Positions 1 through 64,000 of a stretch of DNA of 64,000 bases are shown piece by piece. How positions within the stretch are numbered: position 1 is the first letter of the stretch; every line of letters starts with the position of its first letter. Made by a program: the position numbers and the translations under genes. A model generated the notes under the pieces. The model was not told the DNA's origin. It did no database searches and saw only the letters and a list, made by a program, of their open reading frames with translations. The stretch is from Omphalotus guepiniiformis (Eukaryota > Basidiomycota > Agaricomycetes > Agaricales > Omphalotaceae), in NCBI GenBank assembly GCA_028554645.1, contig JAQOOI010000056.1:1-64000 (forward strand), in the 5' to 3' direction.

Positions 1-421
1 CGGAGATGCAGTAAGAGAAGTCAATCATGATGGCATGTAACCATAAATAAATTATTGCAAGACGTCAATACATAGACAATCGGTGAACGAAGTCCAGTAG
101 CACTGTAAAATGGTGGTATCCTGATATACAAGGATAACAAGGGATGGTCAGATACAGAACATTCCTCGGACATCAAAAAGCGCACTAATAAGTTCCAGAT
201 GCTTCTCCTACTAGGATAAGCGATATGAGCAACGACCCGTGTTCTTCCATTTCCAAAATCGCGGCACGACAATACGAAACCCAAGACTCGAAATTTCGCG
301 ACGCGACCTACCATGTTATGCACACACGCACTCACGCATCAATTCAGTAGATCTGCAAAAATAGGTTAACACCGAATAGTCCACAATCAAAACGATTCAC
401 TCACTAAGAGCATTTCCAGTA
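1..421. other. No gene recognised
   Basis: I see no convincing coding exon here. A 104-codon frame on the minus strand (21-335) has no recognisable motif and no supporting splice sites. The right-hand part probably includes the 3' UTR of the minus-strand gene that ends at 422. Confidence 0.4.
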
Positions 422-914
422 TCACGACTGTGTAGACACCTCTCCAGAGCTCTCATCATGCGTATGTGAAGTTGTTATCTCAGTGGGAGCGTTGGGCGCC
501 GGAGAAGTTATTCGCTCTGTTAATTCACCAACGTCACCATCACCAAGCTCCAGAGCATCGTCCATGATATCTTCGTCTCTGAGAAATTCGTGCGCAGGTG
601 GTCCATCATCCTCACTAAGACGTATTTGGCCTTCTCTCCGCGTGATGGTCTTGAGCCTGAACGAATGTCAGCGGGGGGAAGCGAGACATGAAAGCCTATG
701 CGCACTGGTGTGATATGACAGAGCGCAAAGCATCTGCCCTTCTCCAAAGTATAAAAAGAGCACAGCAAGTACATGTTGTCAAGAGTACGATGAGAGCCAT
801 GTTGCCAATTGGCTGTGGCTTTGGTGATGTCTTCGGCTCTGAATTACAGAGAAAATTATTCAATGAGAAAGTAATAGAGTCATATATCATACCTCCTGGT
901 GGTAACGCGACCAT
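422..914 (-). CDS. Small single-pass membrane protein, unknown (3 exons)
   Basis: Proposed exons on the minus strand are 893-914, 706-838 and 422-656. The introns are 839-892 (GTATGA...TTCAG) and 657-705 (GTGCGC...TTCAG). The three exons sum to 390 nt and give a 129-residue protein without internal stops. The start is the ATG in an AAGATGG context. A hydrophobic stretch beginning NMALIVLLTTC, followed by Arg-Arg, at about residues 20-42 looks like one transmembrane helix. The C-terminal half is acidic and polar (DEDIMDDALELGDGD), which fits a cytosolic or nucleoplasmic tail. I do not recognise the family. Splice sites are predicted by eye, and upstream exons are possible. Confidence 0.45.
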
Positions 915-2547
915 CTTAGCACTGCGAACGCGAATACAAGTTCAGGTAAAAAAAGAGACTGTGGTTTGACTGCGGTTGTGACGGTGGTTGCAAGCGCCCA
1001 GCGCTGACAATTGTGCCATGTGTCAAGGCTCTTGAAGACCCTCTCAGTCTAACATGTGCAAATACACGAATCAGCTTTGACTCTGCTATCATCAGCACTT
1101 GAATCGCGACTTGAGCAACCTGCAACGCATTTTATCGATGCACATCAAGTCCCTTCAAACTTCAAGAAGAATCCGTACTAGACTTTTGACCCTCTAATTT
1201 TCTTGGTGCATATGACAAGGGTCAGAAGGGGTCATCGCGAAAAGAATCTTACGTGGTCGAACACAGGTGAGCTATATATTTCCAGCACACTCGCATTGAT
1301 TCTTGAATTTGTTCATCACAGAACTCGAACACCACGGCTGAAGATCATGTGTCTCCCAACCAATTCAAAACACGAGTCCGGGATAAGATAGAAGGGTCAG
1401 CAGAAAACCCCTCCGAGCAACATCGAATTACAAGCCGGCCGGCTTGGGAAAATGACAGAAGGGAGCTGAGCTCATAAGATAGAACATCGGTGTGTGGTAT
1501 TTGTATCTGTAGAACCACTCACGAAGCCTAAAATAATGCTCTAGGAGGTTCAGCAAATCGATGCATGATCACTAGACATAGTAGCAGAATCAGCCTCCGG
1601 AATACAAACGGAGAGAATATCATGTTAGTGCCCCCTCACATGTTACGATCTCACCCGCTGAATAGTAGAACGGATTCCCGTGCATTGCCTGCTCTACCCG
1701 TACCCACTCATCGTCTTGTGGTGGTGTGAAAGATATCGATGATCTTGGCCTCAGAGTCACACTGGCCAGTGGGAGATAAGATATGTCAGATCTGATGCCC
1801 GTCGAAGCGAGATACAAAGCTGATCATAGCACCACTTTTCAAAGTATCGACTAGGAAAAGCGATATAACCTATCGCGGCCTCGTGAGTTGGCACAAAGGA
1901 ACACGAAGGATTCATCCGCGGCGTAATTGGGACTAAGTGTGCCACCCAAAGCAGTCATCATGACCACAATACGACCGAATCGTCGTCGTCGTACGCGAGG
2001 CCAGGCTCAGGAAGATCAGATAAAATTCAGAAGGAACTGCCTGCCCTCGACCCATCTCGATCAGAGAGAGACGGCGAGTCGACTGAAGCCGCAACTAGTC
2101 CACCATCGCGACCGGGAAGCCATTATCCGGAACCAAGGAGGCGTCTTTCAAGGTAACTCTGCACCCTTGATCAACCACGACCCAGAGCTGCGTGCCGCAC
2201 TTCGTTCATCGAAGATCAATGGAAGATCAAGCACGACTAGCAAATTGTCAAACACCCGCGAATGTGGGCGATAATATGTACCTGGAATTAACACCAGCAG
2301 CGGTGCAGTGCACCAAGTGACAATATCGATAAACCTAATGGCGACAAACCTTGACTTTCAGTACGCTGGACTTTGAAAGGAAGACACTGATAACGAATCG
2401 CAAGGTCAGATAGCTTGAATTACTACAAACATCTTTCGTGTTCCTGACGTAACAAATCGTAAATCGAAAAGTGGCAGGTCTGCTCACCCGAACACCCACT
2501 ACTGTACATCGTAATCATTTCATATAATCAAAACTGAGTGCCAACAC
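915..2547. other. Unresolved region, possible small exons on both strands
   Basis: No family is recognisable. On the plus strand a frame around 1890-2152 is Ser/Pro/Arg-rich and ends at a plausible donor (CAAGGTAACT). On the minus strand, frames at 1620-1945 also look protein-like. They overlap, so at most one can be real and I cannot decide which. I found nothing else in this stretch. Confidence 0.25.
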
Positions 2548-4167
2548 TCATCGGATGCCCATAAAGCTTGACTGCTTATGCAAGCTCTTCAGTCTACCCC
2601 AGATATCTAAGACCTTCAACTTGTTCTCCTCCGGTACTGCGAGCACGGCCTTGGTGAAGTTGGCATTCATGACGCTAGCCCCAATAACTTTGTCAGCCGC
2701 CAAAAGCGTGTGTATGTGGCGGAGGGTAGGGAAGGAGTGAGCGACGATAGAATTAGAGGTATTGTGCATGCCGGGAAGAAGGTTAGGCTGAGAACGTTCG
2801 TTGGAACTGGAGCTTTCCGGGATAGCACCATGGACCGTGATCATCTCTTTGCAATGAGGAGAAAAATGTAACCCATTAATACGGGAACCAAGCTCAAGCC
2901 TTCCTGGGGTAAGTGCGTTCGATCGAGTGTCTGAGGCATCGATATTCCAAAGCTGCAGAACGCCGTTCACATCCCCCGTTCCGAGCAGTTTCGGCTGCCA
3001 AGGACACCAATTCACGACCTTCGTGTTAGGCGAGTTAGTCAATCAAAGTCAGAAAAGACCGGCGAGAACAACGATTAATAAACCTACCGTGACAGAGACC
3101 GAATGCTGAATCTTCTTCCTTCGCTGAACAAACTCCCCAACATCGAGGGGGACTTTTTGACGAGTATCCCAGCAATGCACGGCACCGCTATCATCACCCG
3201 TAGCTAACAACTTACCTGGCTCGTTCCACGCCAGGGCAGTAATGCATGTCTGATGTCTCGTAAGCTTTCTCGCCTCGCTCTTCATCTTCGTTGTTGAAGT
3301 CCCGCCAATCCTCGTGTCATAGAAGCGAAGCGCGCCTTTCACTCCGCCAACAGTGAGCACAGGTCCACACCATTGCATAGCACCCACGCCCTTGGTAGAC
3401 CAACTGCAGGTCATCTTCTTCGAACGCACGTCCCACAACTGGATCGTGCCTTTGCTTGTAGCGATAGCGAGGGTATCCGTGTTGGTCTCGATGCCACCAC
3501 ACTGAATAAGCTTCAAGTCCCCATTCTTGTCCTGAAGCTTAAGTAGCTGACCGATCTCCTCATTAGTCTGCAAATTCTTAAAATGCACGCGGTTTCCGCG
3601 CGAGAAATAGACAACGTTATTCGAAGAGCATGCGATGGGCAACCGACTTTCGGATTCTGCGGACATGGCGGTAGGCAGAGAGAAATCAATAGTGACTTTG
3701 CTGTCGCGAAGGTTATAGCGCGAGGATATTTGAGGGTAAACCGGAGGCGCGGTCGAGCGTAGTGAGGAAGACGACGCGCTCCTTATGAGTCCGCGATTGG
3801 ACACAAAAGGGCTCGGACTGCCTGACCGAGAGCCAGCGGTGAACGAGGAACTACTGCTGAGAGGCCGAGTCGACGCTACGGATGTGAGGGCATCGTATTG
3901 CTCGTCGAGAAGAGTGCGTGGGCGTGGCATGGTATCACGATCGTACTAGATATATGAAATGATTAGTGCATCTAGCTAGTACGAAAACGCGCCGATAGCT
4001 CTTACACTAAGAGTACTAATAAGTCGTGTCGGTGAGGGTGCGGGCGGTAGAAGGTCGGCTGCAGACAACGATGCATAACTCCGTAGACGCTTCCGTCCTC
4101 CGAGTTCATCATCAACATCGGACAAAAGGCGTTTCCGGGTAACGGATGATGGTCCAGGCTCAGCCAT
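2548..4167 (-). CDS. Divergent Cdc20/Fizzy-family WD40 protein (APC/C activator-like)
   Basis: The three exons on the minus strand are 4006-4167, 3088-3945 and 2548-3018. The introns are 3946-4005 (60 nt) and 3019-3087 (69 nt). All junctions keep frame and give about 496 residues. The N-terminal 130 residues are Ser-rich and basic and include DRDTMPRPR, a possible degenerate C-box. WD40 repeats follow: GTIQLWDVR, GALRFYDTR, GAVHCWDTR, then NWCPWQPKLLGTGD, which matches the NWCPWQ/AWCPWQ signature of Cdc20/Cdh1 proteins. The protein ends in MGIR; a terminal Ile-Arg is the tail by which such activators dock on the anaphase-promoting complex. Known family role: recruiting substrates to the APC/C. 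The divergence suggests a specialised, perhaps meiotic, member rather than the core Cdc20; that is inference. Confidence 0.72.
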
Positions 4168-4677
4168 GTCGTTAATGTTTTCTGCAAAAGTCTAGGTGAT
4201 ATCGAGTCGAGATTTTAAGAGAAAAAATAAAGATGTCGTGAACAGCTCTAAATGAGCTTATACAAAGAGGAAATAAAAGGGGGAACAGCAAGAAAAGAGG
4301 TCACAGCGGGTATCGCGGTTGAAGTTCAAGAACAAGAGACACAAATTATACCCGAGCTCTTATTGACGTGTTATTTGCGTAGCAAGGCGCAGACAAATAA
4401 GGTCAAGCATTACCAGATTTGGCAAGCTTCAACTGATGGTGGTAACGCGGGGTACCCGGACAATGGAACGACAAGCAAGAATTATGTGGACCAGGGACAG
4501 GTAAACACATTGTTTCAGCGAGGATCGTAATGACTGTATAATACACATTATCTTTTACATGATGTTACATCAGTTTCCAACCTAGAGGCTACATAGTGGT
4601 ATACACCTCCAAAAAGACGTCAAGATTTCATACATTATTGCCATGAACGACGCGTCTCTTCAGCTCAACGAGAGGTT
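4168..4677. other. Intergenic spacer
   Basis: This lies between the start of the WD40 gene and the 3' end of the NUDIX gene, both on the minus strand. It should hold the WD40 promoter (just right of 4167) and the NUDIX 3' UTR. A 92-codon plus-strand frame (4252-4530) has no domain or splice support, and I do not call it a gene. Confidence 0.4.
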
Positions 4678-5570
4678 CTAAGAAGCGACCGAGGATTCTG
4701 CCTTCTAGAAGCACTCGTCACAGGAGATATTTAATGATGTATGAGAGCTTACCACCGTAGTTCGCGCGGAACTCGTACCATCAGTTTTGGTCGTGGACTG
4801 TTGCGTCAGTGCCTCGGCCTCTTTCTTCTCTAGGCGCGCCTTATGTTCCAGATGACTCTGGTAAGCAGCCCACGCAAAATTGACCACCATCGCTTCAGAA
4901 GAAGTCAAGAGTCCCATAGCCTGCTCGACAGTGACCAAGTGCGACCGATAGCCTTGCTCGTCCGGCATTCCAACACCCTCATGATGGACCTTTGAAGACA
5001 AGCTTAGGGTCAAATTCATCGCAATAAAGGTTTACATGCACCACATACTGCGTTCTCGGGGATCTGGCCCAAATACCAAAATACAAGATACTCTCCTCCA
5101 TGGTCGACTATTTGGCGGCGCACGTTCTTTCTTGGATTCCAGCTAGTAACCGTCGTATAAATGGCTTCGGTATTAGGCCTATGGCGAGCCTCTTTATCAT
5201 TCGGCGGGGGAGGTTGATGATTGTATAGGTAGAGTGGCAGGAATTCAACCTCAAACCCTGACTAAATCAACATTTCAGCAAGAATATCGCAGGAAGAGCT
5301 CAAGTAACGCACCTCTTCATAAGCCTCACGCAAAGCAGCCTGTTGCAGACTCTCGCCCATATCTTTTCTTCCACGAGGTAAGAAGCAAGTCTTAGTGTTT
5401 TCGTCGAAGACGACGACCATCTTGTTAGTCGAAGGCTGGAGTATGACCATTCCAACACCCAGCATAAAGTCACAGCAAGCCCACCCGCTATCGGGCACAG
5501 CTGGTGTACTCCAACCCGTAAATCTCTGCACACGGTTTACTACATTTCTAAAAAAGTTCGATGTCGACAT
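4678..5570 (-). CDS. NUDIX hydrolase (4 exons)
   Basis: Minus-strand exons are 5313-5570, 5049-5261, 4753-4989 and 4678-4704. Introns are 51, 59 and 48 nt, each GT-AG, and the exons join in frame to about 244 residues. A full Nudix box spans the end of exon 1: G-x5-E (GRKDMGE), seven residues, then REAYEE, with the Mg-binding glutamates present. Family role: hydrolysis of nucleoside diphosphates linked to another moiety; the substrate cannot be read from the sequence. Upstream of the box is a beta-rich segment (MLGVGMVILQ). Downstream, SWNPRKNVRRQIVDH and YLVFWYLGQIP look like the rest of the fold, followed by an Ala/Glu/Lys helix and a Ser/Thr-rich tail. The start MSTSNFF is preferred; an in-frame ATG at 5639 would add 23 residues. 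Confidence 0.75.
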
Positions 5571-7765
5571 CAAGTAGTTCTGTGGTATAATGTGCCAACT
5601 AGATTGGCATCCCGCAGCAGGATAGTCAATGGACGACAAAGGGGGTATGTTTAAACTTGCAGAGAGAGGTTTTGTGGAGGATTAGAGATTCAGACGATGT
5701 CTAAACAATCGCAGTTTGTTCAGAACTCAACAAATCTTATGGTGTTCAACATATAGCAACGTCATGAGTGGCTGACAAAGCAAACACGTTGACACGTTGA
5801 GCGGCCCGGGGTTCATCGAAAATCTGCTCCTCAGACCTGTTCAACAGTGTTTCATGGATGGCCTGAACAGAACTTGAAACAAAGCTCTTTGAAGCTCTTT
5901 GTTTCTGCTCTGAAGTTCCGTTTTGATTCCGTATATATTGGAAATTGGAACTCAGTACTGTTCGGCTACTCCGACGTCCGTCCTTTTTTTGCTCAACTCT
6001 TGAATCGCAACACACCACTCCCGGTTGAACGCGTGCATGGTACGTTATTATCCAGCTCAAATACTATTATTTTCTTACCTCTTCTCAAACAGATACTCGC
6101 ATCATGTTGGATGTCGATGATTCCTCACTCCTACAGGGCTGAAACTGGCTGAAATCTAAATGGCGTAGTCAATCTTTACGAAACGCACGTCGGATCTCAA
6201 TAGATACACAATGGTTAAAACATTCAATGTGTGTCGAACAAAATGGGGAACAACTTAGCACGAGGTCTCTCGATAGACAGCCCATACTATCTCGCTGATC
6301 TCGGTCACATCTGTCATCCACATATACATCGTGCACTCCCTACTGGAAGGGGTTGTCGACGTCGTCGACGTCACCATTATCGCAAAGAAGAAACAGTGCT
6401 TATGGTTCGGGGTTCGGTGTCGGCGGTGACGATGAGAATCTACGCACACCGACACGATCGACGTCGTACTTCAAGACTTTGGGAGCTCGGTATCGGGGGC
6501 TATAGCGGGAACCCTGCTATGTACGCACAATGATAGAAATGGGATAGCTGCAACATCTCTGAGCGGATCTTCATGAAAATAACAACAACGAAACTCGATG
6601 ATGGTCCCCGTCCCGTATTCATCTTGTCATTCGTTATACTCCGCCTTCCCAAGTTCGTCAAATAAAACAGTGGCGGAGGTGCGTACTAAGGTGTCATTCG
6701 AGAGCAATGTTTCTAACTTCTTGCCACTGCTAGGTACCGTCTTTCCGCAGTTGAATGAATTGAACCTTTGCGAAAACATTCAGTCGATCAAGTGCGCTTT
6801 GGTTGAAACTCATCATGGTCCGTCGCCACACATTAGATCCACGAACATTTGCGGCCGCTATTTCTCATGGTGATATCGTACAAACGGTATGTTCGGCTTG
6901 TTGACTATCGTCCGGAAGGGATACTTACATGCATACATATGGTGATATCCGGTAGATGTTCAGGAACAAACCTATCATGATCGCGATTTCGTGGCGTTTT
7001 TGCCCCTTTGACGAAACCGGTGAACTTATGTATCTGCATACCAATTAGGAAGTAACAGATTTTCGGCTGACCGGTGGCTCTAGGTGAATTATAAACATTG
7101 ACACTTGCGTTGATACGCTGAACCGACAAAGCCGTTAACTGGTTCTGGTATTCAACGTACCTAACGAACGCGTATCTATCCGCCACTAAGTTGAATGTTT
7201 TCGGAGGTTTTCGGGGATCAACTTGCCGTTGCACTGCGACGCCGTACACATCATCAAGCCTAGGGTAAGTAAGATGGTCAAATGCACCCGTTACGGTTCA
7301 TGATACCTTACGTGACGACGTGGTTGGTGAGTGAAACTACATAGTAAGTACGGGTTACTGGATATCCGATTTATGTTCTCGCGATCCTCCGGTCCTCAAC
7401 TCGATACCGATACTAGTTCTACAGGGGGAATCAAACATACCTGAGCACGCATCGCCGCTGGTGAGTGTCTGCATATGGTCGCGCAGTATGTATGAGAATT
7501 TGGGACCAAATTTTGTGTAACTCCGTAGGTAATAAGTAATCCTCGTCGCTTGGCTCATATGTTGCACTCACGAGCGTTCCAAGCAGGAGGAGAGGAGCAT
7601 ATGCACTTTACCAATATCCTGGACAGCGAACCCCGGATGAATCGTACATGAAACAACTTCGATTACTGGTACCACGAGCACGAGGGGGCGATAAGATAAA
7701 AACTCACACTACGAAACTATGTATGCACCTTAGGGTTTTACAACTATCAGAGTCTGCGATGGATC
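5571..7765. other. Spacer with possible unrecognised exons
   Basis: No family is identifiable. A plus-strand exon ending about 6888 (read MVRRHTLDPRTF...) stops at a good donor (GTATGT). On the minus strand, frames at 6905-7249 and 7355-7567 are protein-like and bordered by GT/AG pairs. Because the strands conflict, I report only a possible short gene between about 6590 and 7620. The remainder, including 5640-6230, shows nothing I can support. Confidence 0.25.
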
Positions 7766-8402
7766 TCAGCATACCGTAATCATGGCAAGTTGTACTGCGC
7801 AAGTATTATGCACGGGCCGCTGTCGTTTCTTTATATCGCGAGGGAATGGACATCGGAAGGGTTTTCGAACCAACCCAAACTCCATCAATGCCAGCAGCCA
7901 TGCATATGAATCATGATGCTGTAGCGTGAGCAGGTACACCACCCCTCGGAAGAAGTACAGGTTGCTTTGATACGCTGCGAGAGTATGTAAGTGAGTACCC
8001 AGTGAATCCTTGACCCGACCATCGACTTCCGAGTCTTCAAGCCGTCTGTCTGTCCTGTCAATCTCTGTCAATATGTACATAGCTGTCGATGAGGTTTTCG
8101 TAAAATTACTAAGTAATGCTGTAGATGATTATGATATGTATGTATCTGAGTATGTATATACACCGGACACGTTACCTCCGGGTAAGCCTTTGGACACCAT
8201 TGATGTCCACGAATGCACTCAAACACCGATTCTCCTCAGCCGTGCGCTTAGGCCTTGAACCTGTGCGTTTCACCTTAATTCGTTCCGGTCGAAGTGTCGC
8301 ACTGAACCCACCCTTAGCATCATCAGCCATGGACCGTAGATATTCTCCGAAATCAAGCTTGAAGACCTCTTCGTCTTCGTCATCTGAATCGTCAGCTTCC
8401 AT
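7766..8402 (-). CDS. Hypothetical protein, two exons
   Basis: Exon 1 (8176-8402) and exon 2 (7766-8108) are separated by a 67-nt GT-AG intron (8109-8175). Together they total 570 nt, joining in phase to 189 residues. The protein starts with an acidic run (MEADDSDDEDEEVF), passes through a basic stretch (RPERIKVKRTGSRPKR), then a charged linker (TEIDRTDRRLEDSEVDGRV) and a more hydrophobic, aromatic end. I do not recognise it. It may be part of a larger gene, because the region just upstream also reads as coding, and it could be a decayed gene. The coding character and in-phase intron are the only support. Confidence 0.35.
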
Positions 8403-11400
8403 CCCACGTCAGAGTTCTATCATGATGATGCCGCACAAGAAGATTCTCAACGACACGAAGGCTCTTCCACTGTTCGCGGTACGGATAACCAATCTGAACA
8501 TGGATTAAGAATGATGGCTACTGCGCTCCTGAACAGACCGAAGGACCTTGCTGATAGGAGGCCTTAGGAGGCCTTAGGTTACATTCCTTTACGCACTTTA
8601 CTGTACCATTACTATTACTATTTCTACGATCACATTACTTACATTGCACTATCCTCAAGTAACAAGTTCATTTGACTGATCATTCAAATTCCTGTAAGTA
8701 TTGCAGCACCATACCAATTCCAATAAGCCAGCCTGAGTCCGACACTTACGGCTCTTCATTTGTCGTAAGTACCTACCCACACAACACAGCACATACGAAA
8801 TTTCCGCCACCTGTGCCAACAGCCCACTGTCGTTAGAGATTATGTACGGTACCATTTGAAGTGTTGACCGCTTACCGTTCATACCGATGGATGGATGGTT
8901 GGATCGGATGGATGAATTATGTACATACCTCCCCTCTCAGGCTGACAGATTCCATCCGAGCTTCCGATCATGAGGTGGAAGTACTTACTTACTTACTCAC
9001 TTACTGTAGATATCATGATACATAGATGGCCCTGGCCCTGAGATCCGGGCTACCTCCGTACACTGATAAGTAAGTTATGTACATAGGTGAGTAGGTAAGT
9101 AGCTGTAAGTAACCAAGTATTCATAACGTATCCGTATGCCTACATCAATGATCAAATACTATGTACAGTATTTCGTGTATGGACATACAATTCTGTTCAT
9201 TACTAACCCCCTCCTAGACCTAAAAGTCTTGATGAGGAGCGTACGTACGTACTTACTTGACGACCGAATCTCAGGCTGAGGCTTGCGTAAGGTAAGACGG
9301 CGGATTGACAGTTCCAAGTGTTTCACAGACCCATGCTTGTAAGTGAGTACTCGGAGAGACGGGGGCAGGGGTGTGGTACCAGGTCCCGTTACGAAGTCAT
9401 TGCGAATTGTGACTGAGAGGCCCGGGACTCGTTCAATCACTGAGCCTTTGTTCAGCAGTAAGTACATATAAGTATCGTCATCGTCGAATGTCATTTCAAG
9501 CGGCCCAAATCAAGTACCCTCTCAATAGTAAATACTACGTCCTGCACTTACACGAATCCTGAATTACAAAAGGCACAACATGATACATATTCTGAAAGTA
9601 CCTCGCGACTACCTAGTCCAGAACCCGACAAACGGTACGGCATCTGAGGCTCATACATTTTCTGATTCACAACAGAACTTCAAGTCTTAGTTCTAACAAC
9701 CGGTATTTACGCTAAGTACAGTACAGTATGTACATCAATCGATACTTATCCGACTCGGGCCCGGGTTCATTCACTCGCGAGCAACCCACGACCCGCAAAA
9801 CATATGCGGTCCTTCGGAATCGGAATCGTAGCCTGAGTTGAACATATGCATACGGAGACAATTGACTATTGAATATTCGAATCTTGATGTCGAACCTAGC
9901 CTAACAAATCCAGACTAGAAGTACATACATATTTCAAGTTATCTTTAAGTAGCGAGGTGTCTATCGACTCCTTCCACAGTGTGCAGCTGGGACCTGGGTG
10001 CAGTGGTGTACTAGTGTGTAAGTGTGTAAGTGTGTAAGTACTTACTAACGTTCCCGCGACGCGACGGGGCGCGGATACTGTTCGTTCGGAAGCAAGGGAA
10101 CTTTTGAACGTGATCGTGATCGTGATCTCCGACTCTATTCAGGCTGACAACGCCATACTACATAGCCGTGTAATGGGAGCTTTCAGAAAACATGTGAGAG
10201 CGCCTGAGGTTCACGAAAACGAAATGATGATGATCATCATCATCATGAAACCAATAAACCCTGCATGCCAAGTTCGAGTATGTATTGTACTAGTTAAGTC
10301 GGAAGCAGTGTTCAAATTCAACCTTGAAATCTTGATACACACATAGTATACCCTAGTATCATACCCTGGTTAAATCCATTCTTCTAAGTATGATAATGAT
10401 ATGGCGCGGATACTCAGTAAACTGAGCAAGAACTTCACCTGACATTTCATAACCCTGTATACATACTTACATACCAGTAAGTATCAAGATACACAAATCA
10501 AATAATATACATCCCTTATACGCACTATCGATCCCGAGTCGCCTCTTTTCTGAAGCTCATTCCCGAACCTCTCGGATTCACTAATGTTCGACTAAAACTA
10601 AGATTGAAATTTGGTATTCGGTATTCCGGAGGACGATTCCAAAGTTCATACTGTGATCATACAGAAATCATCGCGGAATCATGATCATGATCGATATTGC
10701 AGTGCTCAGAGTGTGAGTCGGTCAGAGGCGGGGTTGTAGAGTATGTACATGCACTAAGCACTTACTGGGAGAAGAAGTTCCTTTTGATTCCACTTTGGTC
10801 TCTTCAGGGTACACCTCCGAAGAGATAGCGTCAAGATAACAGTGTGGTGTTCTATATGTATATATATAGGCTATATAGCGCCTGAGGTCACATATTGAAC
10901 CTCATCTAGAACCTCGAGGGCCACTCTCTTAGGCTAGGTTCCTGTTCCGGGTCCTCATCGACATCGATAAGTCCCACTGTCAGAAGCATGCAGAAGCTGT
11001 TGAACTAGCCTCATAAGTCGCGCTCGAGCTCGGGAGCTCGGATCATAAATAATCATATGCAAGTGTACTTAAGTGTATATGTAGTACCTTGATCCGAGGT
11101 CCGACTCGGAAATTTGAAAGAGCATATATGTATGTGCTTCCTAGTGTCATACTTACTTTCATACCCATACCCTACAACTTGGCGTGAAATCATATCACGA
11201 TTATAAGTAATCCGTCATCATCTCATTTCATTTCATTGGTATCCTGCGGACGCACGTACATATTGTATTCAAGTAAGTATACATAGATTGAACAGTGTCA
11301 TCTCACCTCGGGGCAACTCTCCCGGCGGTCTGGCCTTCTGAGAGTCTGAGAGTATCCTGTTCAGACCGTATACATTGACATTGACCAACTCCCGGCTGAC

Positions 11401-12563
11401 AAGCCATTCGTTCGTTCGGAATCATTAACACCCCTACCAACTGTCAAAGACAGAAATAAGTAGTCAATCATTGAGATAGATACGGGATAGATAGATAGAT
11501 AGATAGATAGACGACAACTGAACGTATGACAGTCATTGACAGCCCCGGGACGAAACAGGACGAAACCTAACAAACCATTGAAACTACCGAATACAAAAAA
11601 CTGGCAGCGAAGACCCTCCCGGGCCAATGAGTACCATGATCGATGCGATGGGAGCTGAGTGTCACGGAGTCGAACCTTTTGACAGGTACCTTTGACAGGT
11701 CCTGACATACACGATCATGATCATTCATATGTACTGTACTTATGATCGATTGATGATTTACACACTTGGAATCCGGATTCACCGGGTACATAGTACATAC
11801 ATACTCCATGGCAGGAGCTTGGAAGCCTCTTGGCCCCCTTGCAGCCATTCTAATTGAATATTGATCCTCGGAGGACAACCCGCAAATTCGAATTGTCCGC
11901 AACCCGAACTTCTCACTTAATGTACATCATGCATCATGACATACATACATACCTCCCTTCTCCTTCTCCACCAGACCAGCGAAGGACGAGGAAGAAGAGG
12001 GGAGGGGTTAAATTAAGCCTATGCCTCGGATTCCGATTCGGAACTCGGAATTCGGAGGGAGGGAGATTTTACTATATACCAATAGGTATCTGGTTACCTC
12101 CGTCACGGCGGTTTCAGTTTCGTTACCTATCGCTACTCAGAAATATGTACATCAATGATACATACTCCAATCCGAGCTCGTTCGAAACTCGAATCAAGTT
12201 GAGATGAACTGGGATGAACTCGGGAGTCACTCATCTAGCGCGGCGCTCAGCTGCGCTCCTCAAATCAGGGTCAGGGTCGTAGATTGTTAGATCTAAAAAC
12301 GAGATATTGTACTGTACATTGACATTGATCTTGATGTGTGTGTAAGGTAAGTACAGAATAACGAGAATGTTACATACATATCATGGTGTAGATGTATGAC
12401 TTTGTCTTTGTCTTTGTCTTGTATGATATGATATGATACAATAATGATTCAATGATTCGATGGTTTGATATACATACATAGGAAAGAAGATCATATCCTA
12501 TGCACACAAGGAAGAATGATGTCTCCCGACAACGACGGAGACGATACGTCGCAAGCTACTACA
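8403..12563. other. Long gene-poor spacer rich in GTAAGT/ACTTAC and TACATAC words
   Basis: About 4 kb without a supportable gene. It is dense in short words: ACTTACTTAC, GTAAGTAAGT, GTACATAC, ATCATGATCATGATC (10681 area), a GATA tract near 11,490 and TCTTTG repeats near 12,405. No frame above about 115 codons has coding character, and no tRNA- or rRNA-like structure was noticed. Confidence 0.5.
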
Positions 12564-12811
12564 TACAGTGAACGCGACAATTGATGTCACTACCAAAAAA
12601 GGAAAGGCTGCTGGGAAACTCCGCTATCCTCAGTGTACCCCAACAAAAAGTATCAGTACTGAGTGGCAAATTTATTTTCCATGTTCCAAAAAATTACAGC
12701 AAGAATCAGATACACTGTCACTTCAATCTGCCCTAAGAAATTTTGCTAAAAGCATGCAATATTGACCGCCTTCCTTTTTAGGTAGTGACATCAATTGTCG
12801 CGTTCACTGTA
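12564..12811. mobile_element. MITE of Tc1/mariner-pogo type
   Basis: A TA dinucleotide (12564-12565 and 12810-12811) flanks a 244-bp element whose ends are inverted copies of each other. The left end reads CAGTGAACGC... from 12566, and the right end reads the complement back from 12809. The terminal inverted repeats match exactly for about 29 bp and continue with small differences to about 43 bp (a shared AAAAAGGAA motif). There is no transposase gene inside. A TA duplication and a CAGT start are typical of Tc1/mariner and pogo-like DNA transposons, so this is probably a non-autonomous derivative. Confidence 0.85.
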
Positions 12812-14349
12812 ATAGTACGATCGAGACTCGGAGTCAGGTATGATTCATGATTCGATTCGATTGAGCGAATGAATGATAACTTGAATGGGTAACGATGGGC
12901 CCGATCGAGGTGATAAGTAAGATGAAGAAGGTGTATGTATGCGCATTTGGACTGAGTATAGCATATAGCATATAGACAAGACAAAGGACACAAGAAAGGT
13001 GAGATTGGTGAGATTGTGATGTACAAGCATATGTAAGTAATAACTCAATATATATATGTATAGTCAAAAGCGAGTTGAAAGTATGTAAACTTGGACAGTA
13101 AGGTAAAGGGTAGCGTAGCGTACAGGGTAAGTAGCAGTAACATTGATATCATAAATGACATGAGACATTCAAGAGCAAGATAGCGAAACCACCAAAATAT
13201 AAATGTATGTTTGAACCGCAGGGAGAGCGTTCATAAATCATTACGTGCGGATTCGTCGGAGGGGTGTGGATGTATACATACAAGTGACAAGTTCAACCAA
13301 AATTCGAAACCTCCCTCCCCCAGAGTCCAAAGAGGTCATAATCGAAATCACCTATGTACATATGTAAGTATGGAAATAAAGCAGACCTCAACCGACCCTG
13401 GGATCGTCGGAGATGTTACGGTGATGCGCACACAGGACGGCAAGACCATGAAGATGTGAGAAGTCGGAGACCACGGAGGGAGTCGCGTGATAGAGCTGAG
13501 ATGGGGCGGAAGAAGATCATTGATTTTTATGAATTTATGAATTCAATTTATTCATGATGCCAATGGGGATGAGGATGGATGCAATGGGGGGACTGCGCAG
13601 ATGGTTCCGGTTAGGATCAGGATGGTGTGAATCGAGATGAGAAGCAGAAGCCGAAGTCGAAGCGAAAAAGACAGGCTCTCTTCGCTCAAAATCCGGAGTC
13701 GGAAGTTCGGTACGGAGTTGACCGGTGGACCACTGCAGAACCCAGAACCCCCACTGCTGCAGAGCGCTTGAGCGCTGGGAACGTGCGTTGGCGAGATAGG
13801 ATGATGGGATGACGCCATGGATGGATGGATGGATGGATGAAAAATCGCACAGAAGGCTCCAAAAAAGGGTAAGAGGAAGAACGAAAGAAAACAGAATACC
13901 AAAAAACATTTGAGGAAAAAAAACCAAAAAATCCTGCATCCGGCCTACACCGTTTCAACGCCCTCGCCTCGCCCAACACCAGGTACCCTCACGCTGCCGC
14001 ACGCAACCGGAACCAAAAAAAAAACAATAATCAATCATTATCATATGCCCAATTTCCCGATTCGATTCGAAATCAAATCAGATTCGAATAATCAGATCTT
14101 TTCGATCGGATACTGTAGAATTCGAATTTCGAGCCGGTCGTTTTTTGCTTCCGATGCACCCAAGCGTCGTGCCCCAAGCGTCCGGCGCGTCCGCGTCCTC
14201 CTGCAGCGACCCGTCACCCGTGCATGCATACCTTCGTCGTAGTCAACGCCAACACCAACGCCAACACCAACAACATTCTTCCTCCCTTGTCCCTGTCCTG
14301 TCCTGCTCCCCACCAACTGAACGGCCCGTACCGGTACCACCCAACGTCC
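12812..14349. other. Gene-poor spacer
   Basis: No supportable gene. It contains a GGAT tract (about 13,815-13,840), A-rich runs (13,860-14,030) and CAACACCAACGCC-type repeats near 14,240. It should include the 3' UTR of the minus-strand gene ending at 14350. Frames at 13,535-13,979 are low-complexity shadows. Confidence 0.45.
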
Positions 14350-15802
14350 TCAATTCCGAATAATAACCCTCTTCGTATGTTTCCCCGCTCTTCTCCTCTC
14401 AGCATAAGGCATAGGTCTTCTCCATGATTCATCTGGGTCTTCACCCGCACCGACGCCGATGCCTCGTGTGAATTCACCGTTGGTGTCTATTGACATGCTT
14501 GATAGTGGCCCGGGTAGGCCACTGGGTCCTGGGCCTGGTCCTGGTACACCGGGGTGTTGGTGGTGGATTTGTCCGGCGCTGTTGCCGACGCCTCCTGGGT
14601 GTGCGTGAGGGTGAGAGAGTGATAGAATCATTGGTTGGTGCTGTGGACCACCTGGACCAGTGGGTGTAGTATTCGGATTCTGAGGTGGTGGATGTGATGG
14701 GTGAATTAAAGCGAGATGTGGATGTGGTGGATGTGGTGGTGGAGGTGATAACGTAGAAGACATTGACGAAGAATGTGAATTTCTTCTCGCTGATATCGAT
14801 GTCGATGAAGCACCAGGTCCACTAGGTCCTGATGAAGATACCGAAGAAACCGAGATCGCAGACGGTCTTGTATAGTTAGTAGGTGATTGATGATGAGAGG
14901 AGGATGAAGAAGATGATTCTGCAGTTGTCATTGTTGGTGTTGAATTGACACTCGACCTTCCAGGTCCAGGTGGTTTTACTCTCATCTTCACATCTTCCCC
15001 TCCTCCCCCCCCTACCCCGCCACCACCAACAACAACCCCCTCCATCCCCATCCCCATTCCCATACCCATCCCGGCCCTAAGGTTCGTCTGCTGTAAATCA
15101 ACCTCAACTCTAACCCTAACAATCTCCTTCCCAGCCTGTGCGAAAAAAGCCCTCTCCTGCCTCTGAAAATACCCACTCGTAGGTTCTGGTCTAACCGGAA
15201 AATTCCCAGGAGGTGCAGCAGGGAACATGGCCATTAAATCGTGGCCTGTTGGTGGTGTGGGGTATTTTGTTCTTGTTGTTGAATCTGGGGATTGTGTTAG
15301 GTCGATGTCTGTTTTGTGTACCATAATACGTATGAGTGTTGAGTGTATGGTGTTAGAGCGTAGGGAAGGGAGGGGGTACTTTACCTCTTAGTAGAGAACT
15401 AGGTGAAAGTGGTCTCCTCCCTCCTCCTCCTCCTCCTCCTCCTCCTCCCGGGCCTCCTCCTCCTCCTCTCGATCGAGTCGAACTCGAAGGCAAAGGAAGT
15501 AAAACAGAAGAAGAAGATCCCCCATCTCTATCTCTACTATCTCTATCTCGTTGTTCACGGTTACCCAAACTCAAGCTATTATGATTTCGATGATGATGAT
15601 GAGGTTGATGATGATAACTCGGGAGGTGGTGTTGATGTTGATGTTGATCATCACTCATACTAGCGCTGGCGCTGGCACTAGTAGGTGAGGGAGTAGCTGT
15701 TGTTGTTGTTGTTTCGTCCGACCCGTCACGGTTGTTGTCCCCCCGGTTGTTGAGGGTTAATGTGCCACCTATGGTGTCTACTGGACGGAGGTTGAATGCC
15801 AT
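14350..15802 (-). CDS. Ser/Pro/His/Gly-rich low-complexity protein, unknown
   Basis: Exon 1 (15385-15802) and exon 2 (14350-15308) flank a 76-nt GT-AG intron. The joined 1377 nt give 458 residues. The start chosen is MAFNLRPVDT; further in-frame sequence exists upstream to 15970. Three parts look conserved rather than simple: the N-terminus, a block after the intron (DLMAMFPAAPPGNFPV, then GYFQRQERAFFAQAGKEIV) and a basic C-terminus (PYAERRRAGKHTKRVIIRN). Between them lie poly-Thr, Gln-His, poly-Gly, Gly-Met and Ser tracts. A disordered, short-motif protein such as a transcription regulator would look like this, but I cannot name a family. The trinucleotide tracts probably vary between strains. 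Confidence 0.6.
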
Positions 15803-17239
15803 TTTTTGTTTTTCGAGTCGACGTCGACGTCGACGTGGAGTGAAGAAAGATTTATGTGATGTGTGCAAGGTAGCGGTGGGGGTGGGGGGCAAGGGAGGAA
15901 GGGGAGCCTCGACTCGACTCGACTTGGAAGAAAGCGTACGAAAAAGGTACACCCTTGGCAAAGCACGCAACTGAACCCCGTCTCAAAGAAGCCTTCGAAG
16001 CCTTCGCGCCTTCGCCTTCGATGGGGGATGCCGGTGGACGGAGAGGAAAGCCTGAGGAGGAAAGGCAAAGACTCGGAAGGGGGCAAGTGCAAGGGCAAGT
16101 GCAACGCAGCGCAAGAGCTTGGGGGGAAAAGCAAAAAAAAGAAGGGGGGAACCCAAAAACGACCGCGAGGGGTGCTGTTAATGTATGTATTGTATGTAAG
16201 TAAAAAAAATGGTAAATGTAATGTACATATCTATATCTAGATTTCTGCAATCTGGAATCTCAGTACGACTTACGAGTAAGTAAGTACCGGTTACCCATCA
16301 GGTATCAGTACGTACGTACTTACTTACACTGTTTACACACACCCATATCCTGATTTCCTATATAATCTCATATGATCTTGATTCGATTCTGATTCTTGGG
16401 GATCTTACCGATACCGACACCGACACCGGTAACAGAAACTTGGATAGCTTGGATATGTATGTAAAGAAACGAAATGAATCTCAGAAAACCTTGAAATAGA
16501 ACAAGGGGAAGAAGAAGGCCCTAGGGAAGTTTTACTCGGCTTTCGGGATTCGGACTTGGGAGGCTTTCAGTTGAGCTTGGACGTCTGGACTTCAAGTTTC
16601 CGGACCAAAACTCCCCTCCCTCCGACTCTCCGAGACTCAGTCACGGTGTATGTATCGGTGTATCCTGTTAGTTACAGTATTGCCCACTCGGGTTGATGCA
16701 AGCGATGCAAGCCTAGGCCTTTGAAGGTAACTGAAGTAGATCTATACATACATATTACCATATTCAACTGAATCAATTCATAGATCAGATCAATGACAAG
16801 TTACAACGCCCTGCGCAGGTTGCCAGTTGTTGCCAGTTGCCAGTGTCAGGACAGTGCAATCATTGCTCACAACCGTGACGCAAAACGCAAAACGTAGCCT
16901 GAGCGCTAGGTTCCGAACGAAACGAACGGACGAAGCGAACGAACGGACGAGCGAGCGAGTGCCAGTGAGCCTCGGACATCGGATGAACGAAGACGAAGAA
17001 CGAAGAACGAAAGACTCGGACTCTGAGACGATTCACGAAACGAACAAGGAACGAACGAACGCCGGCTCACGAATTTCAAGTTTTTGACAATGACAATGAC
17101 CCAAAAAAAACTCACTGATGACAAAAGTATACAAAAGCCTTGGCCTTGGCAGCCGCACGCAGCCGGGGCGTAACGCATAACGCATAAACGGCTCTTCGTT
17201 CCCTGAAATTCCCTTCCTTCCTCCCCCAGGCTTCCAGCT
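15803..17239. other. Upstream region of the low-complexity gene; simple repeats
   Basis: This probably contains the promoter and 5' UTR of the minus-strand gene starting at 15802. It has GTCGAC repeats at about 15,818-15,835, CCTTCG repeats near 16,000 and a degenerate CGAACGAACGGA tract at about 16,910-17,070 that generates spurious open frames on both strands. No gene is supportable. Confidence 0.45.
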
Positions 17240-17414
17240 TGTAACGGTTATGGCCGTCCCGGTCGTTCCGGCCATCACGTTACTGCATAGCCACTATGTG
17301 TCGTTACGTAGTTATGAGCTTCGTTCGTGTCTTCTTTAGTCTATCAACCCCAGTGTTGGGCTTTTTTGGCTCTCGGTTTCCTTGCTCTGGTTCTGAGTGC
17401 GTGTGCCCCTCACA
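17240..17414 (+). repeat. 5' LTR of the gag-only element
   Basis: Starts TGTAACGG and ends CCTCACA. Its first 44 bases fold into a long interrupted hairpin (GTAACG/CGTTAC outer arms and ATGGCCG/CGGCCAT inner arms, 17241-17283). The LTR is 175 bp, very short for Ty3/gypsy. Confidence 0.88.
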
Positions 17415-17432
17415 GTTTGATAGACTCATAAC
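17415..17432 (+). other. Candidate self-priming PBS
   Basis: Directly after the LTR, TTGATAGACT (17417-17426) is the exact reverse complement of AGTCTATCAA inside the LTR (17338-17347). The next stretch CTCATAAC (17425-17432) is complementary to GTTATGAG (17311-17318). There is no TGG-start tRNA-type PBS. In Tf1 of fission yeast the mRNA 5' end primes its own reverse transcription in this arrangement. No ATG lies between 17338 and the gag start, which fits a transcript starting near 17338. Confidence 0.6.
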
Positions 17433-17508
17433 CATCATAACCATAAAAGCCTTTCTATTTCTTGCTTCATTCTTTGCTCTCTTATCTGATTTCATTGTCT
17501 CACTTGCC

Positions 17509-18747
17509 ATGGATGATCCCACTGGTTCCCTGCCTAGAGAAGCATCTCCAGCACCTCAGATTCTACCTGCTACCATTGACCAGACACTCCAGCATGATCT
17601 CCTTCGTACCATTGTAGAGATGGGCCATGCCATTTCTCTTCAGAATCAGAATCAGCATCAGATCATTGCCTCATTGTCTAGTCTCTCTCAGACTGTCGTA
17701 TCCCTTGTTGACACTGTGGACCAGCTCTCTGTTCGACGTTCTGCTCCTGTCATCACTCCTGCCAAATTCCAGCTCCCTCCCATGTTCACTGGTCAGGCTG
17801 CTGAAGTTAAGGATTTCATCAATGACGTACAGAATGCCATTGCTCTACAGCCTAACAGCTTCTCCTCTGATGTCCAAAAATCCCTCTATATGTCCACCTT
17901 CCTTGCTGCTGGTACCCCCAAAATGTGGTATAGTAGTGTCTCTGATGAGGACAAAGCCGATTTCACTTTCTTTTGCAAAGCCTTCGAAACTCATTTCGGT
18001 GACTTTGACCCCCATGGTACTGCCAATTCTCAGCTCCGAGCCCTTCGCCAGGAACATTGTGGTTCTACTGCCAACTACTTCTCTCGCTACAATGAACTCC
18101 GCTCTCGTGTCGATTGGACCGACTATACACTTATTGATACCTTTACTGAAGGTCTCAAACCCCGTGTCCGACGAGCGTTGAAGTATGTTCTTCCTGAGAA
18201 TCGACCAACCACATTCAAGGCCTTTGGAGAGATGTGTATCAAGTATGATAATCTTGCTTGGCGAGAACAACAGGATGATAAACGGGAAGGAGGTGAACCT
18301 TTCTCAACCGAATCCTCTGAACCAGCTCCTGCTTCTTTTCTCAGTCATCCTTTGCCACCTACTTCATCATCCTCAGTGCCTTCCACTGCTCCTGCTACTT
18401 CTCAGTTCCCTGCTGCCTATCAGTATACTCCTCAATTCAGATCTCAGTTTCCACCTACCACTTATGCTCCTCCTGCTTCATCCATTCCACCAATTCCACC
18501 ACCTTCTGCTCCTGCTCCATCGGTGTCTACTGATGTTCCTATGGAAGTTGACACCCTTCGTGCTAAAACTCGTGGACCCCTCTCCGATGTTGAACGCGCT
18601 GATCGCCTTGCTAAAGGTGTATGCCTTTACTGCGGTATTGCAGGTCATATTAAGGACAAATGCCCCAACCGTAGTCCGCAGGCTGTCAATCGCTTCAATT
18701 CCAGATCCTCCACCACCGCCTCTACATCTAACGCTAAGTCTTCTTGA
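17509..18747 (+). CDS. Gag polyprotein of the gag-only element
   Basis: 412 residues from MDDPTGSLPREA. This is the first ATG downstream of the inferred transcript start; the frame is open further upstream, through the LTR, but that part is not coding-like. The middle (FQLPPMFTGQAAEVKDFIND to the ALKYVLPENRPTTF region) has the helical Ty3/gypsy Gag core with a conserved Trp in PKMWYSSV. A Pro/Ser/Ala-rich linker follows, and then one CCHC zinc knuckle at residues 372-385 (C-x2-C-x4-H-x4-C, CLYCGIAGHIKDKC). Its job would be to package element RNA. No pol frame follows, so any mobility depends on another element. Confidence 0.85.
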   Translation: MDDPTGSLPREASPAPQILPATIDQTLQHDLLRTIVEMGHAISLQNQNQHQIIASLSSLSQTVVSLVDTVDQLSVRRSAPVITPAKFQLPPMFTGQAAEVKDFINDVQNAIALQPNSFSSDVQKSLYMSTFLAAGTPKMWYSSVSDEDKADFTFFCKAFETHFGDFDPHGTANSQLRALRQEHCGSTANYFSRYNELRSRVDWTDYTLIDTFTEGLKPRVRRALKYVLPENRPTTFKAFGEMCIKYDNLAWREQQDDKREGGEPFSTESSEPAPASFLSHPLPPTSSSSVPSTAPATSQFPAAYQYTPQFRSQFPPTTYAPPASSIPPIPPPSAPAPSVSTDVPMEVDTLRAKTRGPLSDVERADRLAKGVCLYCGIAGHIKDKCPNRSPQAVNRFNSRSSTTASTSNAKSS

Positions 18748-19083
18748 CTTTCAACTTGATTAATCCTTCGGTCACAGTCCGATCTTGTCTTGTATTTCTA
18801 TCGCTTCCAGGTGATTACAATGGTATTGTGCAGAGGCTCCGGTCTTACTCAATGATCATGATTACTGCTCTGAGTCATTCAACTTTCTTAAAAGGCTTCG
18901 GTCTCTTTCGATTGTCTACTGCTCCTTGCGTGTATTGTTTTGACACCCCTCGCAGTTAACTTCTTACTGTCTTGGTATCTGGGTCATTTCTTTATACTTT
19001 CATTGCCACTGTCACTGTTTTCTTTCTAGTTTGCTTGTGCTACTCATTCCTCTGTCATTCATAGCTTTTTTGAAGGAGGATAG

Positions 19084-19258
19084 TGTAACGGTTATGGCCG
19101 TCCCGGTCGTTCCGGCCATCACGTTACTGCATAGCCACTATGTGTCGTTACGTAGTTATGAGCTTCGTTCGTGTCTTCTTTAGTCTATCAACCCCAGTGT
19201 TGGGCTTTTTTGGCTCTCGGTTTCCTTGCTCTGGTTCTGAGTGCGTGTGCCCCTCACA
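19084..19258 (+). repeat. 3' LTR of the gag-only element
   Basis: 175 bp; I saw no difference from the 5' LTR over the stretches compared, implying a recent insertion. Confidence 0.88.
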
Positions 19259-20208
19259 CAGCTTCCTTACTTCCTTCCTCGTTCCTTCCAGTTCGTCGTT
19301 CCGACCTTCTTTCCTTTCGTAAACAATCAAGTAAGTAAGTGAAGTAGGTAAGGTAAGAATTACCCACACACTCAGTCGGACCATTGATAACATGAGCAAC
19401 CGTGGACCTTAGCTTGAACCCTGGGTGGCACTGGCATAATCCCCTCATCTCATCTACATATTCCATATATCATGATCTCCATCTCCATCTTATCTTCAAT
19501 CTCCCCAATCTGAGTCTCCCATCTTCCGAATCCGAATTCATCTGATTCTCTAATGATCTCACGCATACGCATGCGCACGCGCACGAAATACATAGAAAAC
19601 TCACTCGGCGCGGCTCTGGCTTCTCCGAGTCATTGTCATTGTCAATTCTCACCTAAGGCCTCAGGCAGGTTCTTTTCACCTTCTATGTTTCTGCGCTTCT
19701 TCTTTCTTCAAGTAGTTCTTCTTCAAGTTCTTCTTCTTCTTCTCTTTGAAGTCTTCAAGATCTCTTTCCCCCATCTTCAGCTTCAGCTTCAACCCCTTCT
19801 TCTTCTCGGTAAACTGAGATTGAATATCTCAAACGAACAATAAACGCACGCCCCCACGCACGCACGCACGGATGGATGGCGCACAGATGGGTATGTAAAT
19901 GGTTCCGGTTCAAGTAATTATTCAAATACTGCACATAGTATCATGATTCGTTCAGTTTACATAATTTGAATTTCGCTTTTCGCTGTTCCAGCTTCGTCTA
20001 CGCAAGCCGTTGGGTGAGGGCAGGCTAAGGGGAGGTTGGGCTGGGCATGCGAAGCATGCGCGGACGCGGGACGCAAGGGGTCGCCCGCTGGGCAGGTGGG
20101 CACCCTTGTGGCCTATGATTTCCTACCCTCACTTAAGGCTCACGTACGCATGACTAGAGCAAACTACAGCTATACTGCCTGATGTACGACTGTGAAACTA
20201 AGGCCACT
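19259..20208. other. Spacer between two LTR elements
   Basis: Contains CT/TTC-rich tracts (19,690-19,805), a CACG-rich patch (19,850-19,870) and no supportable gene. The last bases CCACT (20204-20208) are the left target duplication of the next element. Confidence 0.5.
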
Positions 20209-20369
20209 TGTTAGGAGTCAGTACATACAGGTACAGAGCCACAGATCAATAAGTGAATAAATGGCATACACAAGAAAGACAGAAAATTTTAATTTTTGGG
20301 TATCAACCAAAGACCTATATGTCAACCAATCACTCTGTGGTCATACATGATGCACTACATAATTGATCT

Positions 20370-20598
20370 GAGTCATGTACAGCCTCCCTTCAGTCCCATG
20401 ATCTCTGTATCCTCTCCAGCTTGCAGTTTGAGTCATAACAAGTCATCCTGCAGTTCTGATGGAAGTTTGAGTCATATACAGTCACCTTATAGACTCATAG
20501 TGACTTGAATTATGCCTAGTCAATGTGACTCATGTTCAAGAGTCATGTCTAGTCAGAATGACTCATGTTCACAGTCATTTCTAGTCAAACTGACTCAT
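20370..20598 (+). promoter_or_regulatory. Cluster of TGACTCA-type (Gcn4/AP-1-like) sites in U3
   Basis: GAGTCAT or its complement ATGACTC occurs at 20370, 20430, 20469, 20492, 20526, 20540, 20558 and 20591. The copy at 20558-20566 is ATGACTCAT, the optimal palindrome for Gcn4/AP-1 bZIP factors. They stop about 50 bp before the TATA box. The same cluster is in the 3' LTR (about 32,898-33,126). Confidence 0.6.
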
Positions 20599-20647
20599 GC
20601 AACCTCATTGTAGATACTTTCCTTTTATATCTGTACTCAGAATTGTG

Positions 20648-20655
20648 TATATAAA
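20648..20655 (+). promoter_or_regulatory. TATA box of element 2
   Basis: TATATAAA. The self-primer sequence AGTCTAGTTATT begins 31 bp downstream of its first base, where transcription would be expected to start. Confidence 0.7.
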
Positions 20656-20756
20656 CCCCACCCAACTTAGTGTACCTTAGTCTAGTTATTGTTTTCTTGT
20701 GAACCTCTACTTTGTAACCTGTCTTGTCAATACAAGTACTTTTTACTCCCTCTAGT

Positions 20757-21124
20757 CTACTGAAGCATTTCCAGTGACTGAACCTCTAAGGCATTGAAGC
20801 ATTTCCAGTGTCTTTCCCTAAGTATTGCTGAAGCATTTCCAGCAGTATTTCCTTTGATTATCTGAAGCATTTCCAGATATTCTCCAAGGCATTGAAGCAT
20901 TTCCAGTGTCTTTTCTTAAGTATTGCTGAAGCATTTCCAGCAGTATTTCCCTTGATTGTCTGAAGCATTTCCAGGCTTTCTCTTTGAATAACTGAAGCAT
21001 TTCCAGTTGTTCATCCCATCCTTAGACTACTTGAAGCATTTCCAAGTATCTAGATTCCCTTGGTTACTGAAGCATTTCCAGTAATCAAATCCCCTGTTCT
21101 CACTTGAAGCATTTCCAAGTGAAA
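20757..21124 (+). other. Array of 11 stem-loops with invariant loop AAGCATTTC
   Basis: Eleven copies of G-AAGCATTTC-C lie in the transcribed part of the LTR. The bases on each side differ between copies yet pair with each other: TTGCTG/CAGCAG, TATCTG/CAGATA, CATTG/CAGTG, TAACTG/CAGTTG, TACTTG/CAAGTA, TTACTG/CAGTAA, CACTTG/CAAGTG. The identical array is in the 3' LTR (about 33,285-33,652). Confidence 0.8.
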
Positions 21125-21307
21125 CCTACCTTTCTAGTGATATCTGAGACATCACTCCTTACATTTCCTTTCTCTGTGATATAGATTATCACTTCAGCTC
21201 ATCTCTACATTGTGTTCTTTGAGTAGACTCTCAATTAATACAACTTAGCCCCCAACCCCCAGACTGTGGATCAGAGTAACTAAACCTTACCTTCTGTTCC
21301 CTAACAT

Positions 21308-21319
21308 AATAACTAGACT
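21308..21319 (+). other. Self-priming PBS of element 2
   Basis: AATAACTAGACT, one base after the LTR, is the exact 12-nt reverse complement of AGTCTAGTTATT (20679-20690), the inferred 5' end of the transcript. No tRNA-type TGG PBS is present. The match to the Tf1-type priming arrangement is close. Confidence 0.72.
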
Positions 21320-21339
21320 CCCACTAAGTTACAGTTGAG

Positions 21340-24300
21340 ATGTCTACTCAAACAACCCACACTCAGACCAACCAACAACAGGCCACTTCTCCTAGACACT
21401 ATGTCCTCACCCCAGACAGCACCAATCTCAGAAGATCTGTCTCTGAAGGACCAGTCAATAGGCAATCCCAGAGTTTTACTCCATTTGAAACTCCAGGACA
21501 AACCTTAGGGAGTACACCACAACAAATTCCACCAGGAGTAGCAGTTAGAAGACCAAGGAGAAGAAGAGACAGAACTACAGGTCTCACCTTCCAAGAACTC
21601 ACTCCTATTTCCCCAGTCAGACCTAGATCCACTCTTCAGACTGAGATACTGAGAGCTGAATTGTATGGAGAACAAGGCATGACTGAACTAGCATCTGGTC
21701 CCAATACTATTGATAATTTGCTGCAAGAACCCTATCAAGATCAGTCTCAATTCCCCAGTCAAGCAGCTATCAATGTTTCAAGCTCTTCTAGTCATGAAGC
21801 TGCTGGTGATACAGGGAACATAGCAGATGATGAAGATGAGCATGCAGACATGCCTGCATTACAGGCTGTTAGTGACTCTGAATCTGAGAATGAGGAGGAG
21901 GATGAGGAGCTTGAACCACCAACCATGCAACATCTTATTGCACACTCTACACCTAGAACTCAGCATTGGCAGGAAGCCAGTATGGACACAGGTTTTCAAA
22001 GCTATAGGGAAGGCTTAAGAAATGTGTTGGGAAGCATGTATTCCAATTCCCATGCATCAACAACAAATGCCAGAAGTGTGCAACCACATCCCAGCTCACA
22101 TGGTTCTCCTCCATCAGCAAATAATACTGTCCACTCTAACAGAAGTCAAAGACATAGTGTTAGAGAAAGTATAACTTCCCAGAGAGCTTCAACAGGATCT
22201 CACACTACCAATGACCATGAGCAGGAGCGTAGTGTATCAGCTACCCAATTAGCAGGACTGGCAATTGCAAGCAGAGCCTTTCTAATCAGCATTGGAGTAG
22301 AGGATGATCCTTTGAGAGGTGATTATGGGTGGATCCGTATGATGCGCAGGCTAGCTCAAACCAACCTATCTGACTTGGCAGAGCATATAGCAGAGGCTGT
22401 GCAAATTCCCTATAATGCAAGAGAACTCACAACTCTATATCACTTCTCAGAAAGACCAATGATACTCCACCTCTTGAATATGCAAGATCCATCCAGTAGA
22501 GTCTCATCTCCAAGAAGTAATACTCCTCACTCATCCAGAACAACCTTGCTTTCAGAGGCAAATGACCAACCACATTCAACATCTCCTAGATCCTATCAAC
22601 AATATCCAGAAATGGACATTTTTCAGTGGACCCTAAACTCTGCTAACATGAATGGTAACTGGCAGGTGGTGGATGATAGATCAGTAAGGAGTTCTCAAGC
22701 CAATCTACAAGGATATACTAGAGTACCAACACATACTCCAGTACAGTCACCCCAACATGCAGTAAATTGGCCTAGCACTATTGGCAGAATACAACAAATC
22801 ATCAATACTACTCCTTCAACTGTGAGAAGTACAGTACCCCAAGCAGTGCAAGGACGTATTGCAACTCCATGGCATCCTAGTACTCAACCAATCATGGTAT
22901 CCTCAGGGTCAGACTCCACTACTGTAGTAGGAATACCCAATGTTCCCCTCTACAGGAATACAGAGTACAATATCCCAGATCCTGTACCACCATATCCTGG
23001 AGAGCCACCAGCACCCACCTATGAACAGATTCCAGCTTCCAGAATATCCAATCCTTCCTCAAACAGAGCATCCAATCATGTTGAAACTCAATCATCTAAT
23101 GTTGTATTCCAAGAACTCCCACAGGAAAATATCCAGAGTGTCAACTACATAGATGATACAGAAGTTTTTGTTCATAGATCACAACAGGAAGATGTGGAAG
23201 CAAATGAGCCTGAAACTATCTCAAGACCCAACAGAGTACCTGGTTATAGAAATGATGAGGTACCTACAGAGAGTTCAGTGCAGGAATCTAGTGGAGAACA
23301 GAGGAGAAACAGGACACAGACTTGGAGAGAAGAATTAGAATCCAGGATCCAAAGAGGTCAAACCAGAATTGAGCCTCAACCCAATAATTCTCCCCCACAT
23401 CACCAGGATGAACCATCCAGACCTCAGGCCCCAGTACAGTCAGGTACCTCCAATCAGCCTCATTCAATGCAGGTGCCTACAGCTAGGAACAGGATACCCT
23501 CTGGTATGGAGAGAGATGCCCCACCACATTTGGATGGTAGAAGAGAGGATCAGAACACTTCCAGGCAATACAGACAGAATGCAGCAGGACCTTCTAGAAA
23601 CCAGGAGGTAAGTCACTCACCAGGATCATCTAGGATTTCAGAGTTAAGGAGAACCCAACAATATCCTTATACTCCCAACAAAGGCAAGACTCCTGTAAGA
23701 AATGCTGGAGGACCCCCAGATGACCCCAATGACCCTGGACACTCTCACTATGATGAGGATGATTCTGATTCTGATGATGAACACAATCAATCATCCAGAG
23801 GGGAAGGACCTAGTCATTGGACAACACCAGGAGGACCAGGAGGACCAGGTGGGCCCCAAGGACCAAATGATCCCCCATCTGGAGATGAAAGTGATGATGG
23901 CTATAACCATAGAAGAAATGGTAGAAATGGAAGAGATGGTAGAGATGGTAGAGATGGAAGAGATGGAAGAGATGGAAGAGATGGCCGCAATCAAGAAGAT
24001 GCAGAAGATCGTCGACAAAGGGAAGAACTCACTCGTGCTCTCAATAGAGAAGCTAAGTTGGATATTAACAAACCCAAAGAATTCTCTGGAGAAAGTCGTG
24101 CTGAATGGTCTACCTTTGTTGACAGCTGTGAGAACATGTTTGCTGCCAAACCCACCATCTATGCCTCTGAATCTTCTCAAATCACATTTGCCGCATCATA
24201 TTTCACGGGTCCAGCTTTGCGTTATTACAACAACCTCATGCGCAAACGACGAAATGGCAATATCATTGCAGCTTTGAACACATGGAATGAATTCTTGAAG

Positions 24301-25131
24301 ATGTTCAGCAAGATGTTTGGACTACATGATGAGACTTTATACTCTCAATCCAAACTGGATACTGTATATCAGAAGTTCAAAGAAGCATTTGCTGATTTCC
24401 TTGTACGCTTTGAGGATGTGGCCAATAAGACCAACTACAATGACCCAGCTTTACGGTTCCGATTACTCCGCCAAATCCGCTCTGACCTCAGAAATCGACT
24501 CACCAACAATGGGAAAATTCCTGATTCTTATGATGAAGTTGTTGAAAGACTTTTGGAAATTGATACCGCTCGTGAAGCACTCAATGACATGGGTCTTGGA
24601 GACAACACTTATGGTCGCAACTGGAATAATCAACAAACAGACACCAATCAGCGTGTAGTTCAAACACGTTTTGTGTCAAACAACACTTACCGACTTCGTA
24701 ATGCTAACACTCCCAATGTGGTCAGTGGGAATGCTGCAGAAACAGGAGAAACACAACCCCAATCCAATTTTCCACCCCGTATTTCACAAGAAGAGTATGA
24801 ACGACGGATGAGGGAAAGGTTGTGTATGCGCTGTGGCAAACCAGGTCATTTTGGTAGAGAGTGTAGGACTTATCCAATGCCAAACTCCAATCAGAACACA
24901 AATCGCAACGGATACAATGCAGGGTCTAACAATGCTGCTAATGGCAGAGCAGTGTTTGTAGACAATGAGGAAGAAGAAAGGGATGGGGTATATTTGGAAA
25001 TTGAGGGAGAAGATGGTATTATTCAGATTGAAGACAGCATCTTCCAGGAGGGCGCAAAGGAAGAGGAATATGAAGATGTAGACAACTCGGGAAACTTGCA
25101 GGAGACTCAGGATGGCAGGAGTCACATTTGA
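21340..25131 (+). CDS. Gag polyprotein of element 2 (1263 aa)
   Basis: Starts at the first ATG after the inferred transcription start, only 33 nt past the LTR. The first 900 residues are disordered and rich in Ser, Asn, Gln and Pro, ending in NGRDGRDG tandem repeats (about 23,910-23,990). The Gag core begins near residue 905 (LDINKPKEFSGESRAEWSTF). A CCHC knuckle (CMRCGKPGHFGREC) is at residues 1162-1175, followed by an acidic tail. At 1263 residues it is far longer than the usual 300-500 for this family because of the N-terminal extension. The extension has only about four CpG in 2.6 kb, while the core has roughly thirty in under 0.9 kb, so the two parts may have different origins. The stop TGA at 25129 overlaps the pol frame. 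Confidence 0.88.
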   Translation: MSTQTTHTQTNQQQATSPRHYVLTPDSTNLRRSVSEGPVNRQSQSFTPFETPGQTLGSTPQQIPPGVAVRRPRRRRDRTTGLTFQELTPISPVRPRSTLQTEILRAELYGEQGMTELASGPNTIDNLLQEPYQDQSQFPSQAAINVSSSSSHEAAGDTGNIADDEDEHADMPALQAVSDSESENEEEDEELEPPTMQHLIAHSTPRTQHWQEASMDTGFQSYREGLRNVLGSMYSNSHASTTNARSVQPHPSSHGSPPSANNTVHSNRSQRHSVRESITSQRASTGSHTTNDHEQERSVSATQLAGLAIASRAFLISIGVEDDPLRGDYGWIRMMRRLAQTNLSDLAEHIAEAVQIPYNARELTTLYHFSERPMILHLLNMQDPSSRVSSPRSNTPHSSRTTLLSEANDQPHSTSPRSYQQYPEMDIFQWTLNSANMNGNWQVVDDRSVRSSQANLQGYTRVPTHTPVQSPQHAVNWPSTIGRIQQIINTTPSTVRSTVPQAVQGRIATPWHPSTQPIMVSSGSDSTTVVGIPNVPLYRNTEYNIPDPVPPYPGEPPAPTYEQIPASRISNPSSNRASNHVETQSSNVVFQELPQENIQSVNYIDDTEVFVHRSQQEDVEANEPETISRPNRVPGYRNDEVPTESSVQESSGEQRRNRTQTWREELESRIQRGQTRIEPQPNNSPPHHQDEPSRPQAPVQSGTSNQPHSMQVPTARNRIPSGMERDAPPHLDGRREDQNTSRQYRQNAAGPSRNQEVSHSPGSSRISELRRTQQYPYTPNKGKTPVRNAGGPPDDPNDPGHSHYDEDDSDSDDEHNQSSRGEGPSHWTTPGGPGGPGGPQGPNDPPSGDESDDGYNHRRNGRNGRDGRDGRDGRDGRDGRDGRNQEDAEDRRQREELTRALNREAKLDINKPKEFSGESRAEWSTFVDSCENMFAAKPTIYASESSQITFAASYFTGPALRYYNNLMRKRRNGNIIAALNTWNEFLKMFSKMFGLHDETLYSQSKLDTVYQKFKEAFADFLVRFEDVANKTNYNDPALRFRLLRQIRSDLRNRLTNNGKIPDSYDEVVERLLEIDTAREALNDMGLGDNTYGRNWNNQQTDTNQRVVQTRFVSNNTYRLRNANTPNVVSGNAAETGETQPQSNFPPRISQEEYERRMRERLCMRCGKPGHFGRECRTYPMPNSNQNTNRNGYNAGSNNAANGRAVFVDNEEEERDGVYLEIEGEDGIIQIEDSIFQEGAKEEEYEDVDNSGNLQETQDGRSHI
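25089..25095 (+). promoter_or_regulatory. -1 ribosomal frameshift heptamer GGGAAAC
   Basis: In the gag frame it reads TCG_GGA_AAC, an exact X_XXY_YYZ site. The -1 frame is open from 25074 through pol, so the site lies inside the 58-nt overlap. It is the only such heptamer I saw there. Confidence 0.8.
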
Positions 25132-28100
25132 GTCCAGAAGAAACTGATTCCATATATTTAAATGGTGCAGTGGTTGAACCAGTCACCATAACTTCTAGAT
25201 CAGAACAATCCTTCATTATTTCTGCAACAATTTTTAATTCCAACTCTGTTAACTATCATTGCCTGCTGGATACAGGTGCCACTAGAGAATTCATTGATCC
25301 TAAATTAGCAAATCTCTATCCTGAAAAACTCAAACCTTTACCCCTTCCCATTCCATTAAGACTTTTTGATGGACAATACACATCTGCAGGGAAAATCACT
25401 CACAAATTCCTTGCACCAATCACATTCACTGATGGAACAACCCATCACATAGACTTCTTGGTTACTCAACTTCATCCTGAAACTCCTATAGTACTAGGAT
25501 TACCTTGGTTCAGAAAATACAACCCTCAAGTAAACTGGACTGAGTTGAAGTTCTCTTTCAATAATAGTGTACAGCTTATGGCTGCAGAAGTATATGATCT
25601 CACACAGATCACACACTACATTGTTAGGCCTTCCATTAACAAGAAGCATGGAGTAACCATAGAAGATGAAGAGGAGGAAGATGAATTTGAAAAATCAGGA
25701 CTAGGGCTGGAAGATCCAATCTTGATCCACATAGAAGAGATGGATAGGTACTCCCATGAACAGCCTCAGTCCACTTCCAAATTCAAATCTCCTGAACAAC
25801 ACCATCATTCCATCCCTAAAGTCAAACCTCCTATATCTGATTCTCAAATGGAAGATACCATCCCACATATATCCTTACTAGGTGCAGCCTCCTTTGCTCA
25901 GTTGGTGTTGGAAGGATGTGAAGCATCAATCCTATACATAATGCCCAGCACTGAAGAAGGAGAAGTAGAAGCAAGAATGGCCTCTTCCAATAATGAGAAT
26001 TCAGAAACTTCAGATAAACCAAAACCCAGCAAACTCTCTGAGCAGGAACTACTGGACAAATTTGTACCCAAACAGTATCACCAATATGCCAAAGCCTTCT
26101 CAGCTACAGAAGCTAAAGGGTTACCACAGCATAGACCCTATGATATTAGAATTGATACTGAAGAGGACAAACTTCCACCTTATGGAAAATTATACAATCT
26201 GTCAGAAAAAGAATTGAAGGTTTTGAAGGACTACATTGATGAGATGTTGGAGAAGGGATTTATTAGGCCATCTAGTTCACCAATTGGAGCTCCAGTCTTG
26301 TTTGCAAAAAAGAAAGATGGAAGCTTAAGATTGTGTGTGGATTATCGTGCCCTAAACAAGCTTACTAGAAAAAATCGCTATCCCCTACCACTTATAGGAA
26401 ACCTCATTGATCAGTTAAGAAGGGCTAAGATCTACAGCAAACTGGATCTTCGTGCAGGCTACAACAACATAAGAGTTGCTGATGGACATGAATGGAAAAC
26501 TGCATTCAGGACCAGATATGGTGCCTATGAGTATCTGGTCATGCCATTTGGACTCACCAATGCCCCTTCTGTCTTCCAACACTTTATAAATGACATATTC
26601 CGTGACATGGTGGATGTATCTGTCATAGTATACCTGGATGATATTCTCATATTCTCAGACAATGAGCAACAACATCAAGAACATGTATCCAGAGTACTTC
26701 AAAGATTGGAAGAACATGATCTGCACATCAAACCAGAGAAATGTGAATTCCATACTGACTCTGTTGAGTATCTTGGTGTCATTGTCTCTCCAAAGGGTGT
26801 TACCATGGATCCTAAAAAGATAGAAGTTATTCAGAAATGGGAAAGGCCCACTTCTGTAAAAGAGTTGCAATCATTCTTGGGATTTGCAAACTTCTATAGA
26901 AGATTCATTGATAACTATTCTGGAATAGTCAAACCTCTCACAAGGCTTACCAGTAAAGACAAACCTTGGATTTGGACAGAAGAATGCACCACAGTCTTTG
27001 AACTTCTAAAACAAGCATTTCAAGAAGCCCCTATACTTCAGCATTTTAATCCAGAATTACCTATCATTGTGGAAGCTGATGCATCTGACTATGCCATAGC
27101 ATCCATTATATCCCAACAAAACAAGGAATCTGGAGAGATACATCCCATAGCATTCTATGCAAGAAGTATGACTGGTGCTGAATTGAATTATGATATCTAT
27201 GATAAAGAGCTATTAGCTATTGTAGAGTCATTCAAACAGTGGCGTGCATACTTAGAAGGTTCCAAATACAGGATTGAGGTCTTTACTGATCACAATAACC
27301 TACAGTGGTTTACCACCACCAAGACTCTAAGTAGAAGACAGGCAAGATGGTCAGAATTCCTATCAGGATTTGACTTTATCATCAACTACAGGCCAGGAAA
27401 ATTAGGTGGCAAACCAGATGCACTCACAAGAAGGGCTGATGTCTATCCCAAGAAGACAGCACAGGCAGCAGTCAATGAAGAGAATCACAAAGTGCTGTTA
27501 AGCCCGGAACGTCTTTCCACTTCTCTTATCATGGATGATGAAGCAGACCTGGCACGCATCCGTGATGTAGAGAAGGATAGATACTGGAAAGAGCACAAGG
27601 TTATTGCAGAATCAGAAGAACCTGGACCATTTACAATGGAGAATGGACTTCTACTACGTGAAGGACTGGTATATGTACCAAACAATACTTCTTTACGACT
27701 TCGAATTCTCCAAGTCCATCATGATCATAAACTAATGGGACATCCAGGAATGAGGAAAACAGCACAAATGATTCAGCGCACCTACTTCTGGCCAGGGATG
27801 CAGAAAGATGTCAAGAAGTATGTGAGAAGTTGCCATGAATGTTTACGAGCCAAGAGTAGTAGACGAAAGCCTTTTGGACTACTCAAACCATTGCCAATTG
27901 GTGAAAGACCATGGAGCTCTATATCAGTTGACCACATTGGAGAATTACCAGAGTCAAATGGATTCAATGCAATCATGGTTGTAGTGTGCCGGTTGACTAA
28001 ACAAGCAATATTCATTGCATGTCATACCACTGACAATGCCTCACAACTGGCCAAACTCTTCATTAAACATGTATTCTCCAAACATGGTCTCCCAGTGGAT

Positions 28101-29030
28101 ATAGTCTCTGATAGAGGGTCTACCTTTGTATCATCCTTCTGGAGTTCTCTGTGTGATGCACTAGATGTTAATACCAACTACTCTACTGCCTACCATCCTC
28201 AAACTGATGGACAAACAGAGAGAACAAATCAAACTTTGGAACAGTACCTTAGACTGTTTGTAAACTATGACCAGGATGATTGGGAAGAATGGTTACCACT
28301 TGCAGAATTCACATACAATAATTCTCCAAGTGATTCCACTGGAGTAACACCATTCTTTGCAAACAAAGGCTTTCACCCCAGGTTGACAATTTCTCTAAAG
28401 GGACTTCCAAATCATCATGCACATTTAAAGGCACAAGAACTTAAAGATGTACATGAGTATTTGAAGGGAGAGATTAAAAGAAGCAATGAATCAGCCAAGA
28501 AGTTCACCAATTCTAAACGAAGAAGTACACCTAGTGATTGGAAGGAAGGAATGTATGTATGGCTAAATGCCAAAAACATCAAAACCAAACGTCCAGCAAA
28601 GAAGTTGGATTATAAACAGTTTGGACCTTTCAAAATCACTAAGAAGATCTCTGACCATGCTTATCGTCTGGCATTACCACGTAGCATGGAAACCCTCCAC
28701 AATGTTTTCCATGTGGACCTGTTGACTGCAGATCCACCAGAACACTTCCCACAACGCCGACAACCACCTCCCCCTCCAATTGAAGTTGATGATGAAGAAC
28801 ACTATGAGGTTGAACAGATCTTGGATAATCGTAGAAGATGGGGTAGAATGGAGTACCTTGTTCGCTGGAAAGGCTATGATCCAGAACATGACTCTTGGGA
28901 ACCAATCAGAAATGTAGTAGGTTCACAAGAGTACATTGAACAATTTCATCAAGAGCATCCAGAAAAAGTGAAACTCCATGATCAGGAATTGGAGAAGGCA
29001 GTGGAGAAGGAAAGGAGTCACACTCAATAG
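25095..29030 (+). CDS. Pol polyprotein of element 2 (protease-RT-RNase H-integrase-chromodomain)
   Basis: Entered by -1 frameshift; no ATG is needed. Numbered from 25128, the protease motif LLDTGAT lies near residue 45. Reverse transcriptase has YLDDILIFS at about 500. RNase H begins VEADASDYAIA at about 648. Integrase has an HHCC zinc region (about 860-905, ending CHECLRAK) and the D-D-E residues in SVDHIGE, IVSDRGS and TDGQTERTNQ. A C-terminal chromodomain (YEVEQILDNRRRWGRMEYLV, then RWKGYDPEHDSWEP) occupies about 1224-1278. Chromodomains of chromoviruses direct integration to marked heterochromatin. No stop or missing catalytic residue was seen, and the length is normal for the family. Confidence 0.95.
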   Translation, partial: LAGDSGWQESHLSPEETDSIYLNGAVVEPVTITSRSEQSFIISATIFNSNSVNYHCLLDTGATREFIDPKLANLYPEKLKPLPLPIPLRLFDGQYTSAGKITHKFLAPITFTDGTTHHIDFLVTQLHPETPIVLGLPWFRKYNPQVNWTELKFSFNNSVQLMAAEVYDLTQITHYIVRPSINKKHGVTIEDEEEEDEFEKSGLGLEDPILIHIEEMDRYSHEQPQSTSKFKSPEQHHHSIPKVKPPISDSQMEDTIPHISLLGAASFAQLVLEGCEASILYIMPSTEEGEVEARMASSNNENSETSDKPKPSKLSEQELLDKFVPKQYHQYAKAFSATEAKGLPQHRPYDIRIDTEEDKLPPYGKLYNLSEKELKVLKDYIDEMLEKGFIRPSSSPIGAPVLFAKKKDGSLRLCVDYRALNKLTRKNRYPLPLIGNLIDQLRRAKIYSKLDLRAGYNNIRVADGHEWKTAFRTRYGAYEYLVMPFGLTNAPSVFQHFINDIFRDMVDVSVIVYLDDILIFSDNEQQHQEHVSRVLQRLEEHDLHIKPEKCEFHTDSVEYLGVIVSPKGVTMDPKKIEVIQKWERPTSVKELQSFLGFANFYRRFIDNYSGIVKPLTRLTSKDKPWIWTEECTTVFELLKQAFQEAPILQHFNPELPIIVEADASDYAIASIISQQNKESGEIHPIAFYARSMTGAELNYDIYDKELLAIVESFKQWRAYLEGSKYRIEVFTDHNNLQWFTTTKTLSRRQARWSEFLSGFDFIINYRPGKLGGKPDALTRRADVYPKKTAQAAVNEENHKVLLSPERLSTSLIMDDEADLARIRDVEKDRYWKEHKVIAESEEPGPFTMENGLLLREGLVYVPNNTSLRLRILQVHHDHKLMGHPGMRKTAQMIQRTYFWPGMQKDVKKYVRSCHECLRAKSSRRKPFGLLKPLPIGERPWSSISVDHIGELPESNGFNAIMVVVCRLTKQAIFIACHTTDNASQLAKLFIKHVFSKHGLPVDIVSDRGSTFVSSFWSSLCDALDVNTNYSTAYHPQTDGQTERTNQTLEQYLRLFVNYDQDDWEEWLPLAEFTYNNSPSDSTGVTPFFANKGFHPRLTISLKGLPNHHAHLKAQELKDVHEYLKGEIKRSNESAKKFTNSKRRSTPSDWKEGMYVWLNAKNIKTKRPAKKLDYKQFGPFKITKKISDHAYRLALPRSMETLHNVFHVDLLTADPPEHFPQRRQPPPPPIEVDDEEHYEVEQILDNRRRWGRMEYLVRWKGYDPEHDSWEPIRNVVGSQEYIEQFHQEHPEKVKLHDQELEKAVEKERSHTQ

Positions 29031-29139
29031 AGAGAACAACCATCACTTGTTTAACATGACATATAAAATCAACTTTGTATTGTCATAAAAGAAAACTGTG
29101 GTTATTTCTATTGTACACTATTCCTGATTCCATTCCCTC

Positions 29140-30289
29140 CTAATCCTCTTCAACTTCTCCTGGGTACACAAACTCTTCCTCACCATCTTCATCCTCATCA
29201 TCCTCTCCAGTAAGATCAATGACAGTTGGAGAAAGATCAGAAGTTTCCTGCAGGTTAATGTTAACAGGCTCAATACGAGGTTCTGCTACTGCCCATGCAC
29301 TTGGATAAGTTACACGAGAGATGCTAGAAAGATAAGCCAAGGGGTCCTGGATACCAAGACGTTGAAAGTTCTGAGTGACTAACTCATCACGAGTGAGATG
29401 AGCTTGCGCAATGGTGTCAGCCATCTTATCAAAACATTCAACGATCCAGTTCTCCAAGGTAGTCACCCTTAACATACCCTCTGACAGCAGTCGTTGAGCC
29501 TGGAACACACCCTGTACAAAGGTCTGCAAGTCCTTGCGGAGCGCATCAAAGAATGGAGTCGGATCAGCACGAAGCTCACGGTACACCATGTCTGCCAATA
29601 TACGTTGAAAGAAGGTGCTTGCCTCAAACTCATGACGAAGACGGGCAATAAGAGCATCACGTTCACGAAGTTCACGATTGCGCTTTGTCTGAGCTGAAAC
29701 CACACAGTGGTAAGAATTCTTCATGCGTGTAAAACGGCGGACCTGTTCCTGAAGATCGGAGGCCAAACGACACATGCGGGTATTAACCCCACGAGCATCC
29801 TTCAACTCATCCTGAACCCGAGAAAGGTCACTATGGAAAGGATGTAGTTCAATACATAAGAAAGAATGAAAGGAGACACATGTCCGTACCTCTCAAGGGT
29901 CTTACGAGCAAGTTCCGAAGCTTCCTTCTCATCCTGCAACAGCTTAATCTGCACGCGAAGACCAGCGATCAACCTACAACATGAATGTCATTACCAACAA
30001 AGAACTTTGACAAGGGAGACTACCACTTACTGTCTAGTTTCCGCTTCTACATCTGAGGGCTCTGCCAATTCCTCACTTGATGAACATTCCTGCTCCAGTT
30101 CCAAAATACGGCTAACAAGGTGTCAGGAATGCATAACAAATGTAAGATCAAAATTACACACGCATCCACAAGTTCACGCAAAGTCAGAGCCGGCATGACT
30201 GGCACGTTCATCCAGCTCAGAGGTTCCGCGGTGATGTGAGGAATAAACAGAGTGCTCGAATCTGTGTTGTTGAAAGTCTCGAAGTTCAT
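29140..30289 (-). CDS. Antisense four-exon coiled-coil gene of element 2
   Basis: Lies between pol and the 3' LTR on the opposite strand. Exons are 30162-30289, 30031-30111, 29890-29973 and 29140-29830. Introns are 50, 57 and 59 nt with GT-AG ends. The exons sum to 984 nt and give 327 residues. A TATA-like AATATAAG on the minus strand (30360-30367) precedes the start, and the chosen ATG (MNFETFNNTD) is the first after the expected start site. The middle is coiled coil (LIAGLRVQIKLLQDEKEAS, ESDLSRVQDELKDARG), and the end is acidic with VIDLTGEDDEDEDG. No known domain was recognised. The IDLTGED tail resembles IDMTGDED at the end of the antisense gene of element 3. Confidence 0.65.
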
Positions 30290-30599
30290 AATACGCAAGG
30301 ATGCAGAAAGTGGAATTGCAAGGGTAATAAGGACCGAAATACACAAGTAAAGACTAGGTCTTATATTGAAGCCCAAATTCCAACCCAGTACCCTTCTTCG
30401 AGACCATCAAGCTAGTTATTCGAGACGAGTCACAGGTCGAAAAACGGTTCCGCATTCTTTCTGATAGGTGGCGTATAACAACCCGAGAACATTCTAAGAT
30501 CAGGGAAACAATGAAATGTGGAGCACGCGCCTGAATATCGAACCTAATCCTCTCCCGTTGAGCCATTATGTTCTGTGAAAAAAACCTCCAACTCCTTCT

Positions 30600-32300
30600 T
30601 TCGTTCCCTTGCCCAAGGTTCTTTCATCACGAGAAGACAACAGTCATTTCGAGCTAAAGAGGTGCAACTTGAAGAGGTCAGAAAGGAGTTAGAGAACAGT
30701 GTGAAGCACGCACCTAGTTCCCATCCTATTACATATCCATCTAAGTCCTCGTCACCCTCTGCTTGCCAAAAACATCTCGTGAACTCTCGTAGTGGTCCTC
30801 ATCAGAAGGTTCGTCGATGAATCGAACACCGCTGGCATTCGTCCTGCCGTACAGTCCATCAAGAACCGAAAACGTCATTGTTCACGAAAATTTCCTTCCA
30901 CTTCTCAATAGTCCCCAGCATACACCTTAGAAACATCCGAATATTGAGAAGAACATGGGAGATCAGAAAATGACGAAGGCAAGCTGAAATGAAACACGCA
31001 CCTCTCATCCCCACTCCACCCAACTTCTCGATGCCCACACATAACCCTCGCATGCTGAAACCATCTCGTGAACCTCGTTCTTCGCATAGCCGTCCTTGTC
31101 AGAATATTCGTTGTCGAACACGCCACTCGCCTTCATCTTGCCGTATCGTTCATTGGGGTCGAAATGTCATCATTCACGAAATGTTCTCCCACTGAAAGTA
31201 GCGTGGTTAGCCCATCAGATCAGAGAATTCGAAGAAAAAAGAGTGAAAGGAGTCATAGCTCACCAACGGACAAGTACTAGACAAACAAATGAAAGGCAAA
31301 GAAAGTATGCTTTCCAGCCCTCTCAACTGTCTATGCTGCGCCTGTGTGAAAACCTGGTCTAAATGGTCAGGTGTCGTCTTCACAGAACAACGAAGCAGGT
31401 TTAAATTTAAAAAACATGCTCCTATTATCCCCACTACCATCCACGTACACCTAATTCATCACATTGCGAAGTGCGAGACTTGGAAAATTCGAAGAGAAAT
31501 TAAGAACGAGTCAGCTGGATAATATGCGGACGAAGGACTAGGAATTTGAGGGGGATTGGGTAAGGAAAATTAGAAGACAACTGGAGCGTATCAAAACGAA
31601 ACACGCACCGGAACGTCGAAACTGTACTACATCCCGTGAAGGACTTCCGTCTTCATCTCGTGCATCTGCGAAGCTTTATGCCACTCCATTTCCATATGAC
31701 TCGTCGTTATTCGCCAGCATTGCCCGCAGGAATCGTCCCGGAATAATCGTTGTCGAAGTTGCCAAATGTCCCATAAGTTCGAAGTTAGAACCCCAACAGA
31801 ATCAGAAACGAAACAACGAAAATGCAGGAAATTAAAAACACGCACTTGGTTTCTCGCTATCCACACATGACCTTCCAAAAAACATTTTGCGAATCTCGTA
31901 TAGCTGTCAACGTTGGAAACGAACGGAAATTCGAAGGAAGTTGAACGGGTGGTCTTCTTGTGAAAATGCCAGCGATATTCTGGAAACGTGCGAGAATGCG
32001 AGTCACGCTATAAGCCTAGAGAAGAGTCAGAAATGACAAAGGCATATCGAAACGGAATACGCATCCAAATGTAAAAACTATCACATCCCATCGAGAACTT
32101 CTATCCTCGCATCCACAAAGCCCTCATCCTACTCCATCCCCACATGATTTGTCGCTATTCGTTGTCAATACTCTCCGAGAGTCGTCCATTCGTCGTCCAG
32201 GTAACTAACGATGCTGGAATTTTGTTGTTAACATACACCGCATTTCGAAGGTTTTGAGACTACACGGGAACGAGGAGAAAGAGCGAAGGAATTCGTCAGT
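30600..32300 (-). repeat. Degenerate direct repeats with splice-like motifs
   Basis: Related segments recur every roughly 220-290 bp, with gaps. Each has ACACGCACC or a variant on the plus strand (about 30,705, 30,993, 31,603, 31,838, 32,057), which on the minus strand reads as a donor-like GGTGCGTGTTTC. Adjacent blocks share GAATAACGACGAGTCAT-like and CACGGGATGTA-like words. No block keeps an open frame over its length. They may be decayed exon-intron units of an amplified antisense gene. Confidence 0.5.
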
Positions 32301-32736
32301 AATCCTTTGATCCCACGGCCTTGATTCCTTGTATCCCTGTGAGACATAATTTGAAGATCTAGGAAGAGGACAGATAACAGAGCAGCGGATGCGGGCAAAG
32401 ACAGAAAACGGATGGGACGCGCGTCAACGAATGAAGCACGTGATCCGTATTATTTAAGCATTCCGCGCGCGCCTGTCCGATGTCTAGAAATATCTGTGAA
32501 TTAAAGCCAACCTGGCCAATGGGCTCACGCAAATCCTTTCAACGATTAAGTGCAGTACAATTAGGATCATATGGGCAGACTGTGACAGGATTGTGGACTT
32601 AATTCAACAAGTGTTCCACACAATTTCATGAAATAATGGAATATGTGTAAAAGGTCTAAATTGGGGACATTTGTGCTAAACTTCAGCATGAATACGCAAG
32701 GCCGTCGAGGGCTCCGGCTGGTGAAGGGGGGTGTAC

Positions 32737-33834
32737 TGTTAGGAGTCAGTACATACAGGTACAGAGCCACAGATCAATAAGTGAATAAATGGCATACACA
32801 AGAAAGACAGAAAATTTTAATTTTTGGGTATCAACCAAAGACCTATATGTCAACCAATCACTCTGTGGTCATACATGATGCACTACATAATTGATCTGAG
32901 TCATGTACAGCCTCCCTTCAGTCCCATGATCTCTGTATCCTCTCCAGCTTGCAGTTTGAGTCATAACAAGTCATCCTGCAGTTCTGATGGAAGTTTGAGT
33001 CATATACAGTCACCTTATAGACTCATAGTGACTTGAATTATGCCTAGTCAATGTGACTCATGTTCAAGAGTCATGTCTAGTCAGAATGACTCATGTTCAC
33101 AGTCATTTCTAGTCAAACTGACTCATGCAACCTCATTGTAGATACTTTCCTTTTATATCTGTACTCAGAATTGTGTATATAAACCCCACCCAACTTAGTG
33201 TACCTTAGTCTAGTTATTGTTTTCTTGTGAACCTCTACTTTGTAACCTGTCTTGTCAATACAAGTACTTTTTACTCCCTCTAGTCTACTGAAGCATTTCC
33301 AGTGACTGAACCTCTAAGGCATTGAAGCATTTCCAGTGTCTTTCCCTAAGTATTGCTGAAGCATTTCCAGCAGTATTTCCTTTGATTATCTGAAGCATTT
33401 CCAGATATTCTCCAAGGCATTGAAGCATTTCCAGTGTCTTTTCTTAAGTATTGCTGAAGCATTTCCAGCAGTATTTCCCTTGATTGTCTGAAGCATTTCC
33501 AGGCTTTCTCTTTGAATAACTGAAGCATTTCCAGTTGTTCATCCCATCCTTAGACTACTTGAAGCATTTCCAAGTATCTAGATTCCCTTGGTTACTGAAG
33601 CATTTCCAGTAATCAAATCCCCTGTTCTCACTTGAAGCATTTCCAAGTGAAACCTACCTTTCTAGTGATATCTGAGACATCACTCCTTACATTTCCTTTC
33701 TCTGTGATATAGATTATCACTTCAGCTCATCTCTACATTGTGTTCTTTGAGTAGATTCTCAATTAATACAACTTAGCCCCCAACCCCCATACTGTGGATC
33801 AGAGTAACTAACCCTTACCTTCTGTTCCCTAACA
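32737..33834 (+). repeat. 3' LTR of element 2
   Basis: 1098 bp, about 99.7% identical to the 5' LTR by eye, and carrying the same bZIP cluster, TATA box and stem-loop array. Confidence 0.93.
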
Positions 33835-34128
33835 CCACTCCAAGACGATGCAGACTCCTAGATAATGCCAATCAACGCTGCTAATCTAACAATACTTCAG
33901 AAATGAGACGCGACTATCAATGCTCGCAATGAGTTGGAAAGTCAAGACAAGATCGCTGCCACGACTACTTCTGGAGGGCTGAGTGTCTCCTTAACAACGG
34001 CAACAAAGTTTGGATAGCTTCATTCTTCTCGGTGCCTCAACTGAAAAACCAGCGCAGAGTGTCATTCGACGTTTCCGATGTCGATAGATCAATGGTTCAT
34101 GAGAAGCCCAATCTTCAAATTTGAACGG
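33835..34128. other. Spacer between element 2 and element 3
   Basis: 294 bp beginning with the CCACT target duplication of element 2. I see no gene or repeat in it. It should be continuous with 20,208 in the ancestral sequence. Confidence 0.5.
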
Positions 34129-35367
34129 TGATACGACCGCGGGAATACCACTACCATTTTCGGCCTCGCGGGATTGATCACTCCAGTACAAACCTACTAA
34201 GTACACTGTATAGTCCTAAGTTCCGCGGTGTATTACGCACATTCAACCACTAGTATATGTGTACAAAGGTGTACAAGACTGTAGAACGACACTAAATGGG
34301 TCTTCTCAGTGTAGGTATTACCTAAGTATGCACTCAAGTAAAGTGTCGCGGCACTTGTTCTAAGGTCCGACGTGTATAACTTGATGGCCCCAATACTGTA
34401 TAAACCAACGCGTAGGTAACGAGGTACCGCGGCACTACTCAGAAGGCCAGACTTAGAAACCAGGTAGCAGTAGCTCCGTGCACTAGTCATATCTAATGAC
34501 CACTGTTGAGCCACAGAAGGGTCTAGACGTACGATGTAACACGAAGTACTTCCGACGACGCGGAAGTAGAACACGTAAGGAGACACAGCGTTAGCGAACT
34601 ACCGCGATACTTTCTAAAAGCGGCAAGATTATAACCCGATATAGGATACCCTGTTACCGCGTACTATACTTCATCCCTACCTTACGCGGTGCACCATATG
34701 CACCATATATCTCATAACTGTCAAGTATCGCGACATTTGTTTGTACTATGTAAATAGAGATACTGTATATAAGAAATAGAACCTGGGCAAGGAAGGGGAG
34801 GTTCCCGAGCCCCCCATAGAGCTAATAGCATTTGTGTGTGGAAAAGCTTAAGTCCCTCTGAGTGATTAGAAGTTTTAAAGTGTTAACCGTCGCGTTAGTT
34901 CATAAGTCAGTGTGCCTAAGTGTTTACAAGCGGGATCGTCTGGTACCGCGGAGCCTGTGTGTGTAGTGCGAATAAGAGTGGATCGTCTGGTCACTCGTTG
35001 AACTCGTCGTCTGGCAGTTCTGAAATCCTCCTATACCCAACTCCACTAAGTGAGAAGTCGTCTGGCATCTCCCAACAATCGTCTGGTTGTTGTATCGTTT
35101 GTAGTCACTGGTCGCGGTGATTTGTTAAAGTTACGCGTTAGTTTGTTTGAGTGGTGTGTAGCATAGAGTTATCTGTGCCGCGTCGGTTTTGACTGTGTCT
35201 CCGCGTTCCTCTTACAACAACCTTATTCGCTTCACAGAGTTTGTTAGTCCCCCAAACCCCACGAACTTAAAAGTCTTTGTGTGTTGTGTGTGTGTTTTGA
35301 GTGCTTGATAGATTCATTCGAGTTAGTTAGCACTTCTTCTCATTCATACCCCATACCAAGCACATCA
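34129..35367 (+). repeat. LTR1 of element 3
   Basis: 1239 bp, TGATACG...CACATCA. A TATA box TATATAAG lies at 34766-34773. It differs from LTR2 and LTR3 at about twenty positions, whereas those two differ from each other at about three. It contains 17 CGCG words. Confidence 0.92.
34926..35095 (+). other. Array of 5 stem-loops with invariant loop TCGTCTGG (LTR1)
   Basis: TCGTCTGG at 34936, 34983, 35007, 35058 and 35079. Flanks pair although they differ: GCGGGA/TACCGC (one mismatch), GAGTGGA/TCACTC (one bulge), GAACTCG/CAGTTC (one bulge), GAGAAG/CATCTC (one mismatch), CAACAA/TTGTTG (perfect). The array lies downstream of the TATA box, so it is in the RNA leader. Confidence 0.72.
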
Positions 35368-35369
35368 TC

Positions 35370-35387
35370 TGGAGCCCACCGCGAGGG
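35370..35387 (+). other. tRNA-type PBS of element 3
   Basis: TGGAGCCCACCGCGAGGG, two bases after the LTR; its complement ends in CCA as a tRNA 3' end does. I could not identify the tRNA. The copy 2 equivalent is 48523-48540. Confidence 0.6.
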
Positions 35388-35448
35388 GTTTCTGATTAAT
35401 AAACTAAGTAAAGTGTTTTAGGTTTCGTACGAGACCGAAGAGTTATAG

Positions 35449-37218
35449 TCGCGGTTGTCTAACCAACAATCAGACAAAACGTCTAGGCGAAGTTCACGGC
35501 CTTCAACGGTAGAGAATACCAGAGAGTCGTTAGCACGTGCAAAGGCAATCAAAAGAGTTAGTAGCTACAGGAAGTCACATCCTGAAGTTGTTGCTCAACC
35601 CCGAGAATCGATTAACGTAGTTGACGCGGAAGATTCGAGTATTAGACAGTCGCGGAACTTTGACGAAGAACTATCTGATTACGGAGAAGGTACTTCAATT
35701 CAATTTCCTAGGCCAGACCCACCGTCGCGTCGAAACTCAGTAGTCCCACCAACTATTGATAGACATTCTCATTCGGACGAGGAACTATCCGAAGTCCACA
35801 CACTTCTATTTGATTTACATATTTCACCGAACTCTGCACCTATTTTACCTATAATTCAAGAAAATATCATAAAAATGCCGGCTATGGATAAGATTCCGAG
35901 GAGAAGAGAACGTGGAGCACCAGATTTGCGTCGCGATCATGATGTAGACGACGTCAGAGACTATCTGGGGGAGATTGAGGATATTATCCAAGATTTCAAA
36001 ATAGAGGAAGAAGCGGATAAGAAATCAGTCGCGTTGCGTTACCTACCCGCAACTATAAGAGAACAATGGAAGGCGTTGCCTACGTACGAGAAAGAGGAAG
36101 GGACGTTTATCGAGTTCCGCGACGAGATTTTGAAGAGTTATGATGGAGGATCGGACGAGGGAACTTTCTCCTTCGCAAAATTCGAAAGAGCCGCGAAGAA
36201 GTATAAGAATATAACGATGGAAGATCTCGAAGATGTATTAAGAATGAGGAATACCCTAAGGCCGTTCCTTAAGCACTACACTACGACCGCGTTGTATACT
36301 AACAGAGAAATTGTCAGAGTCCTCCGCGGAATGTTTGAAGATGAATTTTGGAGATCCATCACGTTGACTTTGAAGTTACAAAAGCGTGCGAACCCACCTG
36401 CAGAGGCTAGACCGAGAGATGATGCCTATACAGCAGAAGAGATTCTGGACGAGGCAGAATTTAACGCGAGATCTCAGGTTGAGGAAGTAATTAGTCTTGG
36501 GAACGTAAGGTCCGCGAAGGAAGATAGAGGAAAGAAAGTAGAAAAAGTGAAGCATGAGCAAACGGAAGGATGGGTGGCGGAATTGAAAGATCTAATCACG
36601 ATTCAAACAAAGAACCTTACCCAGAGAGCCGCGAGAGAAGAAGAAATGATGGGTAAACTGCTAGAGCAATTAAAGCTCGCGGCACCTGGAACGAGTAGCG
36701 GTACCAGGCATCCAGAACGTATACCCTATATGGCGCCGCGGGACTACGGGAGAACCGCGTTGAATGACAACCGTCCCGACTACTTTCGAGCCGCGACGTG
36801 TTGGTTCTGTGGCTTAAACGGACATATGGCAGGGCAATGTATGGTACGCAAGCAGTACGTAGATGATGGAAAGATCATTTTGAAAGAAGGGATCACTTGT
36901 ATGCCAGATGGAGAGCCAGTAGCACAGAAAGCTCCAAATGGGCCTCCTCAGAAAGACTTTGTGGACCGAAGACTGTCTGAAAAGAAAGTACAAGCTTCTC
37001 AGGTTGAGGTACTACAGATGCAACTAGAGGAGGTCGAGTCGTACAATAAACAGTACACTAGAGTTTGGCAAGAATATGAAGAGGCGAAGCGTGCTCAAGA
37101 AAGGGTGTTAGAATCCAATCTCAGCGCGGCCTATATTCGAGGGTCGGCAAGAGATTCAATAAGTAACGTGGCAGTTAGTAACAATGAGAAAGGAAGGTTC
37201 GAGGAGGGTTTTCGGTAA
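35449..37218 (+). CDS. Gag of element 3, copy 1, with an ATG-less N-terminal extension
   Basis: The frame is open from 35449, just after a TATAG that could be a 3' splice site, to the TAA at 37216 (589 codons). The first ATG is codon 143 (35875, MPAMDKIPRRRERG). The upstream 142 codons read as ordinary Ser/Arg-rich Gag sequence and are conserved between copies. Use of a non-AUG start (a TTG lies at 35455) or a spliced leader is therefore possible. The Gag core follows (VALRYLPATIREQWKALPTY), then a coiled-coil-like region and a CCHC knuckle at residues 451-464 (CWFCGLNGHMAGQC). The end contains the frameshift heptamer. Confidence 0.85.
   Translation, partial: SRLSNQQSDKTSRRSSRPSTVENTRESLARAKAIKRVSSYRKSHPEVVAQPRESINVVDAEDSSIRQSRNFDEELSDYGEGTSIQFPRPDPPSRRNSVVPPTIDRHSHSDEELSEVHTLLFDLHISPNSAPILPIIQENIIKMPAMDKIPRRRERGAPDLRRDHDVDDVRDYLGEIEDIIQDFKIEEEADKKSVALRYLPATIREQWKALPTYEKEEGTFIEFRDEILKSYDGGSDEGTFSFAKFERAAKKYKNITMEDLEDVLRMRNTLRPFLKHYTTTALYTNREIVRVLRGMFEDEFWRSITLTLKLQKRANPPAEARPRDDAYTAEEILDEAEFNARSQVEEVISLGNVRSAKEDRGKKVEKVKHEQTEGWVAELKDLITIQTKNLTQRAAREEEMMGKLLEQLKLAAPGTSSGTRHPERIPYMAPRDYGRTALNDNRPDYFRAATCWFCGLNGHMAGQCMVRKQYVDDGKIILKEGITCMPDGEPVAQKAPNGPPQKDFVDRRLSEKKVQASQVEVLQMQLEEVESYNKQYTRVWQEYEEAKRAQERVLESNLSAAYIRGSARDSISNVAVSNNEKGRFEEGFR
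37206..37212 (+). promoter_or_regulatory. -1 frameshift heptamer GGGTTTT, gag-pro junction
   Basis: In the gag frame: GAG_GGT_TTT, exact X_XXY_YYZ, four bases before the gag stop. The -1 frame runs open into the protease frame. The copy 2 equivalent is 50359-50365. Confidence 0.78.
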
Positions 37219-38432
37219 GTTCGAGGATGGAAAGCCAGGCCCCTACAAAAGAGAAAAATCCTGTTAGGGCCGCGGCACCTGAGAATGATACTGAAAACAA
37301 GGGTAATGAACGACGGTTGTGGAAAGAAAAGGACGCGGAACCTGAGAAGGACGCGAGCCTAGAGAAAGATAAGTATAAGGAGTTGGTCAAGAGGGAAAAA
37401 CGTTTGAGATTCGATGGTGTCGAGATGCCTCCGCTACCTACAGTAGTGAAGAAGAGCCGCGTACCAGAGGTTCCTTACGCGAACGTACCTGATGTGTCGT
37501 ATTCGCCAACTGAGCAAGAGAAACTGAAAGCTCAGAAAGAGCGGTTAGAGAACCCGAGGGGGATAATTTGGAAGACAAGGAATGAGAAGGCCGCGGAGTC
37601 TCCTGTTATTCCGTTAACTAAACATCCTGACGCGGAAGAAACAGTAGTGGAATCAGAAATTTCACTCAGAGGAACGATCAAGTCAAGAGTCAAATTGAAG
37701 CCTGAAGAGACCGCGGGAGGTTTGAGAGAGATCCTAGCCAAAAGCCCCCTATTACCTTTTAGCGAGGAAAATGTAGGAGAGGTTCACGTAACAGCAAATA
37801 CAGTCGCGTTAGCTGACCTTAATGTCACCGCGGAAGTTTTTGTTCTGAAACAGGCGGAAGGAGATCTTCCAGCAGGAGCGGTTGTGATTAGCGATCCAGT
37901 TGAACAGTACGTGGAAAGCCTGGGAAGCAAAGATAACCCAATTCAGATCTACGTGGCAAGAGATTCAGAGTCGCTTCGATGCGTGTATCCTTTGGTAAAT
38001 GGTACCGCGAAGATCGAAAGTCTACTAGACTCGGGTTCACAGATTATCTCTACATCGGAGAAAAGAGCTCGCGAAGCAGGTTTATCGTGGGACCCGGACA
38101 TAGTAATCTTTATGCAATCGGCTAACAAGGGTGTTGAGAAGTCTTTGGGATTGGCGCGTAATGTACCATTCTTACTAGGCGGAATCACCGTGTACTTACA
38201 AGTACATGTAATTCGAGACCCCGCATATGAATTGCTACTGGGACGGCCTTTTGACACGATCACGGAGAGTTTAGTGGATAATCATGCAGATGGAACGCAG
38301 GACCTCGTTATTCAGGACCCTAACACTAAGAAGCGAGCTGTTGTACCTACCTATGAGAGAGGGAAAGGTTCTGTACCTATAAGCAAAGACAAGGAACAGA
38401 CTCAGGGTTTTTCAGCAGCTTCGAGGAATTGA
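37212..38432 (+). CDS. Protease (Pro) of element 3, copy 1
   Basis: About 406 residues when entered by frameshift; an ATG at 37227 would allow independent initiation. The N-terminal two thirds is Lys/Glu-rich with no known domain. The C-terminal part is a retropepsin: SLLDSGSQIISTS carries the Asp-Ser-Gly active site, and ELLLGRPFDTI matches the family's ILGRP segment. A separate pro frame is unusual for Ty3/gypsy, where protease normally belongs to pol. The frame ends at TGA 38430, overlapping the pol frame. Confidence 0.82.
   Translation, partial: SVSSRMESQAPTKEKNPVRAAAPENDTENKGNERRLWKEKDAEPEKDASLEKDKYKELVKREKRLRFDGVEMPPLPTVVKKSRVPEVPYANVPDVSYSPTEQEKLKAQKERLENPRGIIWKTRNEKAAESPVIPLTKHPDAEETVVESEISLRGTIKSRVKLKPEETAGGLREILAKSPLLPFSEENVGEVHVTANTVALADLNVTAEVFVLKQAEGDLPAGAVVISDPVEQYVESLGSKDNPIQIYVARDSESLRCVYPLVNGTAKIESLLDSGSQIISTSEKRAREAGLSWDPDIVIFMQSANKGVEKSLGLARNVPFLLGGITVYLQVHVIRDPAYELLLGRPFDTITESLVDNHADGTQDLVIQDPNTKKRAVVPTYERGKGSVPISKDKEQTQGFSAASRN
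38405..38411 (+). promoter_or_regulatory. -1 frameshift heptamer GGGTTTT, pro-pol junction
   Basis: In the pro frame: CAG_GGT_TTT, the same heptamer as at the gag-pro junction. The -1 frame continues without stop into pol. The copy 2 equivalent is 51558-51564. Confidence 0.78.
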
Positions 38433-41400
38433 TCCCAGATCAAGGAGAAGCCGCGGTGGTTTTTGAATTAAATAACGAAGGTATTCCCATTGGCATAAGT
38501 GATGTAGTATTTGCAGATATAAACGAAGAGCAAAAATCAAAGTTTGAGAAGCGAGAGTTACGCGATCTATACTTATCTGCCGCGGAAAAGTATATTGATC
38601 TAAAAAGTGATAAAGAAACGACGAGACCCGTATTGAGATCCTATTTGAGTTCGGTGTATGGAGCGCAAAATCCTGCCGCGTACTCTCAAGCAAATTTCAC
38701 GGTGCAAGAAGTAGAGCTAGAAGACGGCGTAGAAGAGTTACAGCAAATTCCCCTGTTTGATGTAAGGAGCATCGCGATGCTTGATGTATCCCCTGATATG
38801 AAAGATCAAGTGAGGAGGCACGCGTCGCGGCTGTGGAAGGAACGTTACGAACCAATTAGTATCTTGGCAGGGAAGAAATACAAACCTGTCGCGTTGAAAA
38901 CACGCCCTGTTCTAGGAGATTTACCATCGAAGTTTAGAATCATAAGAGAGATTAAAGGAGATCCATTGGCTGATATGCCGCAGCTTTCGCCTAATCCTCC
39001 AGAATTCACGCCGACTGGTAGGTATACTCAGGAACGTAAAGAGATAATAGACGAGATACATAAGGAAGAATTCCTTTGGCCAGAAGAACGGAAGTTGATG
39101 CATCATATGATGATGCAGCAAGAGAAAGGGTTCGCGTGGGACGACAGTGAACGCGGAAGATTCAGAACAGATTTCTTTCCTTCAGTAGAGATGCCCGTGA
39201 TACCTCATACACCTTGGGTTGAGAGGAACATTCCTATTCCCCCTGGTATTTTTAATGAAGTATGCGCGGCAGTTAGACGAAAGATTGACGCGGGAGTTTA
39301 CGAACCATCGAACTCGTCTTACCGATCGAAGTGGTTCGCGGTGTTAAAGAAAGACGGAAAGAGTATTCGACTAGTACATAGTTTGGAACCGTTGAACGCG
39401 GTAACAATAGCACATTCTGGTATACCGCCTGCTACTGAAGAGCTCGCGGAGAAATTCTGTGGTAGAGCTTGTGGAGGAATTCTAGATTTATATGTTGGCT
39501 ATGATGAAAGAGAGTTGGCAATAGCATCGCGAGACTTAACTACATTCCAGACTCCCTTTGGAGCCCTGAGGTTAGTAACACTACCGATGGGATGGACGAA
39601 TTCAGTACCAATCTTCCACGATGATGTAACACACATATTACAAGAAGAGATCCCGGAGTTTACGCAACCATACATCGATGATGTTCCTGTACGCGGTCCT
39701 GAAACGACTTATCAAAGTGAAGATGGTACGTACGAGACCATTCCTGGTAATGATGGGATACGGAGGTTTATTTGGGAACATTTCACCAATATGAATAGAG
39801 TCATTCAAAGAATGAAGTACTGTGGTGGGACTTTCTCAGGCCCCAAAGCTGTATTGTGTAAAAGCGAGATTACCGTGGTCGGACATAGGTGTACACGAGA
39901 AGGAAGAGAGATCGACCCGGAACGAGCGAAAACTATTACCAACTGGGGTGGACCTGAGAATATCCTAGAAGAGAAGGATATAAGACCATTCTTAGGCACC
40001 GCGGGACTAGTAAGAATGTTCGTCAAAGACTATGCAAAGATCGCGGAGCCTTTAACCCGATTTACGCGTAAAGATATTCCGTTCGAATGGCGACAAGAGC
40101 AAAGTGACGCGTTGGCAAAGTTGAAAGAGGCAGTAAAGAATAGCAAGGCATTACGACCACTAAAGTATGATGTGGAAGACCCTGTTATATTGGCAGTAGA
40201 TACGTCGTGGAAAGCGGTTGGGTTCTATATTTGTCAAGTGGATCCAGAGAATCCGCGACGAAGGTTCTACTCCAGATTCGGTTCGATTACACTAAGTGAT
40301 CGCGAAGCTAGGTTTTCACAGCCGAAACGGGAGTTGTTTGGTTTGTATCGCGCGTTACGAGCGTGCCAGTATTGGTTGTTTTGGTATTCGCAACCTTATA
40401 ATCGAAACTGACGCGAAGTACATTAAAGGCATGTTAGAGCATCCTGATCAAATGCCAAACGCCGCGATAAATAGGTGGATAGAGTCGATCATGATGTTTC
40501 ATTTTAAACTGAAGCACGTACCAGGCAAGGTTCACGGACCTGATGGACTATCACGGCGGGATAAGCAAGTAGGAGACGATGAGTATGACAATCCTGAAGA
40601 TGGTGAAGTTCAAGAACCCTATAAATTAGAGGAGTTTGTAGATAAGATTGACTCTAAGCATGGTTACGCGCAAGTATTAGTTGATGAGAAAGAGGAATGG
40701 AAAAGTAATTATATGACTGGTTTAGCCGCGTCGGTAGACGACTTTAAGGAAGAATTGACGCGTGCTTATAAGCAAGAACGAGAGTTCCGCGACATACCAG
40801 AAGTAAAACAGTTTGTAGCCGCGAACTTGGCTAGTGAAGTACCAGAACTCGAGGAGCCACCAGAGCATATTGACGAAACAGAGTATGATGAGTCTAAGCG
40901 ATCGAAGGGAGCGATAAACCAAGATAAAACAGTCGCGGAGGTTTTCAAATGGCTAACAGACACTTCTAAGAGGCCTGTAGGCTATGAGAATAACAAACGC
41001 TTCAAGAACTTTTTAAGGTTAGCGCGGAACTTCTTTATACAAGACGGAAAACTCTATCGACGTGGAATTGAGGCAAAACATAAGCTGGTAGTTGAGAAGT
41101 CGCGTCGCGTCGCCATGATCCATGCTTGTCATGATAGTCTGGGGCACCGCGGCTTCTTCGCTACTAAATCCTTACTTATGGAACGCTTTTGGTGGCCTGA
41201 AATGGAGAAAGACATCTATGAGTATGTGAAGACCTGTCATACGTGCCAAGTAAGACAAAAGACAAAGATCAGGATTCCTCCTACCGAGACGAAGACACCG
41301 TCAATCTTTCAGAAAATTCACGCTGACACCATGTATATGCCGGCGTCGAATGGCTACAAGCTGATTGTACATGGTAGGTGCGCGTTAACCGGCTGGATGG

Positions 41401-42378
41401 AAGGAAGACCGTTGAAAGCAGAGTCCGCAAGAGCGATTGGGCAGTGGTTATGGGAAGAAATTATCTGCCGCTGGGGCTGTCTTATAGAGATAGTTACAGA
41501 TAATGGCGGACCTTTTCTAAAGGCGTTGGAATGGTTAGAGAAGAAATATGGCGTACGCGGTATTCGCATATCACCTTATAACTCCCAAGCCAACGGTATC
41601 GTGGAACACGCGCATTATGATGTGCGACACAGTCTCATAAAGGCCGCGGGAGGTGACGATTCAAAATGGTTTTTACTATTTCTACTTAGTAATGTGGGCT
41701 GATAGGTGTACCATAAGAAAGAGATTTGGGTGCTCCCCATTCTTCGCAGTAACTGGTGCGCACCCCTCGCTACCTTTTGATATCGTTGAGGCAACATGGC
41801 TTGTAGAATATCCTGATCATTTCATAAGTGACGCGGAACTAATTGGACTACGGGCGAAAGCATTAGCTAAGCACGCGAAGCACATAGTTGAATTGCGGGA
41901 ACGCGTAACACGTGAGAAAAGGTCACGGTTGTTGAGGTTTGAAAAAGAGTATAAGTATGTTATTAAAGACTACGTGTTTAAGCCAGGTAGTTTGGTCTTA
42001 GTTAGGAATACTCAGATTGAAAAATCTTTGAACTCTAAAACAAAGCCGCGCTATTTAGGACCTATGGTAGTACTCAGGCGTACCACAGGTGGCAGTTACA
42101 TTGTGGCAGACCTAAATGGTGCGGTGTTCCAGAATAAAATTGGAGCCTTCCGCGTAATTCCATATTGGCCACGGTCGCACATTGAACTCCCCGAGAACCT
42201 AAGTGAGCTGATTGGTTTGTCAGAAGATGGCTTGTTGAGAATTGAACAAGGTCTAGAAGAAGAAGAAGAAGATTTATCCGTAGAACACGATCAAGCGGAC
42301 CTAGATGGTGAAATTCACGCGGACGTTTCAGTATACGACGCGAAGCACTGGATATCGAAGCCGAAGATCTTTCAGTAA
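38411..42378 (+). pseudogene. Pol of element 3, copy 1, with two single-base insertions
   Basis: Same domains as copy 2 (RT with YIDDVPV, RNase H, integrase), but the frame breaks twice. A T-run at 40379-40382 has one T more than in copy 2, within RNase H, and a T-run at 41670-41674 likewise, in the integrase core. Both are in homopolymers, so consensus errors are possible. This copy also has two extra codons near 38,710 compared with copy 2. If the breaks are real, it makes RT but no integrase. Confidence 0.85.
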
Positions 42379-42598
42379 ATCACTCAAGAGATAGGGCCAC
42401 ATGGCAGTTTTATTATAAAAACGAGTGTATGATCTGTACGTGTTATGTTGAAATATACGCGACAAATTGGAAATAAATAAGTTTACGCGATAGTTGAATA
42501 CAAGTGCGGAAGGGAAACGGAAAGTTACGCGGTACCTCTATTCACGACAAGAAGATTAAAAAGTGTCGCGGAAGCACAAGAAAAGTTCCAGAAGCAGT

Positions 42599-44037
42599 TC
42601 AAGTATCAGTCACGGAGGGCATATCTTCGTCGCCAGTCATATCGATAAGGGGAACGTTAGTTTTATTAACCAGCTCCTTCTGCTGCGACGCGATGCTCTG
42701 GTAGCTCTTCATCAGCAAATCCCGCATTTGGAGCTGGAGACTGATCTGATGGTTGACCGCGATAAGTTTAGAGCGAGTCTCGAACTCCAGCATGGTGAGG
42801 CTACGATCAGTAGGCCCACTAACGGGTTCGAGCACCGCGAGATTGGCACGATCAACGAGTGACTGCACAACCGAGTTAGAGAAAGTGGAGACAGGGTCTA
42901 CCAAAAGATAGGTTAGTTGAAAAGTCGCTAGCGGCAGTATGAAAACGTGACACGTACTAGGGGGTGCCAGAGGTGGATCGAGCATAGAGAAGTTGTGCGC
43001 CCAAGTAGGAGGAGCTGCCGCGACACTAACCACCTCCATCTTAGCTTTCTTGGCAGGAGGATTGATGGTACTCTTATCCACCGCGGCAACTGCCTTAAGG
43101 TATTGCCGTGAAGTAATAAGCATGCGTGGTATCTCAGAAAAGTGGAGATATCTTACGGGGTGATTAGTCGACGCGTGAGGCTATGAAAGGAACGTTAAGT
43201 CAGAATAACATTGGGAGAAGGAATGGTGGTCGTACCCTTTTAACTGCCGCGACGCTAGGCTCAACCTTTGGAGTAAAGGGGGCAACGCGGGTAACTTCTT
43301 CAACTGCTGCGAGGTCGAGAGTCTGAAGCGAGGTACATAGTTTTAGCAACAGAGCAAGCTGGCTCGGGGTAGGGTGGCGACCTACCGTGGTATTAGTAGT
43401 GGAATCTGCAATAGAGGGGGATTCATCGTCACCCATAGCAATATCGCTACCCGCCGCGTCGTCGTCAACCTCCTCGTCACTACTATCAATACGAGCTTGG
43501 GATGCAATACGCTTGCGAATCTAGGAAAAAGTTTTAGTACCAGTGGTTATTCAAGAAAAAGAACTGATTACTTACGCGGCGGCTAGTACGAACGCGACCT
43601 TTGCCTTTGACGGGCACTGGGGTTACAGCAGTTGGAACAGGAGCAGCCGCGGCGACTTTGGGAACCTCCTTGGGTTTACCAAACTGAACACATTTACCGT
43701 GGTACGGACCAAGTAAATGATGAGTTGGTGTATACTTCGCGGTAACTGGGTCCCGCGGCAGTTGTTCAAAGAAGAACAGAGTGAAAGTACGAATGTCAGC
43801 GTTAGCCAGCGCGGCATCAGGGTGAGCTTTCCAGAGCTCGAGCTAAAAAGAGCGAAGTAAGGCACGGGAAGGGAGTCAGCGCAGTAGGAAACTTACGAGT
43901 TTTTGTGCACAAGACATCGCGACGCGATTAGCATCGTCAGCACCACGTTTGGCTCGACGCTCGCTAAACGACTTATAAAGAGGTGCTACCTCTTCCACGA
44001 GAAACTGGACGTCAACAGAAGAAGTATCAGTAGACAT
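42599..44037 (-). CDS. Antisense gene B of element 3, copy 1 (6 exons)
   Basis: Exon structure is as in copy 2, shifted by 13,145 bases; 383 residues are predicted and no break was seen. A TATA box TATAAAAG on the minus strand (44076-44083) sits about 40 bp upstream of the ATG. The first intron donor is GTAAGT here but GTAGGT in copy 2. The protein ends PLIDMTGDEDM. Function unknown. Confidence 0.65.
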
Positions 44038-44514
44038 AAGTGAATCCGATAGGAAGAACTTAGGGTTTGGAGGGCCTTTTATACCAGGCCAGGGCAGTCA
44101 TGACTACGAGGAAACTTGTCAGTGTAGAATTCTAAGTCCGCGATACTTACTTTCAAAGTGGACGCGGCGGACCATATGGTACTTTACCAAAGGACACGAG
44201 TGTTCAAGACAACTGGGGACAGTTGCAATTTCAAAGATGGGGAAGGGTCACAGGAGTAGAAAAGTACCGCGTAAGGATCGCTCGAATGTACCGCGTAGAG
44301 TTAAGTGCCGCGTAGGATCGCTTGAATTCTGAAAAATCTTATATAACAAAGAAAGTGTCATACAGCTTAAAGATTCAATCTCCATGAAACAAAAGCAGTG
44401 ATGATTTTCATGTAACAAAGAATATACAGGATCCGCGATATGACAATACTACGATACTAAAAGCTTTTATTACCGCGGGGCCTGGACAAGAACGATGAAC
44501 GCATGCAGTGATCA
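44038..44514. other. Promoter of antisense gene B; gap between antisense genes
   Basis: Holds the TATA box of gene B and the 3' end of gene A, and several CCGCG/TCGCG words. No coding frame. The copy 2 equivalent is 57183-57659. Confidence 0.5.
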
Positions 44515-46828
44515 CTAGTTCTGATATGCATGGTGAAGAGAATCCGGGTTTATGGAGGAAAGCTCCCCCGCGTCGATTTTGGGTTGAATTTGTTCATCAA
44601 TAATCACCTTGGCCAAGTCCCCGCTAAGTCGAAGCTGGGCCAGGTAATCTTTGCCAAAATTAAAATACCCCGCAGCAATAATGTCGACGAGCTCCGCGAC
44701 CTTGCCTTCCGCCTTACGCTGAACCCCATGCATCGCTTTGGCAATATGATCCAGGTCTTCAAAAAGCGTCGCGGCCTCGTGTTGAAGAGATAGAGCATCT
44801 GAAAACTAGAAGTTAGGAGGAGAAAAGCAAGCAAAAGAAAGAAATACATACGGCGAACAGAGAAGAGGCCGCGGTTGTGCATTGCATCATCTTCGAGCGC
44901 GATCTTCCGTATACCGTAGCGAAATGTACAAGCCGAGTCCTTCTTACTCAAGCACTCGTTACAGGACTCGCCAGGTGCCACGAAGACACAAGGTTTGCCA
45001 TGAACGACACAAGAGCTGCACCGAAGAGAAGGCTAGCAACGAAAAGTAGAAAGTCAGAATAAAGTGCCGCGGTACAGGAAGCTAGATCACGTACCAGATT
45101 GACGCTCTTGGCCACGGATTGAAACATTTTGATATGAGAAGTCATCAGGGGCGGCAATAGACCAGGGAAATCGAAATTGATTGCTTGCGCAGAAGGAGCC
45201 TCGTTAGGCTGAAACCACCGCACACCTGCCTCGAAGTTGCCGTGAGAAGAGGAAGGAGCCGCGGAGGCTTTACTTCCCTTGGTGATAGGCAAGGAGTCGC
45301 GAGGAATTGCAGCGCCCATCTTCGCTGCCGCGGGGGAAAACATGGTCGTACCAGTATTGAGGATACCCCTCCACTTCGCGTAGAAATCGACGATTGTCCG
45401 CGGGATCACCCATTTGAGGAGGAGGAGTGAGGAATCGGCCCTCCTCTTGAATAGTAGTAGCCGCGGGTTTGGTATTGGCCCGCTTCTTACCTTTGCCTTT
45501 GCCTTTCACCTGAAAGGGAGAAGACCTTTAGAAAGAGTGTTGGACAACGGGCAAACCAGCAAGACTTACAGGAGGAGCTGGGTCCTCAGGTAGAGATGAA
45601 GTCGCGGGCAGCGCCGCGGAAGCTCCCGGTTGACTAACAGCAACAGCAGAAGGGGGAACGACTGTCGTGGAGGTTAATGGCGAAAAGGAAGCCGGTACCC
45701 CAGAGGAAAGAAGAGCAGGAGGGATCGCGCCGTCTCGCAGAGAAGGTGGTAAACGAGGGGTAACGGGCAGCGGCACCTCTATCATGTCCTGACCAAAGCC
45801 AGCGGATAAGTCAACCGGCGGAGGCGATCGAGAATGAGCCTAAGTAAGCCAGAGTTTTGAACAAAGAGTCGCGGAGAATTTGTAAAAGAAACTTACGAAG
45901 GGAGAGCCAGCAGAGGGAGTAGGAGCGGTAGCGGGCAAAGAAGTAGAGTCCGCGGGGACACTAGGAACAACCTCAGCTGTGGGCTCCGCGTCAGATTCAC
46001 TGTCCACGCGTCGTCGTCGAGAAAGAACGCGACGACGTTCCTTAGAAAACGAAGTCTCTATATCGGACTCGACAGCTTCATCATCGAACTAAGAAAAGAC
46101 GAAGTCAGAAAATAAGCATTAGGGAGGAACAGAGAAATAGTACCAAGTTCAACGGTGGAGGACGTTTTCCCGAACCAACGCGACGATGTCCATGTTTGCG
46201 GTGAGAACGCGCAACGGGAGTAGCTGACGCGGGGCTAAGATCGTAGGTCTCATCCTTAAAGGCCAAAAAGTCAGCGTCGTATTGCGCCCGATCTTCCGCG
46301 GTGACAGGGCGAAGCTGCAAGAGACAAGTAAAAGTATAAGGTAAAAGAAGGGACAAGAAACTGTTGTACCAAATGAGAAGTCTGACCGCGAGAACGAGCA
46401 CGCTTGGACGCGAGTTTTCTCAGCGTCTCACGGCGAACGTGTGAACGAGACTCCGCAGGAGGAGGCGATGGAGTACGACGCGAAGACGAAGCGAGTGAAG
46501 GCAAAGCCGCCGCGGAAGTAGGAATCACAGTCGGTTGGACAGCCAGTTGCCCGCTACGGATGTATTGAAGCAGAGCGAACTCCGCAGCAGATATAGACTG
46601 CTGTGAGTTAGGCTCCGACATTCCAGGAAGAGGTGCTGGGGCTGCCTCGCGGCGTTGTCGTTTGTGAGGGCGAGAGTTTGAAGGTCGAGGAGAGGGCATG
46701 ATAGATTTAGTCTCCGAAGGTGTGGGTGAAAAAGCCTGTCCAAGGAAGTTAAGAAAGGGATCACCAAGAGCGGCCGCGACACTTACTATTAAAGAATTAT
46801 AGTCAAGGGGTTCAGCTTTGATGGGCAT
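44515..46828 (-). pseudogene. Antisense gene A of element 3, copy 1 (zinc-cluster gene with a frameshift)
   Basis: Same eight-exon structure as copy 2, but the sixth exon has one extra G in a G-run (45332-45336, five G against four). This shifts the frame before the cysteine cluster. The TATA box TATATAAC on the minus strand (46885-46892) is kept. It may be a real loss or a homopolymer error. Confidence 0.7.
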
Positions 46829-47273
46829 AAACCAGTGATGAAAGAGGGAGCAAAAAGTTGAAGTTCGACACCCGGGCACTGAAGGTTATATACACCTCGC
46901 GGCGATGGGGTCCTCAGATTGGTGCCAGTATCAAGTTCCATTCCTAGAAGACGCGAGAGCAAGAGTTTGATGTATTACACACTTATTCAGGGTACGACAT
47001 ACAGCTTTGACAAAGAAGCGATGGCAATTCATTAACTGAATAACCGGTATGTCCGGGAACTAACGTAACCGGACGATGAGGAATGAAGAGACGCGGCGAT
47101 TTACCAATAAGGCAACGTGATGGAATGTGATGTGACAAGAAGGAGGGAGAGCGCTACATGGGTCAGAAAGAAGTTTGTGATATCCAGAAAAGGGAGGTTG
47201 ATGCGCCTTTCCAGGATAGACCCTGAGTAGGACCCCAGCGACTGGGACAGTCGATATTTTAGTCAGGGGGAGA

Positions 47274-48520
47274 TGATACGACCGCAGGAATACCACTACC
47301 ATTTTTTGGCCTCGCGGGATTGATCACTCCAGTACAAACCTACTAAGTACACTGTATAGTCCTAAGTTACGCGGTGTATTACGCACATTCAACCACTAGT
47401 ATATGTGTACAAAGGTGTACAAGACTGTAGAACGGCACTAAATGGGTCTTCTCAGTGTAGGTATTACCTAAGTATACACTCAAGTAAAGCGTCGCGGCAC
47501 TTGTTCTAAGGTCCGACGTGTATAACTTGATGGCCCCAATACTGTATAAACCAACGCGTAGGTAACAAAGTACCGCGGCACTACTCAGAAGGCCAGACTT
47601 AGAAACCAGGTAGCAGTAGCTCCGTGCACTAGTCATATCTAATGACCACTGTTGAGCCACAGAAGGGTCTAGACGTACGATGTAACACGAAGTACTTCCG
47701 ACGACGCGGAAGTAGAACACGTAAGGAGACACAGTGTTAGCGAACTACCGCGGTACTTTCTAAAAGCGGCAAGATTATAAACCGATATAGGATACCCTGT
47801 TTACCGCGTACTATACTTCATCCCTACCCTACGCGGTGCACCATATGCACCATATATCTCATAACTGTCAAGTATCGCGACATTTGTTTGTACTATGTAA
47901 ATAGAAATACTGTATATAAGAAATAGAACCTGGGCAAGGAAGGACAGGTTCCCGAGCCCCCCCCCCCATAGAGCTAATAGCATTTGTGTGTGGAAAAGCT
48001 TAAGTCCCTCTGAGTGATTAGAAGTTTTAAAAGTGTTAACCGTCGCGTTAGTTCATAAGTCAGTGTGCCTGAGTGTTTACAAGCGGGATCGTCTGGTACC
48101 GCGGAGCCTGTGTGTGTAGTGCGAAGAAGAGTGGATCGTCTGGTCACTCGTTGAACTCGTCGTCTGGCAGTTCTAAAATCCTCCTATACCCAACTCCACT
48201 AAGTGAGAAGTCGTCTGGCATCTCCCAACAATCGTCTGGTTGTTGTATCGTTTGTAGTCACTGGTCGCGGTGATTTGTTAAAGTTACGCGTTAGTTCGTT
48301 TGAGTGGTGTGTAGCATAGAGTTATCTGTGCCGCGTCGGTTTTGACTGTGTCTCCGCGTTCCTCTTACAACAACCTTATTCACTTCACAGAGTTTGTTAG
48401 TCCCCCAAACCCCACGAACTTAAAAGTCTTTGTGTGTTGTGTGTGTGTTTTGAGTGCTTGATAGATTCATTCGAGTTAGTTAGCACTTCTTCTCATTCAT
48501 ACCCCATACCAAGCACATCA
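47274..48520 (+). repeat. LTR2 of element 3 (shared by both copies)
   Basis: 1247 bp. TATA box 47913-47920; stem-loop array 48079-48248. It serves as 3' LTR of copy 1 and 5' LTR of copy 2. A C-run is 11 long here, 10 in LTR3 and 6 in LTR1. Confidence 0.92.
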
Positions 48521-48601
48521 TCTGGAGCCCACCGCGAGGGGTTTCTGATTAATAAACTAAGTAAAGTGTTTTAGGTTTCGTACGAGACCGAAGAGTTATA
48601 G

Positions 48602-50371
48602 TCGCGGTTGTCTAACCAACAATCAGACAAAACGTCTAGGCGAAGTTCACGGCCTTCAACGGTAGAGAATACCAGAGAGTCGTTAGCACGTGCAAAGGCA
48701 ATCAAAAGAGTTAGTAGCTACAGGAAGTCACATCCTGAAGTTGTTGCTCAACCCCGAGAATCGATTAACGTAGTTGACGCGGAAGATTCGAGTATTAGAC
48801 AGTCGCGGAACTTTGACGAAGAACTATCTGATTACGGAGAAGGTACTTCAATTCAATTTCCTAGGCCAGACCCACCGTCACGTCGAAACTCAGTAGTCCC
48901 ACCAACTATTGATAGACATTCTCATTCGGACGATGAACTATCCGAAGTCCACACACTTCTATTTGATTTACATATTTCACCGAACTCTGCACCTATTTTA
49001 CCTATAATTCAAGAAAATATCATAAAAATGCCGGCTATGGATAAGATTCCGAGGAGAAGAGAACGTGGAGCACCAGATTTGCGTCGCGATCATGATGTAG
49101 ACGACGTCAGAGACTATCTGGGGGAGATTGAGGATATTATCCAAGATTTCAAAATAGAGGAAGAAGCGGATAAGAAATCAGTCGCGTTGCGTTACCTACC
49201 CGCAACTATAAGAGAACAATGGAAGGCGTTGCCTACGTACGAGAAAGAGGAAGGGACGTTTATCGAGTTCCGCGACGAGATTTTGAAGAGTTATGATGGA
49301 GGATCGGACGAGGGAACTTTCTCCTTCGCAAAATTCGAAAGAGCCGCGAAGAAGTATAAGAATATAACGATGGAAGATCTCGAAGATGTATTAAGAATGA
49401 GGAATACCCTAAGGCCGTTCCTTAAGCACTACACTACGACCGCGTTGTATACTAACAGAGAAATTGTCAGAGTCCTCCGCGGAATGTTTGAAGATGAATT
49501 TTGGAGATCCATCACGTTGACTTTGAAGTTACAAAAGCGTGCGAACCCACCTGCAGAGGCTAGACCGAGAGATGATGCCTATACAGCAGAAGAGATTCTG
49601 GACGAGGCAGAATTTAACGCGAGATCTCAGGTTGAGGAAGTAATTAGTCTTGGGAACGTAAGGTCCGCGAAGGAAGATAGAGGAAAGAAAGTAGAAAAAG
49701 TGAAGCATGAGCAAACGGAAGGATGGGTGGCGGAATTGAAAGATCTAATCACGATTCAAACAAAGAACCTTACCCAGAGAGCCGCGAGAGAAGAAGAAAT
49801 GATGGGTAAACTGCTAGAGCAATTAAAGCTCGCGGCACCTGGAACGAGTAGCGGTACCAGGCATCCAGAACGTATACCCTATATGGCGCCGCGGGACTAC
49901 GGGAGAACCGCGTTGAATGACAACCGTCCCGACTACTTTCGAGCCGCGACGTGTTGGTTCTGTGGCTTAAACGGACATATGGCAGGGCAATGTATGGTAC
50001 GCAAGCAGTACGTAGATGATGGAAAGATCATTTTGAAAGAAGGGATCACTTGTATGCCAGATGGAGAGCCAGTAGCACAGAAAGCTCCAAATGGGCCTCC
50101 TCAGAAAGACTTTGTGGACCGAAGACTGTCTGAAAAGAAAGTACAAGCTTCTCAGGTTGAGGTACTACAGATGCAACTAGAGGAGGTCGAGTCGTACAAT
50201 AAACAGTACACTAGAGTTTGGCAAGAATATGAAGAGGCGAAGCGTGCTCAAGAAAGGGTGTTAGAATCCAATCTCAGCGCGGCCTATATTCGAGGGTCGG
50301 CAAGAGATTCAATAAGTAACGTGGCAGTTAGTAACAATGAGAAAGGAAGGTTCGAGGAGGGTTTTCGGTAA
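48602..50371 (+). CDS. Gag of element 3, copy 2
   Basis: Same 589-codon open frame as copy 1, with one changed residue in the N-terminal extension (Glu to Asp). That change creates an out-of-frame ATG in an otherwise ATG-free leader. Gag core, CCHC knuckle and terminal GGGTTTT heptamer (50359-50365) are all present. The first in-frame ATG corresponds to MPAMDKIPRRRERG. Confidence 0.85.
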   Translation, partial: SRLSNQQSDKTSRRSSRPSTVENTRESLARAKAIKRVSSYRKSHPEVVAQPRESINVVDAEDSSIRQSRNFDEELSDYGEGTSIQFPRPDPPSRRNSVVPPTIDRHSHSDDELSEVHTLLFDLHISPNSAPILPIIQENIIKMPAMDKIPRRRERGAPDLRRDHDVDDVRDYLGEIEDIIQDFKIEEEADKKSVALRYLPATIREQWKALPTYEKEEGTFIEFRDEILKSYDGGSDEGTFSFAKFERAAKKYKNITMEDLEDVLRMRNTLRPFLKHYTTTALYTNREIVRVLRGMFEDEFWRSITLTLKLQKRANPPAEARPRDDAYTAEEILDEAEFNARSQVEEVISLGNVRSAKEDRGKKVEKVKHEQTEGWVAELKDLITIQTKNLTQRAAREEEMMGKLLEQLKLAAPGTSSGTRHPERIPYMAPRDYGRTALNDNRPDYFRAATCWFCGLNGHMAGQCMVRKQYVDDGKIILKEGITCMPDGEPVAQKAPNGPPQKDFVDRRLSEKKVQASQVEVLQMQLEEVESYNKQYTRVWQEYEEAKRAQERVLESNLSAAYIRGSARDSISNVAVSNNEKGRFEEGFR

Positions 50372-51585
50372 GTTCGAGGATGGAAAGCCAGGCCCCTACA
50401 AAAGAGAAAAATCCTGTTAGGGCCGCGGCACCTGAGAATGATACTGAAAACAAGGGTAATGAACGACGGTTGTGGAAAGAAAAGGACGCGGAACCTGAGA
50501 AGGACGCGAGCCTAGAGAAAGATAAGTATAAGGAGTTGGTCAAGAGGGAAAAACGTTTGAGATTCGATGGTGTCGAGATGCCTCCGCTACCTACAGTAGT
50601 GAAGAAGAGCCGCGTACCAGAGGTTCCTTACGCGAACGTACCTGATGTGTCGTATTCGCCAACTGAGCAAGAGAAACTGAAAGCTCAGAAAGAGCGGTTA
50701 GAGAACCCGAGGGGGATAATTTGGAAGACAAGGAATGAGAAGGCCGCGGAGTCTCCTGTTATTCCGTTAACTAAACATCCTGACGCGGAAGAAACAGTAG
50801 TGGAATCAGAAATTTCACTCAGAGGAACGATCAAGTCAAGAGTCAAATTGAAGCCTGAAGAGACCGCGGGAGGTTTGAGAGAGATCCTAGCCAAAAGCCC
50901 CCTATTACCTTTTAGCGAGGAAAATGTAGGAGAGGTTCACGTAACAGCAAATACAGTCGCGTTAGCTGACCTTAATGTCACCGCGGAAGTTTTTGTTCTG
51001 AAACAGGCGGAAGGAGATCTTCCAGCAGGAGCGGTTGTGATTAGCGATCCAGTTGAACAGTACGTGGAAAGCCTGGGAAGCAAAGATAACCCAATTCAGA
51101 TCTACGTGGCAAGAGATTCAGAGTCGCTTCGATGCGTGTATCCTTTGGTAAATGGTACCGCGAAGATCGAAAGTCTACTAGACTCGGGTTCACAGATTAT
51201 CTCTACATCGGAGAAAAGAGCTCGCAAAGCAGGTTTATCGTGGGACCCGGACATAGTAATCTTTATGCAATCGGCTAACAAGGGTGTTGAGAAGTCTTTG
51301 GGATTGGCGCGTAATGTACCATTCTTACTAGGCGGAATCACCGTGTACTTACAAGTACATGTAATTCGAGACCCCGCATATGAATTGCTACTGGGACGGC
51401 CTTTTGACACGATCACGGAGAGTTTAGTGGATAATCATGCAGATGGAACGCAGGACCTTGTTATTCAGGACCCTAACACTAAGAAGCGAGCTGTTGTACC
51501 TACCTATGAGAGAGGGAAAGGTTCTGTACCTATAAGCAAAGACAAGGAACAGACTCAGGGTTTTTCAGCAGCTTCGAGGAATTGA
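50365..51585 (+). CDS. Protease (Pro) of element 3, copy 2
   Basis: As copy 1, with one visible substitution (Glu to Lys after KRAR). The LLDSGSQ active site and LLLGRPFD are intact. It is reached from gag by the heptamer at 50359 and leads to pol by the heptamer at 51558-51564. Confidence 0.82.
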   Translation, partial: SVSSRMESQAPTKEKNPVRAAAPENDTENKGNERRLWKEKDAEPEKDASLEKDKYKELVKREKRLRFDGVEMPPLPTVVKKSRVPEVPYANVPDVSYSPTEQEKLKAQKERLENPRGIIWKTRNEKAAESPVIPLTKHPDAEETVVESEISLRGTIKSRVKLKPEETAGGLREILAKSPLLPFSEENVGEVHVTANTVALADLNVTAEVFVLKQAEGDLPAGAVVISDPVEQYVESLGSKDNPIQIYVARDSESLRCVYPLVNGTAKIESLLDSGSQIISTSEKRARKAGLSWDPDIVIFMQSANKGVEKSLGLARNVPFLLGGITVYLQVHVIRDPAYELLLGRPFDTITESLVDNHADGTQDLVIQDPNTKKRAVVPTYERGKGSVPISKDKEQTQGFSAASRN

Positions 51586-54500
51586 TCCCAGATCAAGGAG
51601 AAGCCGCGGTGGTTTTTGAATTAAATGACGAAGGTATTCCCATTGGCATAAGTGATGTAGTATTTGCAGATATAAACGAAGAGCAAAAATCAAAGTTTGG
51701 GAAGCGAGAGTTACGCGATCTATACTTATCTGCCGCGGAAAAGTATATTGATCTAAAAAGTGATAAAGAAACGACGAGACCCATATTGAGATCCTATTTG
51801 AGTTCGGTGTATGGAGCGCAAAATCCTGCCGCGTACTCTCAAGCAAATTTCACGGTGCAAGAAGTAGAAGACGGCGTAGAAGAGTTACAGCAAATTCCCC
51901 TGTTTGATGTAAGGAGCATCGCGATGCTTGATGTATCCCCTGATATGAAAGATCAAGTGAGGAGGCACGCGTCGCGGCTGTGGAAGGAACGTTACGAACC
52001 AATTAGTATCTTGGCAGGGAAGAAATACAAACCTGTCGCGTTGAAAACACGCCCTGTTCTAGGAGATTTACCATCGAAGTTTAGAATCATAAGAGAGATT
52101 AAAGGAGATCCATTGGCTGATATGCCGCAGCTTTCGCCTAATCCTCCAGAATTCACGCCGACTGGTAGGTATACTCAGGAACGTAAAGAGATAATAGACG
52201 AGATACATAAGGAAGAATTCCTTTGGCCAGAAGAACGGAAGTTGATGCATCATATGATGATGCAGCAAGAGAAAGGGTTCGCGTGGGACGACAGTGAACG
52301 CGGAAGATTCAGAACAGATTTCTTTCCTTCAGTAGAGATGCCCGTGATACCTCATACACCTTGGGTTGAGAGGAACATTCCTATTCCCCCTGGTATTTTT
52401 AATGAAGTATGCGCGGCAGTTAGACGAAAGATTGACGCGGGAGTTTACAAACCATCGAACTCGTCTTACCGATCGAAGTGGTTCGCGGTGTTAAAGAAAG
52501 ACGGAAAGAGTATTCGACTAGTACATAGTTTGGAACCGTTGAACGCGGTAACAATAGCACATTCTGGTATACCGCCTGCTACTGAAGAGCTCGCGGAGAA
52601 ATTCTGTGGTAGAGCTTGTGGAGGAATTCTAGATTTATATGTTGGCTATGATGAAAGAGAGTTGGCAATAGCATCGCGAGACTTAACTACATTCCAGACT
52701 CCCTTTGGAGCCCTGAGGTTAGTAACACTACCGATGGGATGGACGAATTCAGTACCAATCTTCCACGATGATGTAACACACATATTACAAGAAGAGATCC
52801 CGGAGTTTACGCAACCATACATCGATGATGTTCCTGTACGCGGTCCTGAAACGACTTATCAAAGTGAAGATGGTACGTACGAGACCATTCCTGGTAATGA
52901 TGGGATACGGAGGTTTATTTGGGAACATTTCACCAATATGAATAGAGTCATTCAAAGAATGAAGTACTGTGGTGGGACTTTCTCAGGCCCCAAAGCTGTA
53001 TTGTGTAAAAGCGAGATTACCGTGGTCGGACATAGGTGTACACGAGAAGGAAGAGAGATCGACCCGGAACGAGCGAAAACTATTACCAACTGGGGTGGAC
53101 CTGAGAATATCCTAGAAGAGAAGGATATAAGACCATTCTTAGGCACCGCGGGACTAGTAAGAATGTTCGTCAAAGACTATGCAAAGATCGCGGAGCCTTT
53201 AACCCGATTTACGCGTAAAGATATTCCGTTCGAATGGCGACAAGAGCAAAGTGACGCATTGGCAAAGTTGAAAGAGGCAGTAAAGAATAGCAAGGCATTA
53301 CGACCACTAAAGTATGATGTGGAAGACCCTGTTATATTGGCAGTAGATACGTCGTGGAAAGCGGTTGGGTTCTATATTTGTCAAGTGGATCCAGAGAATC
53401 CGCGACGAAGGTTCTACTCCAGATTCGGTTCGATTACACTAAGTGATCGCGAAGCTAGGTTTTCACAGCCGAAACGGGAGTTGTTTGGTTTGTATCGCGC
53501 GTTACGAGCGTGCCAGTATTGGTTGTTTGGTATTCGCAACCTTATAATCGAAACTGACGCGAAGTACATTAAAGGCATGTTAGAGCATCCTGATCAAATG
53601 CCAAACGCCGCGATAAATAGGTGGATAGAGTCGATCATGATGTTTCATTTTAAACTGAAGCACGTACCAGGCAAGGTTCACGGACCTGATGGACTATCAC
53701 GGCGGGATAAGCAAGTAGGAGACGATGAGTATGACAATCCTGAAGATGGTGAAGTTCAAGAACCCTATAAATTCGAGGAGTTTGTAGATAAGATTGACTC
53801 TAAGCAGGGTTACGCGCAAGTATTAGTTGATGAGAAAGAGGAATGGAAAAGTAATTATATGACTGGTTTAGCCGCGTCGGTAGACGACTTTAAGGAAGAA
53901 TTGACGCGTGCTTATAAGCAAGAACGAGAGTTCCGCGACATACCAGAAGTAAAACAGTTTGTAGCCGCGAACTTGGCTAGTGAAGTACCAGAACTCGAGG
54001 AGCCACCAGAGCATATTGACGAAACAGAGTATGATGAGTCTAAGCGATCGAAGGGAGCGATAAACCAAGATAAAACAGTCGCGGAGGTTTTCAAATGGCT
54101 AACAGACACTTCTAAGAGGCCTGTAGGCTATGAGAATAACAAACACTTCAAGAACTTTTTAAGGTTAGCGCGGAACTTCTTTATACAAGACGGAAAACTC
54201 TATCGACGTGGAATTGAGGCAAAACATAAGCTGGTAGTTGAGAAGTCGCGTCGCGTCGCCATGATCCATGCTTGTCATGATAGTCTGGGGCACCGCGGCT
54301 TCTTCGCTACTAAATCCTTACTTATGGAACGCTTTTGGTGGCCTGAAATGGAGAAAGACATCTATGAGTATGTGAAGACCTGTCATACGTGCCAAGTAAG
54401 ACAAAAGACAAAGATCAGGATTCCTCCTACCGAGACGAAGACACCGTCAATCTTTCAGAAAATTCACGCTGACACCATGTATATGCCGGCGTCGAATGGC

Positions 54501-55523
54501 TACAAGCTGATTGTACATGGTAGGTGCGCGTTAACCGGCTGGATGGAAGGAAGACCGTTGAAAGCAGAGTCCGCAAGAGCGATTGGACAGTGGTTATGGG
54601 AAGAAATTATCTGCCGCTGGGGCTGTCTTATGGAGATAGTTACAGATAATGGCGGACCTTTTCTAAAGGCGTTGGAATGGTTAGAGAAGAAATATGGCGT
54701 ACGCGGTATTCGCATATCACCTTATAACTCCCAAGCCAACGGTATCGTGGAACACGCGCATTATGATGTGCGACACAGTCTCATAAAGGCCGCGGGAGGT
54801 GACGATTCAAAATGGTTTTACTATTTCTACTTAGTAATGTGGGCTGATAGGTGTACCATAAGAAAGAGATTTGGGTGCTCCCCATTCTTCGCAGTAACTG
54901 GTGCGCACCCCTCGCTACCTTTTGATATCGTTGAGGCAACATGGCTTGTAGAATATCCTGATCATTTCATAAGTGACGCGGAACTAATTGGACTACGGGC
55001 GAAAGCATTAGCTAAGCACGCGAAGCACATAGTTGAATTGCGGGAACGCGTAACACGTGAGAAAAGGTCACGGTTGTTGAGGTTTGAAAAAGAGTATAAG
55101 TATGTTATTAAAGACTACGTGTTTAAGCCAGGTAGTTTGGTCTTAGTTAGGAATACTCAGATTGAAAAATCTTTGAACTCTAAAACAAAGCCGCGCTATT
55201 TAGGACCTATGGTAGTACTCAGGCGTACCACAGGTGGCAGTTACATTGTGGCAGACCTAAATGGTGCGGTGTTCCAGAATAAAATTGGAGCCTTCCGCGT
55301 AATTCCATATTGGCCACGGTCGCACATTGAACTCCCCGAGAACCTAAGTGAGCTGATTGGTTTGTCAGAAGATGGCTTGTTGAGAATTGAACAAGGTCTA
55401 GAAGAAGAAGAAGAAGATTTATCCGTAGAACACGATCAAGCGGACCTAGATGGTGAAATTCACGCGGACGTTTCAGTATACGACGCGAAGCACTGGATAT
55501 CGAAGCCGAAGATCTTTCAGTAA
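51564..55523 (+). CDS. Pol of element 3, copy 2 (RT-RNase H-integrase), intact
   Basis: 1313 residues counted from 51582. Reverse transcriptase spans about residues 250-480 with YIDDVPV at about 411, in place of the usual YLDDILI. RNase H starts at about 585 (LAVDTSWKAVGFYI) and ends HVPGKVHGPDGLSRR. Integrase has an HHCC domain at about 895-935 (HACHDSLGHRGFF to TCHTCQ), then HADTMYM, VTDNGGPF at about 1020, and the catalytic Glu in NGIVEHAHYDV. A basic C-terminal domain (GSLVLVRNTQIEKSLNSKTK) and an acidic tail follow, with no chromodomain. Protease is absent because it is in the preceding frame. Confidence 0.93.
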   Translation, partial: FSSFEELIPDQGEAAVVFELNDEGIPIGISDVVFADINEEQKSKFGKRELRDLYLSAAEKYIDLKSDKETTRPILRSYLSSVYGAQNPAAYSQANFTVQEVEDGVEELQQIPLFDVRSIAMLDVSPDMKDQVRRHASRLWKERYEPISILAGKKYKPVALKTRPVLGDLPSKFRIIREIKGDPLADMPQLSPNPPEFTPTGRYTQERKEIIDEIHKEEFLWPEERKLMHHMMMQQEKGFAWDDSERGRFRTDFFPSVEMPVIPHTPWVERNIPIPPGIFNEVCAAVRRKIDAGVYKPSNSSYRSKWFAVLKKDGKSIRLVHSLEPLNAVTIAHSGIPPATEELAEKFCGRACGGILDLYVGYDERELAIASRDLTTFQTPFGALRLVTLPMGWTNSVPIFHDDVTHILQEEIPEFTQPYIDDVPVRGPETTYQSEDGTYETIPGNDGIRRFIWEHFTNMNRVIQRMKYCGGTFSGPKAVLCKSEITVVGHRCTREGREIDPERAKTITNWGGPENILEEKDIRPFLGTAGLVRMFVKDYAKIAEPLTRFTRKDIPFEWRQEQSDALAKLKEAVKNSKALRPLKYDVEDPVILAVDTSWKAVGFYICQVDPENPRRRFYSRFGSITLSDREARFSQPKRELFGLYRALRACQYWLFGIRNLIIETDAKYIKGMLEHPDQMPNAAINRWIESIMMFHFKLKHVPGKVHGPDGLSRRDKQVGDDEYDNPEDGEVQEPYKFEEFVDKIDSKQGYAQVLVDEKEEWKSNYMTGLAASVDDFKEELTRAYKQEREFRDIPEVKQFVAANLASEVPELEEPPEHIDETEYDESKRSKGAINQDKTVAEVFKWLTDTSKRPVGYENNKHFKNFLRLARNFFIQDGKLYRRGIEAKHKLVVEKSRRVAMIHACHDSLGHRGFFATKSLLMERFWWPEMEKDIYEYVKTCHTCQVRQKTKIRIPPTETKTPSIFQKIHADTMYMPASNGYKLIVHGRCALTGWMEGRPLKAESARAIGQWLWEEIICRWGCLMEIVTDNGGPFLKALEWLEKKYGVRGIRISPYNSQANGIVEHAHYDVRHSLIKAAGGDDSKWFYYFYLVMWADRCTIRKRFGCSPFFAVTGAHPSLPFDIVEATWLVEYPDHFISDAELIGLRAKALAKHAKHIVELRERVTREKRSRLLRFEKEYKYVIKDYVFKPGSLVLVRNTQIEKSLNSKTKPRYLGPMVVLRRTTGGSYIVADLNGAVFQNKIGAFRVIPYWPRSHIELPENLSELIGLSEDGLLRIEQGLEEEEEDLSVEHDQADLDGEIHADVSVYDAKHWISKPKIFQ

Positions 55524-55743
55524 ATCACTCAAGAGATAGGGCCACATGGCAGTTTTATTATAAAAACGAGTGTATGATCTGTACGTGTTATGTTGAAATA
55601 TACGCGACAAATTGGAAATAAATAAGTTTACGCGATAGTTGAATACAAGTGCGGAAGGGAAACGGAAAGTTACGCGGTACCTCTATTCACGACAAGAAGA
55701 TTAAAAAGTGTCGCGGAAGCACAAGAAAAGTTCCAGAAGCAGT

Positions 55744-57182
55744 TCAAGTATCAGTCACGGAGGGCATATCTTCGTCGCCAGTCATATCGATAAGGGGAAC
55801 GTTAGTTTTATTAACCAGCTCCTTCTGCTGCGACGCGATGCTCTGGTAGCTCTTCATCAGCAAATCCCGCATTTGGAGCTGGAGACTGATCTGATGGTTG
55901 ACCGCGATAAGTTTAGAGCGAGTCTCGAACTCCAGCATGGTGAGGCTACGATCAGTAGGCCCACTAACGGGTTCGAGCACCGCGAGATTGGCACGATCAA
56001 CGAGTGACTGCACAACCGAGTTAGAGAAAGTGGAGACAGGGTCTACCAAAAGATAGGTTAGTTGAAAAGTCGCTAGCGGCAGTATGAAAACGTGACACGT
56101 ACTAGGGGGTGCCAGAGGTGGATCGAGCATAGAGAAGTTGTGCGCCCAAGTAGGAGGAGCTGCCGCGACACTAACCACCTCCATCTTAGCTTTCTTGGCA
56201 GGAGGATTGATGGTACTCTTATCCACCGCGGCAACTGCCTTAAGGTATTGCCGTGAAGTAATAAGCATGCGTGGTATCTCAGAAAAGTGGAGATATCTTA
56301 CGGGGTGATTAGTCGACGCGTGAGGCTATGAAAGGAACGTTAAGTCAGAATAACATTGGGAGAAGGAATGGTGGTCGTACCCTTTTAACTGCCGCGACGC
56401 TAGGCTCAACCTTTGGAGTAAAGGGGGCAACGCGGGTAACTTCTTCAACTGCTGCGAGGTCGAGAGTCTGAAGCGAGGTACATAGTTTTAGCAACAGAGC
56501 AAGCTGGCTCGGGGTAGGGTGGCGACCTACCGTGGTATTAGTAGTGGAATCTGCAATAGAGGGGGATTCATCGTCACCCATAGCAATATCGCTACCCGCC
56601 GCGTCGTCGTCAACCTCCTCGTCACTACTATCAATACGAGCTTGGGATGCAATACGCTTGCGAATCTAGGAAAAAGTTTTAGTACCAGTGGTTATTCAAG
56701 AAAAAGAACTGATTACTTACGCGGCGGCTAGTACGAACGCGACCTTTGCCTTTGACGGGCACTGGGGTTACAGCAGTTGGAACAGGAGCAGCCGCGGCGA
56801 CTTTGGGAACCTCCTTGGGTTTACCAAACTGAACACATTTACCGTGGTACGGACCAAGTAAATGATGAGTTGGTGTATACTTCGCGGTAACTGGGTCCCG
56901 CGGCAGTTGTTCAAAGAAGAACAGAGTGAAAGTACGAATGTCAGCGTTAGCCAGCGCGGCATCAGGGTGAGCTTTCCAGAGCTCGAGCTAAAAAGAGCGA
57001 AGTAAGGCACGGGAAGGGAGTCAGCGCAGTAGGAAACCTACGAGTTTTTGTGCACAAGACATCGCGATGCGATTAGCATCGTCAGCACCACGTTTGGCTC
57101 GACGCTCGCTAAACGACTTATAAAGAGGTGCTACCTCTTCCACGAGAAACTGGACGTCAACAGAAGAAGTATCAGTAGACAT
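55744..57182 (-). CDS. Antisense gene B of element 3, copy 2 (6 exons)
   Basis: Exons are 57042-57182, 56721-56987, 56381-56665, 56302-56325, 56103-56238 and 55744-56042. Introns are 54-63 nt with GT-AG ends. The total is 1152 nt, or 383 residues. A minus-strand TATA box TATAAAAG (57221-57228) precedes the ATG (MSTDTSSVDV) by about 40 bp. The N-terminal half is a globular-looking region (FLVEEVAPLYKSF, FTLFFFEQLPRDPVTAKYTP), then basic and acidic linkers, and a helical C-terminus (HQISLQLQMRDLLMKSYQS) ending PLIDMTGDEDM. I recognise no family. An order B then A behind pol, reading towards pol, is shared by both copies. Confidence 0.68.
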
Positions 57183-57659
57183 AAGTGAATCCGATCGGAA
57201 GAACTTAGGGTTTGGAGGGCCTTTTATACCAGGCCAGGGCAGTCATGACTACGAGGAAACTTGTCAGTGTAGAATTCTAAGTCCGCGATACTTACTTTCA
57301 AAGTGGACGCGGCGGACCATATGGTACTTTACCAAAGGACACGAGTGTTCAAGACAACTGGGGACAGTTGCAATTTCAAAGATGGGGAAGGGTCACAGGA
57401 GTAGAAAAGTACCGCGTAAGGATCGCTCGAATGTACCGCGTAGAGTTAAGTGCCGCGTAGGATCGCTTGAATTCTGAAAAATCTTATATAACAAAGAAAG
57501 TGTCATACAGCTTAAAGATTCAATCTCCATGAAACAAAAGCAGTGATGATTTTCATGTAACAAAGAATATACAGGATCCGCGATATGACAATACTACGAT
57601 ACTAAAAGCTTTTATTACCGCGGGGCCTGGACAAGAACGATGAACGCATGCAGTGATCA

Positions 57660-59969
57660 CTAGTTCTGATATGCATGGTGAAGAGAATCCGGGTTTATGG
57701 AGGAAAGCTCCCCCGCGTCGATTTTGGGTTGAATTTGTTCATCAATAATCACCTTGGCCAAGTCCCCGCTAAGTCGAAGCTGGGCCAGGTAATCTTTGCC
57801 AAAATTAAAATACCCCGCAGCAATAATGTCGACGAGCTCCGCGACCTTGCCTTCCGCCTTACGCTGAACCCCATGCATCGCTTTGGCAATATGTTCCAGG
57901 TCTTCAAAAAGCGTCGCGGCCTCGTGTTGAAGAGATAGAGCATCTGAAAACTAGAAGTTAGGAGGAGAAAAGCAAGCAAAAGAAAGAAATACATACGGCG
58001 AACAGAGAAGAGGCCGCGGTTGTGCATTGCATCATCTTCGAGCGCGATCTTCCGTATACCGTAGCGAAATGTACAAGCCGAGTCCTTCTTACTCAAGCAC
58101 TCGTTACAGGACTCGCCAGGTGCCACGAAGACACAAGGTTTGCCATGAACGACACAAGAGCTGCACCGAAGAGAAGGCTAGCAACGAAAAGTAGAAAGTC
58201 AGAATAAAGTGCCGCGGTACAGGAAGCTAGATCACGTACCAGATTGACGCTCTTGGCCACGGATTGAAACATTTTGATATGAGAAGTCATCAGGGGCGGC
58301 AATAGACCAGGGAAATCGAAATTGATTGCTTGCGCAGAAGGAGCCTCGTTAGGCTGAAACCACCGCACACCTGCCTCGAAGTTGCCGTGAGAAGAGGAAG
58401 GAGCCGCGGAGGCTTTACTTCCCTTGGTGATAGGCAAGGAGTCGCGAGGAATTGCAGCGCCCATCTTCGCTGCCGCGGGGAAAACATGGTCGTACCAGTA
58501 TTGAGGATACCCCTCCACTTCGCGTAGAAATCGACGATTGTCCGCGGGATCACCCATTTGAGGAGGAGGAGTGAGGAATCGGCCCTCCTCTTGAATAGTA
58601 GTAGCCGCGGGTTTGGTATTGGCCCGCTTCTTACCTTTGCCTTTGCCTTTCACCTGAAAGGGAGAAGACCTTTAGAAAGAGTGTTGGACAACGGGCAAAC
58701 CAGCAAGACTTACAGGAGGAGCTGGGTCCTCAGGTAGAGATGAAGTCGCGGGCAGCGCCGCGGAAGCTCCCGGTTGACTAACAGCAACAGCAGAAGGGGG
58801 AACGACTGTCGTGGAGGTTAATGGCGAAAAGGAAGCCGGTACCCCAGAGGAAAGAAGAGCAGGAGGGATCGCGCCGTCTCGCAGAGAAGGTGGTAAACGA
58901 GGGGTAACGGGCAGCGGCACCTCTATCATGTCCTGACCAAAGCCAGCGGATAAGTCAACCGGCGGAGGCGATCGAGAATGAGCCTAAGTAAGCCAGAGTT
59001 TTGAACAAAGAGTCGCGGAGAATTTGTAAAAGAAACTTACGAAGGGAGAGCCAGCAGAGGGAGTAGGAGCGGTAGCGGGCAAAGAAGTAGAGTCCGCGGG
59101 GACACTAGGAACAACCTCAGCTGTGGGCTCCGCGTCAGATTCACTGTCCACGCGTCGTCGAGAAAGAACGCGACGACGTTCCTTAGAAAACGAAGTCTCT
59201 ATATCGGACTCGACAGCTTCATCATCGAACTAAGAAAAGACGAAGTCAGAAAATAAGCATTAGGGAGGAACAGAGAAATAGTACCAAGTTCAACGGTGGA
59301 GGACGTTTCCCCGAACCAACGCGACGATGTCCATGTTTGCGGTGAGAACGCGCAACGGGAGTAGCTGACGCGGGGCTAAGATCGTAGGTCTCATCCTTAA
59401 AGGCCAAAAAGTCAGCGTCGTATTGCGCCCGATCTTCCGCGGTGACAGGGCGAAGCTGCAAGAGACAAGTAAAAGTATAAGGTAAAAGAAGGGACAAGAA
59501 ACTGTTGTACCAAATGAGAAGTCTGACCGCGAGAACGAGCACGCTTGGACGCGAGTTTTCTCAGCGTCTCACGGCGAACGTGTGAACGAGACTCCGCAGG
59601 AGGAGGCGATGGAGTACGACGCGAAGACGAAGCGAGTGAAGGCAAAGCCGCCGCGGAAGTAGGAATCACAGTCGGTTGGACAGCCAGTTGCCCGCTACGG
59701 ATGTATTGAAGCAGAGCGAACTCCGCAGCAGATATAGACTGCTGTGAGTTAGGCTCCGACATTCCAGGAAGAGGTGCTGGGGCTGCCTCGCGGCGTTGTC
59801 GTTTGTGAGGGCGAGAGTTTGAAGGTCGAGGAGAGGGCATGATAGATTTAGTCTCCGAAGGTGTGGGTGAAAAAGCCTGTCCAAGGAAGTTAAGAAAGGG
59901 ATCACCAAGAGCGGCCGCGACACTTACTATTAAAGAATTATAGTCAAGGGGTTCAGCTTTGATGGGCAT
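57660..59969 (-). CDS. Antisense gene A of element 3, copy 2: Zn2Cys6-like protein (8 exons)
   Basis: Exons are 59928-59969, 59511-59876, 59285-59455, 59041-59229, 58714-58983, 58240-58653, 57997-58177 and 57660-57943. The seven introns are 51-62 nt, all GT-AG. The joined 1917 nt give 638 residues. TATATAAC on the minus strand (60026-60033) makes MPIKAEPLDY the first ATG of the transcript. Residues 1-480 are mostly disordered and Ser/Pro/Ala-rich with basic patches (RPHKRQRR). In exon 7 six cysteines, residues 489, 492, 499, 508, 511 and 519, are spaced C-x2-C-x6-C-x8-C-x2-C-x7-C. This fits the fungal Zn2Cys6 binuclear cluster, although it is C-terminal rather than N-terminal and less basic than Gal4. 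A helical tail follows. A DNA-binding role is inference. Confidence 0.68.
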
Positions 59970-60414
59970 AAACCAGTGATGAAAGAGGGAGCAAAAAGTT
60001 GAAGTTCGACACCCGGGCACTGAAGGTTATATACACCTCGCGGCGATGGGGTCCTCAGATTGGTGCCAGTATCAAGTTCCATTCCTAGAAGACGCGAGAG
60101 CAAGAGTTTGATGTATTACACACTTATTCAGGGTACGACATACAGCTTTGACAAAGAAGCGATGGCAATTCATTAACTGAATAACCGGTATGTCCGGGAA
60201 CTAACGTAACCGGACGATGAGGAATGAAGAGACGCGGCGATTTACCAATAAGGCAACGTGATGGAATGTGATGTGACAAGAAGGAGGGAGAGCGCTACAT
60301 GGGTCAGAAAGAAGTTTGTGATATCCAGAAAAGGGAGGTTGATGCGCCTTTCCAGGATAGACCCTGAGTAGGACCCCAGCGACTGGGACAGTCGATATTT
60401 TAGTCAGGGGGAGA

Positions 60415-61660
60415 TGATACGACCGCAGGAATACCACTACCATTTTTTGGCCTCGCGGGATTGATCACTCCAGTACAAACCTACTAAGTACACTGTATAG
60501 TCCTAAGTTACGCGGTGTATTACGCACATTCAACCACTAGTATATGTGTACAAAGGTGTACAAGACTGTAGAACGGCACTAAATGGGTCTTCTCAGTGTA
60601 GGTATTACCTAAGTATACACTCAAGTAAAGCGTCGCGGCACTTGTTCTAAGGTCCGACGTGTATAACTTGATGGCCCCAATACTGTATAAACCAACGCGT
60701 AGGTAACAAAGTACCGCGGCACTACTCAGAAGGCCAGACTTAGAAACCAGGTAGCAGTAGCTCCGTGCACTAGTCATATCTAATGACCACTGTTGAGCCA
60801 CAGAAGGGTCTAGACGTACGATGTAACACGAAGTACTTCCGACGACGCGGAAGTAGAACACGTAAGGAGACACAGTGTTAGCGAACTACCGCGGTACTTT
60901 CTAAAAGCGGCAAGATTATAAACCGATATAGGATACCCTGTTTACCGCGTACTATACTTCATCCCTACCCTACGCGGTGCACCATATGCACCATATATCT
61001 CATAACTGTCAAGTATCGCGACATTTGTTTGTACTATGTAAATAGAAATACTGTATATAAGAAATAGAACCTGGGCAAGGAAGGACAGGTTCCCGAGCCC
61101 CCCCCCCATAGAGCTAATAGCATTTGTGTGTGGAAAAGCTTAAGTCCCTCTGAGTGATTAGAAGTTTTAAAAGTGTTAACCGTCGCGTTAGTTCATAAGT
61201 CAGTGTGCCTGAGTGTTTACAAGCGGGATCGTCTGGTACCGCGGAGCCTGTGTGTGTAGTGCGAAGAAGAGTGGATCGTCTGGTCACTCGTTGAACTCGT
61301 CGTCTGGCAGTTCTGAAATCCTCCTATACCCAACTCCACTAAGTGAGAAGTCGTCTGGCATCTCCCAACAATCGTCTGGTTGTTGTATCGTTTGTAGTCA
61401 CTGGTCGCGGTGATTTGTTAAAGTTACGCGTTAGTTCATTTGAGTGGTGTGTAGCATAGAGTTATCTGTGCCGCGTCGGTTTTGACTGTGTCTCCGCGTT
61501 CCTCTTACAACAACCTTATTCACTTCACAGAGTTTGTTAGTCCCCCAAACCCCACGAACTTAAAAGTCTTTGTGTGTTGTGTGTGTGTTTTGAGTGCTTG
61601 ATAGATTCATTCGAGTTAGTTAGCACTTCTTCTCATTCATACCCCATACCAAGCACATCA
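60415..61660 (+). repeat. LTR3 of element 3
   Basis: 1246 bp, nearly identical to LTR2. TATA box 61054-61061; stem-loop array 61219-61388. It ends CACATCA, and the following bases belong to a different element. Confidence 0.92.
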
Positions 61661-62029
61661 ACGTCGCCTATAGTACAAAACAGTAATGTTGAGTCCGACT
61701 GTGTACTGGCAGACATAAGACATCGATTCCTGATCTTCGGAGACGGGTCTTTGTGCTGGGGACGTCGCTCCAATCCTAGAAAGGAGGGCCCAGTTGAACT
61801 ATCAAGAAGAGTGTGGTTTTGGAACCAAACATCATCATTCCTATTCAAACAAGTACCCGAAATCTCTTCGTGAGGTTACTGACGGTACAACTTTGAACAA
61901 ATCATCACGTCTTGGTTTTCAAACGACCTTGACGACCTTTTCAATTCGAATCCCGCATCACCTACCACTCCTCCATACAGATCCCTTACATCATCCCCAT
62001 ATTCCACCCGACCTCCATCACCGATCAGA
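61661..62029 (+). other. Leader or N-terminal gag region of element 4
   Basis: No complete gene. The gag frame is open from about 61,880 and reads as Ser/Pro-rich Gag-like sequence up to the ATG at 62030, so the true N-terminus may start further upstream, by splicing or a non-AUG codon. Confidence 0.4.
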
Positions 62030-62920
62030 ATGTCTGACGAATCACAAAAAGGAAGATCCCTTTTGAACAAGCCTGAGAATTTCACCGGAGCTAAAGGAGA
62101 ATTCAAGATATGGCGAAGAAGGTTGTTCATGTTCATTCGTGATAAGAAAAACAACATCAACTCTGATGACGAGAGAATAGATGTTGCTATTTCTTACATG
62201 AATGGCAAGAACACAGACGGATGGGTTCAAAATTATTACGAGACCCATTACAACGAAGAAGAAGAGAAATGGAAAAAGACGTGGGCTGAGTTCAAACAAG
62301 ATTTGAACACCGCGTTCTTGGATTCGGGTTTGCAGCGAGCAGCCCAAGAGAAGATCGAAGTGCTCAGACAGGGCACTGGAACGGCTGAAGAGTATTTCCA
62401 GCAATTGGAAATACTGTTGACCGAGGCCGAGTACAAGAAGGATGATCCCTATGTAGTCAGGATTATCGAGAAGGGCATCAGTGACAAGATCATTGACGCA
62501 ATCTATTCACAAGATGCGTTGCCGGTGGATTATGCAACATGGAAAGACAAAGTGATCAAAATTGATCACTTATGGCGCAGGCGCCAAGAGATGCGAAAGC
62601 ATCTCGGACAGAATCGATCGGCCTTTGTGCCAAGAGAAACAAGCCCGCAGAACGCGGCACGTGGTGGCGACCGTAAAGACGCCACAGGAACAACCTTTGG
62701 GGGCATAGGTAAACCCATGGATCTGGATGTAGCCCGAAAGACCGGGTTATGTTTCAATTGCGGAGTCAAGGGACACATGTCCCGAGATTGCCCATTGAAG
62801 AAGGAACAGAGAGTGCGGCAGATAAATGTGACAGAGGAAGAGAAGAAGGAAGAACAGCCACCGAGCTGGTTCCTAAACTGGTTGAAGTCGGACACGGGTT
62901 TTGTCAAGACTCAGAAGTGA
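62030..62920 (+). CDS. Gag of element 4
   Basis: 296 residues from MSDESQKGRSLLNKPENFTG. The Gag core (FKIWRRRLFMFIRDKKNNIN to the AILYS/IDAIYSQDALPVDY area) is followed by a CCHC knuckle at residues 241-254 (CFNCGVKGHMSRDC) and an acidic, Lys/Glu-rich linker. This is a normal length for the family. The frame ends at TGA 62918 after the heptamer at 62896. It is unrelated in detail to the Gag of elements 2 and 3. Confidence 0.88.
   Translation: MSDESQKGRSLLNKPENFTGAKGEFKIWRRRLFMFIRDKKNNINSDDERIDVAISYMNGKNTDGWVQNYYETHYNEEEEKWKKTWAEFKQDLNTAFLDSGLQRAAQEKIEVLRQGTGTAEEYFQQLEILLTEAEYKKDDPYVVRIIEKGISDKIIDAIYSQDALPVDYATWKDKVIKIDHLWRRRQEMRKHLGQNRSAFVPRETSPQNAARGGDRKDATGTTFGGIGKPMDLDVARKTGLCFNCGVKGHMSRDCPLKKEQRVRQINVTEEEKKEEQPPSWFLNWLKSDTGFVKTQK
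62896..62902 (+). promoter_or_regulatory. -1 frameshift heptamer GGGTTTT, gag-pol of element 4
   Basis: In the gag frame: ACG_GGT_TTT, the same heptamer used twice in element 3. The -1 frame is open from here to the end of the window. Confidence 0.75.
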
Positions 62921-64000
62921 TTACAGGTCCTTCTGAGTCAGAATCGGAACAATCTAGTGTAGATCACATAGATAGCAAATTTCATTTTGTATTTACGCAC
63001 CCTGAGAATAAATTTGCATCAGCATCTACAAAGACCGATTCAAAACCTGTGAGAGAGAGATATCCGCCGAATTCACCAGAATGGATAGCGCAGAGAGTAA
63101 GAGAGGATGAGTCAGAACGAGCGGTGGGAATCTTGAGAACGTGGATGCCAACCTGTCGGGCCAGGGAAGCATCGGAAGCAACGGTTGCCCAAATTAGGTC
63201 ATTGGATATTAGCGAAGCCGTATCAGCCGTAAAGACGCTCAAAAAGTCTTTACGCTTTGTAAAAGGTACTAAGGGACGAGATCTCAAATTGTCGATCACA
63301 ATCGAAGACATAGAAAGTGGCAAACAAATTGAGACGTCGGCATTACTTGATAGTGGAGCCACGGGTTCTTGCGTAAACAAAGAATTCGTAGAAAAGCACG
63401 GCTTAACTGTCAAGAAACTACCAATCAGAATGCCAGTATATAATGCAGATGGTACCTTAAACGAAGATGGTTCAATCGAAGGATTTGTGGAAGTCAGATT
63501 GGCAATAGGAGATCATGCGGAACGCATTGAACTTGCTGTCACCAATTTAGGAAAAACGGACATTTTCTTAGGACTAGACTGGTTAAGACGTCATAATCCA
63601 AATATAGATTGGAATGATTCAATTTTAAACTTTGACCGGTGTCCAAAAAAGTGTGGCTATATCCCGTTTTACCTAAAACCCGAATCTGAGGCTGAGATCC
63701 AAGAACTTGAAGAAGGTGACAGGTTGTTTTACCTGAATTGGGACGGATATCTCCGGAGTATGACTTTTGGAAAAGGAAAAAAGACGGAGTCAAAGGCAGA
63801 CAAGTATGTCAATGAGTATAAAGATGTCTTTGACGAAGCCGATTTCCAAAATCTACCGGAACGTAGACCCTGGGACCATGCAATCGAATTGAAGCCGGAC
63901 TTCACACCGGTTGATTGCAAAGTATATCCATTAAACCCTGCGGAACAAGTAGTATTGGATGAGTTTATCAAGGAAAACCTGAAATCTGGACGAATCAGAA
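62902..64000 (+). CDS. Pol of element 4, 5' part (protease, start of RT)
   Basis: Open to the window edge. After about 130 residues of linker, the protease reads ALLDSGATGSCVNKEFV, with IFLGLDWLRRHNPNIDW as its C-terminal strand and Trp motif. The pre-RT segment YKDVFDEADFQNLPERRPWD and the RT start (AIELKPDFTPVDCKVYPLNP, then FIKENLKSGRIR) are typical of Ty3/gypsy. Truncated by the window, not by mutation. Confidence 0.88.

Follow-up and report, generated by a model that had tools for sequence, protein, structure and literature searches.

A retrotransposon that repeats one short word along its whole length, coding sequence included, raises two questions: which protein reads the word, and to what end. 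The element considered here comes from the fungus Omphalotus guepiniiformis, in which a stretch of 64,000 nucleotides (the window; contig C48 of the 80 contigs in the 42.5-Mb assembly that was searched) contains two Ty3-like units arranged head to tail at a repeat distance of 13.1 kb. The LTRs of this tandem array lie on the plus strand at 34129..35367, 47274..48520 and 60415..61660, and the second unit (47274..61660, plus strand), which carries the dispersed word CGCG, begins with the middle one (TGATACGACC...AAGCACATCA) and ends with the last as its 3' LTR. Between them follow, all on the plus strand, a gag-like ORF (48608..50371) with the zinc-knuckle-like word CX2CX4HX4C, a protease-like ORF (50380..51585) and a pol ORF (51582..55523) with RNase H and an integrase zinc-binding domain; in the second unit pol forms a single ORF, while that of the first (38429-42378) is fragmented into several. 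Pol has 1612 protein-database relatives at E <= 0.001, and among the best 120 of these the closest reaches 71% identity and the closest named relatives are from Lentinula edodes (69%) and Armillaria ostoyae (66%); no pol relatives were found in viral contigs. With RNase H, an integrase domain and LTRs, the carrier is not a DNA transposon of the VANDAL or Mutator-like kind. Beyond the last LTR, 62030-64000 belongs to another Ty3 element, which has a zinc-knuckle gag and no CGCG array.

Two genes, A and B, are encoded antisense behind pol, facing it, before the 3' LTR. Gene B is read on the minus strand from an ATG at 59969 to a stop at 57660 and comprises 638 codons in eight exons: exon 1 (59928..59969; MPIKAEPLDYNSLI), whose first 10 residues are the same in four aligned sequences, exon 2 (59511..59876), exon 3 (59285..59455), exon 4 (59041..59229), exon 5 (58714..58983), exon 6 (58240..58653), exon 7 (57997..58177) and exon 8 (57660..57943, to the stop). 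The seven introns are of the GT-AG type, measure 51-62 nt and have phases 0,0,0,0,0,0,1, and a TATA-like box, GTATATAACC, is found on the same strand at 60025..60034, 65 bp upstream of the ATG; TATATAA likewise precedes gene B in the copies on contigs C78 and C63. The N-terminus, MPIKAEP, is a SUMO-site-like word. Gene A (55744..57182, minus strand) starts at an ATG at 57182 with a TATA at 57230, is spliced at internal sites that were placed by eye and are provisional, and ends in PLIDMTGDED (55747-55800), a SIM-like terminus. A relationship of the two genes as paralogues was rejected, since the gene A protein, in its provisional form, has no meaningful similarity to that of gene B.

At least 133 exon matches to gene B were obtained from the assembly, and they group into three main alleles. 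Ten stretches were run through a custom spliced aligner, and introns were mapped to residues; the aligner rewards the donor consensus, and single placements are therefore approximate. All seven introns are present at matching residues (within 4) and in matching phases in C78:621k, C63 and C36, six of six are in place in the truncated C14 copy, and six of seven in C65 and C78:260k. The C16:547k copy has seven, one with an odd donor beside a stop, and the C16:169k copy is too decayed for an intron fit. Gene B of the first tandem unit (44518..46828, minus strand) shows the seven introns and a spurious additional one that the spliced alignment required in exon 6, which matches in two pieces, suggesting that its reading frame is probably disturbed. 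The eight-exon antisense gene with a minus-strand TATA box that the sequence-only reading had proposed is thus upheld, by a model of 638 aa whose introns are kept in diverged copies.

The protein has six cysteines, at residues 489, 492, 499, 508, 511 and 519, with none elsewhere, and all are encoded by exon 7. Their spacing, CX2CX6CX8CX2CX7C, satisfies CX2CX6CX5-16CX2CX6-8C, the consensus spacing of the fungal Zn2Cys6 cluster (PF00172), and no instance of a looser Zn2Cys6 pattern was found in 131,988 six-frame codons of other DNA. The exact pattern, free of stops, is present in 36 of 40 scanned stretches, some of which overlap one copy; the other four (L009, L052, L053 and L056) contain truncated or decayed copies. 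No Pfam family scores above its cut-off for the full protein of gene B or of gene A. Zn_clus alone responds to exon 7, with 11.3 bits over 13 residues, and to a 35-residue core, with 13.6 bits and 13 residues matched, where the curated cut-off is 21. The first loop of a Zn2Cys6 cluster usually carries a basic run; that of gene B is VVHGKP, with one lysine, and the cluster is placed in the last third of the protein. Single-sequence AlphaFold2 modelling of exon 7 alone gave a pLDDT of 55, a PDB sequence search returned no match, and no homologue outside this genome was found in the protein database with residues 340-638 or with alignment A2 as the query, leaving no independent lineage in which protein and motif could be compared for coevolution. 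Of the zinc-cluster protein that had been proposed from the letters of the DNA, the Zn2Cys6 spacing and the preserved cysteines stand; the score below the Zn_clus cut-off (11.3 of 21 bits) keeps the assignment at "zinc-cluster-like".

Comparison of the gene B copies supports purifying selection on the protein. Three typed copies have 85, 58 and 58% identity to the window protein, and dN/dS (Nei-Gojobori) is 0.17-0.22 over the whole gene in four comparisons; for exon 7 it is 0.04, 0.04 and 0.09 in three comparisons, with dS saturated for G3_C78b. By this measure no part of the protein is more constrained than the zinc cluster. The DNA around it behaves differently from the rest of the element: three elements with the G3 allele match the window unit at 94-96% in the 3' end of pol and gene A, and two of the three are 97-98% identical in the LTR, whereas identity falls to ~46-59% per 250 bp over ~58.3-59.6 kb, sloping on both sides. 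A G2 copy is 97-98% identical in the flanks and 79% in gene B exons 2-6. Identity does not recover past the diverged gene B stretch in C14, a truncated copy. Gene B has therefore diverged inside elements that are otherwise alike, suggesting that it is swapped or diversifies on its own, and on these alignments the zinc exon is nearly fixed in protein while the cassette around it diverges. Window positions 57300-59800, set against L041, L046, L048 and L039, have diverged to ~50% DNA identity inside elements that otherwise agree at 94-98% where compared, which points to cassette exchange or local diversification.

The word CGCG occurs 153 times in the 13.2 kb between 47274 and 60414, against expectations of 46.6 from dinucleotide and 84.7 from trinucleotide composition. 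Synonymous-codon shuffling of gag, protease and pol yields 27.0 sites where 75 are observed (6.5 against 16, 4.4 against 12 and 16.1 against 47 in the respective ORFs), making CGCG the top 4-mer with a z of 11.4; the highest z among all 4-6-mers in three other TE gene sets is 7.4. For six gene B copies, codon shuffling predicts 8.5-12.7 sites where 18-27 are present (P 0.001-0.002), with 27 in the window copy. Density is 9.1-14.6 per kb in every part of the unit longer than 450 bp and 6.7 per kb in the 445 bp that precede gene B. Along the window it is 7-15 per kb across 34-61.6 kb and 0-10 per kb elsewhere, with a mean of 3.1 per kb in the host stretch at 1-16 kb, and the two kb after the last LTR contain two sites and then none; GCGC stays at 0-5 per kb in the element. 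The motif is confined to the element and enriched along it, which bears out an earlier remark on a dispersed CGCG motif: the sites exceed dinucleotide, trinucleotide and codon expectation and end at the element boundary. Genome-wide, a CGCG triplet pattern was found 1124 times against 768 for its reverse, a measure too blunt for placing arrays.

The sites are also spaced and flanked in a regular manner. Gaps shorter than 16 bp number four where random placement gives 24.6, and none of 20,000 simulations was as low. The CGCG core lies within a 16-bp palindrome, AAnYnHCGCGDnRnTT, that recurs about every 86 bp, with symmetric flanks that favour A at -6 and -5, Y at -3 and C at -1 and avoid G at -1; other CpGs have flat flanks. 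Each of five separate segments (LTR, gag and protease, pol, gene A region and gene B region) has A(-6) in 0.41-0.62 of its half-sites (p 2.5e-3 to 2.8e-7). The 16 sites of the LTR have A(-6) at 0.62, A(-5) at 0.62 and Y(-3) at 0.91, and the 24 sites of a G3 cassette on C78 have A(-6) at 0.54. Neither the 52 CGCG sites found in 17 kb of host DNA in the window (A(-6) 0.27) nor 33 further sites from other TEs or host DNA (0.23) show the pattern. Individual sites turn over: within gene B exons 2-6, the window has 23, C14 and C65 have 14 each with 2 shared with the window, and C63 has 17 with 8 shared, the shared counts being approximate as the comparison was made at 50-54% DNA identity. A 16-bp palindrome combined with a 16-bp exclusion distance is the imprint expected of a dimeric DNA-binding protein, and the array looks like a series of dimer-binding sites; that some protein binds it is predicted with near certainty.

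The element itself probably encodes that protein, and gene B is our candidate for it, a narrower prediction that we hold with somewhat less confidence. Gene B is proposed on account of its DNA-binding-type signature, where constraint on the protein is strongest, and of the yeast zinc clusters that bind CGCG. Gene A, which is equally element-borne, could be the binder instead, as could Gag, integrase or a host factor.

The CpG content of the element bears on the purpose of the binding. The observed/expected ratio of CpG is 1.11 in the unit and 0.98 in host DNA, and 0.17, 0.32, 0.57, 0.58, 0.64 and 0.65 in other TE-bearing stretches. An old copy of the element, C55, has lost 212 of 629 CpGs relative to the window unit, 194 of them to TG, CA or TA, and has gained 59, of which 43 from TG or CA. 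TG, CA or TA in place of CpG is the mark of deaminated 5-methylcytosine. Low ratios in many TEs, together with the decay of C55, suggest that the host seems to mutate CpG in many of its TEs; the living lineage of the element seems to have escaped this loss for as long as the gene B alleles took to diverge, which indirectly supports an escape from CpG methylation. CpGs inside CGCG are better kept than other CpGs in all nine copies compared with the window unit, with one-sided Fisher p<0.05, uncorrected, in five (C14, C16:547k, C65, C78:250k and C16:169k) and uncorrected values of 0.11, 0.059, 0.19 and 0.088 in C63, C36, C55 and C18, respectively. The element at 62-64 kb, however, retains a ratio of 0.95 without any array, so retention is not specific to the array and may partly reflect the youth of the element, and our confidence in a role against silencing is lowered accordingly. 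The old C55 copy (L053, 3328-4924), whose decay from CpG to TpG is strong, has gene B only in pieces.

Taken together, these observations are best accommodated, at a probability of roughly 45%, by self-recognition of an LTR retrotransposon in the manner of the VANC proteins, with anti-silencing as its main effect. The Ty3-like element would encode a nuclear Zn2Cys6-like protein, expressed in antisense to pol from a promoter of the element's own, and this protein would bind AAnYnHCGCGDnRnTT as a dimer over the full length of the element, in the LTRs as well as in coding regions. Element copies coated in this way would be kept free of CpG methylation and heterochromatin, and the element would remain transcribable while the rest of the genome is unaffected. 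We infer the role of gene B as binder, its nuclear location, zinc binding, dimer binding and the anti-silencing outcome from the features described above.

In the VANDAL transposons of Arabidopsis, the protein VANC21 removes methylation and binds a motif, YAGTATTAY, that lies in the noncoding parts of VANDAL21 (PMC5735166, PMC10398659). Both systems would combine an element-encoded protein with a short motif repeated in its own element (PMC5735166, PMC10398659), and each protein is conserved in some parts and variable in others; the living lineage of the present element seems to be protected from losing CpGs. The present element differs in being a fungal LTR retrotransposon whose gene is antisense to pol and zinc-cluster-like, and its motif is palindromic, contains CpG and lies in coding and noncoding DNA, whereas that of VANC21 is noncoding and often in tandem repeats (PMC5735166). 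The parallel with VANC drawn in the sequence-only reading accordingly survives in part: a dispersed, element-restricted motif and an element-borne gene agree with it, but the motif also occupies coding sequence and the carrier is not Mutator-like. Gene B is likened to VANC by its supposed mode of action and is not claimed as a member of that family. What VANC does after binding is left open by its authors (PMC5735166).

Self-recognition could serve another end, with the protein of gene B or gene A acting as a transcription activator or as a coat on DNA or cDNA, which we regard as unlikely but the most serious of the alternatives. The LTR matches the rest of the unit in CGCG density, two sites lie in the 87-bp 5' leader, and CpG is retained without an array at 62-64 kb; the authors of the VANC paper also weighed an activator reading (PMC5735166). 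An activator, however, would have no need of ~100 coding sites (75 in gag, protease and pol and 27 in gene B), and element-wide CpG retention fits whole-length protection. It is improbable that a host CGCG-binding factor of the RSC or APSES type is exploited instead, with the array opening chromatin while gene B acts otherwise. APSES proteins are host factors with CGCG specificity, and the same specificity is known for Rsc3/30 (PMC6959994), but the flank pattern is missing from the 52 host and 33 other sites given above. Reading of the motif in RNA, or by Gag, nucleocapsid or integrase, for packaging or targeting is very improbable: the motif is dispersed through the genomic RNA, and Gag and integrase have zinc-binding modules, yet the palindromic flanks are those of a dimer site on double-stranded DNA, and three sites lie in the 393 nt of gene B introns. 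An origin of the array in composition, codon bias or mutation bias can be dismissed, for although the element is CpG-rich and the trinucleotide null already supplies more than half of the sites, the synonymous-codon nulls fall far short, GCGC stays at 0-5 per kb, and the spacing, the flank structure and the turnover of sites at a maintained density rule it out.

The VANC-like self-recognition proposed for gene B also touches on several systems known from other elements and hosts. Antisense ORFs are relatively frequent, and unexplained, in plant Ty3 elements such as Grande, RIRE2 and Retand; TRP28 of Retand is predicted to have, and may have, DNA-binding activity, and tandem repeats occur after pol, before the 3' LTR, in about half of the Retand elements (PMC7264820, PMC11963269). 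These elements share with ours an antisense gene between pol and the 3' LTR that is conserved in the family, and an element-wide self-motif, as seen here, is not mentioned for Retand in the passages cited (PMC7264820, PMC11963269). Gene B differs from the plant ORFs in its domain and its seven introns. Among fungi, the Botrytis Ty3 element Boty has the antisense gene brtn (PMC8365987). The likeness is that of a fungal Ty3 element with an antisense gene. Zhao in 2011 is said to have reported brtn as the antisense gene of Boty. Rsc3 and Rsc30, zinc-cluster subunits of the yeast RSC complex, bind CGCG, and zinc cluster, CGCG binding and action on chromatin are all theirs, but they are host proteins and their cluster is N-terminal, unlike that of gene B (PMC6959994). 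TE-borne proteins have been proposed to act against cytosine methylation in fungi before, in DNA transposons that encode a TET/JBP dioxygenase; that system is enzymatic, unlike the action proposed for gene B, and the survey found none in retrotransposons (PMC12730594). Among the matches listed in a literature search, no paper described an LTR retrotransposon that pairs a zinc-cluster gene in antisense with a self-motif dispersed along it.

Other Ty3 elements of the same genome offer hints of a wider rule. A sister family (pol 48% identical, 1340-aa ORF; L049 1-8001 and L050 1-3400) has, as read by eye, the start of a spliced antisense gene and a TATA box at the matching place. Its CGCG density is 0.3 per kb and its CpG content is low; ATCTG occurs 94 times in 11.4 kb and 41 times where codon shuffling gives 19.9, this excess, which drops at the element edge, may point to a dispersed motif of its own, but the flank information of the word does not stand out, ranking 9 of 223. 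Further sister families have 61-65% pol identity. A Ty3 element with a chromodomain pol and intact gag and pol ORFs occupies 20209-33400 of the window; its CpG ratio is 0.17 in gag-pol and 0.95 in the antisense region, the mark of a long-term CpG loss in an element that is still intact. It has an antisense gene without a readable six-cysteine cluster and no CGCG array; ACTTCT occurs 26 times in its gag-pol against 8.4 expected (z 7.4), and the flanks of ACTTC rank 120 of 313. The antisense protein of this element ends in TVIDLTGEDDEDED (29160-29230), and this end and PLIDMTGDED of gene A are both taken by us to be SUMO-interaction-like. It is possible, but on balance doubtful, that the Ty3 elements of the clade generally carry antisense DNA-binding genes with family-specific dispersed motifs, so that each family would unsilence only itself, and that the gene B cassette is exchanged while the zinc exon and the motif stay fixed. 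As the motif holds two CpGs, methylation may block binding, and such methylation-gated binding would give each copy an on/off memory.

Among transposons, the VANDALs of Arabidopsis are the best documented case of sequence-specific anti-silencing. Even if the anti-silencing role proves false, there would remain a retrotransposon whose coding sequence has been shaped by ~150 probable protein-binding sites. If it is true, this element would offer a compact zinc-cluster-like reader with a clear 16-bp palindrome, and with it a simple tool for recruiting anti-silencing to chosen DNA, and would provide a job for the unexplained antisense genes of Ty3 elements. It would also add a second case, unrelated to the first and found in a different kingdom and a different class of element, which would make the strategy a general one.
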